A DNA stretch of 64,000 bases from NCBI GenBank assembly GCA_902802945.1, contig CADCOC010000068.1:21169-85168 (forward strand), in the 5' to 3' direction. The DNA comes from an uncultured bacterium. GTDB taxonomy: Bacteria; Verrucomicrobiota; Kiritimatiellia; RFP12; UBA1067. A program made the translations under genes and the position numbers. Numbering within the stretch: the stretch's first letter is position 1; every line of letters begins with the position of its first letter. The notes under the pieces were generated by a model, which was not told the origin of the DNA, ran no database searches, and saw only the letters and a program-made list of their open reading frames with translations. Positions 1 through 64,000 of this stretch are shown here, piece after piece.

Positions 1-1
1 C

Positions 2-118
2 ATCCGCCAGACCTTTCTCGGCGATTACCGCATCATCTATCGCGTAAAAGAGAACATTCCGGAAATCATCTCCATCCGCCACGGGCATTTCCTCATCCGC
101 TCCCCGCGCTCGCTGTAA
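2..118 (+). CDS. ParE/RelE-type toxin, C-terminal end (partial)
   Basis: This reading frame is open from the window edge to TAA at 116-118 and gives the last 38 residues of a small toxin. It aligns with the C-terminus of the ParE-like toxin at 1604-1900: both have a GDYR-(I/V)-IYRV core, then (I/V)ISxRHGHFLIRS and a short end. The family consists of RelE/ParE-fold mRNA interferases or gyrase poisons. The 5' part and any antitoxin lie outside the window. It is the first cargo of the repeat-separated array that runs to about 6.4 kb. The homology is clear; the target of the toxin cannot be told from this piece. Confidence 0.75.
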   Translation: MRQTFLGDYRIIYRVKENIPEIISIRHGHFLIRSPRSL

Positions 119-139
119 CAAACCATCAACCCGCAGCGA

Positions 140-274
140 GATGGTCGCGCTTGTCGGGGTGGCGGGCCTCCGCGCCCGCAACTGGGACAACGGGCATCTT
201 GCCCGTTGCGGTAGGGCGCGATCACCGAGCGCGCCGCCCGGTGGGGCGAGCCCTCCGGGCGAGCCGCGCGCCCC
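140..274. repeat. REP-like GC hairpin block, copy 1 (A1)
   Basis: The block holds stacked short inverted repeats: GCGGGC/GCCCGC around 161-179, CAACGGGC-ATCTT-GCCCGTTG around 188-208, then a GGGCGAGCC-type stem. The same word series recurs at 839, 1949, 3747, 5640 and 30362. Related words occur inside coding genes at about 52.2 and 56.4 kb. The short ORFs that cross it are products of its composition. It lies immediately downstream (in minus-strand sense) of a surface-protein gene tail, so it could also act as a terminator. Confidence 0.8.
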
Positions 275-373
275 CTACTGCACCTCCACCACCTTGAAGA
301 ACCGCATCGCCGCCTTCTCCTCCGCCGTCGCCACTTCAACCGACTTCCACTCGCCATTCAGCACATCAACAGC
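275..373 (-). pseudogene. 3' tail of a surface-protein gene, copy 1 (B1)
   Basis: Reading the minus strand gives NGEWKSVE..EEKAAMRFFKV(V)EVQ-stop. It is the same C-terminal end found at 1043, 2018, 3940 and 5812. The sequence matches the general style of C-terminal domains ending large secreted proteins of this lineage. No upstream gene body is present here; the frame runs into unrelated sequence near 373. One Val codon of the VVVEVQ end is missing. It is a detached gene end, not a functional gene. The parent protein is not in the window. Confidence 0.6.
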
Positions 374-422
374 CCCGTTAAAGGGGTATTTTTAGGTTCT
401 TTAAATAAAACCACCCCCTTAA

Positions 423-800
423 CTTGCCATTTCGCGGCAGATCTGCTATGGCTTCTACTTCGCCACAAATACCGACAACCGAATCAACTACGGGCCGGCG
501 CTTGAGAATGTGGTCTACACCTACGCCCGTTCCCACGGCTATGCGGCAAGCATCGGGCGAATAGGTCCGCTTGAATGCGATTTCATTCTCCGCAAGGGCG
601 ATGCCGGATACGCCTACGTGCAGGCGTGCATGACCATGATGAACGACCGCAAAACCGAAGACCGAGAATACGCGCCGCTGGAGAAGATTCGCGACAACTA
701 TCCAAAGTACGTCCTCACGCGCAACGATCCCATCCAGCAGCGCAACGGCATCATACACGCAAACCTTCCGGAGTTCATGCGTGACGGCACCGCGTTCTGA
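423..800 (+). pseudogene. C-terminal remnant of an AAA_14/DUF4143 ATPase
   Basis: The frame is open from 423 (after a TAA at 420-422) to the stop at 798-800. It translates to the end of a DUF4143 protein: a GFYFATNTDNRI segment, then LENVVYTYARSHGY, LECDFILRKGD, a YVQ strand, EYAPLEKIRDNYPKYVLT and NGIIHANLPEF. This pattern (LEN-x-VY, a (D/E)-CDF acidic motif, and IKDNYPKYVLT) is characteristic of the PD-(D/E)XK-like C-terminal domain. The P-loop half is missing, so this is a relic. The GTG at 510 is not a credible start because family homology continues upstream of it. Confidence 0.72.
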
Positions 801-838
801 ACCACAGGCCAAACACGCCCCCCGTCGCGCCCGTTGCG

Positions 839-1042
839 GGATGGTCGCGCTTGTCGGGGTGGCGGGCGTCTCGCCCGCAGCTAGGCCAACGGGCGTCCCG
901 CCCGTTGCGGGATGGTCGTGCTTGTCGGGGTGGCGGGCGTCCGCGCCCGCAACTGGGACAACGGGCATCTTGCCCGTTGCGGTAGGGCGCGATCACCGAG
1001 CGCGCCGCAAGGTGGGGCGAGCCCTCCGGGCGAGCCGCCCCC
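839..1042. repeat. REP-like GC hairpin block, copy 2 (A2)
   Basis: This is a double version of the hairpin block. A first unit has GGCGTCTCGCCCGC and CAACGGGCGTCCCGCCCGTTG stems; a second runs from about 905, and both open with the CTTGTCGGGGTGGCGGGC word. The block ends against the second copy of the surface-protein tail. The tandem arrangement suggests slipped or unequal recombination. Confidence 0.8.
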
Positions 1043-1135
1043 CTACTGCACCTCCACCACCACCTTGAAAAACCGCATCGCCGCCTTCTCCGCCACCGTC
1101 GCGCCTTCAACCGCTTTCTACTCACCGCCAACGTC
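1043..1135 (-). pseudogene. 3' tail of a surface-protein gene, copy 2 (B2), with nonsense mutation
   Basis: Minus-strand translation gives the KAVEGATVAEKAAMRFFKVVVEVQ-like end (quoted in part). The conserved Trp of the GEW(K) motif is replaced by an in-frame TAG. This shows the copy is not under coding selection. Homology stops near 1135, just before the palindrome that opens the toxin-antitoxin cassette. Confidence 0.6.
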
Positions 1136-1147
1136 ACCACCACAAAA

Positions 1148-1174
1148 TGCGAAAACAGGTCACCTGTTTTCGCA
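1148..1174. repeat. Perfect 13-bp inverted repeat at 5' side of TA cassette
   Basis: TGCGAAAACAGGT and its exact complement are separated by one base. The core AAAACAGGT is shared with the longer palindrome at 1898-1935 on the other side of the toxin-antitoxin pair. It lies 17 bp upstream of the -35 box, so it could be an operator, a cassette boundary, or both. Confidence 0.7.
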
Positions 1175-1190
1175 CTCCCTTAATCCCCCC

Positions 1191-1219
1191 TTGACTATAT
1201 GCACATAATCATGTACACT
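1191..1219 (+). promoter_or_regulatory. Sigma-70-like promoter of the TA pair
   Basis: TTGACT (1191-1196) and TACACT (1214-1219) are separated by 17 bp, followed 28 bp later by the antitoxin ATG. The imperfect dyad TATGCACAT/ATGTACACT overlaps the spacer and -10 box. That would fit autorepression by the antitoxin-toxin complex. Confidence 0.65.
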
Positions 1220-1247
1220 ACTTGGCATCCAACAAGGAACACCAGCC

Positions 1248-1607
1248 ATGCCGACAGCCAAAGTAAAAACCAGTACCTCCACGCATCCCCGCAAGCGCCC
1301 GTTTCACTGGACGCCGCGTCTCTCCGAGGACGTCATTTCCTTTTCCAAATGCCGCAACAACCTCGCCGCATGTCTGAAACGCGTAGGCGAGACGCATCGC
1401 CTCATCTTCATCACGCAGAACGGACGCCCAACTTCCTTCATTGGAAACATCGAAGACTGGGACGCATTCGTCGAGACGCAGGAATTGATGGCTGACGTGC
1501 GTGCGGCGGAAACGGAACTGGACGCCGGGCAAGGTATTCCTCACGCCGAGCTGAAGCGCCAAGTCGAAGTTGAAGGCGAAGCGATGCGCAGGGAACTCGG
1601 ACTATGA
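1248..1607 (+). CDS. Phd/YefM-like antitoxin of a ParE-type pair
   Basis: A 119-residue protein. ATG at 1248 is preceded by AAGGAAC at proper spacing. A basic, Ser/Thr-rich start is followed by a Phd-like core: FSKCRNNLAACLKRV, then THRLIFITQNGRPTSFIGNIEDW. This resembles the YefM/Phd fold, in which a helix is followed by a pair of strands that carry the 'RP' motif. The C-terminal half is helical and charged, as expected for toxin wrapping. It overlaps the toxin start by 4 bp (ATGA), the usual coupling for such pairs. The exact antitoxin family is inferred from the fold pattern and the neighbour. Confidence 0.78.
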   Translation: MPTAKVKTSTSTHPRKRPFHWTPRLSEDVISFSKCRNNLAACLKRVGETHRLIFITQNGRPTSFIGNIEDWDAFVETQELMADVRAAETELDAGQGIPHAELKRQVEVEGEAMRRELGL

Positions 1608-1900
1608 TCCGCTGGTCCCCGCGAGGTAAAAGACGGCTTCTCGGCTGTATGCGGTATATCGCCGAGCAAAGCCAGGACTGGCCGACCGTCATCAATTGGC
1701 GTAATCGTGTTTACGAAGCCGTCGAGCATCTTGAAGATTTTCCGGAGTCCGGAACGATCGTGCGCGAACTGAACCGTAAAGACATTCGCGAGGTCATTGT
1801 AGGCGACTACCGTGTCATCTACCGCGTCAAGCGTAGAACACCCGAAGTCATCTCCGTACGCCATGGCCACTTCCTGATCCGCTCCATCCTTTCACTGTAG
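1604..1900 (+). CDS. ParE/RelE-superfamily toxin
   Basis: A 98-residue protein coupled to the antitoxin by ATGA. It has a basic N-terminus, YIAEQSQDWPTVINWRNRVYEAVEHLEDFPESGTIVREL (a long helix with the 'L..FP..G..V.E' turn typical of ParE), then REVIVGDYRVIYRV and VISVRHGHFLI. These are hallmarks of the RelE/ParE fold. Family members inhibit gyrase or cut mRNA; which applies here is not visible. The stop codon lies inside the 17-bp inverted repeat that closes the cassette. A second toxin of the same type ends at 118. Confidence 0.85.
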   Translation: MIRWSPRGKRRLLGCMRYIAEQSQDWPTVINWRNRVYEAVEHLEDFPESGTIVRELNRKDIREVIVGDYRVIYRVKRRTPEVISVRHGHFLIRSILSL

Positions 1901-1935
1901 TGTCAAAACAGGTCAGCAGACCTGTTTTGACACTA
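1898..1935. repeat. Perfect 17-bp inverted repeat at 3' side of TA cassette
   Basis: TAGTGTCAAAACAGGTC (1898-1914), a 4-base AGCA loop, and the exact complement (1919-1935). The left arm includes the toxin stop codon. No T-run follows, so it is not a classical terminator. It shares the AAAACAGGT core with the palindrome at 1148-1174. Confidence 0.75.
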
Positions 1936-1948
1936 TGACGGGGAGCGC

Positions 1949-2010
1949 CTATCGGGGTTGCGGGCGTCTCGCCCGCAACTGGGACAACGGGCGTCCCGCC
2001 CGTTGCGGGA
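1949..2010. repeat. REP-like GC hairpin block, copy 3 (A3, short)
   Basis: A single unit with GCGGGCGTCTCGCCCGC and CAACGGGCGTCCCGCCCGTTG stems. It is directly followed by surface-protein tail copy 3. It lacks the ATCACCGAGCGCGCC extension of the longer copies. Confidence 0.8.
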
Positions 2011-2017
2011 GCTCCCC

Positions 2018-2278
2018 CTACTGCACCTCCACCACCACCTTGAAGAACCGCATCGCCGCCTTCTCCGCCGCCGCCGCCCCTTCAACCGACTTCCACTCGC
2101 CATTCAACGTCTCCGCCCCCTTCAGCACGGCCTGTATCTCCGCACCCGTCCAGCGGTTCACCTTCGGCTCCCACTCCACTTTCGGCTTACCATCCACCAT
2201 CTCAATGGACACAATGCGGAAGTCGTCCGTCACATCCGCCGGATCAAGCCCCAACGCATAGCACTCCGCCGCCATATC
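2018..2278 (-). pseudogene. 3' tail of a surface-protein gene, copy 3 (B3), longest
   Basis: This is the longest of the five detached tails: about 85 codons open from ATG 2275 to the stop at 2018. It reads AAECYALGLDPADVTDDFRI, then VDGKP.VEWEPKVNRWTGAEI, VLKGAETLNGEW and AMRFFKVVVEVQ. This is a complete C-terminal domain without the protein that should precede it. No ribosome-binding site precedes the ATG. It starts 8 bp after the end of the AbiEii gene, so it might be read through from it. Confidence 0.6.
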
Positions 2279-2285
2279 TAGTCAA

Positions 2286-3113
2286 TCATGCCTGTACTAT
2301 CTTCGCAATAAACTCATTCGCCCAGACCACCGCTTCATCTACAGTATGGCAAATGTCTGAATTGTCTCTGACCGTACCAAGAGCCGCATCATACTTGGCA
2401 TCCCATTCTTCTCCCTTCCTAATCACCGGCGGCCATGCCTGCTTTCGCCGATAATCAAAAAGCCTCACACACTTTGACTTTATATCCACAAAATCCAGCT
2501 GCGATTGTCTGCCAATCAGCATAAGGTCAATCAAGTCGTGCGCACGATCCGAACCCTCTTCAGAAAGCGCATGAAGCTTCTGGGCTATCTGGTACGACAG
2601 CTTCATCACACGAAGCGGTTGCGGGCGTGGAAACTGCATCTGCTCAAATGCATCGGCGAGTTCTTCCGGAAGGAATTCCTCGTATTCGTCGGCGTCGCCG
2701 ATTTCATTGTGACCGATTTCAATGCGAATCGTCTGCCATGGACGCCCCATGTACTTGAGTTTTGCATCATACGGCCGCATCACATATTTGCCCGGAACGT
2801 CCTTCGGCTTCGCCGGCTCGACTTCGACCAGATCGGCCGTAAAACCATTCCATCCGACCGCAAGTGCGCGTTGAAGTCGGTCAACGTATTCGCCATGCTC
2901 CATGACGCGAGCCGTATCTACATCGCGCGTATACCGTGTTAGTCTGGAACCATAGCGGAACATCAGCGAGCTTCCGCCTTTTATGACTCCGTCTGGAAGC
3001 ATCTGTCCAACGATGACATTCGCCAGTTGACGGGACAGGCGCACCGCATCGGCTCCCGCCGCTACTGTGTTGATCGCGCGAATCAGGTTCGTACATGTAT
3101 TCGGACGTTTCAT
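2286..3113 (-). CDS. AbiEii-type nucleotidyltransferase toxin
   Basis: A 275-residue protein of the AbiEii/AbiGii nucleotidyltransferase family, toxin of type IV abortive-infection systems. The nucleotidyltransferase signature is visible: KGGSSLMFRYG (GGS near residue 47), then TRYTRDVD with two Asp for metal binding. A later KLHALSEEGSDRAHDLIDLML segment matches the family's conserved K..R..D..D helix. The family blocks growth by transferring nucleotides to tRNA or other targets. The ATG overlaps the upstream antitoxin stop as ATGA. The pair is one cargo of the repeat-separated array. Confidence 0.85.
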   Translation of the reverse strand: MKRPNTCTNLIRAINTVAAGADAVRLSRQLANVIVGQMLPDGVIKGGSSLMFRYGSRLTRYTRDVDTARVMEHGEYVDRLQRALAVGWNGFTADLVEVEPAKPKDVPGKYVMRPYDAKLKYMGRPWQTIRIEIGHNEIGDADEYEEFLPEELADAFEQMQFPRPQPLRVMKLSYQIAQKLHALSEEGSDRAHDLIDLMLIGRQSQLDFVDIKSKCVRLFDYRRKQAWPPVIRKGEEWDAKYDAALGTVRDNSDICHTVDEAVVWANEFIAKIVQA

Positions 3114-3640
3114 ACATTAAACTCCTTTTTGATGCGCTCGTTGTCTGGTACGGAAAGCAGTCCCCTCCCACGCGCCTCCGTGATTGCCTGATGCAGTCGC
3201 TCAAGCATCAGACGCCCCTTGGCTTCTATCAACACCGACGCGAGGTTCTGGCAAGGGATGCCATTGAAATCATCCTTGTCTGCGTCCCCGCTTTTCTTCA
3301 CCACTTCTATCCACTCTGGCAACGTACGCCTCACGCGCTTTGTCGTCGCAACGCAAATGCGCAGCGGATTCACCAACGCGAGATTATGCATCGCAAGCAC
3401 GCTATCACCACAAATCCACGCACCATCGCCGACAAGCGCAACAGCCTCGGCGTAATGACAATACTCGCTGTATGGATAGTTTCGGAGCCGAAACACCCCC
3501 CTGCCCACCTTTTCAAGCCGCCCACTGTGAATCCACTCATGTACGTCCTTCAAAGCGGCACCAATCTTCACCGCTTGTGCAGCGGTGAAAATTCCATAGT
3601 TGTCTATGGCCAATTCGGATATTTCATCAAACTTAGACAT
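3110..3640 (-). CDS. AbiEi-type antitoxin / transcriptional repressor
   Basis: A 176-residue protein from ATG 3640 (MSKFDEISEL). The frame is open a further 18 codons upstream but without a better start. The N-terminal part, ELAIDNYGIFTAAQAVKIGAALKDVHEWIHSGRLEKVGRGVFRL, is the winged helix-turn-helix 'AbiEi antitoxin' domain that binds the promoter. A larger C-terminal domain follows. A CCCTAAATAGGG palindrome lies about 11-22 bp upstream of the start and is a good candidate operator. It is coupled to AbiEii by ATGA. Confidence 0.8.
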   Translation of the reverse strand: MSKFDEISELAIDNYGIFTAAQAVKIGAALKDVHEWIHSGRLEKVGRGVFRLRNYPYSEYCHYAEAVALVGDGAWICGDSVLAMHNLALVNPLRICVATTKRVRRTLPEWIEVVKKSGDADKDDFNGIPCQNLASVLIEAKGRLMLERLHQAITEARGRGLLSVPDNERIKKEFNV

Positions 3641-3746
3641 GTCAATACAATCCCTATTTAGGGTATAATTTGCCATCGCGGATAATTCTACCATACGCGA
3701 ATGGGGATTTCAAGCCCCAATGCGAAAACTCATAGGCTTGTCTAGG

Positions 3747-3939
3747 CTTGTCGGGGTGGCGGGCGTCTCGCCCGCAACTAGGCCAACGGGCATCTTGCCC
3801 GTTGCGGGATGGTCGCGCTTGTCGGGGTGGCGGGCCTCCGCGCCCGCAACTGGGACAACGGGCATCTTGCCCGTTGCGGTAGGGCGCAATCACCGAGCGC
3901 GCCGCCCGGTGGGGCGAGCCCTCCGGGCGAGCCGCACCC
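3747..3939. repeat. REP-like GC hairpin block, copy 4 (A4, double)
   Basis: Two consecutive hairpin units (3747-3806 and 3815-3880) followed by the ATCACCGAGCGCGCC and GGGCGAGCCCTCCGGGCGAGCC segments. The layout is nearly the same as copy 2. It is joined directly to surface-protein tail copy 4. Confidence 0.8.
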
Positions 3940-4156
3940 CTACTGCACCTCCACCACCACCTTGAAGAACCGCATCGCCGACTTCTCCGCCGCCGTCGCC
4001 CCTTCAACCGCCTTCCACTCACCATCCAGCGCCGCCGCGCCCTTCAACACGGCCTGTATCTCCGCGCCCGTCCAGCGGTTCACCTTCGGCTCCCACTCAA
4101 CGTTCGGCTCACCATCCACAATCTCAATGGACACAATGCGGAAGTCATTCGTGGCA
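3940..4156 (-). pseudogene. 3' tail of a surface-protein gene, copy 4 (B4)
   Basis: It reads (T)NDFRIVSIEIVDGEP, VEWEPKVNRWTGAEI, LKGAAALDGEW and AMRFFKVVVEVQ-stop on the minus strand. It is close to copy 3 but cut about 40 bp earlier. Homology ends within about 10 bp of the first palindrome of the ATPase promoter region, so the junction coincides with the edge of the ATPase module. Confidence 0.6.
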
Positions 4157-4166
4157 AGCGCCACTG

Positions 4167-4278
4167 TTTGAACTTTCGTGCAGATGCACAAAAGTTCAAA
4201 GCGACACTTGCAACACAAACAAAAAACTGATACACTATTTCCGTTTTGAACTTTCGTGCATGTGCACACAACTTCAAA
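4167..4278 (+). promoter_or_regulatory. Promoter with paired 34-bp palindromes upstream of DUF4143 ATPase
   Basis: Palindrome 1 (4167-4200) has arms TTTGAACTTTCGTGCA and TGCACAAAAGTTCAAA, 15 of 16 matching. Palindrome 2 (4245-4278) repeats the left arm exactly, with a weaker right arm. Between them lie TTGCAA (4208-4213) and TACACT (4231-4236) with a 17-bp spacer. One palindrome thus ends 7 bp before the -35 box and the other begins about at the expected transcription start and ends 14 bp before the ATG. The most economical reading is an autoregulatory operator pair. A recognition site for the ATPase-nuclease itself is the alternative. Confidence 0.7.
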
Positions 4279-4292
4279 GCAGGGCCAAGACG

Positions 4293-5624
4293 ATGATCAT
4301 CAAAAGAGATATTCTTCTAAACAAGCTTATCAAAGCGAAAAACCACAATCTTATCAAGATTCTGGTCGGAATGAGACGTTGCGGGAAGAGTTTTCTACTC
4401 TTCAATCTCTTCAAGCGCCATCTGCTTGACAGTGGTATTCCCTCGGATCATATCGTAGAAATCGACCTTGAATCCGATGACCTTCTTTTCTGCCGCGATG
4501 CAATCACCCTCGGCAAGGAAATCCGTGCACGCCTTCCTTCCGACAACGCCCCGTGTTTCGTCCTCATTGATGAGATTCAACATGCGGAACCTATACTGCC
4601 TGAAGGCACTGATCTCTCGCGCCTGCGCCCAGAAGACCGCAAAAAAGCCTACATCACCTTCTACCATGTTCTCAACGGACTTCTCAAGCGAGAGAACATC
4701 TCCACGTACGTCACCGGCTCCAACGCCGATCTGCTCTCGAAAGAGGTAGCCACGGAGTTCAGAGGACGCGGCGAAACCATCACGGTATCCCCGCTCTCGC
4801 TCGCAGAGTTCGCCGAAACGATGCCCAAGGCGCGGGATTTCTTCCAGGTCCGCGACGCCTATCTCACTTTCGGTGGACTCCCCGAATGCGCCCTCCTTGA
4901 AACCGAATCCGAAAAGCGGCGCTATCTCGACAATCTCAACGCGACCATCTATCTCCGCGACATCATCCAGCGATACAACCTCAAGAACGACGCCCTGCTT
5001 GAAATCGTGGCCGATACGGCCATGAGCAACATCGGCTGCCTCACCAATCCCACGAAACTCAGCAACGCAATCAACTCCACGGGCAAGTTTGTCTGCAACG
5101 AAACGACCGTTCGCAAATACCTCGGTTATCTTGAATCGGCCTTCCTCATCCAGAATGCGCGGCTCTTCGATTTGCGCGGGGACCGCTATCTCGACTACCC
5201 CTCCAAATACTATGCCGTCGATACCGGCATCCGCAATTCGCGTCTCAACTTCCGACAGGACGAAAACACGCACCTCATGGAGAACGTCATCTACAACGAA
5301 CTCATCCGGCGCGACTACGCGGTGGACGTCGGCGCCGTGGAGATGTTCGCAACCGTCGACGGCAAGCGCTGCCGCAAGCGCTACGAAGTGGATTTCGTCG
5401 TCAACAAAGGCGACATGCGCTTTTACATCCAGTCCGCATGGAACATCCCGGACAATGAAAAGCGCGAGCAGGAAACCTTTTCTCTCCGCCACATCGGCGA
5501 CAACTTCAGGAAGGTCGTCGTGACCGGCGACCCCTACGAAAAACCCTGGACTGACCGTAACGGCATCACCTTCATCGGCATCGTGCCGTTTCTCCTCGAC
5601 CCCACCTCTCTGGAAACGCTCTGA
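4293..5624 (+). CDS. AAA_14 / DUF4143 ATPase (STAND-like, PD-(D/E)XK-type C-terminus)
   Basis: 443 residues from ATG 4293. The upstream in-frame ATG at 4260 lies inside the palindrome and is less likely. Residues 26-33 (GMRRCGKS) form the P-loop and 89-96 (FVLIDEIQ) the Walker B. TGSNADLL gives the sensor Ser/Asn motif. A winged-helix-like middle follows (KLSNAI, VRKYLGYLESAFLI). The C-terminal DUF4143 domain has MENVIYNELIRRDY and, near residue 365, EVDFVVNKGDMRFYIQS, the expected strand-pair of a PD-(D/E)XK-type core. The family is abundant in anaerobes and archaea and its function is unknown. It is flanked by composite repeats and controlled by the paired palindromes just upstream. Confidence 0.88.
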   Translation: MIIKRDILLNKLIKAKNHNLIKILVGMRRCGKSFLLFNLFKRHLLDSGIPSDHIVEIDLESDDLLFCRDAITLGKEIRARLPSDNAPCFVLIDEIQHAEPILPEGTDLSRLRPEDRKKAYITFYHVLNGLLKRENISTYVTGSNADLLSKEVATEFRGRGETITVSPLSLAEFAETMPKARDFFQVRDAYLTFGGLPECALLETESEKRRYLDNLNATIYLRDIIQRYNLKNDALLEIVADTAMSNIGCLTNPTKLSNAINSTGKFVCNETTVRKYLGYLESAFLIQNARLFDLRGDRYLDYPSKYYAVDTGIRNSRLNFRQDENTHLMENVIYNELIRRDYAVDVGAVEMFATVDGKRCRKRYEVDFVVNKGDMRFYIQSAWNIPDNEKREQETFSLRHIGDNFRKVVVTGDPYEKPWTDRNGITFIGIVPFLLDPTSLETL

Positions 5625-5639
5625 CCGACCACGCTGCCG

Positions 5640-5811
5640 CGCTTGTCGGGGTGGCGGGCCTCCGCGCCCGCAACTGGGACAACGGGCATCTTGCCCGTTG
5701 CGGGAGGGCCGCGCTTGTCGGGGTGGCGGGCCTCCGCGCCCGCAACTGGGACAACGGGCATCTTGCCCGTTGCGGTAGGGCGCGATCACCGAGCGCCACC
5801 GAGCGCGCCCC
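5640..5811. repeat. REP-like GC hairpin block, copy 5 (A5, double)
   Basis: Two near-identical units in tandem (5642-5707 and 5711-5775), followed by ATCACCGAGCGC words. It begins 15 bp after the ATPase stop. It ends against surface-protein tail copy 5. Confidence 0.8.
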
Positions 5812-5962
5812 CTACTGCACCTCCACCACCACCTTGAAGAACCGCATCGCCGCCTTCTCCGCCGCCGTCGCCCCTTCAACCGACTTCCACGGCCCCTCCA
5901 ACGTCACCGCGCCCTTTACAAGCACCCACACCCATCCCAACTTTTGAGATGTCCTACTAATG
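5812..5962 (-). pseudogene. 3' tail of a surface-protein gene, copy 5 (B5)
   Basis: The minus strand reads SQKLGWVWVLVKGAVTLEGPW, KSVEGATAAEKAAM and RFFKVVVEVQ-stop, with no stop inside. The last about 33 residues match the other four tails; the SQKLGW start differs from copies 3 and 4. This marks a further paralogue of the missing parent protein. It abuts the retroelement-like remnant at about 6.0 kb. Confidence 0.55.
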
Positions 5963-6040
5963 GGGATGGCATGACCGTCTTTCGTCGGCGTTGCCGAACA
6001 GGAATGCGTCGGGGATTGTGAACCTGTCTTGAAATCACAA

Positions 6041-6175
6041 TGCTGGGGGGCCGCAAGGCGGAAGCCGAGGTTGTTGCTGTGGGGTGTTGTTGTTCCGATT
6101 GCCCGCCGTTCAGTTTCTGGAGTTGCTGTTCCATCTGCCGCCCCGGTTCACGCGGTTCGAGTTGCCAGCCTGACG
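6041..6175 (-). other. Template-repeat-like remnant of a diversity-generating retroelement
   Basis: Minus-strand sequence has an FGE/C-type-lectin variable-region pattern rich in AAC/AAT: SNRVNRGGRWNSNSRN, then an in-frame TGA, AGNRNNNTP, a one-base frame change, and NNLGFRLAA. An Asn-rich, non-translatable copy of a variable domain next to a protein of that fold is what a template repeat looks like. Nineteen bases (6049-6067) are identical to the end of the FGE-type gene at 6455-6473. The match between the two is not restricted to A positions, so it is not a clean template/variable pair with that gene. No reverse transcriptase is present. Decayed second FGE gene is the simpler alternative. 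Confidence 0.4.
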
Positions 6176-6190
6176 TGTCGTTGCACACCT

Positions 6191-6340
6191 TCAAAGACCT
6201 TCAACGCAGAACCGCCATGTGCCCGCGTCGTAGGTCTTGGTGACGGGCACATTCCGGTACGAACGCAGGAAGGCATTCAGCATGCCTTCCGACGTCGCAT
6301 CGGACTCGCTTGGCGGCACAAACGTCTTGAACTGGCTCAT
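6191..6340 (-). CDS. 49-aa ORF resembling the start of a DGR HRDC-type accessory protein
   Basis: ATG 6340 is preceded by GAGG at good spacing and the frame runs to TGA at 6191. The product starts MSQFKTFVPP, has LNAFLRSYR, and ends TWRFCVEGL. From memory, this matches the N-terminus of the HRDC-domain accessory protein that some diversity-generating retroelements carry between target gene and template. The HRDC domain itself is absent. It lies between the FGE-type gene and the template-like sequence, which is the order such a locus would have. The assignment is from recollection of family sequences and is unverified; it is most likely a truncated, non-functional gene. Confidence 0.4.
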   Translation of the reverse strand: MSQFKTFVPPSESDATSEGMLNAFLRSYRNVPVTKTYDAGTWRFCVEGL

Positions 6341-6442
6341 CGCTTACCTCGCGGACTCGCGTCAACCGAGCTTTCGCTCCGCGAACCCGCGTTCCGCGCT
6401 GGATGCTTTCGACCGCCGCTCGCCCTTGCCTGCTTTACCGGT

Positions 6443-7879
6443 CTAATCCTGTGAGGCCGCAAGGCGGAAGCCGCAGCCGTTGTTGCGGCTGCTGGAGTTG
6501 TAGCATTTGAAACGGGGCACCACCGCACAGTCAGAGTCAACGCTGTGCCAGCCGCCACCCTGGATCACGCGAAACTCCGAGTTGTCGGTCGAGTCCTCGC
6601 ACCACTCAATTACGTTGCCGTGCATATCGTAGAGGCCAAAGGCATTCGGCTCCTTCTGCCCTACGGGATGCGTCTTTCCACCGCTGTTGGCACCATACCA
6701 CGCCACCTTACCGAGCGTTTTTATCTCTATCTTAGTGCCATCTGCAAGTCGGCAATAATAGTCTTTGCGCAGGTAGGCGTCGTAATCATCTATCGATTTC
6801 GGGGGTTTTCCGCCCGCAAGGCAGGCGTAATCCCATTCCGCTTTCGTCGGAAGTCGGAACGTCAACCCTGACGCCTTCACCTCCGGTCGGGCATTCAACT
6901 TCTCAAGAAACACCTTGCAGTCATTCCAGGAAACATTCTCCACCGGATTATCATCGCCTTTAAAACGAGACGGATTATCACCCATGATTGCATACCACTG
7001 TTTCTGTGTAACCTCATATTTGCCTATCTTGAAGTTCTTGCCCGAAACGGCGACCATATCCTGGATGAGACGAGGAAGTACCTCTTTAGCGGCTTGTTCT
7101 TTTCGGGCAGCCTCTTCAGCCGCCTCTCGCTCCTTGCGTGCAGCCTCTTCTGCCGCCGCTCGCTCCTTGCGTGCAGCCTCTTCTGCCGCCGCTTTTTGGG
7201 CAGCCTCTCTTGCCGCCTTTTCCTCCCGCTCCCTACGTACAGCCTCTTCAGCCGCCGCTCTTTGGGCAGCCTCCACCGCTCTTTGGGCAGCCTCCGCGTC
7301 GGTCTTGTCTTTCTGCGCGGCCTCCGCTGTTGCACGAGGCACCTGTGCGGCGACCCCGCCGTTCTGAATGTTCAACCCCGTGCGTCCAATCTTGACAACA
7401 ACGCCGTCAATTGTCTTGTGTTCGTATTCCCCCGTAGCATAATTCTTTTTCAGATCTCCCACCCGGTTCGCCACGGACTGGGCTAGTTCATCCAGCGTGT
7501 TCCCACCCTTTGTTATGCGCCTGACGCCCTTGAGGGAGAACCAAAGGCCACTGACGGCCTTTCCTGGTGCGGCATCCATCGAATATTCGCCGTCCTTCAG
7601 CCTGTAATACTCCGCGAGAGCGAGCGCGTCATGGCGCGACATCCCCGCGAAGAAGCCGCAGAAGTTGACGTTGAAGTCCTCCTCTGCGGATTTCTTCGCA
7701 AGCGCGAAGATTTCCTTTATATGCGCCGACGCTGACTCCTGTTCGCGCTTTTCGCGCGAACTGTCCAAATAGGCATCCGCGACGTTGGCCAGGTCGCGTA
7801 CGGCCGACTGTGCGCACGCAGTGTACATGCCAGCCACAACGAGTGCAACGGCAACGATTTTTTTGATTCTTATAGACAT
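6443..7879 (-). CDS. Secreted FGE-sulfatase-domain protein with Ala/Glu-rich coiled coil
   Basis: 478 residues from ATG 7879, chosen because AAAGGAG precedes it by the right distance. A signal peptide (KKIVAVALVVAGMYTACA) is followed by a helical region and then a repetitive coiled coil of AAQRA / EEAARKERAAAEE units. The C-terminal formylglycine-generating-enzyme-like (SUMF1, C-type-lectin-type) domain starts at FKIGKYEVTQKQWYAIMGDNPS and continues with PVENVSWNDCKVF, FRLPTKAEWDYAC, FGLYDMHGNVIEWC and a final GFRLA. This fold is also the usual target of diversity-generating retroelements. The last 40 residues may be a former variable region. Catalytic FGE function is doubtful; a surface binding role is inferred. 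Confidence 0.82.
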   Translation of the reverse strand: MSIRIKKIVAVALVVAGMYTACAQSAVRDLANVADAYLDSSREKREQESASAHIKEIFALAKKSAEEDFNVNFCGFFAGMSRHDALALAEYYRLKDGEYSMDAAPGKAVSGLWFSLKGVRRITKGGNTLDELAQSVANRVGDLKKNYATGEYEHKTIDGVVVKIGRTGLNIQNGGVAAQVPRATAEAAQKDKTDAEAAQRAVEAAQRAAAEEAVRREREEKAAREAAQKAAAEEAARKERAAAEEAARKEREAAEEAARKEQAAKEVLPRLIQDMVAVSGKNFKIGKYEVTQKQWYAIMGDNPSRFKGDDNPVENVSWNDCKVFLEKLNARPEVKASGLTFRLPTKAEWDYACLAGGKPPKSIDDYDAYLRKDYYCRLADGTKIEIKTLGKVAWYGANSGGKTHPVGQKEPNAFGLYDMHGNVIEWCEDSTDNSEFRVIQGGGWHSVDSDCAVVPRFKCYNSSSRNNGCGFRLAASQD

Positions 7880-7922
7880 TGTTTTCTCCTTTGAATTGAT
7901 TTGATGATTATTCTTGCTGTTT

Positions 7923-8804
7923 CTATCGCCTCGGCCAGTCGAAGCTGACGCCACGAACGTACCCCTGTTCTTTTACCTGCCTGGAAATTTCCGTCCAGAC
8001 ACATCCAATCTCCTGAGCGGAGAGGGCAGTTGTCTTGATGTTCCGTAAGTTGTCATTGGTAAACACATCGCGCCCCACGGCCTTGTTGACGGCATCGACA
8101 TCCAACGCGCATCTTGCGAAATTCTGTTGGTTGTCAAGTCCCGAATACAACCGTACCGGCGTAAACGAAAATAGGGCGTTCGCCTGATTACCGTTGCCAG
8201 AACATGTCATCCCTCTGTAGAATGTGAAGTTCTGATGTGCTGGCAAACGGTCCAAAGTCAACGTGCGGTATTCTGCGGAACAGTCGACGGTGTTGGTGTT
8301 GTCGGTCAAGTAATCCCGCCTCGTATCGACCACAAAAACAGTGTCGAGACAATAGGTGTCCTGTATCATGGACACAAATGCGACCAAAGAGCCCTGTTGC
8401 AAGTTACGTAACGTGCAACGCGGTCCTCTTTGGCGGCAATTGGAGTATTTAAACGTCCTGCCAAACACGCACGGATCCGTATTCTGGCTGCATGTGGCCG
8501 CATTGTTGCGGTTGTTGGTGTAAACGGGATAGACTACTTCATGCAGATAGTGTGCATTGACCAACCCATTCTGGCTCTCCAATCTCGTAGCCGTTGTACA
8601 TCCTTCCCATTCCGTCCAGAACAAAAGATCGCCTTCCTGCAACACGCCGTGAGCGTCAACATAACGCCCGGCATGCTTCACAAGCCGACGATGATGCCTT
8701 CCTGTGTTCCAATGGACATCATATCTGCCATCAGGCCGCCTGTCCGAGTTGGTGTCCCGGACAGGGAACTCTGCCCCTGGATGGGGGAATTGTACTACGT
8801 GCAT
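7923..8804 (-). CDS. Conserved-looking hypothetical protein, WNTG-motif
   Basis: 293 residues from ATG 8804; GAGG lies 8 bases before it, while the ATG at 8852 has no such site. I do not recognise a named domain. Visible motifs are VVQFPHPGAEF near the start, WNTGRHHRRLVKHAGRYVD, FWTEWEG, NTDPCVFGRTFKYSNCRQ and a Cys-rich middle. From memory, proteins with an FPHPG...WNTG-H-RKF opening occur sporadically in many bacteria without assigned function. No signal peptide or membrane segment is seen, so it should be cytoplasmic. It lies between the FGE-type gene and a promoter-carrying repeat, in an accessory region. Confidence 0.6.
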   Translation of the reverse strand: MHVVQFPHPGAEFPVRDTNSDRRPDGRYDVHWNTGRHHRRLVKHAGRYVDAHGVLQEGDLLFWTEWEGCTTATRLESQNGLVNAHYLHEVVYPVYTNNRNNAATCSQNTDPCVFGRTFKYSNCRQRGPRCTLRNLQQGSLVAFVSMIQDTYCLDTVFVVDTRRDYLTDNTNTVDCSAEYRTLTLDRLPAHQNFTFYRGMTCSGNGNQANALFSFTPVRLYSGLDNQQNFARCALDVDAVNKAVGRDVFTNDNLRNIKTTALSAQEIGCVWTEISRQVKEQGYVRGVSFDWPRR

Positions 8805-8841
8805 TCCTTTTTCCTCATTCTCCCACGCCTTTGTTTTATCA

Positions 8842-9316
8842 AGGCAAAACACTCTCGGCGCAGAAAAGAAGAGTGGCGTGCCTTACATTCTCACGTCTTG
8901 GTAGAGGCATCGCCAAACGCCCATCGAAAAACATGATCAGAAGACACGCCACATGGATGGTAATCCATCCACGTAGCGCAACCTTCATATCTCGCTTTTC
9001 GATTTTTACTTTTGGCGAAGTTTCTACTACCAAAGCGACAATACGCTGTTGCGTACGTTGCTGGGGGCCTTTCGGGCTTGCCCAGCTCCTCGGAGGGAGC
9101 GGCGGTCGCGGGGCGACCGCCCTACCGATGGTCCGAGGTTCTGCCTTACTTCCTTGGGTGATACGGCCCGCTCGGCGAGCGGGCCCTACCAGTTGGTCGC
9201 GACAAGCGCGACCTCTCCCGTGGTTTCGGGCCGGTGGCGGGTACTCGGTGCCGCTTCTCGCCGCGCAATCGCGTCACGAAAAGCCGTACCCGCCGATATC
9301 AAAGATCAAATTCCGC
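8842..9316. repeat. Intergenic block with GC hairpin words (no convincing gene)
   Basis: The stretch contains GGTCGCGGGGCGACCGCCCTACC, GCCCGCTCGGCGAGCGGGC and GGTCGCGACAAGCGCGACC type stems (words 9097-9225). These are related to, but distinct from, the block-A repeats. A minus-strand ORF of 49 residues with a hydrophobic start (8839-8988) is possible but has a weak ribosome-binding site. No other gene is seen. Confidence 0.5.
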
Positions 9317-9422
9317 CTCGCCTTTGAGAGGCAAGACGGAAATAGTATGCCACATTCCCCCGCCCAACGCAAGCGGGGATTTTGGGAAATTGAAGTTTTG
9401 CGTACGGTGGGCGCAGAGGTTA
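9317..9422 (-). repeat. Promoter-carrying direct repeat C, copy 1
   Basis: About 105 bp, over 85% identical to 10373-10475 in the same orientation. On the minus strand it has TTGCGT (9367-9372), a 17-bp spacer and CATACT (9344-9349), then the small stem GCCTCTCAAAGGC. It looks like a repeated promoter plus leader. It points toward the hypothetical gene at 8804, about 500 bp away. Confidence 0.65.
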
Positions 9423-9515
9423 CAATTTGCCGTAACGGGTATGAGATGCGTCCGCGATATTGCGGCGCGGGGACCGATACACTTCGGTTCTGACTTTACG
9501 AACGGGAAAGGAACG

Positions 9516-9761
9516 TCATGCTGTAATCCCAAGTTGTTCCCTTAATCGTTTGCCAGACGCACGAGCCCGCTCTGCCACTTCATGCAGACTTTCGCCTACA
9601 TACATGTTCTTTTCGCGCCACAAGGTATAATCCTCCGGCTCACGAATAGCAAGCGTTATGAAACGCTCTGCATTGACATTCCCAAAGGTGTCAACGAGCA
9701 CCTGGAATCCCGTCGTCATCAATTCTCTATCTGTCAGAATTCTTTCGGTTGTAGCGGTCAT
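9516..9761 (-). CDS. Small antitoxin-like protein paired with PIN toxin
   Basis: 81 residues; ATG overlaps the toxin stop as ATGA. The product has an N-terminal helix-rich part (ILTDRELMTTGFQVLVDTFGNVNAERFI) and a DYTLWR...EVAERARASGKRLREQLG tail. This is like the small partners of PIN toxins in which toxin precedes antitoxin. No DNA-binding fold is certain. The role is inferred from the coupling. Confidence 0.68.
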   Translation of the reverse strand: MTATTERILTDRELMTTGFQVLVDTFGNVNAERFITLAIREPEDYTLWREKNMYVGESLHEVAERARASGKRLREQLGITA

Positions 9762-10192
9762 GGATTCATCTCCTGTATAAACGTCAATGGATTAGCCATT
9801 CGCATTTTCTCTATAAGGCTTACCTTCTTGAGGATTCCCCTGTCCACAGTGAGAAACCAATCGCATTCTGCATGTTTCGCACTTGCAAGATGTATGGCAT
9901 CAGAAGGCTTTACACCCAGTCCCATGAATACGCTGGCCTGTTGCTCGATCTCCTGAGTCGTGACGACGTATACATGTGCTCCTACTGCCCAAGGCACAAT
10001 GCGCATCTTCCTTTCCCAGAACTTGCTTTCCTCCACCTCATTTGCCAACATGTCGCTCCAGACATACTCCACAGCTCCAGTCCGCATGAGCTGCTGGACA
10101 AACAGCTTCGCCTCCGTCTCAAGGCGCACCTTCAGTTGAGACTGATCATCAAACGGCCGGTTATAGCAGCAGTTGTCGAGATAAACCCTCAT
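9758..10192 (-). CDS. PIN-domain toxin (VapC-like)
   Basis: 144 residues from ATG 10192 (MRVYLDNCCYNRPFDD). The PIN acidic residues are visible: Asp in YLDNC (residue 6), Glu in ANEVEES, Asp in KPSDAIHLA, and Asp in CDWFLTVD. The family are Mg-dependent RNases, many cutting tRNA. The pair is in toxin-first order and overlaps its partner by 4 bp. Direct repeats C lie on both sides (9317 and 10373), and the one upstream carries a promoter pointing at this gene. Confidence 0.85.
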   Translation of the reverse strand: MRVYLDNCCYNRPFDDQSQLKVRLETEAKLFVQQLMRTGAVEYVWSDMLANEVEESKFWERKMRIVPWAVGAHVYVVTTQEIEQQASVFMGLGVKPSDAIHLASAKHAECDWFLTVDRGILKKVSLIEKMRMANPLTFIQEMNP

Positions 10193-10372
10193 CGACCCTC
10201 CTTGCGGGCACAAGGACCAAAGACCCAAAGCTTTTCAGCTTTGTGCCGCCGCGCGATAGCGTATATCTCATATCGCTTCGCATTTATCTCGTCCAACATA
10301 TACATCTTCCAATACCTTCCACACATATCGGCTACGGTTGCTCACCGTCTGACCCGCGCGGGTAATCTGTTT

Positions 10373-10475
10373 TCTCGCCTTTGAGAGGCAAGACGAAAAT
10401 AGTATGCCACATTCCCCCGCCCAACGCAAGCGGGATTTTGGAAAATTGAAGTTTTGCGCGCGGAGGCGCAGGGGT
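10373..10475 (-). repeat. Promoter-carrying direct repeat C, copy 2
   Basis: Same sequence as 9317-9422. Minus-strand TTGCGT (10424-10429), 17-bp spacer, CATACT (10401-10406). It faces the PIN toxin start about 200 bp downstream and may drive it. Confidence 0.65.
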
Positions 10476-11093
10476 TGACGAGAGACGCGAGACGAGAGAC
10501 GCGAATGGAGACTAGAAGACGTTAGACGATTAGACGACGCAGCTTTGCCAATGTCTCATTGTCTCACGTCTCGGCGCGTCTCTCGTCTATCGTCTCACGT
10601 CCGCGCGTACACGCCCATTCCGCCAGCGGCGATCACGTGCGCGGCACGTCACATATCGCAATAGGTGAAATGGCGGGAATTTGGCGTGAGATTATGGTGC
10701 GGAACGTGGTTTTTGGGGGAATTGCGGCTCGCCCGGAGGGCTCGCCCCACCACGGCTCGGCGGGACGCCTCGCCCCACCACTGGCTCCCGCTGCGGCGGT
10801 CGCGGGGCGACCGCCGGGCGGCCCGCAATTCCGGCGCGCTCGGTGATCGCGCCCTACCATTCTGCCGCGACAAGCGCGGCCTCTTCCGCTGTTGGCCGGG
10901 CCACTATGACAGGGGGATTTTTGAGCCACAGCGAGGGGAATTACGAACCAGAGCGAGGGGATTTTTGAGCTACGCAGGGGGAATTTTTGAGCCACGTTGG
11001 GAGAGCGACCTCCCTACGATTAGGGAAAGACCTGCCTACGATTAGGGTTTGATGCCACTACAGCGAGGGCATGACCTCGCTTTTGGGCGTCCG
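10476..11093. repeat. Gene-free repeat tract
   Basis: Three parts are visible. From 10479 to 10610 there are word-like GAGACG/CGTCTC repeats that can pair with each other. From 10728 to 10890 there are block-A words in inverted orientation (CTCGCCCGGAGGGCTCGCCCC; GCGCTCGGTGATCGCGCCC). From 10915 to 11060 there are GAGGGGATTTTTGAGC-type and CCTACGATTAGGG repeats. I see no gene in it. Confidence 0.6.
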
Positions 11094-14000
11094 TCACCAG
11101 TTACATGTGGTGAGGTCCTCAAGACGGTCGTAGTAGTTGCGGTAGAATCTCTCGGCCTTCGAGAGCATCTCCACGGCGTGTTCGGGATTGCGCTTGAGGA
11201 GGAGTTTGAAGCGGTTTTCCTCGGACGCCGTGGCCGCGAAGGACTTCGACGGCGGCTTGGAGTCGAGCTCGAGCGCGGAGAAGCCCTTCGCGCTGCGCGA
11301 GGGATCATAGCGGAAGAGCGGGAAGTGCCCCGTCTCCACGGCTGTCTTCTGCCGCTCGAAGCCCTGCGCCATGTCGATGCCGTGCGCCACGCAGTGCGAG
11401 TAGGCGATCACGAGCGCGGGGCCGTCGTAGGCGTCCGCCTCCGCAAGCGCCTTCGCAGCGGCCTGCGGGTTCGCGCCGAGCGAGATCTGCGCCACGTACA
11501 CGTCGCGGTACGTGAGAATGATGCCGCCGAGGTTCTTTTTCATCGTGGGACGTCCCCCGGCGGCGAATTTCGCCACCGCGCCCATCGGCGTTGCCTTCGA
11601 GGCCTGGCCGCCGGTGTTGGAGTACACCTCGCTGTCGAGCACGAGCGCCTTGATGTTGCGTCCGCTCGCGAGCGCATGGTCAAGTCCGCCGAACCCGATG
11701 TCGTACGCCCAGCCGTCGCCGCCGATGAGCCACACGCTCTTGCGGATGAGCCAGTCGGCGTTGGCGAGCATCGAGACGGCGCGCGCGTCGGTGCGCCCGG
11801 CGAGCGACTTTTTGAGCTTCTCCACGGCAGCGCGCATGTCCTCCACGCCGCGCGGCGTCGCCTGGTCGATGCCGCTCACGCGTGCGGCAGCCTCGCGCAC
11901 GGCGGCGGGCTCGTCGCGGTCGAGCATGAGCTTCGCCGCCTCGGCGCGCGCGCGTGCCTCGAGGTTGTCGCAGGTCACGCGCATGCCGAGTCCGTACTCG
12001 GCGTTGTCCTCGAAGAGCGAGTTGCCCCATGCGACGCCGCGTCCGTCCGCGCGCGTGCAGTACGGCGCGGTGGGCAGGTTGCCGGCGTACACGCTTGAGC
12101 AACCCGTCGCGTTCGCCACCACGAGGCGTTCGCCGCAGATCTGCGTGAGGAGGCGGATGTACGGTGCCTCGCCGCATCCGGCGCACGCGCCGCAGAACTC
12201 GAAGAGCGGCTTCTTGAGCTGCACGTCGTTGTAGTTCGACATGTCGAGCTTCGTGGCGTCCGCCTCCGGGATCGTGAGGAAGAACTTCCACATCGCGAGG
12301 TCGCGTTCGCGGTTCTTCTCCTCGTGCGGCTGCATCTCGAGCGCGCCGCGGGCGGCCGCCGGACAGTTCGCCACGCAGAGTCCGCACCCCGTGCAGTCCT
12401 CCGTGGAGCACTGCACCGTGAACTTTCCGCCGTGGCGACGGTAGGCGGGCGACTTCGCGTCCGCGCTGCGGAACCCGGCCGGCGCGCCCTCGAGCGCCTC
12501 TTCGCGGAACGCCTTAAGGCGCAAGGCCGCATGGGGACAGGCCCCAGCACAGCGTCCGCATTGCACGCACGCTGCGGGATTCCACACGGGCACGTCCGCC
12601 GCCACGCCGCGCTTCTCCCACTGCGTGGTCGCGACGGGCCACACGCCGTCCACGGGAATCTTCGAGACGGGCAGCTCGTCGCCCTTCTGCGCAATCATCT
12701 TCGCCGTCACCTCGCGCACGAACTCTGGCGCGGCGGGATCGACAACGGGCGGACGCGACGGCAGGTCCGTCACGGTCTCAGGCACGGGCACCTTGTGGAT
12801 GCCGGCCGCCGCCGCCTCGATGCAGGCGATGTTCTTGCGCACCACGGCGTCGCCCTTCGAGGCATACGTCTCCTCGGCGGCGGCCTTGAGGTAACTGACC
12901 GCCTCGTCCGCCGGCAGGATGCCGGAAATGCGGAAGAACGCGGCCTGCATGACGGTGTTGATGCGCGTGCCCATGCCGTTCTCGCGGGCGATCTTCGCCG
13001 CGTCGATCACGTAGAAGTTGATCTTCTTCTCGACAATCTCCTTCGCCGTCTCGGCAGGCAGGTGCGCCCACGTCTCCAGCGGACCGTACGGCGAGGCGAG
13101 CAGGAACGTGGCCCCTTCGCGGGCGTTCGAGAGCATGTCGTACTTCTGGAGGAACGAGAAGTTGTGGCACGCGATGAAGAGCGGCGACTCGCAGAGGTAC
13201 GGACTGAGAATCGGCGCGGGACCAAAACGGAGGTGCGACACGGTGAGGCCGCCCGCCTTCTTCGAGTCATAGACGAAGTAGCCCTGCGCGTAGAAATCGG
13301 TGTGCGCGCCGATGATCTTGATCGAGTTCTTGTTCGCGCCCACCGTGCCGTCGGAGCCGAGCCCCCAGAACACGCATTCGTGGCGGGCGGGGTGGACAAT
13401 GTGGTAGCCCTTCGCGGGTGGGAGCGAGCGGCCCGTCACGTCGTCGTCCACGCCAAGCGCGTAGCCGTCGAGCGGTGCCTTCGCGTCCATGTTGTCGAAC
13501 GCGGCCTTCACGTGGCCCGGGGCAAACTCCTTGCCGCCGAGTCCGTAGCGCGCGGCGAAGATCGCCGGACGCTTGAACTTCGCTGTTCCCGTGCGACACG
13601 CGCGATCCACCGCGCCGAGCACGTCGAGGTAGAGCGGCTCGCCCTCGCTGCCGCACTCCTTCGTGCGGTCAAGGACGGTGATCGCGCGCACGGTCGCCGG
13701 CAGCGCGGCAACGAGGGCGGAGGCGTCGAAAGGACGGTACAGCCGCACCGTCACCACACCCACCTTCTCGCCCGCCTGCACAAGCGCGTCCACGGTCTCG
13801 CGGACGGTCTCGGAGCCAGACCCCATCACCACGATCACGCGCTCGGCGTCCGGCGCGCCGTGGTAGTCGAAGAGGTGGTAGGCGCGGCCGGTGAGTTCGG
13901 CGAAATGGTCCATCGTGCGCTGCACGATGCCGGGCAGTTCGTCGTAGAAGCGGTTGGACGCCTCGCGCCCCTGGAAATACACGTCCGAGTTCTGCACGGT

Positions 14001-14642
14001 GCCGCGGATGATCGGATGTTCGGGGGAAAGACCGCGCGCGCGCTGTTCGGAGACGAAGCGGTCGTCGATCATCGCGCGGATCGTCGCCGTGTCCACCTGG
14101 TCGATTTTCTGCACTTCGTGGGACGTGCGAAAACCGTCGAAGAAATGCATGAACGGCACACGCGACTCGAGCGTCGCCGCGTGGGAGATGAGCGCGAGGT
14201 CCTGCGCCTCCTGCACGCCCGAGGAGGCGACCATCGCGATGCCCGTCTGGCGACACGCCATGACGTCCGAGTGGTCGCCGAAGATGCACGTGCCGTGTAC
14301 GGCGAGTGCGCGGGCGGCCACGTGGAAGACGGCCGGGAGCAGCTCGCCCGCCACGCGGTAGAGGTTCGGGATCATCAGCAGAAGACCCTGCGACGAAGTG
14401 AACGTGCTCGCCACCGCGCCGGCGGAAACCGCACCGTGTACGGCGCCTGCCGCGCCGCCCTCGCTCTGCATCTCAACCACTTCAGGAACCGCGCCCCAAA
14501 TGTTCGGACGTTTCGTCGCCATGTATTCGTCGGCCTTCTCGCCCATTGGGGACGAGGGGGTGATGGGATAGATAAACGCCACGTCGCTGCATGAGTATGC
14601 AACGCGTGCGACAGCCAGGTTGGCGTCGGTCATGGTTTTCAT
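11094..14642 (-). CDS. nifJ: Pyruvate:ferredoxin (flavodoxin) oxidoreductase
   Basis: 1182 residues, the full length of single-chain PFOR. It oxidises pyruvate to acetyl-CoA and CO2, reducing ferredoxin or flavodoxin, in the cytoplasm of anaerobes. Visible landmarks: YPITPSSPMGE near residue 25 (domain I), the SEGGAAGAVHGA pyruvate region, a GLGSDGTVGANKNSIKIIG stretch (domain III), the two 4Fe-4S motifs CVQCGRCAGACP and CTGCGLCVANCP, and the C-terminal TPP domain with GCGE, ANATGCSSVYAGN and GGDGWAYDIGFGGLDH. A well-formed promoter lies 58 bp upstream. The long open frames on the opposite strand are shadows of its codon bias. It stands alone between repeats and divergent nth. Confidence 0.98.
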   Translation of the reverse strand: MKTMTDANLAVARVAYSCSDVAFIYPITPSSPMGEKADEYMATKRPNIWGAVPEVVEMQSEGGAAGAVHGAVSAGAVASTFTSSQGLLLMIPNLYRVAGELLPAVFHVAARALAVHGTCIFGDHSDVMACRQTGIAMVASSGVQEAQDLALISHAATLESRVPFMHFFDGFRTSHEVQKIDQVDTATIRAMIDDRFVSEQRARGLSPEHPIIRGTVQNSDVYFQGREASNRFYDELPGIVQRTMDHFAELTGRAYHLFDYHGAPDAERVIVVMGSGSETVRETVDALVQAGEKVGVVTVRLYRPFDASALVAALPATVRAITVLDRTKECGSEGEPLYLDVLGAVDRACRTGTAKFKRPAIFAARYGLGGKEFAPGHVKAAFDNMDAKAPLDGYALGVDDDVTGRSLPPAKGYHIVHPARHECVFWGLGSDGTVGANKNSIKIIGAHTDFYAQGYFVYDSKKAGGLTVSHLRFGPAPILSPYLCESPLFIACHNFSFLQKYDMLSNAREGATFLLASPYGPLETWAHLPAETAKEIVEKKINFYVIDAAKIARENGMGTRINTVMQAAFFRISGILPADEAVSYLKAAAEETYASKGDAVVRKNIACIEAAAAGIHKVPVPETVTDLPSRPPVVDPAAPEFVREVTAKMIAQKGDELPVSKIPVDGVWPVATTQWEKRGVAADVPVWNPAACVQCGRCAGACPHAALRLKAFREEALEGAPAGFRSADAKSPAYRRHGGKFTVQCSTEDCTGCGLCVANCPAAARGALEMQPHEEKNRERDLAMWKFFLTIPEADATKLDMSNYNDVQLKKPLFEFCGACAGCGEAPYIRLLTQICGERLVVANATGCSSVYAGNLPTAPYCTRADGRGVAWGNSLFEDNAEYGLGMRVTCDNLEARARAEAAKLMLDRDEPAAVREAAARVSGIDQATPRGVEDMRAAVEKLKKSLAGRTDARAVSMLANADWLIRKSVWLIGGDGWAYDIGFGGLDHALASGRNIKALVLDSEVYSNTGGQASKATPMGAVAKFAAGGRPTMKKNLGGIILTYRDVYVAQISLGANPQAAAKALAEADAYDGPALVIAYSHCVAHGIDMAQGFERQKTAVETGHFPLFRYDPSRSAKGFSALELDSKPPSKSFAATASEENRFKLLLKRNPEHAVEMLSKAERFYRNYYDRLEDLTTCNW

Positions 14643-14699
14643 GTCTGTCTCGGTCTTTCTACCGCCCTTGAAATAGGCGGATTTCCGCTAAAAGCGAAT

Positions 14700-14728
14700 A
14701 TTATATAAAAAAAGACCCTCGCGTTCAA
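14700..14728 (-). promoter_or_regulatory. Promoter of nifJ
   Basis: On the minus strand, TTGAAC (14723-14728), 17-bp spacer, TATAAT (14700-14705). It lies 58 bp before the nifJ start. A divergent TATAAT on the plus strand (14751-14756) serves nth; its likely transcript start is at about the ATG at 14764, which opens a 13-codon overlapping ORF before nth. Confidence 0.6.
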
Positions 14729-14785
14729 GCGCGGGATTCAGCAAATGTGGTATAATGGGGCGCATGAGAAAAAACGAACGAAAGA

Positions 14786-15556
14786 GTGGCCAAAATGACG
14801 CTTGACGATGTCCCCAAGGTGAACAGCCTTCTAAAGAAGGAATTCAAGGCGCACGCCGCGCCCATCATCGAGCTTATCGAGGCGCAGACACATGACCCCT
14901 TCTGCGTCCTCGTGGGGACAATCCTCTCAGCCCGCACGAAGGACCAGTGTACGGCCGGGGCCGTGAAGCGTCTCTTCTCGCGCATGGGCGGCACGGCCAC
15001 GCCCGACGCACTGGAGGCAATCCCCGTACCTGAACTTGAGAAGCTCATTTTCCCCGTCGGTTTCTACCACGACAAGGCCCGTCACCTGCACGCCCTGCCG
15101 AAGGTCCTGCGCGAGCGCTTCGGCGGAGTGCTGCCGCACACGGTTGAGGAACTTTGCGAGCTGCCAGGCGTGGGACGCAAGACGGCTAATCTCACCGTCG
15201 CCGTGGGCTTCAACCTACCGGCCATCTGCGTAGACGTGCACGTCCACCGCATCACGAACCGGCTCGGCTTAATTCGCACTAAAACGCCGCTCGAAACTGA
15301 AATGGAACTGCGCAGGATTCTCCCCGTCCGCTACTGGAAGACGTGGAACTCGCACCTAGTATCGTTCGGACAGACACGTTGCTTCCCGCGCAACCCCGAC
15401 TGCCAAGGCTGCCCGATACGCCCGTTCTGCCCAAGCTGCACCGTCAGTCCAGGTTCCTCAGGAAGCAATGCTTCCAACGATACCGGCGCCGTGGGTGATC
15501 ACGTCAAGCGCGATTTTAGCCGCCTGCACGAGGCAGGACACTGCCACACCGATTAG
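14786..15556 (+). CDS. nth: Endonuclease III (DNA glycosylase / AP lyase)
   Basis: About 256 residues if the frame is read to its stop; GTG 14786 and ATG 14795 are both possible starts. It removes oxidised pyrimidines from DNA. The helix-hairpin-helix LPGVGRKTA carries the catalytic Lys and VDVHVHRITNRLG the catalytic Asp. The 4Fe-4S ligands CFPRNPDC-QGC-PIRPFC have the correct C-x6-C-x2-C-x5-C spacing. The family usually ends just after the cluster. Here about 40 Ser/Gly/Asn-rich residues follow, and they lie exactly antisense to the 35-aa ORF at 15458-15565. That tail is therefore probably a by-product of the other strand. Confidence 0.93.
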   Translation: MAKMTLDDVPKVNSLLKKEFKAHAAPIIELIEAQTHDPFCVLVGTILSARTKDQCTAGAVKRLFSRMGGTATPDALEAIPVPELEKLIFPVGFYHDKARHLHALPKVLRERFGGVLPHTVEELCELPGVGRKTANLTVAVGFNLPAICVDVHVHRITNRLGLIRTKTPLETEMELRRILPVRYWKTWNSHLVSFGQTRCFPRNPDCQGCPIRPFCPSCTVSPGSSGSNASNDTGAVGDHVKRDFSRLHEAGHCHTD

Positions 15557-15565
15557 ATTTCCCAT
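15458..15565 (-). CDS. 35-aa peptide ORF coupled to radical SAM enzyme
   Basis: ATG 15565 lies one base after the TGA of the radical SAM gene. The AAGGAGG at the end of that gene is its ribosome-binding site at good spacing. The product starts MGNLIGVAVSC, contains KIALDVITHGAG and ends VGSIAS. It is small and hydrophobic with one Cys and several Gly. The frame occupies the region where nth has an abnormal tail. It may be a peptide substrate or a small membrane partner of the enzyme; neither is shown. I know of no named family for it. A chance ORF remains possible, but the coupling is strong. Confidence 0.5.
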   Translation of the reverse strand: MGNLIGVAVSCLVQAAKIALDVITHGAGIVGSIAS

Positions 15566-15566
15566 T

Positions 15567-16712
15567 TCATTCCCTCCTTCGATCGTTGTCTGTCAAGTAG
15601 CAGGTGGGGTCCTCGCCCCAGATGTCGCCCGTCACGGCCTCGCCGCGCGCGCGGAAGTTGCCGCCGCAGAGGTCAAGCCAACGACACGTGCAGCAACGCC
15701 CCTTCACGAACTCCTTCTTGCGGCGGAGGAGATCGAGAAGCGAACCGGGCGGCGGGTTGCCCCAGATTTCCGAAAACGGTTTCTCCAGCACGTTGCCGAC
15801 AGGATGGTTGCGCCAGAACTGGTCGGGGTAGACCGTTCCGTCCCACGAGATGCAGCCGATTCCCTCGCCTGACGAGTTGCCGCCGTTGAGCGTGAGCAAC
15901 TCGAGCGCGGCGGCGGCGTTGTGATGGTTTTCCGCCTTCATCTTCAGATAGAGGGCGATGCCGTCACAGGGGTTATCCACCGTGAGCACCTCCACGGGGA
16001 AACCCGCGTCGAAGCAGACCTTCGTCTCGGCGACGATCGTATCCAGCGCGGCGCGCGCCTCGGCGTGGTCGAGGTCGGTGGCGGCGATTTCCTGTCCGCG
16101 TCCCGTATAGACGAGGTGGTAGAGGCAGATGCGCGGCACGCGTTCGGCGCGCATGAGGTCGAAGATGGCGGGGATGGCGCGCACGTTGTCGCGCGTCATC
16201 GTCACGCGCAGGCCCACCTTCACGCCGCGGTCGCGTAGGCGGCGGATGGCGGCGAGCGACAGCTGGTACGCGCCGGGGTGACGGCGGAACGTGTCGTGGA
16301 TTGTCTCCGTGCCGTCGATGGAGATGCCCACGTAGGCGACGCCAAGGTCGCGGATCCAGTCCGCCCAGTCGTCGTCGATGAGCGTGCCGTTCGTGGAGAA
16401 CGTGACCCGCAGCCCGCGTTCCTTCGCGTGGGCGGCGAGCGTGCGGATGTCGGGGCGCGCGAACGGCTCGCCGCCGGAGAAGAGGAGCACTGGCACACCG
16501 AACGCCGCGAGGTCGTCGATCACGGCGAGCGCCTGCTCGGTCGTGAGCACCTCCTGCCGGCCCGACGTGGCGGCGTAGCAGTGCGAACAGGCGAGGTTGC
16601 ACGCGGGCGTGCAGTTCCACACCACCACGGGACGCCGATGCGCGCCCGCGCGGTAGCGCAGGCGGTCCGACGCCTCGACCGTGCCGCAATATAGTTTTGA
16701 TATGCCTACCAT
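15567..16712 (-). CDS. Radical SAM/SPASM enzyme, NirJ1/AhbC-like
   Basis: 381 residues from ATG 16712 (MVGISKLYCG); the TTG at 16730 overlaps the -10 box and is rejected. The [4Fe-4S]-SAM motif is CNLACSHC, followed by FSGGEPFARPD, STNGTLIDDD and GISIDGT. The C-terminal SPASM-type Cys set is CISWDG, CCTCRWLDLCGGNFRARGEAVTGD and PTCY. The opening (SKLYCG...LRY..G...PVVVWNCT), the LELLTLNGGNSSGE segment and the RARGEAVTGDxW end are those of the NirJ1/AhbC group, which remodels siroheme-derived tetrapyrroles in alternative heme or d1 heme synthesis. No other heme gene is in the window. A consensus promoter precedes it and a coupled 35-aa ORF follows. Confidence 0.85.
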   Translation of the reverse strand: MVGISKLYCGTVEASDRLRYRAGAHRRPVVVWNCTPACNLACSHCYAATSGRQEVLTTEQALAVIDDLAAFGVPVLLFSGGEPFARPDIRTLAAHAKERGLRVTFSTNGTLIDDDWADWIRDLGVAYVGISIDGTETIHDTFRRHPGAYQLSLAAIRRLRDRGVKVGLRVTMTRDNVRAIPAIFDLMRAERVPRICLYHLVYTGRGQEIAATDLDHAEARAALDTIVAETKVCFDAGFPVEVLTVDNPCDGIALYLKMKAENHHNAAAALELLTLNGGNSSGEGIGCISWDGTVYPDQFWRNHPVGNVLEKPFSEIWGNPPPGSLLDLLRRKKEFVKGRCCTCRWLDLCGGNFRARGEAVTGDIWGEDPTCYLTDNDRRRE

Positions 16713-16729
16713 AATGTATGACGACTTCA

Positions 16730-16758
16730 ATTATATCGCATTCGTCTGCGTCTGTCAA
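16730..16758 (-). promoter_or_regulatory. Consensus sigma-70 promoter of the NirJ/AhbC-like gene
   Basis: On the minus strand TTGACA (16753-16758), exactly 17 bp, TATAAT (16730-16735). Both hexamers match the consensus fully. The -35 box overlaps the last codons of the upstream nucleotidyltransferase gene (stop at 16755). The ATG follows 17 bp after the -10 box. Confidence 0.8.
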
Positions 16759-18161
16759 AGCGCACGCGGTTGTATTTTTTCCTTGAACCAGGCGAGCGCG
16801 CCGTCGTGATCGGAGAAGGCGCCGTCGAGCTGCGCCTCGAAACAGGCGTCCAGCCACACGCCAAATTGCGGAGAGGGCTTGTAGCCGAGAGCAATCAAGT
16901 CGCGCCCCATGAGAATGGGCTTCGGCGCGCTCGCGGCGATGCGCAGACGCTCCGCCGCCGCACCGAGCCACTTGAGGTCCTCGCCGCAGGAGGTCCCGCC
17001 CGCCTTTTCGGGGGGACGCCCCTCGTCGTCGGCGCGCGCCACGCGCAGGAGGCGGTCGATGCGCACCACCTTCATCGCGAGACGCCGGATCGCGGCGTCG
17101 CCCGCGTGCGCGCGCCAGAGCGAGAACGGCTGCATGTGGCACTGGACGAGCGGCGGCACCTCGCGCAGGATGCGCTCCTCATTCGTGAGCCGACGCAGAA
17201 AGGAAAGCGTGGGGGCGACGCCCGCCTCGTCGTGACCGAGACTGCGGATGTGTCCGGAACGCGGGTCGAGCGCCGTCGTAGCGGGCTTGCCGAAGTCATG
17301 GCAGAGCACGGCGAGTCCCACGATGAGGTCCTCGTCCGCATCGCCCGTCCGACGCCGCGCGAATGCGTCGAGGCACAGACAGGTGTGGTTCCACACGTCC
17401 CCTTCCGGATGCCACTTTGGATCCTGCTTGCAGCCGATGAGACGCTGGAGCTCGGGGAAGTAGCGTACCCAACCCGTCGCACGTAGGAAGTCAAGTCCGC
17501 GCGCAATCTGGTTACCCTTCGTGAGCAGCTTGGCCCATTCCTCGAAGAGGCGCTCCGGCGGGAGATCCTCCATCGTAATCGTGCGGCACAACTCAATCGT
17601 CTCGGGCGCAGGGTGGAGGTCGAAGCGGGCGATGAACTGCATGCCGCGCAGAACGCGTAGCGGGTCTTCCACAAACTTCGGCGAGACGTGTCGCAGCGTG
17701 TGCGACGCCAGGTCTGCGCGTCCGCCGTAGGGGTCCTCGAACACGCCCGCAAGCGGGTCGTAGTACATGGCGTTGACGGTGAAGTCACGCCGGCTGGCCG
17801 CTTCGGGGACGGAGAGATTGGGATCGGAGTCGATCAGGAATCCCTTGTGTCCGATGCCGCGTTTGGACTCGCGCCGGGGCAACGAGACGTCGATGTCGAA
17901 ATGGTGGAGCTTCAGGACGCCGAACGAGACGCCGCACGGATCAAACGCGAACTTCTCGCCGAGAATCTTCTGTAGACGCTCGGGATCGATGCCAAACACC
18001 TCGATGTCCACGTCCTTGACGCTCTTCGCGCCCAACAGCAGGTCGCGCACAGCGCCGCCCACCATCAAGGCACGGCCTCCGGCCTCCTTCACGAGACCGG
18101 CAACCGTCCGCACTGCCTCCAGCAGGTCCGGTTTGATCGCCGAAAAATCAAGCGCGTCCAT
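16755..18161 (-). CDS. tRNA nucleotidyltransferase / poly(A) polymerase family protein with HD domain
   Basis: 468 residues. The family adds CCA to tRNA ends or poly(A) to RNA. The head shows VGGAVRDLLLG, DVDIEVFG (the two metal-binding Asp) and RRDFTVNAM. YDPYGGRADL and the RVLRGMQF segment follow, as in class II CCA enzymes. The middle has an HD phosphohydrolase motif (HPEGDVWNHTCLCLD ... LCHDFGKP), typical of CCA enzymes that also trim 2',3'-cyclic phosphate. CCA-adding and poly(A) activity cannot be separated by eye. It starts 2 bp after the end of the upstream lipoprotein gene, so they probably share an mRNA. Confidence 0.9.
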   Translation of the reverse strand: MDALDFSAIKPDLLEAVRTVAGLVKEAGGRALMVGGAVRDLLLGAKSVKDVDIEVFGIDPERLQKILGEKFAFDPCGVSFGVLKLHHFDIDVSLPRRESKRGIGHKGFLIDSDPNLSVPEAASRRDFTVNAMYYDPLAGVFEDPYGGRADLASHTLRHVSPKFVEDPLRVLRGMQFIARFDLHPAPETIELCRTITMEDLPPERLFEEWAKLLTKGNQIARGLDFLRATGWVRYFPELQRLIGCKQDPKWHPEGDVWNHTCLCLDAFARRRTGDADEDLIVGLAVLCHDFGKPATTALDPRSGHIRSLGHDEAGVAPTLSFLRRLTNEERILREVPPLVQCHMQPFSLWRAHAGDAAIRRLAMKVVRIDRLLRVARADDEGRPPEKAGGTSCGEDLKWLGAAAERLRIAASAPKPILMGRDLIALGYKPSPQFGVWLDACFEAQLDGAFSDHDGALAWFKEKIQPRAL

Positions 18162-18163
18162 TG

Positions 18164-19327
18164 TCAGTTTTGCGGAGCTTCACCCGCAGCGTATTCACGC
18201 AAGGCGGAAAGAGCCTCTTCCGCCGATGCGCAGCGCTTCCCTTCCTTCGGCACGCGCGACGTGCCGCCGCCCCAGCCGAGGACGAATCCGCCGCGCGAGA
18301 CGAAGCGGTCGACGATCTTCTGCGGTCCCTTGGCGAGCTTCCCCTTGTCCGCGTGCGGGAACAGAAGCACATCGCAGTGGTCGAGGAGTCCCCTTCGGAT
18401 GTCCTCGTCGTTCACGGGGAAGAGGTCCATCGAGGCGTCCCCGTCAATCGCGAGCAGCGTATTCGCGGTCTCCACGCCGATGGGGTACACGGCGTACGCG
18501 CCTACGGTCAGCGCACGACGGCGACGCGGACGGACAGGCAGCGTGATGTTGCGTCCCGTCACGTAGCGGAACGCGCCCTCCACGATCAGGCGGGAGTTCT
18601 CGAAGAACTCGGGATGGCACGAGATGACGAACACGCGCCCCTTGCCGTACGTCCCGCCGACAACCGCCGCGCGCCCGTACATTTCGGGCTGGTTGCCGTA
18701 CTTGCCGGCATCGGTGCGGAACGTCCCCCACACCTCGAACGAGGCGTTCTCCACGAGCTGTGTGCTGGGTTCGAGGATGGGGCCGTGGCTATACTGGACA
18801 ATGTACGTTCCCTTGTTGATCCCTAGTGCCTTCGCGCCCTTCCCGTTAAGCTCAATGGGAATGAGATAACGTCCCTTCGATCCGGATCTGTAGAACGGCA
18901 TCACGCCGATTCCGCGCGAAGGATCGGGGGCTTCCTCCATCATCAGACAGCACCCGGCACACGTCCCCACGTAGCCGCCGCCGTTGCGGATGAAGTCCTT
19001 GACGCGCGCCGTTCCGTTCGTGCCGAGGTCGCGCTTGATTGCGGGAGAGCTCCCGCCGGGCATGACGAGAATGTCGAGTCCGTCAAGGCCGCCGTTGCGG
19101 ATCATCTCGGAGTCAAGGACCTTGATATCAAGCTCCGGCGACGACTGTACGATGCGGAACCACTCAACGGCGCCGTTGCCGCTGATGCCGCGTCCGGCGT
19201 AGACGCCCGCCTTGACTGGTCTTTCAGCCGGAACCGGAAACTCCGCAGAAACGCAGCCAGACCACAACAGAACTGCTGCGGAAAAACAGATTCCCGCCTT
19301 AACCATCTTGATGCAATACTTCTTCAT
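18164..19327 (-). CDS. BPL_N / glutamine-amidotransferase-fold lipoprotein
   Basis: 387 residues. The N-terminus has a hydrophobic segment ending in LLWSGC, a probable lipoprotein signal with Cys acylation. The body resembles the biotin-protein-ligase N-terminal domain, a class I glutamine-amidotransferase-like fold: ILVMPGGSSPAIKRDLG, then GGGYVGTCAGCCLM with the nucleophile-like Cys elbow, and VISCHPEFFENSRL. A second similar half (LTVGAYAVYPIGVETAN, VLLFPHADKGKL, GGFVLGWGGG) suggests a degenerate duplication. The function of these lipoproteins is unknown. It overlaps no gene but lies 2 bp before the nucleotidyltransferase gene. Confidence 0.75.
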   Translation of the reverse strand: MKKYCIKMVKAGICFSAAVLLWSGCVSAEFPVPAERPVKAGVYAGRGISGNGAVEWFRIVQSSPELDIKVLDSEMIRNGGLDGLDILVMPGGSSPAIKRDLGTNGTARVKDFIRNGGGYVGTCAGCCLMMEEAPDPSRGIGVMPFYRSGSKGRYLIPIELNGKGAKALGINKGTYIVQYSHGPILEPSTQLVENASFEVWGTFRTDAGKYGNQPEMYGRAAVVGGTYGKGRVFVISCHPEFFENSRLIVEGAFRYVTGRNITLPVRPRRRRALTVGAYAVYPIGVETANTLLAIDGDASMDLFPVNDEDIRRGLLDHCDVLLFPHADKGKLAKGPQKIVDRFVSRGGFVLGWGGGTSRVPKEGKRCASAEEALSALREYAAGEAPQN

Positions 19328-19415
19328 GTTTTTCTCCTAGGGCGGGAATTGTACCAAAAACACCCGAATCCGCGCAAGCGGCGGACACGGGAATTTGACG
19401 GCGCATGACAGCGCA

Positions 19416-20540
19416 TCACTTGCCGCCGTGCTTCGGCTTGCGGGTCATCAGCTCGTCGATGACGCGGGCGACTTCGAACTTAGAGACCTTCTCGGTGATG
19501 CGGATGTGAGGACCGTTCTCGGCGTCGGGTGCCCATTCGTTATCGCCCTTGTTGCCGACCATGCGGAATGTCCCTCGCTCGAAATTGAAGTATGGATCGA
19601 TGCCGCGAACGGCGACAAGCACGGCCGTCTCGTCCCATGCGGAGCGTCCACCCATCCCGTAGCAGCGCCGCAGCCACTTGGCGGAGTCCTTGCGTATCTC
19701 CTCGCGCGACGGAATATTGCCGGCAAAAACATCCTTCACGGGATTTCGTTGTCCTTCCATCTCGGCGACGGCGCGTCCGGCGAAGCAGTCGCGTCCGTAC
19801 TTCGCGTCGGAGAACACGATGGGCGTGGGCCAGTTCGCGAACGCGATGCGCGACGACTCGTGGTCCCACTTTGCGTTGTACTCCTGCCCGAACGGATACT
19901 GGCACGCCATCGCGACCCAGAGTTTCACCTTTTTCGCAACGAGCGCCTTGCCGTCAAGCGGCGAGATCGCGTCCGGCTTCGTCTCGAGCAAACGGCGCAT
20001 ATTGGTAGTGAAACCGACGGAGCAGATGACGACGCTCTTGTCCGGCTGCGCGGCGAGGACGCGGCGGTAGGTCTCGTTCGCGTCCGGCGCGTCGTCCGCG
20101 TCGGCGTGGCGGTACCAGCCGGGATAGTCTGCGAGCAGCTTGCGGTACTTGTAGTGTCCGCCGTCGTTGCCTTTCTTCTCGCCGAGCGGGGCGGAGGGGC
20201 AGACCTTCTCCTTCGCGCCGGCCCTGTCGCCCATGACGCCCATGCCCTTGGGGGAGCCGACGGGGAGGTCGGGGCGTCCGTAGTAGTGGTTGATCACCTC
20301 GATCGCGCCCACGGAGGCATTTCCGCGCGTCGAGCTGATCGTGGCGAGGATCTCGCACTCCCCCGCGTCCGCAAGCGCGTGCAAACACGCGAGCGCGCCC
20401 ACGTCGTCGAAGTCGGTGATCATGTCGGTGTCGAAGATGATTTTGTGGTTCGTGGCTCGTGGTTCGCGGTTCGCATTGGCGTATGCGATGGCTGAGAGCG
20501 CGAACATCGCGCACGATATGAGAGCTGTTGTCTTTTTCAT
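19416..20540 (-). CDS. Secreted nucleoside-hydrolase-like protein, copy 1
   Basis: 374 residues with signal peptide (KKTTALISCAMFALSAIAYA). The metal-binding signature of inosine-uridine nucleoside hydrolases is IIFDTDMITDFDDVGALACLHALAD near residue 35. GRPDLPVGSPKGMG, VVICSVGFTTNMRRLL and KWDHESSRIAFANWPTPIVFSDAKYG follow the family layout. The family hydrolyses N-glycosidic bonds of ribosides; secreted members may act on other ribosides or have lost the activity. A near-identical copy lies at 22156-23250. The two flank a DUF4832 protein and probably share a function in glycan or nucleoside breakdown. Confidence 0.85.
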   Translation of the reverse strand: MKKTTALISCAMFALSAIAYANANREPRATNHKIIFDTDMITDFDDVGALACLHALADAGECEILATISSTRGNASVGAIEVINHYYGRPDLPVGSPKGMGVMGDRAGAKEKVCPSAPLGEKKGNDGGHYKYRKLLADYPGWYRHADADDAPDANETYRRVLAAQPDKSVVICSVGFTTNMRRLLETKPDAISPLDGKALVAKKVKLWVAMACQYPFGQEYNAKWDHESSRIAFANWPTPIVFSDAKYGRDCFAGRAVAEMEGQRNPVKDVFAGNIPSREEIRKDSAKWLRRCYGMGGRSAWDETAVLVAVRGIDPYFNFERGTFRMVGNKGDNEWAPDAENGPHIRITEKVSKFEVARVIDELMTRKPKHGGK

Positions 20541-20607
20541 AAACTGCCTCCTTTTTTAGGGCGGTGAAAATGATATCATTTCCGACGCGTGGAAATCAAC
20601 CCTTACG

Positions 20608-20630
20608 CAAAAAACCTGCCTTTGCAGGTT
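20608..20630 (-). terminator. Rho-independent terminator after DUF4832 gene
   Basis: On the minus strand, AACCTGC-AAAG-GCAGGTT followed by TTTT, beginning at the stop codon of the DUF4832-type gene. The stem is 7 bp. Confidence 0.7.
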
Positions 20631-22128
20631 ATTCGGCGGGGTGATTTGCCACCCTGACCTGTCCAAGCCTGTTCGCCTTGAGGGCTTCGTTCCACATGCC
20701 TTCGTTGGCCAGGCGGACCGGACGGCGGGGGATTCCGCCAGGCTTCTCGTCTTTCAGCGGGGCAGAGACGCGGAGAAGGAAATCGTAGGTACCCGGCTCC
20801 AGGTCCTTCGGCACGGTGAACTCCATCACGATGTTCTTCCGCTTCCCGCCCTCCAGCGAAGAGAAGTTACCGCGCGTGAACGCAACGCTTGCCGTGTTCG
20901 TGGCGGTTTGCGACGCAAGGACAACCTCCGCGCGCGACGGCAGAAGAAGCTTCCCGAACCCGGTGTTCTCCACTGCAAGCGCGATCCGGACGTTCTTCCC
21001 GGGCGCGAGCTCCTCTGGCAGCCGCGCATCGCGCACCACGAAGCGCCACCCCATGTGGTCCATCATGAACTTGAGGAGGTCGGCACCTTCGTATTCGTGC
21101 AGGTCGGGCATCCCATCGAAGCGGAACCTCTCCACCTCGAACTTCTTCTCCGCGATGAACGCGCAGAGCGGATGCTTCCTGTCGCCGACGTTGCGCAGGT
21201 AGTTGAGATGCGTCTCGTACCAGTCCTTGACGATGTTCCACTTCGCGGTGTCGAAGAGGTCTGCGCATTTCTCGCGGTTCTTGTCGAGCCAGGACCGGCC
21301 GACGTAAGCGAGCTCGCCGCCGTAGGGATGGTCGCCGCACGCGCCGAGAAGCCGGCATCCCTTCTCGCGCCCCCATTCGCCGGACCATGTGCCGTAGTCC
21401 CACCACGTGCCGAGGTAGCCGTCGTTGAACATGCCGAAGCGGCGAAGCTCCCTGTCCTGGAAAGGAAGCATCGCAAGCAGTCCGTCGGACTTCGTCCCCG
21501 CGTACGAGGCTATGCAGTGGGCCGTGCGCACGAGGATCGAGATGTCCGGCGAGAGGTTGTCGCAGTACGTCTTGAGGATGCGGTGCATGTACTCCTTCCG
21601 ACAGTAGTCGGACGAGTGCATTTCCCCCCACGGGCCTGCGATGCCCGCCTCCACGCCCACGACGACGTCGTCGTAGTCCGCCATGATCCGCGAGAGTTCC
21701 CTGACGTGACCGAGCACGATGTCGAAGTCGCTCGGTTCGCATCCGGGCCTGTCGCTCCACGTATAGCCGAGGCGCACGATGAGCGAGCCGCCGTTCTGCC
21801 GCGTCTCCTCGAGATAGCGCCGGACGTCAGACTTCATCGCGTCCGTGAGCGGGATGTCCGCTCCGCCGACTCGGTTCGTCGGCACGGCGTGCTTGCCCTG
21901 GACGCGTCCGCCCGAGAACCTGCTCAGTTCCCAGAGTGAGGAGTTGTACGCCTTCGCGCCGCGCCACCTGGGCAGGCCATTCGGCTCGAAGACCTTCCAG
22001 CCCCCGGGGGCGTATCCGCGCGCGGGGCCGGTGAAGGTGTCGGTTCCGTCAACGAACTTGATGCCGGGCCGGGCCTGTCCCGACGCCGCGAGCGAGAGCA
22101 CCGCGGCAATGGCGCAGAGACTTCTCAT
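20629..22128 (-). CDS. Secreted DUF4874/DUF4832 protein
   Basis: 499 residues with a signal peptide (LCAIAAVLSLAASGQA). It reads like a beta/alpha-barrel glycosidase: GGSLIVRLGYTWSD, IMADYDDVVVGVEAGIAGPWGEMHSSDY (GPWGE is the conserved active-site-like segment of the family), SILVRTAHC, FGMFNDGYLGTWWDYGTW and GGELAYVGRSW. A C-terminal beta-sandwich (about residue 380 on) matches DUF4832. The family is common in polysaccharide-degrading bacteria; the substrate is unknown. It sits between two nucleoside-hydrolase-like paralogues, all on the minus strand, and is followed by a terminator. Confidence 0.8.
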   Translation of the reverse strand: MRSLCAIAAVLSLAASGQARPGIKFVDGTDTFTGPARGYAPGGWKVFEPNGLPRWRGAKAYNSSLWELSRFSGGRVQGKHAVPTNRVGGADIPLTDAMKSDVRRYLEETRQNGGSLIVRLGYTWSDRPGCEPSDFDIVLGHVRELSRIMADYDDVVVGVEAGIAGPWGEMHSSDYCRKEYMHRILKTYCDNLSPDISILVRTAHCIASYAGTKSDGLLAMLPFQDRELRRFGMFNDGYLGTWWDYGTWSGEWGREKGCRLLGACGDHPYGGELAYVGRSWLDKNREKCADLFDTAKWNIVKDWYETHLNYLRNVGDRKHPLCAFIAEKKFEVERFRFDGMPDLHEYEGADLLKFMMDHMGWRFVVRDARLPEELAPGKNVRIALAVENTGFGKLLLPSRAEVVLASQTATNTASVAFTRGNFSSLEGGKRKNIVMEFTVPKDLEPGTYDFLLRVSAPLKDEKPGGIPRRPVRLANEGMWNEALKANRLGQVRVANHPAE

Positions 22129-22155
22129 GCCAACGCTTATTCCGCAAGCATGAAA

Positions 22156-23250
22156 TCATTTCCCACTGTGTTTCGGCGGGCGGGTCATGAGTTCGTCGAT
22201 GACGCGGGCGACTTCGAACTTGGAGACCTTCTCGGTGATGCGGATATGCGGGCCGTTCTCGGCATCGGGTGCCCACTCGTTGTCGCCTTTGTTGCCGACC
22301 ATGCGGAACGTTCCGCGTTCGGCGTTGAAATACGGCTCGATGCCGCGTACCGCCACAAGCACGGCCGTCTCGTCCCAGGCGGAGCGTCCGCCCATCCCGT
22401 AGCCGCGCCGCAGCCACTTGGCGGAATCCTTGCGAATCTCCTCGCGTGACGGGATGTTGCCCGAGAACACGTCCTTCACGGGGCATCTCTCGACCTTCAT
22501 CTCGGCGACGGCGCGCCCGGCGAAGCAGTCCTTGCCGTACTTCGCGTCGGAGAACACGATGGGCGTGGGCCAGTTCGCGAACGCGATGCGCGACGACTCG
22601 TGGTCCCACCTTGAGTTGTATTCCTGCCCGAACGGATACTGGCACGCCATCGCGACCCAGAGCTTCACCTTCTTCGCGACGAGCGTCTTGCCGTCAAGCG
22701 GCGAGATCGCGTCCGGCTTCGTCTCGAGCAGGCGGCGCATGTTGGTGGTGAAGCCGACGGAGCAGATGACGACGCTCTTGTCCGGCTGCGCGGCGAGGAC
22801 GCGACGGTAGGTCTCGTTCGCGTCCGGCGCGTCGTCCGCGTCGGCATGGCGGTACCAGCCGGGATAGTCTGCGAGCAGCTTGCGGTACTTGTAGTGTCCG
22901 CCGTCGTTGCCTCTCTTCTCGCCGAGCGGGGCGGAGGGGTTGACCTTCTCCTTCGCACCGGCCCTGTCGCCCATGACGCCCATGCCCTTCGGCGAGCCGA
23001 CAGGGAGGTCGGGTCGTCCGTAGTAGTGGTTGATCACCTCGATCGCGCCGACGGATGCATTTCCGCGCGTCGAGCTGATCGTGGCGAGGATCTCGCACTC
23101 CCCCGCGTCCGCGAGCGCATGCAAGCACGCGAGCGCGCCCACGTCGTCGAAGTCCGTGATCATGTCGGTGTCGAATATCACCTTGACCGGCGCGGCAGTT
23201 GCAGCCAGCGCAACCGCCACGCACGAGACCAGTACCTTTGCCTTTTTCAT
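22156..23250 (-). CDS. Secreted nucleoside-hydrolase-like protein, copy 2
   Basis: 364 residues from ATG 23250, chosen because AGGAGAGG precedes it; the longer open frame upstream lacks a site. The mature part is almost the same as copy 1 from VIFDTDMITDFDDVG to the HIRITEKVSKFEVARVIDELMTR end. The signal peptide differs (KAKVLVSCVAVALAATAAP). The DNA identity over the body is very high, so the duplication is recent or kept alike by gene conversion. It ends 28 bp before the DUF4832-type gene starts. Confidence 0.85.
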   Translation of the reverse strand: MKKAKVLVSCVAVALAATAAPVKVIFDTDMITDFDDVGALACLHALADAGECEILATISSTRGNASVGAIEVINHYYGRPDLPVGSPKGMGVMGDRAGAKEKVNPSAPLGEKRGNDGGHYKYRKLLADYPGWYRHADADDAPDANETYRRVLAAQPDKSVVICSVGFTTNMRRLLETKPDAISPLDGKTLVAKKVKLWVAMACQYPFGQEYNSRWDHESSRIAFANWPTPIVFSDAKYGKDCFAGRAVAEMKVERCPVKDVFSGNIPSREEIRKDSAKWLRRGYGMGGRSAWDETAVLVAVRGIEPYFNAERGTFRMVGNKGDNEWAPDAENGPHIRITEKVSKFEVARVIDELMTRPPKHSGK

Positions 23251-23324
23251 GACGTCCTCTCCTGACTTTTTTCTCATGGCGCGTACATCATACCATTTCC
23301 ACGGGCCCAAAATCAACCCGTCGC

Positions 23325-23346
23325 AGCAAAAAGCTGCTTTAGCAGG
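23325..23346 (-). terminator. Possible terminator after the protease pseudogene
   Basis: Minus-strand CTGC-TAAA-GCAG followed by CTTTTTGC, 17 bp downstream of the protease stop. The stem is short (4-5 bp), so its strength is uncertain. Confidence 0.45.
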
Positions 23347-23362
23347 TTTGCGTGAATGCAGA

Positions 23363-24496
23363 TCACTCCGACGAAGCGCTGTTGAGCAAGACCACGGCCT
23401 TCGTGGCGGCCTCCACGGCGTCTGCGCGGCATTTGGGCAGGGGACGCGCTTCCGCCTCTTCGCAGGACACTCCGTGTTTCTTGAGTAGGTCTCGAACGTA
23501 TTTGACTTTCACCGCGAAGTTCGATTCGGGCGCAACATGTCCGTGCAGTTTCAAGATCAACTGTGCCTTCAGCGTGGAAGACATGATTCCGCACACCCTA
23601 CCCGAGGCGTCGAATACGGGTCCTCCGCTCGAACCGGGGCGGATGGGCGCCGTCACGGAGAACTCCTTCGTATCTCCCTGCATTCCCTCATGGGCGCTCA
23701 CGACGCCCTCTCCGTACTTGATCGAGCGGCCAAGCGTTTTCGGGATCGGATAACCGAGCACCCAGACCTCCTCTGCAAGACGCGGGATCCCCCGCGCCAC
23801 GGACAACGACACCGGGCTGCGCCATTTCGGGTCGGCCACCTCCAGCAGCGCCACGTCGTTCTTCGCGTCACGAACCAGAACTTCTCTCCTTCCTTTGCGC
23901 AGTGGGCACAGGTCACGAGATGGGTGGGCGTGACGAACCAGGCGGTCGCCGTGCTCTTGTTGACCTTCTTGACGAGAGGGTTGAGCAGCTCGAAATTGGA
24001 CAAGGCTCGCGCGATCTCGTTACAGCCTTCAGTCGCATGCTTCTTCGCGGCGGCCACGCTCCCGGCCTGCACGCAGAAATCGACCAGCACGACCATGCCG
24101 CCTTCGGCGGGAATTGCAGACAGATGGCGCCAGGCGCGTTTCTTCTCGCTCGTCAAGTCCGCCGCCACGACCATGACGTTTCCGAGAGCCATGACACAGT
24201 GGGCCTCTTCCTTCCAGTCCCCGCCAACGGACATCTGCGCGCTTTCGGACGTCGATGGCGAAGTCGACCCGCCAGCCGTCGAATGACCGGGACCAGACCA
24301 CGAGCGGATGGTCGTTCGTCTTGCAGGAGTAGCCGACGGGCCCCTTCTGCTTCACGCGCACGCCCTTCGCCAAGGGAACATCATGGCTCGAGAAGTGCGA
24401 ATGTTCATTTTTCGTCCCCTTCTCGCAGTACCGAATCTCTCCGAATGAGGCGGAGGAAAGGACGACGGCAAACAAAATGACGAATAGTCTTTTCAT
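23363..24496 (-). pseudogene. Trypsin-like serine protease broken by two frameshifts
   Basis: Three successive minus-strand frames make one secreted S1-type protease. Frame 1 (start ATG 24496) gives the signal peptide MKRLFVILFAVVLSS and a lectin-like opening up to about 24245. Frame 2 carries STATAWFVTPTHLVTCAHC with the catalytic His, up to about 23895. Frame 3 has KNDVALLEV with the Asp and APIRPGSSGGPVFD with the Ser, ending at 23363. All three catalytic residues survive, so the breaks may be recent or assembly errors. The Degradosome-like HtrA PDZ domain is absent. Role: extracellular or periplasmic proteolysis. Confidence 0.8.
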
Positions 24497-24509
24497 CTTT
24501 ACACCAGTT

Positions 24510-24675
24510 CTATGATCGGAAGTCGTTGAATGTTGCCAATGTGGAAATGTTGCCAATTCCAATGTTGCCAATTCCCAATTGGTATTGGACATTGGTATTG
24601 GCAACACTGGCAACATTTTCATACTTCCATAATTTCATATTTCCACATTTCCACAGTTCCACATTCAACATTGCC
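24510..24675. repeat. AT-rich word-like repeats between protease and thioredoxin genes
   Basis: Repeated words TTGCCAAT (and its complement ATTGGCAA), TTCCACAT and ATTCCCAATT occupy the whole gap. Several are in inverted orientation. The base composition is far more AT-rich than both neighbours. No gene is seen. Confidence 0.65.
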
Positions 24676-24678
24676 TCC

Positions 24679-26091
24679 TCACTTACTTTTTCCTGAAACT
24701 CTTGAGGTCTCACCGACCTTTTTCCCGTCGCCGTCGAGGATGAGCGCCGTGGGGAAGCCCCTGATGCCGTACTTTTTCGTCAGCTTTTCGTTTTCGGCTT
24801 TCGCGTGGTCTGAAAGCACCGCTTTGTTCTGCGGTGAATCGATGAACACGAGAACGTAGTCGTCCATCACGCCCGCCACAAAGAGCGGATCGGACAAGAC
24901 TTCCTTCTCCAGCTTTTTGCACCAGTAGCACCAGTCGCTGCCGGAGAAGCAGGCGTAAACGAGCTTACCCTCGGCCTTCGCCTTGGCGAATGCCTCGTCG
25001 AGGTTGTCGGTGAAGCCGGCGGGCGTCGAAGTCGTATCGGTCTTCGGCGGCACCTTCTTCGCCGCGGCCTTCCGCGCCTTCTCTTCCGCTCCGCGTTTTA
25101 CAAGGGCGGCCTTGCACTCCTTTTCGATCTTAGCGAGATAGCCATCAACGCCGCCTACCCAGCCGCCCCTGTCCAAAAGAGCCACGCGAGAGCCGTCGGG
25201 GTGGATGATCGCCATTTCCGGCGAAGAGAACGCCCCCTTTCGCACGGCATATTTGAATGCTGGCATGACATTGATGTGCGCAATCCATGATTGGCAGGGC
25301 TTGTAAAGCTCCGCCATATAGAAGACGTACGATTCGCCAGCCCTTTTCAGGAACTCCCTGGAACCCAGCACTTCATGGTCGAGAACTTTCATTGCCCTGC
25401 CTTCATCGCCTGGGCGCGAGTTGAGGAAGTAGGCGAGGACGAGCTTGCCATCTTTCTTCGCCTGGGCACACGCCGCCTTGAAGTCCTCCGTCCAGCCCGG
25501 CAGGAGCGAAAGCGACTTGGCGGGCGGAGGAGGCAGGGGCTCAAGCACCTTGAAACCGTCCGTCTTCTTCTCGCCGTCCTTCGCAAACAGGACATTGACC
25601 GGCGCGTCGCAGACATAGAAACCGCATTCATCGTCTTCTCCATAGCAAGAGAGCCTGACCGACTTAACCAACACACCGCCGTCGTATATGTCGCCAGACC
25701 CAAGGTAATCCTTTGCATCCAGATGGAGAATCCTTGGCACAACACCGATGCCGCTGTAGAGACCTGACCCGCTGGTCCCGAAATTGCAGCTGAATCCTTT
25801 CGGATCGCCGTTCTGTTCAAGGAAGATGCGCACGATCATGTTCGTCGGCACGTCATACTCCACACGAAACAGAGCAAGCTGCTTCTCAGACGGAACGACG
25901 ACACGCGTTTCCGGCGGCAGGAACTTGGCCCCGCTCTTGCCCTCATACGTGTCATCCACCACGGCGATGCCCGTGACCTTGAGCTTGACGCCGTTCGCAT
26001 CCGCCGCGTTCGCGGCGAAAGTCGCGCCTACCGCAACCGCCGCCGCAAGCAAGATGCGCCGTGCTGTATTTGTGAGTATTGCAGTGTCCAT
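24679..26091 (-). CDS. Secreted protein with two thioredoxin-like domains
   Basis: 470 residues from ATG 26091; AGGAG lies 6 bases before it, while the ATG at 26097 would be too close. A signal peptide (ARRILLAAAVAVGATFAANA) precedes a beta-rich domain of about 170 residues. A first thioredoxin-like domain (FKAACAQAKKDGKLVLAYFLNSRPG) lacks the CxxC. The second (LDEAFAKAKAEGKLVYACFSGSDWCYWCKKLEKEVL) has the redox motif CYWC, then YGIRGFPTALILDGDGK with the cis-Pro region. A charged Ala/Lys linker joins them. Such proteins are periplasmic disulfide reductants or isomerases. The neighbour upstream is a secreted GH-like protein. Confidence 0.8.
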   Translation of the reverse strand: MDTAILTNTARRILLAAAVAVGATFAANAADANGVKLKVTGIAVVDDTYEGKSGAKFLPPETRVVVPSEKQLALFRVEYDVPTNMIVRIFLEQNGDPKGFSCNFGTSGSGLYSGIGVVPRILHLDAKDYLGSGDIYDGGVLVKSVRLSCYGEDDECGFYVCDAPVNVLFAKDGEKKTDGFKVLEPLPPPPAKSLSLLPGWTEDFKAACAQAKKDGKLVLAYFLNSRPGDEGRAMKVLDHEVLGSREFLKRAGESYVFYMAELYKPCQSWIAHINVMPAFKYAVRKGAFSSPEMAIIHPDGSRVALLDRGGWVGGVDGYLAKIEKECKAALVKRGAEEKARKAAAKKVPPKTDTTSTPAGFTDNLDEAFAKAKAEGKLVYACFSGSDWCYWCKKLEKEVLSDPLFVAGVMDDYVLVFIDSPQNKAVLSDHAKAENEKLTKKYGIRGFPTALILDGDGKKVGETSRVSGKSK

Positions 26092-26106
26092 GATCATCTC
26101 CTTTTT

Positions 26107-27711
26107 TCAGTGTTCAGAATTAACGAACTCCTCGACGCCGCGGCGGAAAGCGGCGAAGTCGAGCTTGCATGGGTCTGTGCTACGGAAGCCGCGCACTGCG
26201 GCGCGGAAGCCGTAGGGGGCGGCCAGGCGCTTGACGGTCTCCGTCGCCTTTTTGCCGCGCTCGCCTTCCTGTTCGGAGAGGATTCGCATCTTCTCGGCTG
26301 CGACCACTCCTGCGCGAAGCGCGATGAGGCGCGCCGACAATTCGCCGCCCGGATAGATGAGGTAGATGTCCCCAGGGACCCAGCAGAATTCGGTTTTGTA
26401 GGAGGCATCGTCATACGGGTCCTTCGACCACGAATTCGCCGCCCAGCGGAGGAAACCGTCAAAGCCGATCATCACCGGATACGCGCCAAGCCAGTATCCC
26501 TCGTCCAGGTTGTTGAACATGAACGTATTGGGCGTCTTCGCAGAACCGCAGACGTAGAACGTCGTCTTGAAGCCCTTTTCGCGGCGCGGCTGGAGTTCGG
26601 ATAGGAAGTTCGAGCGAAGGTGGATAAGGCCTAGGCAGAAGTTCTCGATCTGGATGCCGTCAAAGGCCGAGGGCTTCGTTTTGCCGCAGGCCGAGATCTT
26701 CAACCCCGGCGCCTTGGCTTGAATAAGAGTGGCAATCTTGCGGACGTCATCCGGGCTGCGCTCGTCCATCGCGATATAGGCATCCTCAAACCAGCCCTTC
26801 TCTTTGAGATGCTTGGCGAAATCCACGAGAAACGAGCCCCAGTAGTTCTCGAATTCCGTCGTTCCGGGAAGCATCTTGACGCGATGCTGCTCCCCGCTCT
26901 CGTCCTTCCATGTCATCATGTAGCGCCAGGGGCACATCGAATAGCAGGCGATGTCCGGCCCTATGCCGCACGTGCGGCCGAACGCCACGTATTCGTCGAA
27001 GATCTTGTAGTCGAATGCCCATGTCCCGTCGGATTTCTTGACCCTGCCGATCATGGTGCCGTAGCCGTCGTAGCACTGGTGGTTCCAGGGGAGATCGAGC
27101 AGCGTAACGGTCAGCGCTTTGCAACCGCAGTCGGCGAGTGCGCGGTAGATGGGCGCCATCTTCGCGTAGTGTTCCGACGAGAACGGCTCCACGCCAAAGT
27201 AGCGCGAAACCGCCCACGGGTGCTGCCACAGGTCGAGGAAGTATTTCCAGTCCTTCGCCGGCGGAAGCACGCGGTCGATGACCTTCAGTTCAAGAGGCCC
27301 CAAGTCGTACTTGCCCGGTTTTGCATCGGGACTGGCGACGACCTTGATCATCGTCGGCTTCGCCGCATCGCTTGGCTTCCATTCGCGGCAGACATCGGGG
27401 ACGCTCGTCTTGCCGAGTATCTCGCGGTAATCCCTGCCCTTCGCGTTTTTCTTGAGTTCGGACATGCGATCGTACTTCACTTCGTCGAAGCGCAGAAGCG
27501 TCAGCGAAACTCCATTCCCCGCGCGTTGCGCAGAGAGGGCGACCGCCTTGTCCTGAAGCCTCTCCGGTATCGCGACATACGCCGTCTCTCCGCGCCAGAC
27601 AGAAGCGCCGAATTCGGCGGCGTTCGCAAACGCGCAGGCCGCGCTTGCGGCGACAGCGGCAACGAGACATGCCTTTGCGAGTTTCACGTAGAGTGCTTTT
27701 TGTATTGCCAT
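26107..27711 (-). CDS. Secreted DUF4091 / GH123-like glycosidase
   Basis: 534 residues from ATG 27711 (AAAAGGAGC before it). A signal peptide is followed by a beta domain, then a barrel-like part with WKYFLDLWQHPWAVSRYFGV, YRALADCGCKALTVTLLDLPWNH, EKGWFEDAYIAMDERSPDDV and a GFDGFLRWAANSW segment near the end. These features fit the DUF4091 family, related to GH123 beta-N-acetylgalactosaminidases, where an acidic pair (here DE in AMDERSP) is catalytic. The substrate is inferred to be host or plant glycan. The gene ends 16 bp before the thioredoxin-protein gene, suggesting one transcript. Confidence 0.8.
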   Translation of the reverse strand: MAIQKALYVKLAKACLVAAVAASAACAFANAAEFGASVWRGETAYVAIPERLQDKAVALSAQRAGNGVSLTLLRFDEVKYDRMSELKKNAKGRDYREILGKTSVPDVCREWKPSDAAKPTMIKVVASPDAKPGKYDLGPLELKVIDRVLPPAKDWKYFLDLWQHPWAVSRYFGVEPFSSEHYAKMAPIYRALADCGCKALTVTLLDLPWNHQCYDGYGTMIGRVKKSDGTWAFDYKIFDEYVAFGRTCGIGPDIACYSMCPWRYMMTWKDESGEQHRVKMLPGTTEFENYWGSFLVDFAKHLKEKGWFEDAYIAMDERSPDDVRKIATLIQAKAPGLKISACGKTKPSAFDGIQIENFCLGLIHLRSNFLSELQPRREKGFKTTFYVCGSAKTPNTFMFNNLDEGYWLGAYPVMIGFDGFLRWAANSWSKDPYDDASYKTEFCWVPGDIYLIYPGGELSARLIALRAGVVAAEKMRILSEQEGERGKKATETVKRLAAPYGFRAAVRGFRSTDPCKLDFAAFRRGVEEFVNSEH

Positions 27712-27737
27712 GCTTTTGCTCCTTTTTGTAAAAAGAA

Positions 27738-28469
27738 TTACCAAAGCGCTTCGGTTGCACGGCGAAACCAAATTGGCAACGCGGCGTCCTGAAAGGCAAT
27801 TTCAAACCCGTCGTCCCTCGACCAGTTGCCCAGATACAACATCTCCGGCCCGGAATTGTCGAAGAAGAACGCCCGATGGAGATGCGGCACTGCCGCAGGC
27901 AGATTCGCGAGCGAGCGGGCGTAACGGGCGGCGATCTTTGCGGGCGGGACATCGTGTCCGCCCCTGGCATAGCGTTCGGCGACCCGCCGGGCGTTCACCG
28001 CCGGGCTGTCTGTCGCCACGAAGTAGAGATAGTTGCGGAATCCGGCAGCGGCTGCCTTTTCCAGTGCCGCCACTTTCGACGGATGCGAGAAAACCGTCTC
28101 CTGCGAAAAACTGACTCCCCGATTTATGCATTCGTCTTGAATGAAGTTCACAAGCAGGGCGACCGTATATGAATTGACGGACTCCTCCGTGCGGAACCTC
28201 ACGCAATCGGAGTCGACGTAAATCTCACCGGACGCGAACCGTGCCTTTTCGACCTCTGCATAGTCCGTTCCCGCGGCGTAAGCGGCGAGCGCGGTGCCTT
28301 CGATGGGAAACGGCGCGAGATGCGTATGCGTGCGCCGCACTTCGGCGAACACCTCGTCCGCATTGAGCCGCGTGTAGAAGTTCACGGCATAGTCGCGCTC
28401 AAGCCACCTTACGAGGGTGGACTTGCCGGAGCCGTTCGGCCCCGCGACCATTCTAAACCTCTTCGTCAC
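27738..28469 (-). CDS. Zeta-toxin-like P-loop kinase
   Basis: 243 residues from GTG 28469, which overlaps the stop of the small upstream gene (GTGA). MVAGPNGSGKST is the Walker A. LNADEVFAEVRR, SFSQETVF and ARGGHDVPPAKIAARYARSLANL give the zeta-toxin fold (nucleotide-activated-sugar kinases), and RAFFFDNSG closes the core. Many zeta-like chromosomal proteins are toxins that phosphorylate UDP-sugars; others are of unknown role. The long N-terminal extension of the open frame is antisense-like repeat and rejected. It is coupled to a 60-aa partner. Confidence 0.78.
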   Translation of the reverse strand: MTKRFRMVAGPNGSGKSTLVRWLERDYAVNFYTRLNADEVFAEVRRTHTHLAPFPIEGTALAAYAAGTDYAEVEKARFASGEIYVDSDCVRFRTEESVNSYTVALLVNFIQDECINRGVSFSQETVFSHPSKVAALEKAAAAGFRNYLYFVATDSPAVNARRVAERYARGGHDVPPAKIAARYARSLANLPAAVPHLHRAFFFDNSGPEMLYLGNWSRDDGFEIAFQDAALPIWFRRATEALW

Positions 28470-28648
28470 GACTGCCGAGGCTCCTCTGGAAGCTCCTCCA
28501 CCAGTTCCTCTCGACCATCCTCCCAGCGCAGCACGACGCGGCGCCCGACGAGAATGCAAATCGGTCGGCCCGCCGCCCATGTCTCGCGGACCGCCTCTGC
28601 GCTGCACTCGCGCGCCGCTTTCGCAAGCTTTCTGTCAAGTTCGGTCAT
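28466..28648 (-). CDS. Small acidic partner of zeta-like kinase
   Basis: 60 residues from ATG 28648; an ATG at 28669 is directly next to a TATACT -10 box and is less likely. The product is MTELDRKLAKAARECSAEAVRETW, then a small beta part (ICILVGRRVVLRWEDGREEL) and an acidic tail. It overlaps the kinase start by 4 bp. By position it is the antitoxin, but I do not recognise a family. Confidence 0.55.
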   Translation of the reverse strand: MTELDRKLAKAARECSAEAVRETWAAGRPICILVGRRVVLRWEDGREELVEELPEEPRQS

Positions 28649-28739
28649 TTGCTTTTTCCATCGCGGCATAGTATATCAAAAACCCACGCCCCTGCGCAGG
28701 ATAAATTGAAAACTGAAGGGTAAAAATGTTTCGGCAAAA

Positions 28740-30173
28740 CTAGAACAGAAGCTCGCGCACGTTGATGAGGGCGTTGAAATAGCCGGAAGCCTCGATTGTG
28801 GCGGAAAGGCGTCCATCGTAAACAAGTGCCGTACGGACGGAGATGCCTTTTGAAAGCGAAAGGGCATCAAGCTTCTCCTTCACCTCTTCCAGCACCTCTT
28901 CGCCTATCTCCTTGCGGCGCTTGACCTCCACAAGACAGCATGACTGCGCGGTCTGTATGAGAAGGTCCACCTGACATCCGCCCGTCTTCTCCTTTGCGCT
29001 GCCGCGCTTGACGAACGGCGCAGCCGATTCGATCAGCGCCCGCGACAGTCCGAGGCGTGGCAGGATTTCGCGGTAGTGGTTCACGACCAGGTTCTCAAAT
29101 GCCAGGCCGAGAACAGCGTCGATCCCCTTCAGCTGGTCAAGCGACGTAAAGGCGTAGGAGCCAGCGTCGATGATGTCCTTGACCGGCTCGATGAACTTGA
29201 GATAGAACTTCGTGTAGTTGTCCATGAGCCGGTAACGACGTTCGCGCACGGGACGCCCCGTCTCCGGATTGCGGCCATGGTCTCGGGCGACGAGTCCGGC
29301 CTCGACCAGACGATCAAGCGCGGCGGACGTGTTACCGCCCTTGGGCAGTCCAAGCTTCGATGCGACCTCGGCTGAAGTCCGGGGACCGTCGGCAAGACAT
29401 CGAAGCACCTGTCCCGTGAACGTCTGCTGCTCCGTGATCACGTCGAAGAACATGTCGTCGAAATCCTCGCGCAGAGGACTTTTCCGCGTAAAGCACATCC
29501 GACGGATGTTTTCGTTTGCCGACAGTGCGGGATTGATCTCCTCAAGATACCGAGGTACGCCGCCCGTCACGGAAAGGACGTCGAGGATGTCGCGGGAGGC
29601 CAGATTTTCGGCGGCAGCGCCCCAAAACTTGACACAATCCCTGAGCGGCAGTTCGCCGACGACGAAATCACCGCTTCGCCGTCCCAGATAGGCGCTGTTG
29701 TCGATGATGTTGTCCTTGATCCAGCTTGACACACTGCCGCAGAGAACGAGGATCAGCCGATCATGCTTTTTGAACATGGTATCCCAGGCAATCTTCAGAA
29801 TGTCCGGGAAGTGCGGATCGTAATGCGCCATCCACGAGATCTCGTCAAGAAGGACAACGGTCCGCCCATCGTCTTTGATTTGGCCGGCAAGTGCCTCGAA
29901 AGCCTGCGCCCAGTTGTCGTAAGATTCGGCGGTGGCATCCGATTGCAACGACAGGAACATTGCAAAATTCTGAAGTTCGTCGGCATTCGTAAAACCGCGC
30001 TTGGGCTTGATGCCCTCAATGCGTATGAATCGCGCAGAAGACTTGCGCGCGAACTCGGCGACAAGTGTCGACTTGCCAATGCGCCGTCGTCCACGGCATG
30101 TGACAAGGGAGGAAACACGCTTGCCCCACAGGGACATCATGTCTTCCAAAATGTCTTCGCGGCCATAAAACAT
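28740..30173 (-). CDS. ATPase_2 / DUF234 protein (STAND-like with PD-(D/E)XK-type end)
   Basis: 477 residues from ATG 30173 (AAGGAAG before it). Residues 28-36 (GRRRIGKST) are the P-loop; VVLLDEISWM near residue 110 is the Walker B; LVLCGSVSSW is the sensor. SELPLRD-like LPLRDC, the GGVPRYLEEI strand and a winged helix (TSAEVASKLGLPKGGNTSAALDRLVEAGLV) follow. The C-terminal DUF234 domain has CQVDLLIQ near residue 402 and CLVEVKRRK near 416, the D...ExK core of a PD-(D/E)XK fold. No partner gene is coupled. It has paired palindromes just upstream of its promoter. Confidence 0.88.
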   Translation of the reverse strand: MFYGREDILEDMMSLWGKRVSSLVTCRGRRRIGKSTLVAEFARKSSARFIRIEGIKPKRGFTNADELQNFAMFLSLQSDATAESYDNWAQAFEALAGQIKDDGRTVVLLDEISWMAHYDPHFPDILKIAWDTMFKKHDRLILVLCGSVSSWIKDNIIDNSAYLGRRSGDFVVGELPLRDCVKFWGAAAENLASRDILDVLSVTGGVPRYLEEINPALSANENIRRMCFTRKSPLREDFDDMFFDVITEQQTFTGQVLRCLADGPRTSAEVASKLGLPKGGNTSAALDRLVEAGLVARDHGRNPETGRPVRERRYRLMDNYTKFYLKFIEPVKDIIDAGSYAFTSLDQLKGIDAVLGLAFENLVVNHYREILPRLGLSRALIESAAPFVKRGSAKEKTGGCQVDLLIQTAQSCCLVEVKRRKEIGEEVLEEVKEKLDALSLSKGISVRTALVYDGRLSATIEASGYFNALINVRELLF

Positions 30174-30203
30174 GTATTATCTTCCTTTTTGAAGTGCGAA
30201 GCG

Positions 30204-30328
30204 AGTATAACATAATCCCATGGTTACGGCAACGGAAATTATCCCCAATAACGTTTTTCTGCATATTGGGGATAAATTTCGGCCTCTTATTTTATCCCCA
30301 ATGTACCATTTTGGTCTATTGGGGATAA
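30204..30328 (-). promoter_or_regulatory. Promoter plus paired TTATCCCCAATA palindromes upstream of DUF234 ATPase
   Basis: Minus-strand TTGCCG (30227-30232), 17 bp, TATACT (30204-30209). Starting 6 bp upstream of the -35 box is TTATCCCCAATA (30239-30250) with its exact complement TATTGGGGATAA (30264-30275). A second pair follows at 30292-30303 and 30317-30328; its left arm has one mismatch. Each arm pair has a 25-bp offset and the two palindromes have a 53-bp offset. This sequence is not shared with the other ATPase loci in the window. Confidence 0.75.
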
Positions 30329-30361
30329 TTCATTCATTTGCCGTCACCCAACCGGGAACGC

Positions 30362-30425
30362 CGCCATCTTGGCGGCGCACTGGGCATCTTGCCCGCAACT
30401 GGGACAACGGGCATCTCGCCCGTTG
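30362..30425. repeat. REP-like GC hairpin words (block A type)
   Basis: Three CATCTTG(G)-CGGCG / GGGCATCTTGCCC / CAACGGGCATCTCGCCCGTTG words. The last is a perfect 8-bp stem and reaches the stop codon of the next gene. It probably also ends transcription of the surface-protein gene on the minus strand. Confidence 0.7.
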
Positions 30426-30426
30426 A

Positions 30427-33400
30427 CTACTTGACGTAAATATACGTGCCTTTGAACTTGACGTCGATGACGATGTTGCCGTCAGCATTGACCGAGATGC
30501 CCTTCACCCAGTCAGGATAGCCTTCGGCAAGCGAAACCGTGGCATCCGCGAAGTTGCCGCCGGACGTGAGCGCGTGCGGGCCACGGCGTCCGCGCTTGCC
30601 ATCCGTCGACGTTATCTTGACAACAACATTCGTCGTCTCGCCTTCGTCAAACGTCACGGTCTTGTTCTCCAGATTCAGCACGGGGTCATCCTTGGTCGTG
30701 TAGTTGAAGCCGAGTGCCGCACCGTCCTTGAACGTCAGGTTGCCGCCAAGCGTGACCGTGCCCGACTGCGCGACCTGAAGAGTCGTGCCGCTGTTGACGG
30801 TAATCTCGCCAGTCGTCAGGCACTTGCCCGCGTTGATTGCTAGTGTCGCCGTGTTCGTCACCGTCACACCGCCTGAGTAGGCCGACTTGCCGCCGGTACC
30901 CACAGGAACGGAGTTGACGATGACCTTGCCCGTACCGGCAATGTAGAGTTTCCCGTTGTCTGCGAAGCCGCTGTCGAGCGTAATCGTATGCGGCAAGCTG
31001 TCGCCATAGCCGGTTGTATTCAGTTCATGATGATCAATGGAACTTCTGACAACGGTATTGACGGCGATGGTGAAGTCGTTGGTGTACGGGTGGATCCAGC
31101 AATCGTTCGCACTGTTGGCGAGGCACCAGATGTAGTTCTGCCCGGTTATGCCTGAAGGACCAATTGCCCACTTCTGTGTCGTCGCGTCCTTGGTGGAGTA
31201 AAGCGTTGAGTCAAGCACGATTCCGCCGGCTACGATATATCCGTCTCCGACGTTCAGGACGGGATGGACACTGCCTCCGGTTATCGTGAGGATTCCGTCC
31301 ACGACAAACGTGCCGCCCGCATCAACCTTGTTGACGACTCCGTCACCATCCGCGTAGTTGATTGTCAGGTCACCGGCGACTACAACAGTCGAATCCGCAG
31401 CGACTGTGATTTTGCGGGTGTTGCTGAACGACGCCGCACGCATCTTGTCACCTGTGAAAGTGATGACACCAGAGCCCATCGTCACCGCGCCGAGCGTCGC
31501 GTCGATGTCGGCTTCGATCGTCGTCGCAACGTTGACCGCCGAGAAGTCCGCCGGATCGCCCGCGCCCGGCGCGACGTTGCCGAGCCAGTTGCCGGGCGTT
31601 GACATCTTGCCGTCGCCAGCGAAGCCCGTCCAGGCGAATCCCGTCGGGTTGCCGACCGTCAGAACAAGAGTATTCCCCTCCACGCTCCAGCTGTACGCAA
31701 GGTTGTCCGTCGTCGCGGGCACGAGCTTGTCCTGGACGTCCGCAACCGCGATGCCCGTCTTTTCGAGAATCCTGTACTTGCCCTGCGAGAAGTTGTTGTT
31801 CTTCGTGAGCGTCACAGTGCCGCTCGCGGGGAGCGTCATGGTCGTGACGGCGATCGGTACGACGCCGCTTCTGAACTCGTCAACGCGAAGTTCCGCGCCG
31901 GCCTCGAACGAAATATTGGCAAGCGCGACTTGGCCAGTACCTTTTGTCGTAAACTTCGCGCCATTCCTCACCGTAATTGCGCGCGCGACCGACAACCCAT
32001 TATAGACATACGTCTCGCCCCCTTCGCATACGAGCGGAGAAGAGGACGTCTGGTTGCGACTGATGTGGAAGATTCCGCTGCCGACCTTGGTGATTGCGCC
32101 CAAGCCCTGCGGATCGGAGTTGAGATCGCCATTGTATCCGTTGGTATCCAGCACGAGGCCGCCCGCATCGATCGTGATCGGCTTGATGGCCGTCCCGCCT
32201 GCACCCATCGTCTCGAACGCGGGGGACGAGTACAACCAGTCCGTAGTACCGGCGCTCACAGTGTAGCGCACATTGTTGAGACGTATGGCGTTGAGCGGAC
32301 GATCGTGATAGACCCTGAGAACCTTTGTCGTGATGATGCAGTTCTCGAAATCCGCCGTGTAGGAGCCCGCCGTGTTCGCGCCCACGACATTGTGCCCGAT
32401 GGAAATGCCATAGGCAATGTAAATGACCGAATTCGTTGCGGCGAACACGCCCGTCGGGCAGAGGGGGTTCTTGTTATTTTCATCGTATCCAAAGCGGAAA
32501 CTTCTGTTGTTCAATACGCGCAGCGTAGAATCGACGACGCGGAAGTACAGAGACGGGTCCAGATAGTCAGTGGAACCGCCCGGGGCATCGCGGCAGGTGA
32601 GCAAGTACGTCTCGCCGCCAAACTCCATGAGGCCGCCGTCCGTCACGTTGATGTTCAGCCGTCCTTCGAGCGAAGTCTGCATGATCCAGTTGTTCACGTT
32701 CTTCGTGGCCTTCACCGTGCCGCCTGCGATATTGATTGTCGCCTCCGTGACGGTGTTGAACGAATAGTGGTCGGCAAATTCCAGCGAAGCGCCCTTCGCG
32801 ACCGTGAGTACGGACGGGGCGTTGTCCTTGTTGATGACCATATTGCCGCTGTTCGAGTGGACGATGTTCGTGAGCGTGACATTTGCGCCTTTCGCGATGA
32901 AGGCCTGAAGCTGCGCGTCGAACGTCTGCCCGGCATAGTCGAACGTCACGGGCTTCGCCGGGTCTGTGCCGAGCGTGAGGTTCGCGGGAACGACCGTCGC
33001 GCCGGACGCCATCTTGAGCGTTCCTTCCGAGACAGTCGTCTGCTCCGTACGCGAAGAGCCGAGCACGAGCGTGCCCGCGCCTGTCTTTACAAGTGCGTTG
33101 GTCGTGGGGGCCGAAATGGTTGCCGAGACGCCTGGGGCAACCGAGACAACCGGGACGGTGAGCGATGCGGAGCCATTGACCGTCGCATCGGCGGTGAAAT
33201 CGGTCTTCGCAGGCGAAGCGTCAGCAGCGAGCGTCACCGTGGCGTTCGCGATGTTGAAGATGGCGTTGTTGCCGTCGGCCCACGTGGCGGCCGCGCCGCC
33301 CTTCGTCCAGGCGTCGGCATCGCCCCAGTTCGTCTGCGTACCATTCCACGTGTAGTCCTCGGCGACGATTGTCAAAACAAGATTACCTTCGACGACGGCG

Positions 33401-34724
33401 ACTGCATTCGGGAGGACGAGGCTGCCAACCATCGGCTGGACGTTGAACACATCCGCGCTTGCGGCCGGGAAAAGCGTGAACGACGCGCCCGTCGCGGGAA
33501 TCGCGGAGAAGTCGATGACGATGTTCGCCTTGTTTTCTGCCGTCGCCGTGGTCGTGACAGTCGCGGGGAGCGCATCGACGCCCGTCGCGTCGCCATTGAG
33601 GTAGATTGTCGAGCCCGCACCGAGCGCGAGCGAAGTAAAGCCACATGTCGCCGAAACCGCACCGTTCCGCCGCCCGCCACCGTGAACGCGCCCGCCGTAT
33701 TCTCGACGGCGTTGATGGCGGCGGGGACATGGAAAGTTCTGCCACCGGTGTTGATTGTGCCGCCGTTGGCGTCAACCCGGACGTCAACCGTTGCGTCGAT
33801 CAAGCCGTAATTAGAGGCATCGCCATTGACCTCGATACTGCCACCGTCCAGAATGACGGAGGCCGATGCGGCATTCTGGTTGGTTATGCGCCTCGTCTTG
33901 AACGTGCCGCCGTAGAGGTTCAGCGTGCTGGTCGAGCCGTTCTCGAGCCGCGTCCATTTGCCGGCAGGGACCAAGAACGTGCCGCTTCTCTGAATAACCG
34001 TCGCCGTACCGCTGCCAAGTCCAATCTTAAAATCGCCGGTCATCGTCCAGTCTCCACCGGTCTTGTCCACCGTGAACGTGTAGAGCATCATGTCGCCTTG
34101 ACACGTGATGTTCGCGTTCGTGGCATAGAGGTCGCCCTTGAAGAAGTCGCATGTCTTGGTCGCCGTGATGTTGACGGGGCCGAGATAGCCGTTGGCGTCA
34201 TTGTTCTGGTCGTCGAGAACAAGATGGCCAGTCATGTCATACTTGACGATTTCTTTCCCCAAAGTCGCATGACCGCCGATGGTCAAGTGCCGTGTTTTCA
34301 GGGTCACCGCATAAAAGCGAACGGAAGAGCCGGCCCCGGCGTAGCCAATGCAGATGGAATCCACGTCGTAGTCCTTGTTGTTGGATGGGGAGGAGTTGTC
34401 GAAGGTGTATTGGTTTTGCCCCTGGAAACGCCAATACCCTCTATCGGGGACGTCGTAAAAACACAATCCCGTATTGGAAGTCTCTGTGACATTGGCAGAA
34501 AGATAAATGAAATCTCTCTTATTCCCTGTCAGATTGCCCTTCTTGAAGTAACGTCGGCCTGAAGTACCGTTCCAGTTCCCTGAAGTCGCCCAATTGCTGT
34601 CTATGTTGCCCGTCCAATTTCTTGCCGCCTCGGCGGTCGTCGCCGCGCCGAGCGCGAGTACCACGGCAAGGAGGGAAACTACGGTTTTACCCCCCATGAG
34701 GATTTTGCCAGTTTTCGCTTTCAT
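30427..34724 (-). CDS. Giant secreted surface protein with autotransporter-associated beta-strand repeats (one frameshift)
   Basis: Two overlapping minus-strand frames form one gene of about 1,430 codons. Frame 1 starts at ATG 34724 (AAAGGAG before it) with a signal peptide (KTVVSLLAVVLALGAATTAEA). Near 33660 it loses the frame at GGGTV; the other frame continues with GFTSLALGAGSTIYLNGDATG and joins the 30427 frame. The body is made of TG(A/S)GTLVLG, (V)SEGTLKMASG, ADFSAV and repeated WNG/WTG modules, typical of autotransporter-associated repeats in PF12951-like passengers. No translocator barrel is seen. Its role is inferred as adhesion or glycan display. The break is either a real lesion or an assembly error. 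Confidence 0.82.
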
Positions 34725-34753
34725 CGTTGTTTTCTCCTTTGTGGTTTATAAAT

Positions 34754-34813
34754 TCATTGGACCTGCTCCTGCCAGTCGAGGAACTCCATCGGCGTCAATG
34801 CCTCTTCTGCCAT
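34754..34813 (-). CDS. 19-aa leader-type ORF upstream of surface protein
   Basis: ATG 34813 is preceded by GGAAGGA at ideal spacing and the ORF ends at TGA 34754, 30 bp before the surface-protein start. The product is MAEEALTPMEFLDWQEQVQ. It is on the likely leader RNA, since a TATAAT lies at about 34860. It may be a regulatory leader peptide or the stub of a lost gene. Evidence is only the good ribosome-binding site. Confidence 0.35.
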   Translation of the reverse strand: MAEEALTPMEFLDWQEQVQ

Positions 34814-34906
34814 GACACAATCCTTCCGCCAAGCCGCCCGTGCGCCCCAGCGCTGCACATTATACCACAAATCCGCGCCCGTGTGCGGAAGAAAATTGAA
34901 AGAGAG

Positions 34907-36274
34907 CTAGAAATTGAAGACGATAAGGTGAACCATGTAGACTGGCAGATACTCGATGCCGTTCTCGCTGAAATAAGAACTTGCCGTGACCACGTATCGT
35001 GTACCAAGCCGTTTTGAGTACGCCGCGATGAATCGGTCAAGCGAAACATGCTCGCGGAAACGGGAACTCTTGACCTCAATCGGACATATCTTTATTCCAT
35101 TGCGAAAAAGAAAGTCAATTTCCATCGTCCGTTCCGGTCGTTGGGCGTCCTTTACTGAATGAAAAAGCAAATCAACGCCCTGTGCCGCCAATGCCTGTGC
35201 GACCGCGTTCTCAAAGAACATCCCCTCGTTGATTCCAAGATTGTCGTACAAGACGCCGCGAAGAAGCCGCCCGTCCACATCGCCCGTGCCGGACATCGCC
35301 TGCGTGAGAAGAAGTCCCGTGTCGTGTGAATAGCACTTGAACAACGAACTCTCAAGGCTCATTTCCAACCCGACATCAGGATTCGTGGAATTATACGCGA
35401 TGTTGGCAACCATCGCGTCCGCAAGCCACAGGAAGGCGTTCTCGTACCGACGCATCCTGGCGTTGGACGAAATGTCGGACAGATGAAACTTTTTCTCCCT
35501 CGAATTGAGCGCCCCGGGAATGTTCCTGAACACGGCCCTCACCTTCGCCGCATAGCCCTTGGCGTATTTCCCGATGTCTTTTTGGTAGAGCTCAAGTATC
35601 TCGCGCTTTGCGAGTTCGGACGACTCCAGCTTGCGTTCCCGTCCCTCTAGGTACGCTTCCACGGACTGCGGCATGCCGCCAACGACCATATAGGCGCGAT
35701 AGAGCTTCATCGCCTTTTCATGGAGATAATCCGGCAATGCCCTCCGTTCCGCGTATGCCTCGCGGATCTTTTCCTTGAGAACGCCTTCGCCGAGTGCATC
35801 GAGGAACTCCTCGAAGTCAAGGGGATAGAGTTTCTGCGAATGCTCCTCAGAGGGGATGACGATGTCTTCAACGTTCTCTTTTATGCCGAGAAGAGACCCA
35901 GTCTCAATGTAGTGGTATTTGCCAAACGCCATCAATGCCTTGATGGCCTCGCGCGCGGTCGGATATCGCTGGACTTCATCGAAAATAAAGCATGTACGTC
36001 CTGGTATCAATCGAACACCTTGAATCAGGGCAAGACGCCCAATCGTGTCTTCTATTGACGATTCTTCCTCGAATGCCCTCTTGCTTTCCTTCGTGATTTT
36101 ATTCTTCAGCGAGAAATCAATGTACACAAATGTTTCATATTCATTCTTTGCAAAGCGCGTCACCAGATGCGTCTTGCCGACGCGCCTCGCCCCTTCGACC
36201 AAAAGTGCGTACCGGTCTGCCATCCGCTCCTTCCAGTCCAACATCTTCTGATAAAACTTTCTTTCAAATTCCAT
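34907..36274 (-). CDS. AAA_14 / DUF4143 ATPase, second full copy
   Basis: 455 residues. The P-loop is GARRVGKT (28-35) and the Walker B CFIFDEVQ (95-102); YIETGSLLGI is the sensor. YMVVGGMPQSVEAYLE, RAVFRNIPGALNSREKKFHLSDI and RRYENAFLWLADA form the middle. The DUF4143 end has MFFENAVAQALAAQG and EIDFLFRNGIKICPIEVKSS near residue 385, a clear D...ExK nuclease-like core. It differs much from the copy at 4293, so it is an older paralogue. A strong promoter and three 33-bp-spaced repeats lie upstream. A truncated close relative is at 60727-61143. Confidence 0.9.
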   Translation of the reverse strand: MEFERKFYQKMLDWKERMADRYALLVEGARRVGKTHLVTRFAKNEYETFVYIDFSLKNKITKESKRAFEEESSIEDTIGRLALIQGVRLIPGRTCFIFDEVQRYPTAREAIKALMAFGKYHYIETGSLLGIKENVEDIVIPSEEHSQKLYPLDFEEFLDALGEGVLKEKIREAYAERRALPDYLHEKAMKLYRAYMVVGGMPQSVEAYLEGRERKLESSELAKREILELYQKDIGKYAKGYAAKVRAVFRNIPGALNSREKKFHLSDISSNARMRRYENAFLWLADAMVANIAYNSTNPDVGLEMSLESSLFKCYSHDTGLLLTQAMSGTGDVDGRLLRGVLYDNLGINEGMFFENAVAQALAAQGVDLLFHSVKDAQRPERTMEIDFLFRNGIKICPIEVKSSRFREHVSLDRFIAAYSKRLGTRYVVTASSYFSENGIEYLPVYMVHLIVFNF

Positions 36275-36309
36275 GTCTCACTTCTTTCTTTTCTGCCTAA
36301 AACGTCTAC

Positions 36310-36440
36310 AATATACCATATTTAATGGCTCTGGTCAAGCACCACGAGGCAGTACATGTCACGAAATGGAATGTTCAATATAGCTGATTCGTCACGAAAT
36401 GGAATGTTTTACATCGTCTATTTGTCACGACAATACCAGC
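36310..36440 (-). promoter_or_regulatory. Promoter with three 33-bp-spaced repeats upstream of DUF4143 ATPase
   Basis: Minus-strand TTGACC (36333-36338), 17 bp, TATATT (36310-36315). Three plus-strand repeats begin at 36358, 36391 and 36424: GTCACGAAATGGAATGTT twice exactly, then GTCACGACAATACC. The spacing is 33 bp both times, about three helical turns, so all sites face the same side of DNA. The GTCACGA core recurs at the decayed ATPase at 61.2 kb. Confidence 0.78.
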
Positions 36441-36504
36441 TTCATATATCCATGCTTCTATATTTTCCAAAAATCTTTTTAGAAATCTGTCAAAACCGCC
36501 ATGC

Positions 36505-36673
36505 GCTCTCCGTCAGGATGCGCGAGGCGAGACGCCTCATGACGGAAGATCGGCTCAGCATCAAGGAAGTTGCCGCCCGTACGGGATTCTCGTCACAGGC
36601 CTACTTCTCCGCCGCCTACCGCGCCTTCTACGGACACCCACCGTCCCAGTCCCGAAACACGAAACGCGCTTAA
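36505..36673 (+). pseudogene. C-terminal fragment of an AraC-family regulator
   Basis: The frame reads RMREARRLMTEDRLSIKEVAARTGF, SSQAYFSAAYRAFYGHPPSQSR, which is the second helix-turn-helix of an AraC DNA-binding domain. The rest of the gene is absent; the frame upstream runs into the ATPase repeats. The ORF that seems to start at 36356 is therefore an artefact of repeat plus fragment. It suggests the ATPase module landed in, or beside, an AraC-type gene. Confidence 0.7.
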
Positions 36674-36742
36674 CAGACGCCTATTGCCTTAGTCGCACGC
36701 ACAATCGCATTGCCGACCAGATTCACTTGATTCCGTTTACGC

Positions 36743-38026
36743 TTAGCGGGCGTTGGCCCCGTAGCCGTCGGCCTTGGCGGACCACGCGCAGAGGAAGAGA
36801 ACCATGCCGACTATCGCGAACGCCGCGATGGAGCAGAGCGCGACGCCCCATCCGAAACGTTCCTTGATAAGCGCAATGCCAATGCCGGAAACCGTCGTGG
36901 AAAGGTAGCCCATGATCCCAGCAAATCCGGTCGCAAGCGCGGCGGCCTCCTTCGTCGCCTGGTTCGCGACGATGATCCCGGTCAGCGCCTGCGGACCGTA
37001 GATGCAGAACCCGGCCCCCATCAGAAGGAGCGTCGCCTGCCATGCCGGAGCGCCTTCGGGGAGACTCCAGAATCCAAATGCGAAGAGCGCCGCGAAGAGC
37101 ATGAAGAACACACCCGTGCGGCATCCGCGCCCCTTGAAGACCTTGTCCGTCACCCATCCGGCGCAGATCGTACCGACGACGGCGGCAAGCTCGAACGCGA
37201 TGATCATGAGTCCGCCCTTGGCGACGGGGATTCCCTTCATCTGCTTGAGGAACGTGGGGCCCCAGTCGAGGAATCCGAACCGGACGACGTACACGAAGAA
37301 GTTTGCAAGCGCAACGAGCCAGATCACCCTGTTGCCGAACACGAGGCGCCTGCGCTCCGCCGCCGTCAGGCCATTCCCCGTTCCCCGTTCCCCATTCCCC
37401 GTTCCCCGCTCCCCATTCCCCACATCCAGCGGAGGCAATCCCGCCTCGACGGGCGTCTCCTTCACGCAGAGGAAGGTGAACACCGCCGCCGCCACCGCGA
37501 GCGCGGCGGGAACCCAGAAGCACCAGCGCCAGCCGAAGCCGAGCGCGAACAGCGCGGAGCAGAGCCCGAGCGCAAGCACCGCGCCCACGCTGTGGGAGGC
37601 GTTCCAGACCGACATCTTGGTCGCCAGTTCCTTCGGGTGTATCCAGTGCGCGAGCATCTTCGCGCACGGCGGGAAGCCCATGCCCTGCGCCCAGCCGTTC
37701 AGAATCCAGAAGAGCGCAAAGAGCAGCGTCAGACTGGAACAGCCGAAGAGGAAGTTGGTCGCGGCGGAAAGCGCAAGGCCCACGGCCATGAAGATGCGTC
37801 CGTTGAGCCTGTCGGCCCAGAAGCCGTTTATGAAGCGGCTCAGTCCGTAGAGGACTCCATGGACAGTCATGATGACCCCGAGCGCGTAAGTGGAGATGAC
37901 GCCCTCCTCCAGCATGGCCGGCTGTGCCATCGAGAGGTTCTTGCGCGCGATGTAGAAGAATGCGTACGAGATCGCGCTGAACGCGATGAAACGCCACTGG
38001 GCCCTTATGAACTTCTTGTCCTTCAT
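36743..38026 (-). CDS. MFS transporter, organophosphate:Pi antiporter type (GlpT/UhpT-like)
   Basis: 427 residues from ATG 38026, overlapping the HAD gene stop (ATGA). Twelve hydrophobic segments are visible. The opening WRFIAFSAISYAFFYIARKNLSMAQPAM and SRFINGFWADRLNGRIFMAVGL follow the organophosphate antiporter family, and GWVTDKVFKGRG is the second-half MFS motif. In the central cytoplasmic loop (about residue 202) lies a repeated GERGTGNG insert encoded by GGGGAAC/GGGGAAT words. Gene order suggests it imports glycerophosphodiester products such as glycerol-phosphate. It is the last gene of a four-gene coupled operon. Confidence 0.88.
   Translation of the reverse strand: MKDKKFIRAQWRFIAFSAISYAFFYIARKNLSMAQPAMLEEGVISTYALGVIMTVHGVLYGLSRFINGFWADRLNGRIFMAVGLALSAATNFLFGCSSLTLLFALFWILNGWAQGMGFPPCAKMLAHWIHPKELATKMSVWNASHSVGAVLALGLCSALFALGFGWRWCFWVPAALAVAAAVFTFLCVKETPVEAGLPPLDVGNGERGTGNGERGTGNGLTAAERRRLVFGNRVIWLVALANFFVYVVRFGFLDWGPTFLKQMKGIPVAKGGLMIIAFELAAVVGTICAGWVTDKVFKGRGCRTGVFFMLFAALFAFGFWSLPEGAPAWQATLLLMGAGFCIYGPQALTGIIVANQATKEAAALATGFAGIMGYLSTTVSGIGIALIKERFGWGVALCSIAAFAIVGMVLFLCAWSAKADGYGANAR
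37371..37421. repeat. In-frame GGGGAAC/GGGGAAT repeat inside transporter gene
   Basis: About 50 bp of CCCCATT/CCCCGTT (plus strand) words inserted in frame. The product repeats GERGTGNG in the loop between transmembrane halves. The same words recur in frame at 39967-39996 in the G1P dehydrogenase gene. Confidence 0.8.
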
Positions 38027-38907
38027 GTGGTTCCCTTTACGCTGCAATGCGTTTCAACCTTGTCGAACGTCTCCACGACAATCGCGGGCGGCGTTCCCTT
38101 GTAGGCGGCGAGGTCTTCGCGCGTCGTCTCGCCGGAGAGGACGCAGACGAAATCGACGCCCGCGTTGTCCGCGATTGCCTTGTCGGTGTAGAGCCTGTCC
38201 CCGACGACGGCAACCTCCTCGGGCGCGAACTGCTCGAGGACGGGCGCGAGGAGCGTGGGCGACGGCTTTCCGAAGACGTGGCTCGGTCTCATGCCGTTCG
38301 TGGTCTCGAGGAACTTCATCATCCCGCCGATGTCGGGGATGGGGCCGCGCTCGCTCGGGCAGCAGTTGTCGGGATGGGTGGCCACGAAATCGACGGGCGT
38401 CTGGTTCTTCGTCCGTATCGGACACATCGGCGAGGGCGGCACGTTCCTCATGTTCCAGAGGCCGGTCGCCTTCGCGAGCTTGTCGTACGTCAGCTCCTTG
38501 TCGTAGGTGAGCGCGATGAGCTCGTTCGCCTCGGGGTCGTAGTCCAGCGACACGCCCGCGTCCGACAGCCGTTCCGCCATGTGCGCCTTCACTTTTTCGC
38601 CCGCGATGAGATAGACCGACCTGTAGTCCTTCTCGCGGATGTACGCCTCCAGCGTGATGAGCGGCGTCAGGATCTGGTCTTCGGTCACGGGAATCGACGC
38701 GCCCGCGATCTTCTTCAGGTATTCCTCGGGACACTTCGACGTGTTGTTGGTGAGATAGAAGAACTTGAACCGCCCGCTCTTCGTGTTGTCGATGACGAAC
38801 CTGACGGCGGACTCGATGGGATTCTGCCCCATGAAGAGCGTCCCGTCGAGGTCGCAGACAAACGCCTTCTTGCCCGCCAAGTTCCACGTTGTCCCATTAC
38901 CACTCAT
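38023..38907 (-). CDS. HAD-IIA (NagD-like) phosphatase
   Basis: 294 residues from ATG 38907, which overlaps the G1P dehydrogenase stop (ATGA). The HAD motifs are VCDLDGTLF (I), FYLTNNTS (II), FGKPSP (III, Lys) and VVGDRLYTDKAIADNAG (IV). The long cap between II and III puts it in the HAD-IIA/NagD group, whose members include glycerol-phosphate and phosphoglycolate phosphatases. Given its place between G1P dehydrogenase and a GlpT-like carrier, a glycerol-phosphate phosphatase is likely. The gene also overlaps the transporter gene by 4 bp. Confidence 0.88.
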   Translation of the reverse strand: MSGNGTTWNLAGKKAFVCDLDGTLFMGQNPIESAVRFVIDNTKSGRFKFFYLTNNTSKCPEEYLKKIAGASIPVTEDQILTPLITLEAYIREKDYRSVYLIAGEKVKAHMAERLSDAGVSLDYDPEANELIALTYDKELTYDKLAKATGLWNMRNVPPSPMCPIRTKNQTPVDFVATHPDNCCPSERGPIPDIGGMMKFLETTNGMRPSHVFGKPSPTLLAPVLEQFAPEEVAVVGDRLYTDKAIADNAGVDFVCVLSGETTREDLAAYKGTPPAIVVETFDKVETHCSVKGTT

Positions 38908-40274
38908 TCTTTTGTATCCCAGATTCCGCCGGGGCCGAAGAGTTCGCCCAGCAGTTCGTCCATGAGCCCCAGTCTCTCCACGAGGTCGAGCCCGAAATAG
39001 CGGTTGCGCATGTAGGGAACGCCCCGGCACGTCTCGCGGAAGCGGTTGCGCGTCACGCCGATCTGTTCCGGTTCGACCGGTGCGCCGACGAGACGCAGGT
39101 TCTCCCGTACTTCGTCGAACGGCATGAGCTGCACCTTGAGGCGTTCCGAAAGTTCCGGCCAGACGCGCTTGAACGTCGAAAGCTCTTCGCGCAGCCTTTC
39201 CGGCGGCGAATACTTCTTTGACATCTCTTCCTCGGCGCGGCGGATGTGCGCGGGCCGGTCGCCGTAGATGGCGGGGAACGTCGCCTTCAGCGCGTCGAAC
39301 GCGGACGGCCACGATGCGACCGCCTTCTCCACGTCGAGTCTGGAAAGGTCATGGCGGAGAAGGAACTCCAACGCCTTCGTCGAGAAGAGCGTGCCGATGC
39401 CGACCTTGAATCCATGCGAGACGGGCCTTCCGCCGAAGGAGAGGGATTCCATGTCCCAGTAGTGCGAAACTTGATGTTCCGTGCCGCTTGCCGGACGCGA
39501 CGACCCCATCGCCTGCATCGCGAAGCCGCTCATGACAAGTCCCTCGCACAGCTTTCGCACCTCGCGTTCGTCGCCTGATGCGCACCCGGACGGATTGGAT
39601 AGCGCCTCCCTCAACGACTCCTGCACGAGACGCCACGCGAGCGGATGAATCGCCTCCGATCCTATCGCGTCGGCAAGCATCCAGTCCGCCCCCGCCGGAA
39701 TCTTCGCGATGAGGTCGGCGTAGCCGCTCGCCGTCATCTCGCGCGGGGCGGACGCGGCGACGGCGCTGTCGACAATGCAGCCGAACGGCGCCCTGCAGGA
39801 AAGCGTCTGCTTCATGCCGTCTTTCGTGATGGCCGCGCCGTAGGCCGTGTAGCCGTCCATCGACGCCGCCGTGCCGACGACCATGTACCGCTGGCCCAGT
39901 TCGTCCGACGCCCGCTTCGTCAGGTCGTTCAACGTCCCCGACCCGACCGCCACCGCGACAATCCGCCGTTCCCCATTCCCCGTTCCCCGTTCCCCCCTTA
40001 TCGCCTCGCGCACCTCCTCGACCTTCGCGTATGTGGCGTGGAAGTCAGACCCGTCTGGATTCACCACGTATTCCGAGACCTCGACACCGGCTCCCTTGAG
40101 GCGGGAAGCCACGTTGTCGCCCGCAACGGACTTCGTGCGCGGGTCTTCGATCAGGATCGCCTTCGCGTCCGACGGGAATAGCTCGCGGAACATCGCCGCC
40201 GCGCCGTCCGCCGCGCCGGGGCCGACCACGCACGCCTTCGTGTCCGTCGCGTTCGCAAGAGCGTCTGCCATCAT
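38904..40274 (-). CDS. sn-glycerol-1-phosphate dehydrogenase (AraM/EgsA-like)
   Basis: 456 residues. The enzyme interconverts DHAP and glycerol-1-phosphate with NAD(P)H and a metal. Landmarks: VGSGTLNDLTKRASDELG (nucleotide binding), VGTAASMDGYT, RPASGTEHQVSHYW and VSHGFKVGIGT (metal ligands). Bacterial members (AraM) are known; the archaeal ones make membrane-lipid backbone of opposite stereochemistry. An in-frame GERGTGNGE insert of repeat origin lies near residue 92, between a helix and the first core strand. The ATG overlaps the stop of the GDPD gene. The second half (YSPPERLREELSTF to the end) is longer than EgsA but usual for AraM. Confidence 0.9.
   Translation of the reverse strand: MMADALANATDTKACVVGPGAADGAAAMFRELFPSDAKAILIEDPRTKSVAGDNVASRLKGAGVEVSEYVVNPDGSDFHATYAKVEEVREAIRGERGTGNGERRIVAVAVGSGTLNDLTKRASDELGQRYMVVGTAASMDGYTAYGAAITKDGMKQTLSCRAPFGCIVDSAVAASAPREMTASGYADLIAKIPAGADWMLADAIGSEAIHPLAWRLVQESLREALSNPSGCASGDEREVRKLCEGLVMSGFAMQAMGSSRPASGTEHQVSHYWDMESLSFGGRPVSHGFKVGIGTLFSTKALEFLLRHDLSRLDVEKAVASWPSAFDALKATFPAIYGDRPAHIRRAEEEMSKKYSPPERLREELSTFKRVWPELSERLKVQLMPFDEVRENLRLVGAPVEPEQIGVTRNRFRETCRGVPYMRNRYFGLDLVERLGLMDELLGELFGPGGIWDTKE
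39967..39996. repeat. In-frame GGGGAAC repeat inside G1P dehydrogenase gene
   Basis: Thirty bases of CCCCATT/CCCCGTT words, same type as 37371-37421, encoding GERGTGNGE. The reading frame is kept. It precedes the IVAVAVGSG strand. Confidence 0.75.
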
Positions 40275-41254
40275 CGACGCTTCCCTCCCTTGTTCGACAC
40301 GTCGCGGTTGCCGAGTTCCGGCAGAAGTTCAAAGAGCACAAGCGGATCATCCGTGGCGAAGTTGTCGAAGCCAAGCTTCCAGATCCTGCGCAGGGCGTCC
40401 TTGTTCGCGCCCTCGGTCCACGTGAACGCCTGCACGGTTATGCCGTTCGCGTGAAGCCGCCCGATGGCCCTGCGGATGCAGTCGGACGACGGACAGAACG
40501 GATCGGGAAGCGACAAGTCCGTGCGGATGTGAATCTGCACCTGGCTGATTCCCTTCCATCCCGTCGCCTCCATGCGGTCGAGCGTGCTTTCAAGGAACTT
40601 GTCGGCGCGCGCGACGGACTTCGGCGAGTTGTCCTTCGGCCACGTCCCGAGCCACACCATGCCGAATCCGCCCGGCACGACATTCTGCCACCGCGCCACC
40701 AGCTCGAACTTCGGCGACGTGTAGTAGATCTGCTTTTCCACGCCGTGCTTGCGCGCGAGTTCCGCCACGAGCTCCGGCGGCGCGCCCTTCTCGTCGAGGT
40801 AGAGAAGCCTGTCGGGACGTCCCGCCATCGCGGCGAGCACGGAGTCGATCGTCGTGATGCGCACGGACGAATACGATGGATCAAGATACGAGCCTATATC
40901 CACGTCCCGAATCTGCGCCCACTTGAGGTCCTTTATCTTCGCCGTCGCAAGGCTCTTGGGGATGCCGTGCCCAACGCGCTTGAGCGTCGCGTCGTGGAGG
41001 GCGATGGCGACGCCATCCTTGGTGAGCCGGGCGTCGGCCTCCGGCGCAACGCCGTGTCCCCAGCACCAGAGGAACGTCTCCAGCGCGTTATCGGGGCGCG
41101 TGTCGCGTCCGCCGCCGCGATGCACCTGGCACTTGAACAGTTCCGTTCCCTGCGGCGGCACGGCAGCGACGGCCGCGTTGCCACCGCTTGCGGAAAGGGC
41201 AAACGCCAATCCCGCAACTGCGGCGAATGTAATGTACGTTTTCATGTTCTTCAA
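40271..41254 (-). CDS. Secreted glycerophosphodiester phosphodiesterase
   Basis: 327 residues with a signal peptide (KTYITFAAVAGLAFALSASGGNA). GDPDs hydrolyse glycerophosphodiesters to glycerol-phosphate and an alcohol. The signature is HRGGGRDTRPDNALETF, then EADARLTKDGVAIALHD (acidic metal ligands), and YLDEKG in the barrel; the C-terminal VQAFTWTEGANKDALRRIWKLGFDNFATDDP also fits the family. It is the first gene of the coupled set GDPD - G1P dehydrogenase - HAD phosphatase - transporter. It starts 1 bp after the end of the surface-protein gene, so it may be read through from there. Confidence 0.92.
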   Translation of the reverse strand: MKNMKTYITFAAVAGLAFALSASGGNAAVAAVPPQGTELFKCQVHRGGGRDTRPDNALETFLWCWGHGVAPEADARLTKDGVAIALHDATLKRVGHGIPKSLATAKIKDLKWAQIRDVDIGSYLDPSYSSVRITTIDSVLAAMAGRPDRLLYLDEKGAPPELVAELARKHGVEKQIYYTSPKFELVARWQNVVPGGFGMVWLGTWPKDNSPKSVARADKFLESTLDRMEATGWKGISQVQIHIRTDLSLPDPFCPSSDCIRRAIGRLHANGITVQAFTWTEGANKDALRRIWKLGFDNFATDDPLVLFELLPELGNRDVSNKGGKRR

Positions 41255-41255
41255 C

Positions 41256-44200
41256 TCACTTGATGATGATCATCAGACCACCATGTTTAACCGTACCATA
41301 CACGATGCCGTCGCGTATGCTCGCCTTGCCCACAAGGCCACGCGGCAGGGCGGAGCCGTTGAGAGTGACGCGCCAGTGCGCACCCGCGAGCGCGTCTGCA
41401 GTCACCACCGGCACACACACGCGCACACTCTTCGGGTCGGCAAGGTCGCCCGTGTAGGGCACATCAAGCGTCACCACGCCGTCCGTCGGCAGTTCCGCCG
41501 CCGTCAGCGTGAGCGGGCGCGTCTGCCCCGGCGCAGTCGTGAAACCGCCGCCCGCCTCAATCGTGGCGCGCGCTACAGTGCCCGTGCCGCCCAAATAAGC
41601 CCCAGCCTGCACGATGACGTTCGTGGAGTTGAACGTGGCCGCGTCCACGAGCAGCGTGCCGCCGTTCACGCGCGTCGCCTCGGAGTAATATTTGTTCGCC
41701 GCCGTGCAGCAGTTCAGGCGCAGCGTTCCGGGACCGGTCTTCAGCAGACCCGTACGGAAGTAGGTGTTGGCGTAAAGGCTGTTAGACGAATTTCCGGCCC
41801 AACGCACCGCGGGCTTGAGGACCACGCCAATCGTCACGTCCGGCTCCGCGTTCTGCGTGATGTCCGCAACATGGAACTCCGTCTTGCCGTGCTGGTAGAT
41901 CTTCTCCCCGTCGATTTCCTGATAGGAGTCGTTCTGCCAGCCAAGCGAGAAATAGCAGGTGCCGCCGACATTCTGCAGGTCGTAGGGGCGTGTGCCGTCG
42001 AAACGGACACGCTGTGCGAACACGAAAGTCCCGTAGGGCCCGATTTGCTCAGTGTCGTAGCCCGCTCCAGTGTTGGCGCCGTTGTAGTCGAGCGTGGCGT
42101 CGTACAGATCGAGAAACGGCATGGCGTTGACCTTTCCGCTCGTCTGCCGTATCGTTCCGTTGGTGACGGCGAGCGTGAAGTTGTTGACCGCGTTCGCCTG
42201 TCCGAACTGGTCGTTTTGGGTGATCCAGAGCGCTCCGCCGTTGACGGAAACGCTGAGGTCCGAGCTGGAAAGGTTTCCAATCGTCGATTTCTCCGGGCAC
42301 TCGAAATTAGATTCAGTATTTGACAATGCGGTTGCCAGCTTGACGGTTCCCTCGACGATTTCAATGCGCCCCGTCGTGGTGCTGGAGGCGTTTGCCAGTT
42401 CGAGCATTCCAGGTCCCGTCTTGCGCATGTTGAAGGCGACGGCGCTATGCTTAGTGCCCCAATTGGGCGCATCGGCAATGCGCGCGTTGAACTTGAGGTC
42501 GGTCGTATCGTCGGCGGTGCCTTTCCCGCTGATCTCCGCGACGTAGCAGTCGGAAGCCGAACCATCGCGCTTCGCAAAGAAAAGCGTCGCGTTGTCGGTA
42601 TTGGCGAAGGTGAGCGTGTTGGTGCCGATGACGGTGAGACCGCCGCCAAAGCCGAGTGTCGGCCACGCACCGGTGACGCCCGAGTAGGAAACCGTGGCGT
42701 TCTCAAGGATGAGCGGACCGAATCCGTTGGTCTTGTTCGCCGTCTGTTTCAGCGTCCCTCCGTTGACGTGTACCGTGACATTATTCTCGGCGTAGAACTG
42801 CCCCATCGTATCACTGGCCCCGAGATGCAGCGTCGCGCCGGGATGGACGGTAAACGTGTGCGGATAGCGTTGCGCGCCGAACACGCTGCTTCTGTCGGCC
42901 GCGTCGGTCGCATTTCCGGTATTCATAAAGAGCGTACCTTCCACAACGTCCACGTCGCCAGTATAGGTGGAGTTGTATGCGTGCGCCGTACCATCGCCGA
43001 GTTCGAGTGTACCTGCGCCCGTCTTACGGAAACCGGATGCGATGCCCGGATCGGTCGTGTTGCCGGACGACCAGATGATCGGCACACGAATGATGACGTC
43101 GGAGTTGTCGTTCCCCGTCATGTCAGGTACATCGATCACGCCCTGCCTCTGCGCCCCGAACTTGCCGATCGACATTCCCGAACTGTTGTTGATTCCTGAA
43201 CCGGAAGCAGCGAATACGACTTGCCGATCTCCGGAAAAGTAGAGGTTGGCCATGCTGAACGAACCCCAGAAAGTCTTTGAATTCTGGGCACCGACGGTTC
43301 CGACAATGAGCGTACTGCCGCTTTTATAGTTGTTGAGTCCGCCGTGGAAATTCACGGTCGAGTTGTGGAGATAGACATCACCCGCGTTGAAACAGAAGTC
43401 CTTCGTAAGCTCCAGCGTGGAGTTGTAGCACTTGAGAGCGGCCTGGATCGGCGTCAAACTGCGCCCGCCGCCGCCGAAGGGGTTCTTGCCTTGAATGTTG
43501 AGCGTGGCGTTGGAGACCACGACGGAGCGCGGCACGCGCGGGTTGCCGAGCGACCCGGTGACGACGTCGCTGTTGTCATTATCGGACGGAAGAAAGATTT
43601 CGCCGCCCGCGAGCAACACGTCGCCCGTGAAGGTATGGTTGATGCCGGAGATCGTGAGGTTGCCCTCTTGGTACTTGCTGAAGGAGCCTGTTCCGGCGAT
43701 AACGCCCGCCCCGGCGAGCGTGTAGTCCGTCGCATTGTCGAAGAGGATAGAACCCGGTGTCACCGTCGTGCCGCTGGGTATGGTCACGGTATAGGCGGAG
43801 GCGTTGTCGTTGAAGACGGCGTCATTGCCGTTCTGCCAGGTCTGCGACGCCACGCCGTCAATCGTCCAGTTGGCGTCGGCAACGTTCCAGTTGCCGCTGG
43901 CCGTTCCCTTCCAAATCGTGCCCGTCACGGGATCGTCGTAAACGGAGAGATCGACCACTGAAGGCGCTACGGAGAGCTGTGCCTCGCCAGCGAGCAACGA
44001 ACAAGCGATCGGGCCGCCGCCCGCCTCGAAGTCGGTGGCGACGGCAGAATAGCGGATGATGCCCGTGACCGTATCGTAAACGCCTGCGCGTCCGCCCAGC
44101 ATACAAGGCAGGTAATTGCAGGCGAGCATCGCATTGGTCGTGACGCTGAAACCGTAGAGGTAGGCGCCATTCGCAATATTCCTGACTTCCGTTCCGGTGT

Positions 44201-45002
44201 TATTTATTTTTACGTAATGCTGAACGAAGACGAAAAGGTTCGTGACGGAGGTGGCGGAGCAGGTCGTTGACCATTTTTTGTCGACGATCTGCGCACCCGT
44301 CACAAGGTTTGTGATGACGATGCGATGTTTCTCCTTCGCGCTCAGCGAAATTCTGACGCGATCTGTCGTGAAAGCCCCGGCCTCTTTCCAGTCGCCTTTG
44401 CCGTCCTTGCAGGCGGAGGCGAATTTGCCGCTGCCATTGATGTAGCAATCGAAGGAAAATCCCGCACTATCGTCATCACCAGAACTGATGCCGAAGAAAC
44501 GTTGCTGCCGCGTGGCATTGGAATCGAATTTCGTGTCCATCACGGCAACGGAGGTTCCGTTCGGCTTGATGCCTGTGTCGATATACTGCGTGCCGGTCTG
44601 GCGCAACGACTCGATCAACGTGTCGTAGGGCGCCGCCGAGGATGTAAGGAACACGCGGCAGACCGTATAACCCGCGCCAGTCAAAAGCGGCGAGACGGGA
44701 ATCGTCGCGGAAGTCGCGTCTGCCGCCACGTTGCAGCCGCGCTGGAGCGCGGCCCAATTCGCGAGCGTGTCACCCTTGTCCTCCGTGTCGTAGGCGATGT
44801 AGAGCGCGTGTTCGTCGCCGGGTTCGCCGGCCTCGAACGTGACGGCGAGGGACGACACGCCGTCACGTGGCGTGAGATGCCGGACGCCCGTGATCGAACG
44901 CGCCTCGACCGACATGGTCGCACCCATCACGACGACCGCGATGGCCAGCACGGCTGCGGCGAACGCGCGCCTCACACTGTAGTTTCTATCGATTCTACTC
45001 AT
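41256..45002 (-). CDS. Giant secreted surface protein, autotransporter-associated beta-strand type, second
   Basis: 1248 residues from ATG 45002 (AGGAG before it); the frame is open 150 codons further upstream but this lies in the divergent promoter region. A signal peptide (FAAAVLAIAVVVMGATMSVEA) leads. Residues about 115-300 form a lectin/LamG-like domain (TQYIDTGIKPNGTSVAVMDTKF ... RFFGISSGDDDSAGF). The rest is beta-helical repeats: (N)WNVADANWTIDG, FRKTGAGTLELGDG, KTGPGMLELANAS, VVEGTLFMNTGNA, LRLN. It ends VKHGGLMIIIK. No barrel is visible. It lies directly upstream of the GDPD operon and divergent from a XylR-type regulator that may control it. Confidence 0.82.
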   Translation of the reverse strand: MSRIDRNYSVRRAFAAAVLAIAVVVMGATMSVEARSITGVRHLTPRDGVSSLAVTFEAGEPGDEHALYIAYDTEDKGDTLANWAALQRGCNVAADATSATIPVSPLLTGAGYTVCRVFLTSSAAPYDTLIESLRQTGTQYIDTGIKPNGTSVAVMDTKFDSNATRQQRFFGISSGDDDSAGFSFDCYINGSGKFASACKDGKGDWKEAGAFTTDRVRISLSAKEKHRIVITNLVTGAQIVDKKWSTTCSATSVTNLFVFVQHYVKINNTGTEVRNIANGAYLYGFSVTTNAMLACNYLPCMLGGRAGVYDTVTGIIRYSAVATDFEAGGGPIACSLLAGEAQLSVAPSVVDLSVYDDPVTGTIWKGTASGNWNVADANWTIDGVASQTWQNGNDAVFNDNASAYTVTIPSGTTVTPGSILFDNATDYTLAGAGVIAGTGSFSKYQEGNLTISGINHTFTGDVLLAGGEIFLPSDNDNSDVVTGSLGNPRVPRSVVVSNATLNIQGKNPFGGGGRSLTPIQAALKCYNSTLELTKDFCFNAGDVYLHNSTVNFHGGLNNYKSGSTLIVGTVGAQNSKTFWGSFSMANLYFSGDRQVVFAASGSGINNSSGMSIGKFGAQRQGVIDVPDMTGNDNSDVIIRVPIIWSSGNTTDPGIASGFRKTGAGTLELGDGTAHAYNSTYTGDVDVVEGTLFMNTGNATDAADRSSVFGAQRYPHTFTVHPGATLHLGASDTMGQFYAENNVTVHVNGGTLKQTANKTNGFGPLILENATVSYSGVTGAWPTLGFGGGLTVIGTNTLTFANTDNATLFFAKRDGSASDCYVAEISGKGTADDTTDLKFNARIADAPNWGTKHSAVAFNMRKTGPGMLELANASSTTTGRIEIVEGTVKLATALSNTESNFECPEKSTIGNLSSSDLSVSVNGGALWITQNDQFGQANAVNNFTLAVTNGTIRQTSGKVNAMPFLDLYDATLDYNGANTGAGYDTEQIGPYGTFVFAQRVRFDGTRPYDLQNVGGTCYFSLGWQNDSYQEIDGEKIYQHGKTEFHVADITQNAEPDVTIGVVLKPAVRWAGNSSNSLYANTYFRTGLLKTGPGTLRLNCCTAANKYYSEATRVNGGTLLVDAATFNSTNVIVQAGAYLGGTGTVARATIEAGGGFTTAPGQTRPLTLTAAELPTDGVVTLDVPYTGDLADPKSVRVCVPVVTADALAGAHWRVTLNGSALPRGLVGKASIRDGIVYGTVKHGGLMIIIK

Positions 45003-45116
45003 TGGATTTCTCCTGGTTGGACTCTGTGGGGACACTCCCCTAAAAAGGGACACAAACATTATACCCGAAACCGCCCTTTGAACGTCTCGGAATTTATTGT
45101 AATTTTTCATTTCGAC

Positions 45117-45145
45117 TTGCGTTTTTTCATGAGGCCTGTTATAAT
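45117..45145 (+). promoter_or_regulatory. Promoter of the XylR-type regulator
   Basis: TTGCGT (45117-45122), 17-bp spacer, TATAAT (45140-45145). The ATG follows only 8 bases later, so the transcript would be leaderless or nearly so. A minus-strand TATAAT at 45058-45063 would serve the surface-protein gene, giving a divergent arrangement. Confidence 0.65.
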
Positions 45146-45153
45146 GCGCGCCC

Positions 45154-46293
45154 ATGAAGAAAATGCGTAACGTGCTGCTGCTTCTCACACCGTCCAACCC
45201 CAGACGGCTCGAGGGCATTGCGCTTTTTGCCAGGAGCAGGTCGTGGCACCTCACGATTGCCGACCACCTGACGCACTCGCTGGACGGCTGGAGCGGCGAC
45301 GGCGCGCTCGTCACCCTGCGCGACGACGCGGGGATGCTCTCATACGTGCGCAGGCTCCGCAGGCAGGGTGTCCGCATCGTTGACCTCAGCCTGTCTCGCC
45401 CCGACGTCAACTTACCCCGCGTCGCGGGCGACAACGCGGCGATCGGGCACATGGCGGCCGATCATCTCAGGTCGAAGCGGTATAAAAACGCGGCGTGGTT
45501 CTCGACGGGATGGGGACACCAGCACGAACTGCGCCATGCGGCGTTCTCCGAGGCGATGGAGGGCCACTGCGAAAAGTGGGCGTGGGCGCTCGCCTCGCGC
45601 AAGTCCGGCGCCGACAACTGGAACGCGCTCTCTCGCTGGCTGAAGGCGAAACTATGCAAGGCGCCGCGTCCTTTGGCCGTGTTCTGCTTCGACGACGCCG
45701 ACGCCTCGCGTGTCGAGTCCGTCGCCATCGACGCGGGACTGTCGGTGCCGGGCGACGTGGCCGTGCTGGGCGTCGGCGACGACATGGTGATTTGCGAGAA
45801 CCAGGCCGTGCCGATTTCATCCGTGAAGCATGACATCCATCGCATCGGCTACACGGGCGCGGCCCTTCTGGACCGGCTGATGAACGGGGGCGAGCCGCCG
45901 TCTGCGCCGATCCTCGTCAAGCCGAGCGGCGTTGCCGAGCGGGTGTCGACCGACACGCTGGCCATCTCGTCGGACACCGTCCGCCGGGTGCGTGACATCT
46001 TCACGGCCGACATGGCAAACCCACCGTCAACCGCGCAGCTTGCGGAACGCCTGGGCGTCTCACGCGCCATTCTGGACCGTTCCTTTGCGGATGACATCGG
46101 CCTGTCTCCTTCCAAGATGCTGATGCGCCTGAGGCTGGACGAGGCGAAGCGCCTGATGGCGACCACCGATCTCACGCTCGCCGAGGTCGCCGCGCGGCTT
46201 GGCTACTGCAACGCGGCGTACTTCACCAACATCTTCAGGGACTCGGAGGGCGTCGCCCCCAAGGAATGGCGCAAGCGCCAGCATACCAGATGA
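45154..46293 (+). CDS. XylR/AraC-type transcriptional regulator with LacI-like sensor domain
   Basis: 379 residues. The N-terminal about 270 residues form a periplasmic-binding-protein-like sensor (MRNVLLLLTPSNPRRLEGIALFARSR, GDNAAIGHMAADHL, DVAVLGVGDDMVICENQAVPISSVKHDIHRIGYTGAALLDRLM), as in XylR and other sugar-responsive regulators. The C-terminal AraC domain has two helix-turn-helices: LAERLGVSRAILDRSF and LTLAEVAARLGYCNAAYFTNIFR. It is divergent from the large surface protein and the GDPD operon, which are likely targets. The ligand is presumably a sugar. Confidence 0.88.
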   Translation: MKKMRNVLLLLTPSNPRRLEGIALFARSRSWHLTIADHLTHSLDGWSGDGALVTLRDDAGMLSYVRRLRRQGVRIVDLSLSRPDVNLPRVAGDNAAIGHMAADHLRSKRYKNAAWFSTGWGHQHELRHAAFSEAMEGHCEKWAWALASRKSGADNWNALSRWLKAKLCKAPRPLAVFCFDDADASRVESVAIDAGLSVPGDVAVLGVGDDMVICENQAVPISSVKHDIHRIGYTGAALLDRLMNGGEPPSAPILVKPSGVAERVSTDTLAISSDTVRRVRDIFTADMANPPSTAQLAERLGVSRAILDRSFADDIGLSPSKMLMRLRLDEAKRLMATTDLTLAEVAARLGYCNAAYFTNIFRDSEGVAPKEWRKRQHTR

Positions 46294-46341
46294 CCGTGCC
46301 CTTCTCGGCACCTGCACGTCCGTTGCGTATGCTCCCTTTCC

Positions 46342-47232
46342 TCATCTCAACCTCAGCGTGACAAGGTTGTGGTCGGATACAGGTGCGCCTTGGTATATCT
46401 TCCGGCTGACGATGCGCTCGAACCCGCGATACAGGATGTAGTCGAACGTCGCGTCGGGGAATCCGTTCGTCCCGGGATGCGTGATTTTCTGGCTCTTTTT
46501 CAGGTCACGGAAACAGCTTCTGAAGTGTGCGCCGTAGAACGAGCGGATCGTCGCCTCGCTTACGTACTCCAGGTCGTCGTCGTTCGTGTTGAAGTCGCCG
46601 CCCACGACAACCTGGAGCTTTTTGTCCTCGTATTTTTCGCCCAACTGCCTTACGACGGCAAGGATCTGCGCGGCGGCGGCCTCCCTTTTGTGGATGTTCT
46701 TCTGGTTCTCGAACTCCGTGTTGTCACGGGCAAAGTTGCTTTTGAGGTGGATGCTGAAGCAGGCGATGCGCGCGTTAGGTCCGGCGTCGAGTAGCGCATA
46801 CGCGAATCCGCGCGGAATCGACACTTCGGCGTTCGACCAGACGGCGTACCCCGATCTGAGAACTGGCAGCGTAGTGAAGATCGCCACCTGCTGCCAGAGC
46901 GGCACGCCACTGTTGTCCTGAAAGCAGCTTACTGCGGCAACATTCAACCCCTTCACGCCCGCAGCGGACACGAGGTTGGAACAGCATTCGGCGTCGCGCA
47001 TCTCCTGGGCGAACATCACGATGTCGGCAGAAGACCGCCTTGTCTGGTCTGCAACGGCACCGGCAACGATTCGCGCTGCCTGAGTGAGCGTCGCAGACTC
47101 TTCATCGTCACCGCTCCTCAAATCTGCACGGCCTGAAGGGAACCACTTCATGTTCCAGGTCATGAACAGCACGTCGCCACGAACGCAACACGCCACAAGC
47201 ATGACCATAAAAGCCACAAGCCACGTACGCAT
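46342..47232 (-). CDS. Secreted endonuclease/exonuclease/phosphatase-family protein
   Basis: 296 residues with signal peptide (WLVAFMVMLVACCVRG). Motifs of the EEP superfamily are FMTWNMKWF, DIVMFAQEM, CFSIHLKSNF, VVVGGDFNTND and the closing VSDHNLVTLRLR (catalytic Asp-His). Family members are DNases, sphingomyelinases or phosphatases. The product is exported; substrate unknown. It lies 8 bp past the start of a small secreted protein on the same strand. Confidence 0.85.
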   Translation of the reverse strand: MRTWLVAFMVMLVACCVRGDVLFMTWNMKWFPSGRADLRSGDDEESATLTQAARIVAGAVADQTRRSSADIVMFAQEMRDAECCSNLVSAAGVKGLNVAAVSCFQDNSGVPLWQQVAIFTTLPVLRSGYAVWSNAEVSIPRGFAYALLDAGPNARIACFSIHLKSNFARDNTEFENQKNIHKREAAAAQILAVVRQLGEKYEDKKLQVVVGGDFNTNDDDLEYVSEATIRSFYGAHFRSCFRDLKKSQKITHPGTNGFPDATFDYILYRGFERIVSRKIYQGAPVSDHNLVTLRLR

Positions 47233-47235
47233 CCG

Positions 47236-47727
47236 TCAACCTCCGCAGTTCTTGCACGGCTTGCCGTCGTTTGGCCCACAGGCACGTCCCCTCACCTTGC
47301 GGTAGCTCCTGCACTTCGGGTTGTGTCTGATGTGCGACTTGGACGAAATCCAATACCCAGTGTCGGGGTCTTGAGGCACTGGCACCTCCACGGCATTTCC
47401 TTTGACCGGCACACCATCCGACGCAGCGGCTTTTCCACCCTTCCTTGCGACAAGTTCTCGTCGTAGCATCTGGTTCTCCCTACGCAGCGCCTCGTTCTCA
47501 ATGCGCAGTGCCTCGTTCTCAGCCCTCAACGCGGCATGCGTTACTCTCTCGCCCATCACATGGCGGCTATTACCTTCCTGCGAGCAGACGCCAGACAGAC
47601 ATATCGCTACGACAAAAATACTAGCAATAACCTTCTTGCTCGAGCATCGTACAACTCTTCTCGTATAATCGGCAACCACCACCGTCAAAATCGACAACGA
47701 GGCTATCAGCGCATCCATAACATCCAC
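47236..47727 (-). CDS. Membrane-anchored coiled-coil protein with Cys-rich end
   Basis: 163 residues with a hydrophobic segment near residue 33 ([17 protein letters not shown]). A short leucine-zipper-like coil follows: [26 protein letters not shown]. The last 40 residues are conserved-looking: [40 protein letters not shown]. The Cys/His arrangement suggests a small metal-binding module. I recall similar ends in other bacterial secreted proteins but no assigned function. Start may be a later Met; the ATG at 47727 lacks a clear site. Confidence 0.65.
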
Positions 47728-47739
47728 GCCATTTCAAAG

Positions 47740-47816
<77 letters not shown>

Positions 47817-47822
47817 AAAAAA

Positions 47823-48866
47823 CTAGAACGACTTTCTCGAAGCCTCGTATTCCTCGATGCGCGAGGAAATGAGACCCGATACGTCGTTGCGCGCCGCGTT
47901 TACTCCCGCTTTCACGGCATAGTAGATCGCCTTGTGCGACGAACTACCGTGCGTGATGATCACAGCACCCGGCACCCCGAGGAGCGGCGCGCCCCCGTAG
48001 ATGTCCGGATCCAGCTGGGCCTTCAGGCTCTTGAACGCCCCCTTCAACAAGACTGCGCCCAACACGCGGAAAATGCCGCGGAAGCACTCCCGCTTGAGGA
48101 AGTAGCTGACGGCATGCGCCAGCGACTCGCTCGTCTTCAGCACGACGTTCCCCACGAAACCATCGCACACCACCACGTCCGTCTGCCCCTGGAAGATGTC
48201 GTGCCCTTCCACGTTGCCGCGGAAGTCGATGCCCTGCACCTCCTTGAGAAGGCGGAACGTCTCTTTCGTCATCTCGTTGCCCTTGCAGTCCTCCGTGCCA
48301 ATCGACAGGAGGCCGACAAGCGGCTTCGTGCGCTTCAGGACGCCCTGCGAGTAGACGCTGCCCATGATCGCGAACTGCACGAGCCAGTCGGCATGGCAGT
48401 CCATGTTCGCCCCGGCGTCGAGCAACAGCAGCGGACGGCGCGGTATGCGCGTGGGCAGGACCGTGGCGATCGCGGGACGCTGCACGCCCTTGATGCGACC
48501 GAGGTTGAGGATGGCGCTCGTTGCCACCGCGCCGGAATTGCCGGCCGAGACGAACGCGTCCGCCCGGCCCTCCTTCACGAGGCGCATCGCGACGTTGATC
48601 GAGCAGTCCTTCTTCTTGCGCACCGCAGTGACGGGACTTTCATCCATCTCCGCCACGTCTGGCGCGTGGATGACCTCCAGCGTACCCTTCTTCGTGGCCG
48701 TTGCGACTTCCTTGGGGTACTTGGCAAGCTCCACGTCGATTTGCTCCTTGACGCCGACGAGGAAGACCTTGACGTCCTCCAGGCCGGCAGCAGCCTCAAC
48801 ACCGCCCCGGACGATTTCGCCCGGCGCGTTGTCTCCGCCCATTGCATCAAGGGCAATGCGAGTCAT
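47823..48866 (-). CDS. plsX: Phosphate acyltransferase PlsX
   Basis: 347 residues, the usual length. It makes acyl-phosphate from acyl-ACP for phospholipid synthesis. Landmarks: [14 protein letters not shown] at the start, [46 protein letters not shown] and [15 protein letters not shown]. It follows rpmF and yceD, the common order in bacteria. The ribosome-binding region is weak. tRNA-Pro follows the stop within 10 bp. Confidence 0.97.
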
Positions 48867-48872
48867 AACACC

Positions 48873-49058
48873 TTACTTTACGGTGACTGAAAGAACCTTG
48901 CGGCCCTTGTACATGCCGCAGTTCGGGCAGACGCGGTGCGTCTGCTTCATGCCGCCGCACGACGGACACGTCTGGACGGAGGCGAGGATCGCCTTCTCCA
49001 GCTGGCCAACACGCTGGCGCTTGCGCATTTTCGACTTCTTGTGCTTAGGTGATGCCAT
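48873..49058 (-). CDS. rpmF: Ribosomal protein L32
   Basis: 61 residues. MASPKHKKSKMRKRQRV is the usual start, and the two CxxC pairs (CPSCGG, CPNCG) form the zinc ribbon of the C+ form. It is located between the DUF177 gene and plsX, as in most bacteria. Confidence 0.97.
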   Translation of the reverse strand: MASPKHKKSKMRKRQRVGQLEKAILASVQTCPSCGGMKQTHRVCPNCGMYKGRKVLSVTVK

Positions 49059-49085
49059 GTTGCACTACTCTCTTTCTTTCTTTGC

Positions 49086-49568
49086 TCAATTTCCTGCTCC
49101 CGGCAGAAGCACGTCCAACGCGCCCCAACGGCCGTCACGCTCCTCATGCACGCACGCGCAGGGTCCCTCATTGAGGTTTTTCCCGCACGTCGGGCACACG
49201 CCGCGACAGTCCGCCCGACACACCGGGTATGTCGGTAGGGCGAGTATTATACTTTGTCTGAGTTCATCCGTCAAATCAACAATCTCAGTTTTTTCATCCG
49301 TCTCGAAACTCGCGAGGAAGTCAGGAACGGTCACGGTGAAGTCGAAATCGGACCCGCAACGCGAGCAAACGCCCTCAAAATCTTGCTCCAACACGCCGCG
49401 CGCAAGCAGCTCACGCCCCGCCAGCTGCACCGAGAGGCGGTAGCGTATGCCCGCGAAAGGACGCAGGAATTCATCGTGCAGGTCGAGCACGGCGTCGTCC
49501 AGCACGCCCTCGACCTCCTCGCCGTCCCGGTCGAGCCGGGCGACGTCGATGACCAGCGTCTTATCCAT
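49086..49568 (-). CDS. DUF177 (YceD-like) protein
   Basis: 160 residues. The family works in 23S rRNA accumulation and ribosome assembly. Conserved points are GVCSRCGSDFDFTV in the centre and RADCRGVCPTCGKNLNEGPC near the end. It precedes rpmF and plsX. The 4-bp gap to coaD suggests co-transcription. Confidence 0.9.
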   Translation of the reverse strand: MDKTLVIDVARLDRDGEEVEGVLDDAVLDLHDEFLRPFAGIRYRLSVQLAGRELLARGVLEQDFEGVCSRCGSDFDFTVTVPDFLASFETDEKTEIVDLTDELRQSIILALPTYPVCRADCRGVCPTCGKNLNEGPCACVHEERDGRWGALDVLLPGAGN

Positions 49569-49571
49569 TCT

Positions 49572-50063
49572 TCACCCCTTGGTCTCCTCCAAACGCCGCT
49601 GAACGGCTGGCGTGACGAACGGCGAAGTGTCGCCGCCGTAGCGCGCGATCTCCCGCACGGTCGACGCCGTCACGTACGCCAGGTTCTCGCTCGGCATCAT
49701 GAACAGCGTCTCGATCTCCGGCGCCATGCGCCGGTTCGTGAGCGCCATCTGGAACTCATACTCGAAATCGGAATACACGCGCACGCCGCGAATCACCACG
49801 CGCGCGCCGATCTTGCGGCAGAAATCAACGAGCAGTGTGTCAAGGATGTCTACCTCCACGTTCACCAGCCCCGCCCTCTCCACGTCCTCGCGGATCATGT
49901 CGATGCGATGCTGCGCGTCGAACAGCGCGCCCGTCTTCACGCTCGTCGCGGCCACCGCCACGACGAGACGATCATACAGGCTCGCCGCGCGCGTGATCAA
50001 GTCGAAATGACCGCGCGTCATCGGGTCGAACGTGCCCGGATAGACTGCTACCTTCTCTGCCAT
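49572..50063 (-). CDS. coaD: Phosphopantetheine adenylyltransferase
   Basis: 163 residues, full length. It forms dephospho-CoA from 4'-phosphopantetheine and ATP. GTFDPMTRGHFDLI carries the T/HxGH nucleotidyltransferase motif. VVIRGVR and ENLAYVTASTVREIARYGGD follow, as in the family. The minus-strand TATACT (50071-50076) lies 7 bp before the ATG, so the mRNA would be nearly leaderless. It begins the coaD-DUF177-rpmF-plsX row. Confidence 0.97.
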   Translation of the reverse strand: MAEKVAVYPGTFDPMTRGHFDLITRAASLYDRLVVAVAATSVKTGALFDAQHRIDMIREDVERAGLVNVEVDILDTLLVDFCRKIGARVVIRGVRVYSDFEYEFQMALTNRRMAPEIETLFMMPSENLAYVTASTVREIARYGGDTSPFVTPAVQRRLEETKG

Positions 50064-50090
50064 GGCGGATAGTATATCATATTTTTGAGC

Positions 50091-51380
50091 TTAGAGATTG
50101 GAACTTGTAGCTTGGACATCGCGAACTGCGGCGGCCACGTTCGCGAAGAGCGCGGGCAGTTTCTCGCACGAGGTGGTGGAGAACGCGAGGCGGATGAGTC
50201 CGGAAAGGACGATCGTGCCCGTGGAGTACTTTTCGATCAAGCGCCGGCGCACGGCCTCGGCATCCACGCCCTTCGGCTTCACGCACATGAAGTAGCCGCT
50301 GTTGAACGGCATCGGCTCGAAGAGGTCATGCCATTCCGGGTGGGCCGTCAGGAGTTTGCGTATGATGCGGTAGCGCTTCCGCAGCACGGCGTACTTCTCG
50401 CGTTTCTGCTTCGCGTAGGCAGGATCCGCATACGCCTTGAGCGCGAGGTTCTGCCCGATGGAGGACGCGTTCGAGATGCCGCTGCGCACATCGCCCGCAG
50501 CCTTCGCGGCGAGCGCCTGGAGCTGCTCGTCCGTCGCGCCCTTCCACGCGAATGAGATGAACCCCACGCGCAGGCCCCACACGTAGTCCTCCTTCGTGGT
50601 GCCGTCGAGCTTGACGGCGAGGACGTTCCGGTGCAGGTCGGCGAACTCGGCGAACAGCGACTCGGCATGGACGCCCTCCTCGTAGACGAGCCCGAAGTAG
50701 GCGTCGTCCAGCACGACGACGATCTTCTTGCCCTTCGCGGCCACGGCCTTCACCGTTGCAACGATGCGCTTCGCGTCCTCGAACGTGGCCGTGTAGCCCG
50801 TCGGGTTGTTCGGGAAGTTGAGAACGAGGATTTTCTTGTCGCCGGGGGCCAGGAGCGCGCGCTTCATTGCCGACACGTCGAACGCGCCCGCGCGGAACAT
50901 GTTGAACGTGGAAAGCTTCGCACCGCACACTTCCTCGAAGATGAGCGAGTAGTTGTCCCAGTAGAGGTCCGGCGCCACCACCTCGTCGCCCGGACCGGCG
51001 AACAGCTCGCCCGCCACGCGTAGGCCGTGGGTGAGGGCGTTCGTCACCACCGGTAGGGAATACCGCTTCCCGCGCAGGGAGGGGTTTTTCTTCACCTGCA
51101 TCTTCTTCCACGTCTCGCGGAGAGGCGGAAGGCCAAAGCTGCCGGCGTAGAGGAACGCCTTGCGGTCGAGATCCGTGTGCCCGGCGAAGCAGTCCATCAC
51201 GAGCGGGGAGCCGTCCTCCTCGAACGCCATGCCGATCGTCGCGTTGATCGCGCACGTCTTCGCCTCGGCGCCCTGTCCGAGAATGCCCCCGTAGGGGAAA
51301 TAGATGCGGCGGCCGACGGGGGAGAGCATGTCGGCCACCGGTCCCAGTTTTGCGTTCAACTGTTCTGCCAATGCGTTCAT
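50091..51380 (-). CDS. PLP-dependent aminotransferase, class I/II fold
   Basis: 429 residues from ATG 51380, which overlaps the stop of the radical SAM gene (ATGA). PLP-fold signs: PVVTNALTHGLRVAGELF, LNFPNNPTGYTATFEDAK with the Asn/Pro pair, VVVLDDAYFGLVYEE (Asp/Tyr) and VKLDGTTKEDYVWGLRVGFISF (Lys of the Schiff base). The enzyme transfers an amino group between amino and keto acids; the substrate is not visible. It is the third gene after sulfatase and maturase. A TATACT (minus strand, 51389-51394) could drive it alone. Confidence 0.88.
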   Translation of the reverse strand: MNALAEQLNAKLGPVADMLSPVGRRIYFPYGGILGQGAEAKTCAINATIGMAFEEDGSPLVMDCFAGHTDLDRKAFLYAGSFGLPPLRETWKKMQVKKNPSLRGKRYSLPVVTNALTHGLRVAGELFAGPGDEVVAPDLYWDNYSLIFEEVCGAKLSTFNMFRAGAFDVSAMKRALLAPGDKKILVLNFPNNPTGYTATFEDAKRIVATVKAVAAKGKKIVVVLDDAYFGLVYEEGVHAESLFAEFADLHRNVLAVKLDGTTKEDYVWGLRVGFISFAWKGATDEQLQALAAKAAGDVRSGISNASSIGQNLALKAYADPAYAKQKREKYAVLRKRYRIIRKLLTAHPEWHDLFEPMPFNSGYFMCVKPKGVDAEAVRRRLIEKYSTGTIVLSGLIRLAFSTTSCEKLPALFANVAAAVRDVQATSSNL

Positions 51381-52420
51381 GGGCGTATAGTATACCATAA
51401 CCGCCGCCCGGCGTGGGAATAGAATCTTTTCCAGCCTTCGTCAAGCGTATGGCGGTTGCGCGGACAGTCTGGATGCCCGCGCTTGCGCGCGCCAAACGCC
51501 GCATACGCGGGGGACTCGACGATATCCTTCCAGTCGTTGCGCATCACGTTGCCAAGGCAAAGGCCCGGCTCCACGTAGAAGTCGCACGGAAAAACGTCGC
51601 CGTTCGCCTCTACCACTAGGTAGTGCCGGCAGTCGCTCGCGAACTGACAGAGCGTCGGCGCGCCAGTGAGCATCTGCGACACAAGCGAATCGAACGTGCG
51701 CACGCTCACGCGGTGTACGTCCCCACACTTCATCCATTCATCAAAGAGACGCACCATGAAATCGCCCCACTCCTCGCCGGAAACGACGAACGGCTCCGGC
51801 CACGTGCATTCAATGTACTGGTGATACAGACAACCGAGCTCGTCGCGGATGTAGTGGTAGAGCTTCTCCGGCTCGCGGACTTCGTTCTTCGTGACGAGCT
51901 GGAGCACGTTCACCGCCACGCCCGCCGCAACCAACCGCTCGTATCCGCGACGGAACTCCGGCGTCCTGCCATGCGGACTCACCCCGACAAGCCACCCAGC
52001 CTCCGCGAAGAAGCGCGCAAGGGAATCCGTCACGAGCGTCGCGTTCGTCTGCACGGAAAAAGTGATGCCATCCCCAAGTTCCGCCGCGCGACGGAAGAAA
52101 TCCTCGCCCATGAGCAGCGGCTCGCCGCCCTGGAACGCGACGGCGTGTTCGGCGATAGGAAGTGCGCGGTAGGTCGTGAGCATCCGTTCAAGAACGGCAT
52201 CGGACATGTGGGACGACGGCGCGGCTGGAATCCGCGCCCTACCATCTTGCGGCGCGGCTGGAATCCGCGCCCTACCATCTTGCGGCGCGGCTGGAATCCG
52301 CGCCCTACCATCTTGCGGCGCGCTCGGTGATCGCGCCCTACCGGGGCGGTAAAAGCAGTAGGGACAGGCGAGGTTGCAGTCCGCGCTGGCGGGCTTGACG
52401 AGAAGGGAGAACGGCCTCAT
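51377..52420 (-). CDS. Radical SAM anaerobic sulfatase maturase-like enzyme
   Basis: 347 residues from ATG 52420, which overlaps the sulfatase stop (ATGA). The SAM-cluster motif CNLACPYC is near residue 15, then FQGGEPLLMG and VQTNATLV. The SPASM-type part has CQFASDCRHYLVVEANGDVFPCDFYVEPGLCLGN, as in anaerobic sulfatase-maturating enzymes, which turn the sulfatase Cys or Ser into formylglycine. The final Cys set is reduced to HPDCPRN, so the last cluster may be altered. Between the SAM motif and MSDAVLERM is a repeat-derived insert (GRARIPAAP x3). The gene is coupled to its likely substrate and to an aminotransferase. Confidence 0.85.
   Translation of the reverse strand: MRPFSLLVKPASADCNLACPYCFYRPGRARSPSAPQDGRARIPAAPQDGRARIPAAPQDGRARIPAAPSSHMSDAVLERMLTTYRALPIAEHAVAFQGGEPLLMGEDFFRRAAELGDGITFSVQTNATLVTDSLARFFAEAGWLVGVSPHGRTPEFRRGYERLVAAGVAVNVLQLVTKNEVREPEKLYHYIRDELGCLYHQYIECTWPEPFVVSGEEWGDFMVRLFDEWMKCGDVHRVSVRTFDSLVSQMLTGAPTLCQFASDCRHYLVVEANGDVFPCDFYVEPGLCLGNVMRNDWKDIVESPAYAAFGARKRGHPDCPRNRHTLDEGWKRFYSHAGRRLWYTIRP
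52205..52346. repeat. In-frame GC repeat insert in the maturase gene
   Basis: Three tandem copies of a 33-bp unit (GCGGCGCGGCTGGAATCCGC...) followed by a block-A word (GCGCTCGGTGATCGCGCCC). The protein gains (Q)DGRARIPAAP three times and GRARSPSAP. Reading frame is preserved. The insert is in a surface loop just after the SAM-cluster Cys. Confidence 0.85.
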
Positions 52421-54021
52421 CGCCCGATCGGCCCGTATTCCTTCGCGTCCTTGTACTGGTCTGTGTCGCCGAGGGACGCCTTCAGCTCGTACAGGCGCTT
52501 CTTCAGCGCGGCGACACGTTCCGCGTAGCGCGGGTTCGCGTACTCGTTGGACAGTTCCTCCGGATCGCGCGTCAGGTCGAAGTACTCCCACTCGTCGCGC
52601 TTGTAGTAGTACATCAGCTTGTCTGTCTCGGTGCGGATTCCGTACCACGCGCTCGTGGCGTGTTCGCCGCCTTCGACATAGTAGCGGAAATAGCAGTCCC
52701 TGCGCCAGTTGGCGGGCGTTTTGCCCTCGAGGTTCGGCAGGAAACTCTCACCCTGCATCTGCGCCGGTTTCGGCGCGTTCGCGATGTCGAGGAACGTGGG
52801 CGCGAAGTCGATGTTCGTCACCATGTCGCCGTTGACGGAGCCGGGCTTGATGAGCCGCGGACAACTGACGATCATCGGCATCTTGATGACTTCTTCCATC
52901 ATGAAGCGCTTGTCGTAGAGGCCGTGGTCGCCGAGGAAGAACCCCTGGTCGGACGTGTAGATCACAAGCGTATCGTCGAGGATGCCCTTCTCCTTCAGGT
53001 ACGCGCGCATCTCGCCGACGGAGTCGTCCACGGACTGGACGCACGCAAGGTAGTCCTGCATGTACCGGAGGTACGAGAGCGCGGCCTTGGCGCGGTCGTT
53101 GTTCTCCATGCCTTCCGGCCAACGGTCCACATACTGCCCCTGCGCGTTTTTGCGTCCCTCGTAGCGGCGTCCCTCGAACTCGAACTGCCCGCCGCCGGAA
53201 AAGTATTCGGCGAGCTTCAGGTCCTCCTTGAGGCGCATGTGGCGCAACACCGTCATCGCGGTCGTCTTGATCGGCGAGGCGCGTCCCTTCCAGTCGTCGA
53301 AGAGCGTCGCGGGAATCGGGATGTCCTTCAGCGTCATGGCGCGGAACTTCGCGCGGTACTTGTCGCTCGGCAGCCAGTTGCGGTGCGGCGCCTTGTGGTG
53401 CATCATCACGAAGAACGGCTTGCCGGTGGCGCGTGCGCCGTCGATCACGTCCTTCGTGACGCGCGTGATGTTCTCGGTCGCGTATTCGCCGGGATAGTCG
53501 GTGCGGACGATCTTGCCGTCCTTCTTCTCCCAGAACCACGGGTTGAAGTAGACGCCCTGGTTCGCATAGACCATCCAGCGGTCCCAGTCCTCGTCGCGCA
53601 CGGTCTTGGGGCCGCCGAGGTGCCACTTGCCGACGAACGCCGTGTAGTATCCAGCGTCGCGCATGTAGCCGCCAACGGTCTTCTTGTCGCGCGAGATGTT
53701 GTTGAACACGGGCACGCCGTTGCGGTGGCTGTACTCGCCCGTGAGGATGCCGCCCCGGCTCGGCGTGCAGATGGGGTTGGTGCAGAAGCAGTTCGAGAGA
53801 ATCATGCCGCTGCGCGCCATCTCGTCCATGTGCGGCGTCTTGTTGATCCGCGAACCGTACGCGCCGATCGCGTGCGCGGCGTGGTCGTCCGTCATGATGT
53901 ACAGGATGTTCAGACGACGCGCCTTCGCGGCGGAGAGGAATCCCCCGCCCCAGCATTTCGCCAACGCTGCCGTGGCGGCAGTGCCAGAAATGAACGCCCT
54001 TCTCGTTGAAACGGTTTTCAT
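52417..54021 (-). CDS. Secreted Cys-type sulfatase
   Basis: 534 residues from ATG 54021 (AGGAC before it). A twin-arginine-type start (STRRAFISGTAATAALA) precedes the alkaline-phosphatase-like fold. NILYIMTDDHAAHAIGAYG gives the metal-binding Asp pair. ICTPSRGGILTGEY is the sulfatase motif with Cys as formylglycine precursor. FVGKWHLGG and MMHHKAPH follow, then YTSDQGFFLGDHGLYDKR. The family desulfates glycans or mucin-type substrates. The next gene is its maturase, coupled by ATGA. The DUF4450-like glycosidase on the far side probably works on the same glycan. Confidence 0.95.
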   Translation of the reverse strand: MKTVSTRRAFISGTAATAALAKCWGGGFLSAAKARRLNILYIMTDDHAAHAIGAYGSRINKTPHMDEMARSGMILSNCFCTNPICTPSRGGILTGEYSHRNGVPVFNNISRDKKTVGGYMRDAGYYTAFVGKWHLGGPKTVRDEDWDRWMVYANQGVYFNPWFWEKKDGKIVRTDYPGEYATENITRVTKDVIDGARATGKPFFVMMHHKAPHRNWLPSDKYRAKFRAMTLKDIPIPATLFDDWKGRASPIKTTAMTVLRHMRLKEDLKLAEYFSGGGQFEFEGRRYEGRKNAQGQYVDRWPEGMENNDRAKAALSYLRYMQDYLACVQSVDDSVGEMRAYLKEKGILDDTLVIYTSDQGFFLGDHGLYDKRFMMEEVIKMPMIVSCPRLIKPGSVNGDMVTNIDFAPTFLDIANAPKPAQMQGESFLPNLEGKTPANWRRDCYFRYYVEGGEHATSAWYGIRTETDKLMYYYKRDEWEYFDLTRDPEELSNEYANPRYAERVAALKKRLYELKASLGDTDQYKDAKEYGPIGR

Positions 54022-54137
54022 GTCATTTGTCCTAATTAGCATTTACCGGTGTCCAAGCATTATATCATAACCCCGCCCCTAGGTGTTGGGCAATTTCTAA
54101 GTCATCACTCAAAAACCACTTGAGCGCTCCATCGAGT

Positions 54138-54264
54138 ATTGTTCACAAATCTTCATTGCCAACATTGTTCACAAATCACAAATATCAATTGCGGAGAGGA
54201 GGCCCCTCCTATTTGTATTGGTGGCAATGGTGGCATTTGTGAACAATTGAGATTTGTGAACAAT
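54138..54264. repeat. ATTGTTCACAAAT repeats between sulfatase and glycosidase
   Basis: ATTGTTCACAAAT at 54138 and 54164 (26-bp offset), and its exact complement at 54235 and 54252 (17-bp offset). GGAGAGGAGGCCCCTCCT makes an internal stem at about 54193. The rest of 54043-54307 has no gene. Confidence 0.7.
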
Positions 54265-54307
54265 CGCAATCGTGCCGGCAAGTGTACAAGTTATTGTTGA
54301 GCAACTA

Positions 54308-56929
54308 CTAACGATAAAGCGTCGCGGCCAGCAGGCCGACGAAGGTTTCCGTTCCCCGGCATTCAATGCGCAGCGACTTCAGTTCCTTTGCGGGATCGAG
54401 CACGATGGCGTGGGCGTTCGCATGGGCGGTCTCGCCAAGCATCACCGGACGCCCCTTTACCGCGTACGGCTTGTTGTCGCGCTTCGCATCGTAGTAGCTC
54501 CACTGTCCCTGCGAATAGTTGAGCCAATCGTCGCAGTTGTCGGGCGGAACGAGCGACAGCGACTCTTCCGATCCGTCGGCGTACCGCACCTTCACGCACG
54601 CTGATTCCATCCACGCGACGTTGGGGTTCGTGACGACGGCTGAGAGCAACGCAAGCTTTCGCGCCTTGCCGGAAAGCGGAATCTCAACAGCGTCCGGGAA
54701 CTGCTCGTAGAACGAGGCGAATGCGGCGTTGCTTCTCTCCTTCGGGCCAAGGCGGAACGCTGGACCATACTTCGTCGCGAGCGCGCCGTCCTCCGGCCAG
54801 CGCTCAAGCGTCTTCGGTACGGCGTAGTCCTTCGGCCAGTGGCGGTTCCCAACCGTCTCGTGGCGTTCCCACCAGGTACGTCCGTTCGCCATGAGCGTGC
54901 GCGGGAGGCCGGACCACGGCTTGTTGTCGATGCGCGGCGAATACTTCCCTGTGTGCAGCAGCCGCAGGTTCTGGTTGAAAGACTTCGAAAGATCGACGAA
55001 CTCGGCCTTCGCGCCTTGCGGAACTGTGAGGTCGGAGCCTTCGCCCTTGGGGTGTCCCCAGCGTGTGTGACGCGGGGGGATCGCCGCGCCTGCGAACTGC
55101 GGCTTCGGCGCGGGGACGACCTTGACCGTCGCGGCGCGGCTGCCACCCGTCACCTCCACGCCGACCGTACGCGTCCAGCGGTAGGAAATGTACGGCGACT
55201 TGATCTCCGCCTCGTTCCACGACGCGGGGAACGACGGGCGAATCTCCCTGCCTTCGACGATGCCGAACACGCCCTCCGTGACGGCGCGGAGATATCCGGC
55301 CGTGTTGTCGGCGAAGTCGATGTTGTTGTAGCACGCAAAGTCGAAGTTAAGATCGCACGTGCCCACGCCCGGTCCGCAGCCCGCACCGCGTGCGGAGACA
55401 GCCGCCGCGTCGTGAAGGTTGCGCCAGCCGAGTTCCGGCTCGCCCGTCTGGTAGCACGCAAGCGCCCAGAAGATCATCTCGTTCGGATAGCGTCCGCACG
55501 ACGTCCAGAAAAGCGGCAGGCGGTTGGAGGAGTAGAGCAGCGACGCGCCGTCCTTGGCAAAGAACGTCGGCACGTTGTCCTCCACCCAGAACACGGCGCG
55601 GCGGTTGCGCGCAAGATTGGGCACGAGGTTGTCGATCGCGATGTAAACCGTGGAGAGATCGGGCGCGCGCATGAGGCGCTTGAGACCGAACCGCTCGCGG
55701 TATTCGCCCCACACGCCGTCGCCCTCGTGCCACAGGCTCTTCGCGATCGCGTCCTCCACGGCCTTGCTCCGCGCGGCGAAGTACGCGGCGTCCTCCGCCT
55801 TGCCGAGGCGCTCTGCGACCTCCGCCATCACGCGGCAGTCGAAGGCGTAGTAGGCGGAGGAGATTGTGCCCGCGCCGCCGTTCGTCCACTTGTCGTCGGT
55901 GTTCCAGGTGTTGAGCCAGTTCTCGTAGAGTTCCGCGTCCGGCACCTTCATGTTGCGGTCCATCCACTCGAGGTGACGCTTCACGCCGTCGTAGGCGATC
56001 TCGCGCATGAAGTCGTCGTCGTGCGTCCACCTCCAGTAGCGCATCACGGAAACGACGAACTCTTCACACATGTTGTACATGGAGTCACGCTTGGGCTCGT
56101 TGGGGATGCGTCCGTCCGCGCGCTGGGAACGAAAATGCTCGCGGGCGTTTTCCTTGAAGCGCTCCTCCCAGCCCGTCGCGTAGCAGATGTAGGCGACGCG
56201 CCATCCCGCGAAGGCCTGCTTCCAGTTCGTCGCGCCGTGCGTGATGTGGCGGCCCTCGAACATCGCGTCCGCCACGAGCAGCTGACACGGGAGAAGCGAA
56301 TCGAGGACCGGGTCAGGCGTCTTGATCTCGATCGTCCGCGCAATACGCTCAAAGTGGTTCGTCGCCGCATCAAACATATCAGCGACACTGGGACAACGGG
56401 CATCTTGCCCGTTGCGACTGGGACAACGGGCGTCCCGCCCGTTGAACGACCCTCCCTTCCTCTCGAAGTCGTAGTACGTCGCCCCGCCTCTCGTGCCCTT
56501 CGCCGCAAGCTCCCACTCGCCGTCGAACTTCGGCGGCAGGTCGCCCGTCGTCTCCACGAGAAGTCCGTCGGACTGCGCGCTGCGCACCATCTTGACCGTT
56601 CCCCTGCCCTTCAGGTCGTATTCGGCGCGCCCCCACACGTAGCGGTATTCCACGTCCTCGGTTCCGTCGCCGACCTGCAGCACGCCGCGCACTTTCTTGT
56701 CGATCCGATACCCCCTGAACACCTTGAGCGCGACCTTCGGCCGGTCACTCGTCCACGGGAGGGACTTGCAGGGGCTCAGCTCCCTGTCGTCGCCGTGCCA
56801 TCCGTAGAGCGGACGGTTGAACTCGCCGCCGCCGTTGCTCGTCCTGTATCCACCGGGAACAGGCGTGTAGCGCAACTGCGCAGTTCCCCACGAAACTCCC
56901 GTCAGCGCAACTGCCACAGCCGACACCAC
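54308..56929 (-). CDS. Secreted DUF4450-like (alpha/alpha)6 glycosidase
   Basis: About 873 residues. GTG 56929 is the first start in the open frame, but a TGA lies 12 bp upstream. A different frame (ATG 56984 or 56969) gives METISVDVAMN and would fuse to VVSAVAVALTG as one signal peptide. A one-base frameshift near 56940 is therefore likely. The opening LRYTPVPGGYRTSNGGGEFNRPLYGW is typical of DUF4450 proteins. A catalytic barrel follows (WKQAFAGWRVAYICYATGWEERFKENAREHF, YENWLNTWNTDDKWTNGG, SSAYYAFDCRVMAEVAERLG). Near residue 165 a repeat-derived insert NGRDARCPSRNGQDARCPS is present in frame. Substrate unknown. Confidence 0.78.
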   Translation of the reverse strand: MVSAVAVALTGVSWGTAQLRYTPVPGGYRTSNGGGEFNRPLYGWHGDDRELSPCKSLPWTSDRPKVALKVFRGYRIDKKVRGVLQVGDGTEDVEYRYVWGRAEYDLKGRGTVKMVRSAQSDGLLVETTGDLPPKFDGEWELAAKGTRGGATYYDFERKGGSFNGRDARCPSRNGQDARCPSVADMFDAATNHFERIARTIEIKTPDPVLDSLLPCQLLVADAMFEGRHITHGATNWKQAFAGWRVAYICYATGWEERFKENAREHFRSQRADGRIPNEPKRDSMYNMCEEFVVSVMRYWRWTHDDDFMREIAYDGVKRHLEWMDRNMKVPDAELYENWLNTWNTDDKWTNGGAGTISSAYYAFDCRVMAEVAERLGKAEDAAYFAARSKAVEDAIAKSLWHEGDGVWGEYRERFGLKRLMRAPDLSTVYIAIDNLVPNLARNRRAVFWVEDNVPTFFAKDGASLLYSSNRLPLFWTSCGRYPNEMIFWALACYQTGEPELGWRNLHDAAAVSARGAGCGPGVGTCDLNFDFACYNNIDFADNTAGYLRAVTEGVFGIVEGREIRPSFPASWNEAEIKSPYISYRWTRTVGVEVTGGSRAATVKVVPAPKPQFAGAAIPPRHTRWGHPKGEGSDLTVPQGAKAEFVDLSKSFNQNLRLLHTGKYSPRIDNKPWSGLPRTLMANGRTWWERHETVGNRHWPKDYAVPKTLERWPEDGALATKYGPAFRLGPKERSNAAFASFYEQFPDAVEIPLSGKARKLALLSAVVTNPNVAWMESACVKVRYADGSEESLSLVPPDNCDDWLNYSQGQWSYYDAKRDNKPYAVKGRPVMLGETAHANAHAIVLDPAKELKSLRIECRGTETFVGLLAATLYR
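56385..56445. repeat. In-frame block-A hairpin repeat inside glycosidase gene
   Basis: Two ACTGGGACAACGGGC-(ATCTT or GTCCC)-GCCCGTTG words, identical to the intergenic block A. They encode NGRDARCPS and NGQDARCPS. Reading frame is kept. It interrupts the link between the N-terminal beta domain and the barrel. Confidence 0.85.
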
Positions 56930-57126
56930 GAGTGTGGTTCATGGCCACATCTACGGATATAGTTTCCATGGTTTTCACTCTCATGCCAAAGGTTACTTGC
57001 CGAGGAGTTTGTGAGCCGGCACAACCGCATCAAAGGAATTCCAAATACTTTTTTCTGCCGATGAAGCGTATCTTGTTTCTCCATAACGGGAGAATTATAT
57101 CATATTTTATCGCAGATACAGAATTC

Positions 57127-57167
57127 AAATGTAGCGAAATCTTCTTTTCGGAGATTTCGCTACATTT
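57127..57167. repeat. Perfect 16-bp inverted repeat after sigma-factor operon
   Basis: AAATGTAGCGAAATCT (57127-57142), 9-base loop, and the exact complement (57152-57167). It lies 77 bp past the sigma-factor stop in minus sense. No T-run follows. It could be a transcript-end hairpin or a protein site. Confidence 0.7.
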
Positions 57168-57243
57168 AGCTTGGCTTTGGACTCGAGGATGGCTTTACGC
57201 GCTCTACGCGGCTATCAGTCCAGGCGTGTAACCACAGCCATAG

Positions 57244-57849
57244 CTATTCGAACTGGCGCTCGACGGCTTCGATCATTTTTGCCACTCGGCTGCGGATGGC
57301 CCGCACCACGTTCTCTTTGATGCCAAGCTGCTGGGCGATTTCCCTTGGGGAAAGACCGTCCGCCGTGGCCATCAAGTAGATGCGCTGGTTCTGGAGCGAG
57401 AGGGCCGATTTCGTAAAGACATGTCGGACTGCGGTCTGATGACGCGCAAGACGCCAGGCGATATCCAGCTTCACCGCAGGATCAAAATCGGCGGAAGAAG
57501 GGATTTCGATGTCCAACGGGACTTGCGAATCCTCTTTTCGCGCCTGGCGTCGCCGCATCCGATCCACCATCTGCCGGCGGATGATCGCCCCGAGCCATGT
57601 GCTGAACTTCGCGCGCTGCGGGTCGAACGCCTTGTCGCGAAGGAGCGCCACAAGCTTCACTAGCGTTTCCTGCACCATGTCATCGACGTCGGCCTCTGGA
57701 ATGTCCGAATCCAAAAGCCGGACGAACTTGCCGATCGCCGGGCCATACAGCTCAACGAACCGCGCCCACTCCGCCTCGTCCTCGCCTTCCGCGAGGTCGG
57801 CGATCCGCATCAACAGCGACTTCGGCGTCTGTGGCCACAAAGGATTCAT
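57244..57849 (-). CDS. ECF-type RNA polymerase sigma factor
   Basis: 201 residues from ATG 57849. Region 2 is WARFVELYGPAIGKFVRLLDSDIPEADVDDMVQETLVKL with DPQRAKFSTWLGAIIRRQMVDRMRR. Region 4 is ALSLQNQRIYLMATADGLSPREIAQQLGIKENVVRAIRSRVAKMI, a helix-turn-helix. The gene follows an FGE-domain protein by 10 bp and a Ser/Thr kinase, so it looks like the output of a kinase-linked signalling operon. No anti-sigma factor is seen. Confidence 0.88.
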   Translation of the reverse strand: MNPLWPQTPKSLLMRIADLAEGEDEAEWARFVELYGPAIGKFVRLLDSDIPEADVDDMVQETLVKLVALLRDKAFDPQRAKFSTWLGAIIRRQMVDRMRRRQARKEDSQVPLDIEIPSSADFDPAVKLDIAWRLARHQTAVRHVFTKSALSLQNQRIYLMATADGLSPREIAQQLGIKENVVRAIRSRVAKMIEAVERQFE

Positions 57850-57859
57850 GCAACAACGC

Positions 57860-59581
57860 TCACTTGCTTCCCGCTGCCTTATCCGGCAACGATGGCGGCT
57901 TGGTGCCACGTTCCTTCAGGTGATCGGGAGCTACAACGAGGCGGAAGCCCATGAGGGGGCAAACCCACAGCGGATTGGCGTGGTTCCGGTAGAACGAAGT
58001 GCAGCCACCCGCGTCATTGAGCCACCAACCGCCGCGTATCTCGCGCCACGTCCCCGAAGAAGGGCCGACGGGATCCGTCACCCCGCTCGACAAATGGTCG
58101 CGTTTGTTGCTCCAATCCAGACACCACTCACTGACGTTCCCGTGCATATCGTAGAGTCCCCATGCGTTCGGCATATACGAGCCAACAGCCGTGTGAACCA
58201 ACGAATAACCGCCTTTCCCATCGTTCTGATTGAGCTTGAAACGTCCCAGCTTCTTCATGTCGGACTCGGAGTCGCCGCCGTTGTTGAATCGGCTCGTCGC
58301 CCCCGCCCGGCAGGCGTACTCCCATTGCGCCTCGGTGGGCAGGTCGAAGTTGAGGCTTGTGCGCGCCTGGATTTTTCCGATGAACGACGAAGGATCGACG
58401 TTCACGGAACTCGGCCAGTTATAGGTGGCGGAATTGCCGCGAATTGCGTTCCACGAGACCTGGTCAACTGGCCGCATGTCGCCCTTGAATTTGGACGGAT
58501 TGCCTCCCGTCACCAGCTCGTACTGCTTCTGCGTCACCTCGAAGATGCCGCAGTAGAACGGTTTCGTGATCGTCACTTCGTATTTGCCGACCATCATGAA
58601 CTTCCCCGGCTCGATGCGGCGCAAAACAAGATTCGTGGTCTTATATTCGTCCGTCCAGCCGCCTTTCGGCTCGGCGGCGAGGTACGATACTGGATACTTT
58701 CTAGCATTTGGCCCTGCCGAGAGGTCGATGACGCAATAGAGGGCACCACTTCCCCGAGCGGTTGAGACGGCTCCTGCCAGCTCGTCGAGGAGTCCGTCGG
58801 CCTTCACTTCATCGATGCGCTTTGCGGCGATGGTTTTCTTCAAGCCGGACAGCGACCCGTCAGCAAGCGCCGCACGGTAGAATCTGACGGCATGCGCACG
58901 GTATGCAAGCGAAATGTCCGAATCCTCCGTCCCGGCCACTTCCCACCAGGCGTCCGCCACATCGCCGGGCTTGGCACCAGCGGTCTGTTCCAACGTTGCC
59001 GCCTTTGCAACACGCCCCTTGCCTGCGGCGAATTCAGGGAGAGCCTTATCCCATTCGCCTAGCAGGGCATACCGTTCTCCGAGCGCGGTGCGGAGGGACT
59101 TGTCGGATGGCTTGGCCTTGACTTTCGCCGTCAAATCCTTGGCTTCCTGCGCATAGCGGACGCGATCCTGCAGGCGCTGGTGCAAGTCGTAGAGTCTGCC
59201 TGCGCTCTTGCGCGGGATGCGCCGGATGGCACTGGACAGGATCTTGACGAGCGTCGCATCGGGCACATCGTTGATATCGTGACGTATCTTCGAAATGACG
59301 TCCATCGCACCATCGTAGTCCTCCGCCCGCACGCGATAGAAGAATGCGCCCTTGAGAAGCAGGAAGCGTGCGGCTTCGCTCTGTGCCTCGCCCGCATATT
59401 TGAGCGCGGACGTGGCCACGTCGGCGGCGCTCATCTTCCGTGCGTTGAAGTTCGCAACGTCCGAACGCATCAGTTCGGTCACAAGGCCCTGCACCTTCTC
59501 CAACTCCGCCTGCGTGGGCATACCGCTTGCCGCGAGGGTGCATGCGCATCCTACCGCCGCCAACCATGTTTTTGTCGTCAT
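57860..59581 (-). CDS. Secreted FGE-sulfatase-domain protein with helical N-terminal half
   Basis: 573 residues with a signal peptide (KTWLAAVGCACTLAASG). Residues up to about 290 are helical, like TPR or a coil (DLHQRLQDRVRYAQEAKDLTAK, LGERYALLGEWDKALPEFAAGKG). The C-terminal FGE-like domain has VGKYEVTITKPFYCGIFEVTQKQYELVTGGNPSKFKGDMRPVDQVSWN, LPTEAQWEYACRAGATSRF, NAWGLYDMHGNVSEWCLDW and a REIRGGWWLNDAGGCTSFYRN...MGFRLV end. That end resembles a variable region of retroelement target proteins. The FGE active-site Cys pair is not evident. It lies in the kinase-sigma operon and may be an exported sensor. Confidence 0.82.
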   Translation of the reverse strand: MTTKTWLAAVGCACTLAASGMPTQAELEKVQGLVTELMRSDVANFNARKMSAADVATSALKYAGEAQSEAARFLLLKGAFFYRVRAEDYDGAMDVISKIRHDINDVPDATLVKILSSAIRRIPRKSAGRLYDLHQRLQDRVRYAQEAKDLTAKVKAKPSDKSLRTALGERYALLGEWDKALPEFAAGKGRVAKAATLEQTAGAKPGDVADAWWEVAGTEDSDISLAYRAHAVRFYRAALADGSLSGLKKTIAAKRIDEVKADGLLDELAGAVSTARGSGALYCVIDLSAGPNARKYPVSYLAAEPKGGWTDEYKTTNLVLRRIEPGKFMMVGKYEVTITKPFYCGIFEVTQKQYELVTGGNPSKFKGDMRPVDQVSWNAIRGNSATYNWPSSVNVDPSSFIGKIQARTSLNFDLPTEAQWEYACRAGATSRFNNGGDSESDMKKLGRFKLNQNDGKGGYSLVHTAVGSYMPNAWGLYDMHGNVSEWCLDWSNKRDHLSSGVTDPVGPSSGTWREIRGGWWLNDAGGCTSFYRNHANPLWVCPLMGFRLVVAPDHLKERGTKPPSLPDKAAGSK

Positions 59582-59670
59582 CTAATCGATTCCTTTCTAC
59601 TATTACTCCGTTTGTAAAGCATATACGCACGCGGGCGCAAAACGCAACAGTAGAAAATATTTTTTTCAGA

Positions 59671-60711
59671 CTACGGCTCTCTGCCCAGTCCGGGCGTCGC
59701 CAAAAATGCGTCCGACACATCTACGATTGGCGGCTCGCTGACGGCTGGCGGCTCGCTGACGGCTGGCGGCTCGTCTTGTGGATCGTTCGGCACCCTTTCG
59801 TTCCACAGCCGCAGCAACGCCGTCATCGCAAGTCCGAACACCAGAACGGCGGCGGACGTCCACCATATCCAGCGTCTGCGCGGCTTGCAGCCAAGCGCAA
59901 GCGGCGGCAAGAAGCGTTTGGACGGTTCCTGCGCCAAAAGAGCCGTGAAAAGCGGCTTCCACGCGGGGTTGAACGGAGCGAGTAGATCAAATGCGTTTCT
60001 GCCCGGCTCATACCAGAGGCCCGTGAGCAAACGGAAGAAGGTCATGCCGAGGGCGTAGTAATCCGATGCCGGCGTGGGTATGCCGCCAAGCCTGACCTCC
60101 GGGGCAAGATACATGACGGTGCCGAGTATTCGCCGCTCGTTCAAAGGCTCACCCGTGGCAATTGTACGGGTAAGGGCGATGTCTTCGCGCAACTGGGCAT
60201 CGAGGATGCGCGATATGCCGAAGTCGGAAAGGACGGCGCGCCCATCCTTGCCTACGAGGATGTTCTCCGGCTTGATGTCGCGGTGGACAATTCCGGCGGC
60301 ATGAATGGCATTGAGTGCTTCGCACATGTCGCCGTACCATCCTGCCAGACGCTCCTCGGAAGTGCCACCTTTTGCGTCCTGTGCATCGGCGAGATTCAAC
60401 GGTTGTCCGCTTGGGCCCGTCACGAGATCCATGGTGAAATACGGCGTACCGTCAGCCTCGTCGAAGGAGAGGTCGTGTACGCGAACGAGCCTTGGGTGGT
60501 CGAGGCGGGCGAGCAACTTCCCCTCCGCGAGAAAGCGCTTGCGGAGAAAATCGGCGTTACGCCCGTCCGTGCGGAAAAGCTTGAGGGCGCGATGGACGCC
60601 AAGGTGCTCATGGACTACCTCGTAAACAGCACCCATTGCGCCTTTGCCCAGCAGCCTCACGAAACGATACGGTCCAATCTGTCGCGGCATGTTTTCGTCA
60701 AAACCGTTCAT
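59671..60711 (-). CDS. Membrane Ser/Thr protein kinase (PknB-like)
   Basis: 346 residues from ATG 60711; an upstream TTG is the only other start. The kinase domain has LLGKGAMGAVYEV (Gly loop), HRALKLF (Lys), IVHRDIKPENILV and VLSDFGISRIL (DFG), then TVMYLAPE. A membrane segment follows at WIWWTSAAVLVFGLAMTALLRL. The tail has a repeated EPPAVS segment. It starts about 16 bp from the end of a decayed ATPase gene. The two following genes encode an FGE-domain secreted protein and a sigma factor, suggesting one signalling unit. Confidence 0.88.
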   Translation of the reverse strand: MNGFDENMPRQIGPYRFVRLLGKGAMGAVYEVVHEHLGVHRALKLFRTDGRNADFLRKRFLAEGKLLARLDHPRLVRVHDLSFDEADGTPYFTMDLVTGPSGQPLNLADAQDAKGGTSEERLAGWYGDMCEALNAIHAAGIVHRDIKPENILVGKDGRAVLSDFGISRILDAQLREDIALTRTIATGEPLNERRILGTVMYLAPEVRLGGIPTPASDYYALGMTFFRLLTGLWYEPGRNAFDLLAPFNPAWKPLFTALLAQEPSKRFLPPLALGCKPRRRWIWWTSAAVLVFGLAMTALLRLWNERVPNDPQDEPPAVSEPPAVSEPPIVDVSDAFLATPGLGREP

Positions 60712-60726
60712 AATCTTTTCATCCAA

Positions 60727-61143
60727 TCACAAGCAATGCGCCATGTAGAAAGGCAGGTATGTAATACCGTCCTCCTCATGGAAATCCTCGGCGTTCTCAT
60801 AGCGGCGCATGCGGGCGTTTGCGTCAAGGTCGGAAAGACGGAACTTCTTCTCTTTGGAATTCAGGGCACCGGGAATGTGTCGAAATATCGCCCGTACCTT
60901 TGGCGCATACCCCTTCGCGTATTTCCCGATGTCCTGCATGTACAGACGAAGGATCTCCCGCTTCATAGCCTCCACCGCCTCAAGCCGATGGTCTCCGCCA
61001 TGCAGATACGCCTCGACCGACTGTGGCATCCCGCCCACGACCATGTGTTGCCGCGCAAGCGCCTTGGCCTTCTCGTGAAGATCCTTCCCAAGCGGACGCC
61101 TCTCCCCATATCGTTTCCGCACAAGAATTGACGAATTTTCCAT
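60727..61143 (-). pseudogene. Internally deleted DUF4143 ATPase relic
   Basis: 138 codons from ATG 61143 (AGGA before it). The start MENSSILVRKRYGERRP is joined to DLHEKAKALARQHMVVGGMPQSVEAYLHGG, then IGKYAKGYAPKVRAIFRHIPGALNSKEKKFRLSDL and RRYENA. The last part is DGITYLPFYMAHCL. Against the copy at 34907-36274 this lacks the whole P-loop domain and the D...ExK nuclease-like part. Both deletions keep the frame. The promoter and the three spaced repeats upstream are intact, so decay hit the protein first. Confidence 0.82.
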
Positions 61144-61166
61144 GATCCTGTCTCTTTTCGGCGCAA

Positions 61167-61290
61167 ATTATATCAAATCCAATCTTAACCGTCAAACGCC
61201 TTGTCACGAAATCGGCATAGTTGTATTGAGCGTTCTGTCACGGAATTGAGCATGTTGGTCATGCCAATTTGTCACAAAATTGCCGTACCT
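61167..61290 (-). promoter_or_regulatory. Promoter with three 34-bp-spaced repeats upstream of ATPase relic
   Basis: Minus-strand TTGACG (61190-61195), 17 bp, TATAAT (61167-61172). Repeats begin at 61203, 61237 and 61271: GTCACGAAATCGGCATAGTT, GTCACGGAATTGAGCATGTT and GTCACAAAATTGCCGTACC. Both offsets are 34 bp. The GTCACGAAAT core equals that at 36358 and 36391. The repeats start 8 bp upstream of the -35 box. Confidence 0.78.
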
Positions 61291-61383
61291 ACCCGTTTGA
61301 AGTGGGAGTGATCGTGGATAGTCTCCACCGCCCGTGGGGCACGTCGCGAGTACCGCGCCAACAATCCCCGCGTGTAGCCGCAT

Positions 61384-64000
61384 CTATTTCTCGCTGGGTA
61401 CAAGTTCGTGGATGGTCGTGCCGTTCACTTCGTAGGAGACGAGGCGGCACCCGTTGCCGACCGACATCGGATAGACGATGGCGTTCTCCGGCAGCTCGCG
61501 AGGGATGTCCAACTGCCGCGAATACGCAAGCGTCTTGTCGAAGATGTGCGGTTTCGCGCATTCCACGACGTCGAGATCAGTCCACGCCTTGCCGTCGTGC
61601 GAACCCTGCAGACGCCACGCGACGGGATTGCGATCCCCGAAGCGCGACGTGTCGTCGGCCGTGTACCATTCGTACCGCGTCACCGCGACGGGCTCCGCGT
61701 ATTCAAGAACCACCCACACGTCCTTCCCTGAAACATCGCGCCGTTCCGTCGCCGCGCGGTCGTCGTACCACTTCGTACCGAGGTTGCCGTCAAGCGCCTT
61801 CAGCGGATTGAAACCTTTCTTGAACTCGGAGGCGAACGTCGACTCCTCGTACCGGACGGCAGAGCGCCGCTGCGTGATGTCGTCCACGCCGCTGTACAGC
61901 TTCAGTTCTGAAATCTGCACCGCGCCACCAGCGGTCAAATCCACGGCGAAGCGATAGAAGCGATACGCCGCCGCGCCGCACGCCTCTTCCGCCGCGCCGA
62001 AGAGGATGAAGCTCTTGGGCGCCCACGCGCCAAGGTCGAACGAGAATTTTCCATCCTTGATGGCAATAGGCTCGCCAGCTCGCTCGCCGCGCAGGTTCAC
62101 GGGACGGGCCGATGTCGCCTTCATCCCCTTCGGGAGCGTAACCGTGATCGCGCCGCCCTTCCCCGCCTGCTCCCACACGCGTAATACCGTGCCCGCGCCA
62201 TCGGGGTTGGGGCAAAACGCCGTCACCCTCACCCCCTTCCGCGAAACAGCTACGCCATCAGCCACGGCGGGCAGAGGGCGACCACCTTGTTGTTGTACGC
62301 TTGCTGTCTCTTCGACTGGAACCTCCCCCCCTCCTCTATTATTTTGTCCATGTAGAACATGTAAATCATTTAGATTTTTTATACGTTCTACCTGTTCTAC
62401 ATGGACATTTTTTTGGCTGCCCCCTGCGAATGCCCCGACGCATGGCTGGCGAATCTCCCATGCGGGCGTGAAGATCGCAGACTCCTCGTCCGCGTCCTCC
62501 GCCACGGGATACACGCGCAGAGAGGCCGTCCATGACCCGGGAATCCAGAACGGGAAGTTCGTGTTCCACTGGTTGTTGTAGAGGTTCGCGAAGACTTCCG
62601 GCTCAGTCGGCACGTAATCTGGCTCGTAGCGCCAAAGACCGGGTTTGCCGAGACTCCAGAGCGGCAGGTCGGCGGACGCCACGCCCACGCCTGCTCCCAT
62701 CGCGCCGTTTCGCACCGTAATCGCACGATCGACGCACATCAAGTTGCGGTTGGAGAAGAAGATGATGTCCTTCGCCGGGTCGATCGTGCCGCCGATTCGC
62801 CCGACGCGGAAGGATGGCGTCTCCACGTTGAACGGCAGGCAGATCCAGCCGCCCTCCGGTGTGGGATCGGGCGTCTTGTCCGTCACCCGCCACGAAATAT
62901 CGACGCACGCCGTGTGGTCCGGGAACGAGAACCGAATCTCAAACCCCTTCGCGAGGCCGAGCGTGTCGCCCGCCGTGAGCGTCACCTCTTCGCCAAGTGC
63001 AGTGCGCACGCGCTTCGCGGTCCACTTCTTCGGCGTCATCGCGGCGTAGGTGATCTTGTTCGTATCGGGCATGCCGCCCTTCCCGAAGTCGAAATCCAGC
63101 CGGCGCTGCGGACCGCGGTTGTACGAATAGACGAAGCGCTTCACCTCGTTCAGACTGAAACGCTCGTGCAGGAACTGCCCGAGGGCGTGTCCGCCCTGCT
63201 TTACGAGCTCGCACCCCGTGCCGTTTTCGACGAGCGAAGCAATCCCGCCCTTCTCCAGGTCAAACTTGACCGTGAAGTGGCGAAGTTTATTTGATTGGCC
63301 TTCTAGAATTTCTAGATTTTCTAGACGTTCTAGAGTATCTAGCTGTTCTAGTTTTTCTACGCGGCTAACCGAAAACGTCTTGTATCCGCCCGCCGGGAGG
63401 CCCTTCGCGAGGAATCTCACCTTCCCGCCATCACGTACGCCGCCGGGGAACTCAAACCCTTCCGGCATCTCAACTTCAACCTCCGCATCGCGCGCATACG
63501 GCAGCGGATTGAATACCACCACGCGAGGCCCCTCCACGTCCACCGCCTGTGCAAGCGCCTTCATCCGCTCGTCGATTCCGTCCTTCGCCATGCGGTGCGC
63601 GTCGCGTGCGTAGTCCTTGTGGTACTCAAATGCGGAGTCGATGTACTTGAAGTCGCCGCGCTCGTAGCGTTCGCGCCAGTCGGGATCGTGGAAGCGCTTG
63701 CGTTCGCGTCCGCACGAAAGTCCCCAGGTGTGTTCCGAGTAGAGACCCGATTTGCGGTAACCGCGATCAAGCACGCGCGAAATGGGTTTCGTCTCGAGGC
63801 CGAGCGCGCGCAGGGTCGTATCGAGAACGCCCAGCGTGATCAGCTCCGTCTGCGCGTGGCGGTGAATCGCCGTCTCCTCCGGCGCGGTCATCTGCCCGTG
63901 AATCCACGTGTCAGGCATGTCGCCGCGAATGACGGGGAGTCTGGGACTCTCCTTCTCCTCGGCGATGATGGCGGCGGCGAAGTCGGATGGATCGCCGAAG
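61384..64000 (-). CDS. GH38-like alpha-mannosidase with discoidin-like domain (5' end outside window)
   Basis: At least 871 residues; the frame remains open through position 64000, so the start lies beyond. The visible head GDMPDTWIHGQMTAPEETAIHRHAQTEL and FEYHKDYARDAHRM belong to the end of the GH38 catalytic part. Beta-sandwich domains follow (NPLPYARDAEVEVEMPEGF, GGWICLPFNVETPSF, NQWNTNFPFWIPGSWTASLRVYP). A C-terminal F5/8-type-C-like domain has LDGNLGTKWYDDRA and WRLQGSHDGKAWTDLD. Two repeat-type inserts occur in frame (62.3 and 63.3 kb). The enzyme is likely secreted and trims mannose-containing glycans. Confidence 0.85.
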   Translation of the reverse strand, partial: FGDPSDFAAAIIAEEKESPRLPVIRGDMPDTWIHGQMTAPEETAIHRHAQTELITLGVLDTTLRALGLETKPISRVLDRGYRKSGLYSEHTWGLSCGRERKRFHDPDWRERYERGDFKYIDSAFEYHKDYARDAHRMAKDGIDERMKALAQAVDVEGPRVVVFNPLPYARDAEVEVEMPEGFEFPGGVRDGGKVRFLAKGLPAGGYKTFSVSRVEKLEQLDTLERLENLEILEGQSNKLRHFTVKFDLEKGGIASLVENGTGCELVKQGGHALGQFLHERFSLNEVKRFVYSYNRGPQRRLDFDFGKGGMPDTNKITYAAMTPKKWTAKRVRTALGEEVTLTAGDTLGLAKGFEIRFSFPDHTACVDISWRVTDKTPDPTPEGGWICLPFNVETPSFRVGRIGGTIDPAKDIIFFSNRNLMCVDRAITVRNGAMGAGVGVASADLPLWSLGKPGLWRYEPDYVPTEPEVFANLYNNQWNTNFPFWIPGSWTASLRVYPVAEDADEESAIFTPAWEIRQPCVGAFAGGSQKNVHVEQVERIKNLNDLHVLHGQNNRGGGEVPVEETASVQQQGGRPLPAVADGVAVSRKGVRVTAFCPNPDGAGTVLRVWEQAGKGGAITVTLPKGMKATSARPVNLRGERAGEPIAIKDGKFSFDLGAWAPKSFILFGAAEEACGAAAYRFYRFAVDLTAGGAVQISELKLYSGVDDITQRRSAVRYEESTFASEFKKGFNPLKALDGNLGTKWYDDRAATERRDVSGKDVWVVLEYAEPVAVTRYEWYTADDTSRFGDRNPVAWRLQGSHDGKAWTDLDVVECAKPHIFDKTLAYSRQLDIPRELPENAIVYPMSVGNGCRLVSYEVNGTTIHELVPSEK
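62345..62407. repeat. In-frame palindromic AT-rich element inside GH38 gene
   Basis: TGTCCATGTAGAACA (62345-62359) and its exact complement (62393-62407) surround an AT-rich centre. The protein gains NVHVEQVERIKNLNDLHVLHG between two domains. Base composition differs sharply from the GC-rich host gene. Confidence 0.8.
63296..63356. repeat. In-frame TTCTAGA repeat inside GH38 gene
   Basis: Words TTCTAGA/TCTAGAA recur six to seven times in about 60 bp. The protein gains LEQLDTLERLENLEILEG. Reading frame is kept. It lies in the linker of the beta domain after the catalytic part. Confidence 0.8.

Follow-up and report, generated by a model that had tools for sequence, protein, structure and literature searches.

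Gene-private 33–34-bp repeat arrays at the promoters of AAA_14/DUF4143 ATPase genes: a candidate self-addressed regulatory module

AAA+/STAND ATPases such as MalT, and also IniR, oligomerise on several direct repeats at promoters. Iteron plasmids carry phased direct repeats beside the gene of the Rep protein that binds them, and Rep proteins autorepress; in C-protein restriction-modification systems and autoregulated toxin-antitoxin systems, paralogues are insulated because each has a self-specific operator at its promoter. With respect to how a protein may read such sites, PD-(D/E)XK restriction enzymes usually do so by loops beside the active site, and archaeal Orc1/Cdc6 proteins, which act in replication origin licensing, combine AAA+ and winged-helix domains and bind DNA at repeated elements.

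The AAA_14/DUF4143 ATPase gene described here lies, together with a phased array of direct repeats, in a 64,000-nucleotide stretch of DNA (the window). MalT controls genes other than its own and reads DNA via a LuxR-type HTH at its C-terminus, whereas in the window family a PD-(D/E)XK domain would be the reader, and a second target was not observed; the LuxR-type HTH and central TPR sensor of MalT-type proteins have no counterpart in the window protein, for which Pfam gives AAA_14 and DUF4143 only and the AF2 model ends in PD-(D/E)XK. The family shares the AAA+ and winged-helix domains of Orc1/Cdc6, however, the Orc1/Cdc6 match contains no PD-(D/E)XK domain. As in iteron systems, the repeats stand next to the gene of the putative binding protein, but the proteins are not Rep, and they have many chromosomal paralogues with a private repeat each; a replication origin is an unlikely role for the array because many differing copies occur per chromosome. 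In contrast to C-protein and toxin-antitoxin systems, a single ATPase would be both regulator and effector, and no partner gene (antitoxin or methylase) is conserved in 80 loci. CRISPR arrays have repeats of at least 24 bp, unique spacers and cas genes; here the repeats are 18 bp, the gaps 15 bp, and there are no recurrent neighbours.

The window protein matches the PDC-S01 profile (PADLOC, E 8.9e-105, residues 1–451), a single-gene phage-defence candidate by its PADLOC label. One survey, in its passages on PDC-S01, places it fourth in frequency among prokaryotic defences (29,494 bacterial and 9,986 archaeal occurrences), classes it as not validated, states that most PDCs still await experimental validation, and in those passages mentions neither promoter arrays nor a recognition code (PMC12988326). 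A passage of a rumen genome survey gives PDC-S01 as the most frequent individual defence locus (PMC13356809), and a Thermus AAA_14/DUF4143 gene is among the transcripts that change when plasmid DNA is present (PMC4406477). No account of such arrays was found in literature on DUF4143, AAA_14, COG1373 and upstream-repeat autoregulation.

The window gene, its promoter and its repeats

On the forward strand the 18-mer GTCACGAAATGGAATGTT occurs exactly twice, at 36358–36375 and 36391–36408, and GTCACGA is found at 36424, again 33 bp on, where the remainder of the copy (36424–36441) is degenerate (Table 1). The first-pass annotation had described three repeats, spaced by 33 bp and about 20 bp from the TTGACC-N17-TATATT promoter of an AAA_14/DUF4143 gene. 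The spacing is confirmed, and the gap between the −35 TTGACC and the nearest repeat measures 19 bp, but as to number, two copies are strong whereas the third keeps GTCACGA and has otherwise degenerated. Dinucleotide-shuffled windows contain at most one match to the repeat at up to three mismatches (mean 0.04). In the whole 5.8-Mb genome the 18-mer, at three mismatches or fewer, is present at just its two sites, and a reversed control pattern at none; rather than being common elsewhere without ATPase genes, the repeat is private to its own gene.

Table 1. Positions of ATPase loci, predicted promoters and upstream repeats in the window
Feature	Position	Strand	Remarks
AAA_14/DUF4143 ATPase gene	34907–36274	−	455 aa; profile matches and AF2 model
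−10 box TATATT	36310–36315	−	predicted; last GTG 44 bp upstream
−35 box TTGACC	36333–36338	−	predicted; N17 spacer to TATATT
Repeat copy 3, promoter-proximal	36358–36375	−	AACATTCCATTTCGTGAC in gene sense
Repeat copy 2	36391–36408	−	AACATTCCATTTCGTGAC, identical to copy 3; 33 bp upstream of copy 3
Repeat copy 1, degenerate	36424–36441	−	AGCTGGTATTGTCGTGAC in gene sense; 33 bp upstream of copy 2
Remnant of close relative of window gene	60727–61143	−	138-aa ORF, 70% identical over query residues 170–280
Array of remnant, three copies	61203–61288	−	ending TTTTGTGAC / TTCCGTGAC / TTTCGTGAC, 34 bp apart
Promoter of remnant, TTGACG and TATAAT	61190–61195 and 61167–61172	−	predicted; after array
Second DUF4143 ATPase gene	4260–5624	+	class III, GMRRCGKS type
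Palindrome TTTGAACTTTCGTGCA-GA-TGCACAAAAGTTCAAA	4167–4200	+	upstream of second DUF4143 gene

The encoded protein scores above the Pfam gathering cut-offs for AAA_14 (E 2e-20, 73.5 bits, cut-off 27) and, following it, DUF4143 (E 3.5e-20, 72.8 bits, cut-off 28.1). An AF2 model with 80 homologues (pLDDT 91, pTM 0.91) predicts an AAA domain (1–160), a helical linker, a winged helix (about 242–316) and a PD-(D/E)XK domain (about 335–450), in this order. Walker residues are near-invariant among homologues, and E355, D387, E400 and K402 are conserved in 158–164 of 165. The E..D..E-x-K catalytic motif of the PD-(D/E)XK fold is placed by the model on the core strands, where D387 and E400 lie on two predicted strands, the second of which ends with K402, and the helix before these carries E355, and nuclease activity is predicted; residues 375–380 form the loop immediately before the D387 strand. 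A fold search returned Orc1/Cdc6 (2v1u, 2qby), ORC subunits, MalT (8bob) and STAND immune proteins with low TM-score, the whole architecture occurring in no solved structure. The window protein gave no match in a PDB sequence search, and none among PHROGs and NCBIfam profiles.

The array is immediately preceded by a C-terminal remnant of an AraC-type regulator (36500–36673, plus strand), which is oriented head to head with the ATPase gene and may mark the landing site of the ATPase module. A sequence of about 50 bp and GTTCCCCATTCCCC type, within an MFS transporter gene (37371–37422), is present in dozens of copies, 88–98% identical, in this genome and in sister genomes; an empty-site search with the upstream flank gave just partial matches to the MFS gene and the dispersed repeat.

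The window holds further ATPase loci. A decayed relative of the window gene (60727–61288, minus strand) still keeps its three-copy 34-bp array and promoter. The left half of the palindrome preceding the second DUF4143 gene is repeated 78 bp downstream, across the start codon, and a piece of another DUF4143-type ATPase (423–800, plus strand; E 1e-18) has no obvious upstream repeats. The gene at 28740–30173 (minus strand) encodes a sister-family ATPase with ATPase_2 and a MarR-type HTH; the archaeal ATPase_2 family resembles the window family in joining an ATPase to a winged helix. Twin long palindromes, TTATCCCCAAT..ATTGGGGATAA, 53 bp apart, stand upstream of its promoter (30239–30328), whereas the class of the window gene has 33-bp phased direct repeats, and this suggests that the habit of private operators may reach the ATPase_2 sister family too. 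Other perfect direct repeats, at 52217–52290 (33-bp period, 73 matching), 7126–7161 (33-bp, 35 matching) and 59728–59756 (18-bp, 28 matching), seem to have no connection with ATPase genes. The regions 30427–33450 and 41256–45452 (minus strand) encode large proteins that contain autotransporter-type PATR repeats.

Arrays in paralogues, across phyla and at promoters

There are 32 DUF4143 matches in the genome, and three layouts are seen in the DNA upstream of these genes. Class I, comprising the window gene and at least 12 others, has direct repeats every 33–34 bp whose sequence differs per gene (e.g., AACCTCTTGAAATCGTG in L009, GGGGTCTAGGAATCGTG in L016, CCCGCCGAAACGTGATGA in L007 and GTTGACAAATCGTGGG in L010); in class II (L004, L005) the period of the direct repeats is 23 bp; and class III, six genes including the second DUF4143 gene of the window, has palindromes. 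Two further class I repeats, searched genome-wide, have exact copies at their own gene exclusively. The repeats of two paralogues have one or two isolated 2-mismatch matches elsewhere (C32, C275, C146), with no DUF4143 gene nearby, and these look like chance. Upstream of L030 (G000:C121), two class II repeats with 23-bp spacing and a promoter are followed by the start of a truncated class II-like ATPase ORF, which we take to be another orphaned array.

A GTDB genome scan provided 80 homologue loci, from Kiritimatiellota/Verrucomicrobiota, Clostridia, Bacteroidota, Actinomycetota, Spirochaetota, Fibrobacterota, Fusobacteriota, Desulfovibrionaceae, Aeromonadales and archaea, and the 260 bp upstream of each gene were self-aligned for the best period, which was 33–35 bp in 74 of 80. 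The search for paralogue-specific spaced repeats that the first-pass annotation had proposed was positive in 65 of 79 homologues once a score threshold was applied, every strong self-repeat having a period of 33–35 bp; the control values at this period are 3/433 for sequences preceding other ORFs of these loci and 0/357 for random windows. Chains of at least three copies are present in 94 of 114 further homologues. Arrays contain 3–7 copies; of the 389 steps from one copy to the next, 366 measure 33 or 34 bp. About one gene in six has no array detectable by the tests used. The array persists in sister genomes and beside most homologues from the various phyla: orthologues of 87% identity carry nearly the same repeat at 33 bp, in two or three good copies each, relatives of 63–67% identity retain the 3' half TCGTGAC with a changed 5' half, and arrays of 33–34 bp period with other motifs accompany most of the divergent homologues, those with HNYEIDF and HRNDIEIDF loops. 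Bacteroidota-wide sampling at E 1e-85 yielded nothing beyond the starting genome. Alignment of 158 genes gave the consensus AAAnYYKYnWWWWnGTGnAA, in which GTG at positions 14–16 is nearly fixed, positions 10–12 are A or T, and positions 5–9 differ from gene to gene; the gene-specific repeats thus have a ..WWWWnGTG core in common.

Promoters were predicted, the −10 box being picked by consensus match. Between the last GTG and the −10 box, distances cluster at 0–1, 9–12, 22–25 and 31–34 bp (44 bp in the window gene), and array and −10 box are helically phased with a period of 10.5–11 bp (Rayleigh score 20.8 with each 70% cluster represented by one gene; a score as high in none of 400 shuffles), with the window array on the same helical phase as those of the homologues. 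Since the distance varies in a helical pattern, it is the helix face that is conserved, not the distance, in keeping with the same-face sites that had been claimed for the window array. The last repeat abuts the −10 box in many genes (GTGATATAAT) and fills the −35/−10 spacer in some, and many Bacteroidales have arrays that extend on both sides of the predicted −7 box of the Bacteroidota-type promoter, as far as the start codon; others stop a short way before the promoter. For the window gene and its near relatives, the whole array lies upstream of −35, the usual activator position, and ends 6–8 bp from −35 in this clade and 19 bp from it in the window gene. Overall, the varied promoter overlap favours a promoter-blocking oligomer over an activator of class I or II, without proving it.

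The genes themselves are solitary and scattered. No neighbour family recurs in the 80 loci, and upstream neighbours are randomly oriented (38 on the same strand, 38 on the opposite strand). Homologues occur on plasmids, e.g., in Segatella copri DSM 18205, where the array has three copies at 33 bp, and the Segatella copri WP_006848557.1 gene has three TCAAAACGTG-type copies upstream, 33 bp apart. No relatives were found in viral contigs; homologues are encoded by 13 short contigs (H21–H33) of human faecal origin that carry no annotation and the label "Bacteriophage sp.", and that are putative phage.

Co-variation between repeat bases and protein residues

Protein columns were scored against repeat positions by mutual information with average-product correction over non-redundant pairs, in a set of 155 sequences (effective 72). 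The top couplings connect residue 377 with position 8 (z 10.9), residue 380 with position 6 (z 9.0) and residue 375 with position 9 (z 7.4), the largest z in 30 permutations being 5.3. Position 8 is G in 37 of 47 cases with R or K at 377 and in 6 of 68 otherwise, position 6 is G in 35 of 37 cases with R380 and in 7 of 78 otherwise, and Y375 pairs with G at position 9. As first guess the winged helix had been considered as the reader of the variable part; this found no support, the top couplings lying instead in the loop before D387.

The associations hold in held-out homologues, with 16/17 against 3/17 for R/K377 and G8 (Fisher P 1.3e-5) and 5/6 against 4/28 for R380 and G6 (P 0.0024), both couplings having been found on the first set alone; for Y375 and G9 the figure (6/7 against 1/27, P 3.5e-5) is a consistency check and not a fully independent test, because this coupling was chosen on the combined set. 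Phylogenetically independent differing pairs are concordant at 14:0 for 377 with position 8 and 8:0 for 380 with position 6, and protein identity correlates with repeat similarity (Mantel r 0.43). The repeats were registered from DNA alone, hence the residue-specific associations are not an artefact of registration, and R/K–G and the other residue–base associations make chemical sense. The window protein, with K375, A377 and P380, and its repeat, with A, C and T at positions 9, 8 and 6, agree with the expectation of the code; exceptions are L055 and L321, which have R380 without G6, and some S377 proteins with G8.

The array seems to be read by a loop of the PD-(D/E)XK domain of DUF4143, and the statistical evidence is strong that each protein would recognise its own array through this nuclease-fold domain. 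We consider it very probable that the encoded protein recognises its cognate array, and the proposal of the first-pass annotation that the ATPase itself is the binder gains support from co-variation that persists in held-out data. Its wider suggestion, an undescribed module of ATPase and cognate repeats, agrees with an array that is family-wide, private and co-varying with the protein.

Possible roles of the array

Arrays, privacy, phasing and co-variation are computed results, and their best explanation would be a one-gene, self-addressed regulatory module, to which we assign a probability of about 0.68. It would act probably by paralogue-insulated transcriptional autoregulation, with repression as the probable form. 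That the array serves autoregulation is likely in its own right, and the sign of the effect is, overall, somewhat more probably repression than activation. As for the physical steps that we infer (binding, oligomerisation, regulation by repression, nuclease activity), the PD-(D/E)XK loop would bind the repeats of its own promoter, with residues 375, 377 and 380 reading positions 9, 8 and 6, and we infer that the winged helix probably touches the invariant GTG. The 33–34 bp spacing, about three turns, would align 3–7 protomers on one face of the DNA, so that a head-to-tail oligomer, controlled by the ATPase, is expected. Since the array overlaps or abuts the −35/−10 region on a fixed helical face, this oligomer should shut off, or at least set, its own transcription, and since paralogues differ in both reading residues and repeats, many could coexist per genome without cross-regulation. 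The output of the ATPase protein is probably a nuclease or defence function, as PDC-S01.

Co-variation by itself does not separate autoregulation from another function in cis, such as self-cleavage. Positive autoregulation, in which a MalT-like activator would polymerise on boxes upstream and bring RNA polymerase to the promoter of its own gene, would suit the arrays in the clade of the window gene, which stop short of −35 in helix phase with the promoter; direct repeats in this position are typical of activators, and MalT is among the fold-search matches; however, in other clades the last repeat occupies the −35/−10 spacer or the array extends round the promoter to the start codon, and many promoters keep good −35 and −10 boxes, and we hold this model to be unlikely. 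It is improbable that the array is a substrate whose repeats are nicked or cut by the PD-(D/E)XK domain, in homing-like mobilisation or copying or as a defence self-tag: arrays locked to the promoter by helical phase, on its upstream side only in the loci seen, argue against it, as do an insertion boundary and a downstream partner repeat that were not found and empty-site comparisons none of which succeeded, although the co-varying loop directly precedes the catalytic D387, E..D..ExK is near-invariant, and the genes are solitary and scattered, with many paralogues and some on plasmids.

Direct repeats adjoining an AAA+/winged-helix gene, and Orc1/Cdc6 on origin DNA as best structural matches, recall an iteron-like replication or partition origin with an Orc1/RepA-like initiator, a highly improbable identity for an array that is tied to a promoter and exists in many different copies, in solitary contexts, on one chromosome. 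Scarcely credible, despite a few near-perfect copy duplications (e.g., L014 and L091), are functionless leftovers of tandem duplication or a CRISPR-like remnant, which are contradicted by the same 33–34 bp period with unrelated sequences across phyla, by protein–repeat co-variation and by promoter phasing, none of which neutral duplication can produce.

A further tentative possibility, doubtful as a whole, is that AAA_14/DUF4143 proteins are programmable-looking, self-addressed ATP-dependent nucleases that form a single-gene immune or selfish module. The address would be the 33–34 bp array, read with a simple residue-to-base code by a short loop beside the PD-(D/E)XK active site, and diversification would proceed by rewriting loop and array together; release from the array, upon infection or damage, would derepress the gene and free the active nuclease.

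For the family, the regulatory module favoured here would mean that a nuclease-fold domain seems to act as a sequence reader, and private operators would explain how at least 30 paralogues per genome avoid cross-talk. DUF4143/PDC-S01 genes are among the most frequent listed as anti-phage candidates, and private operators with a residue-to-base code would give them a biochemical handle, the DNA ligand of each paralogue being predictable from sequence, and would offer a natural set of orthogonal repressor–operator pairs.
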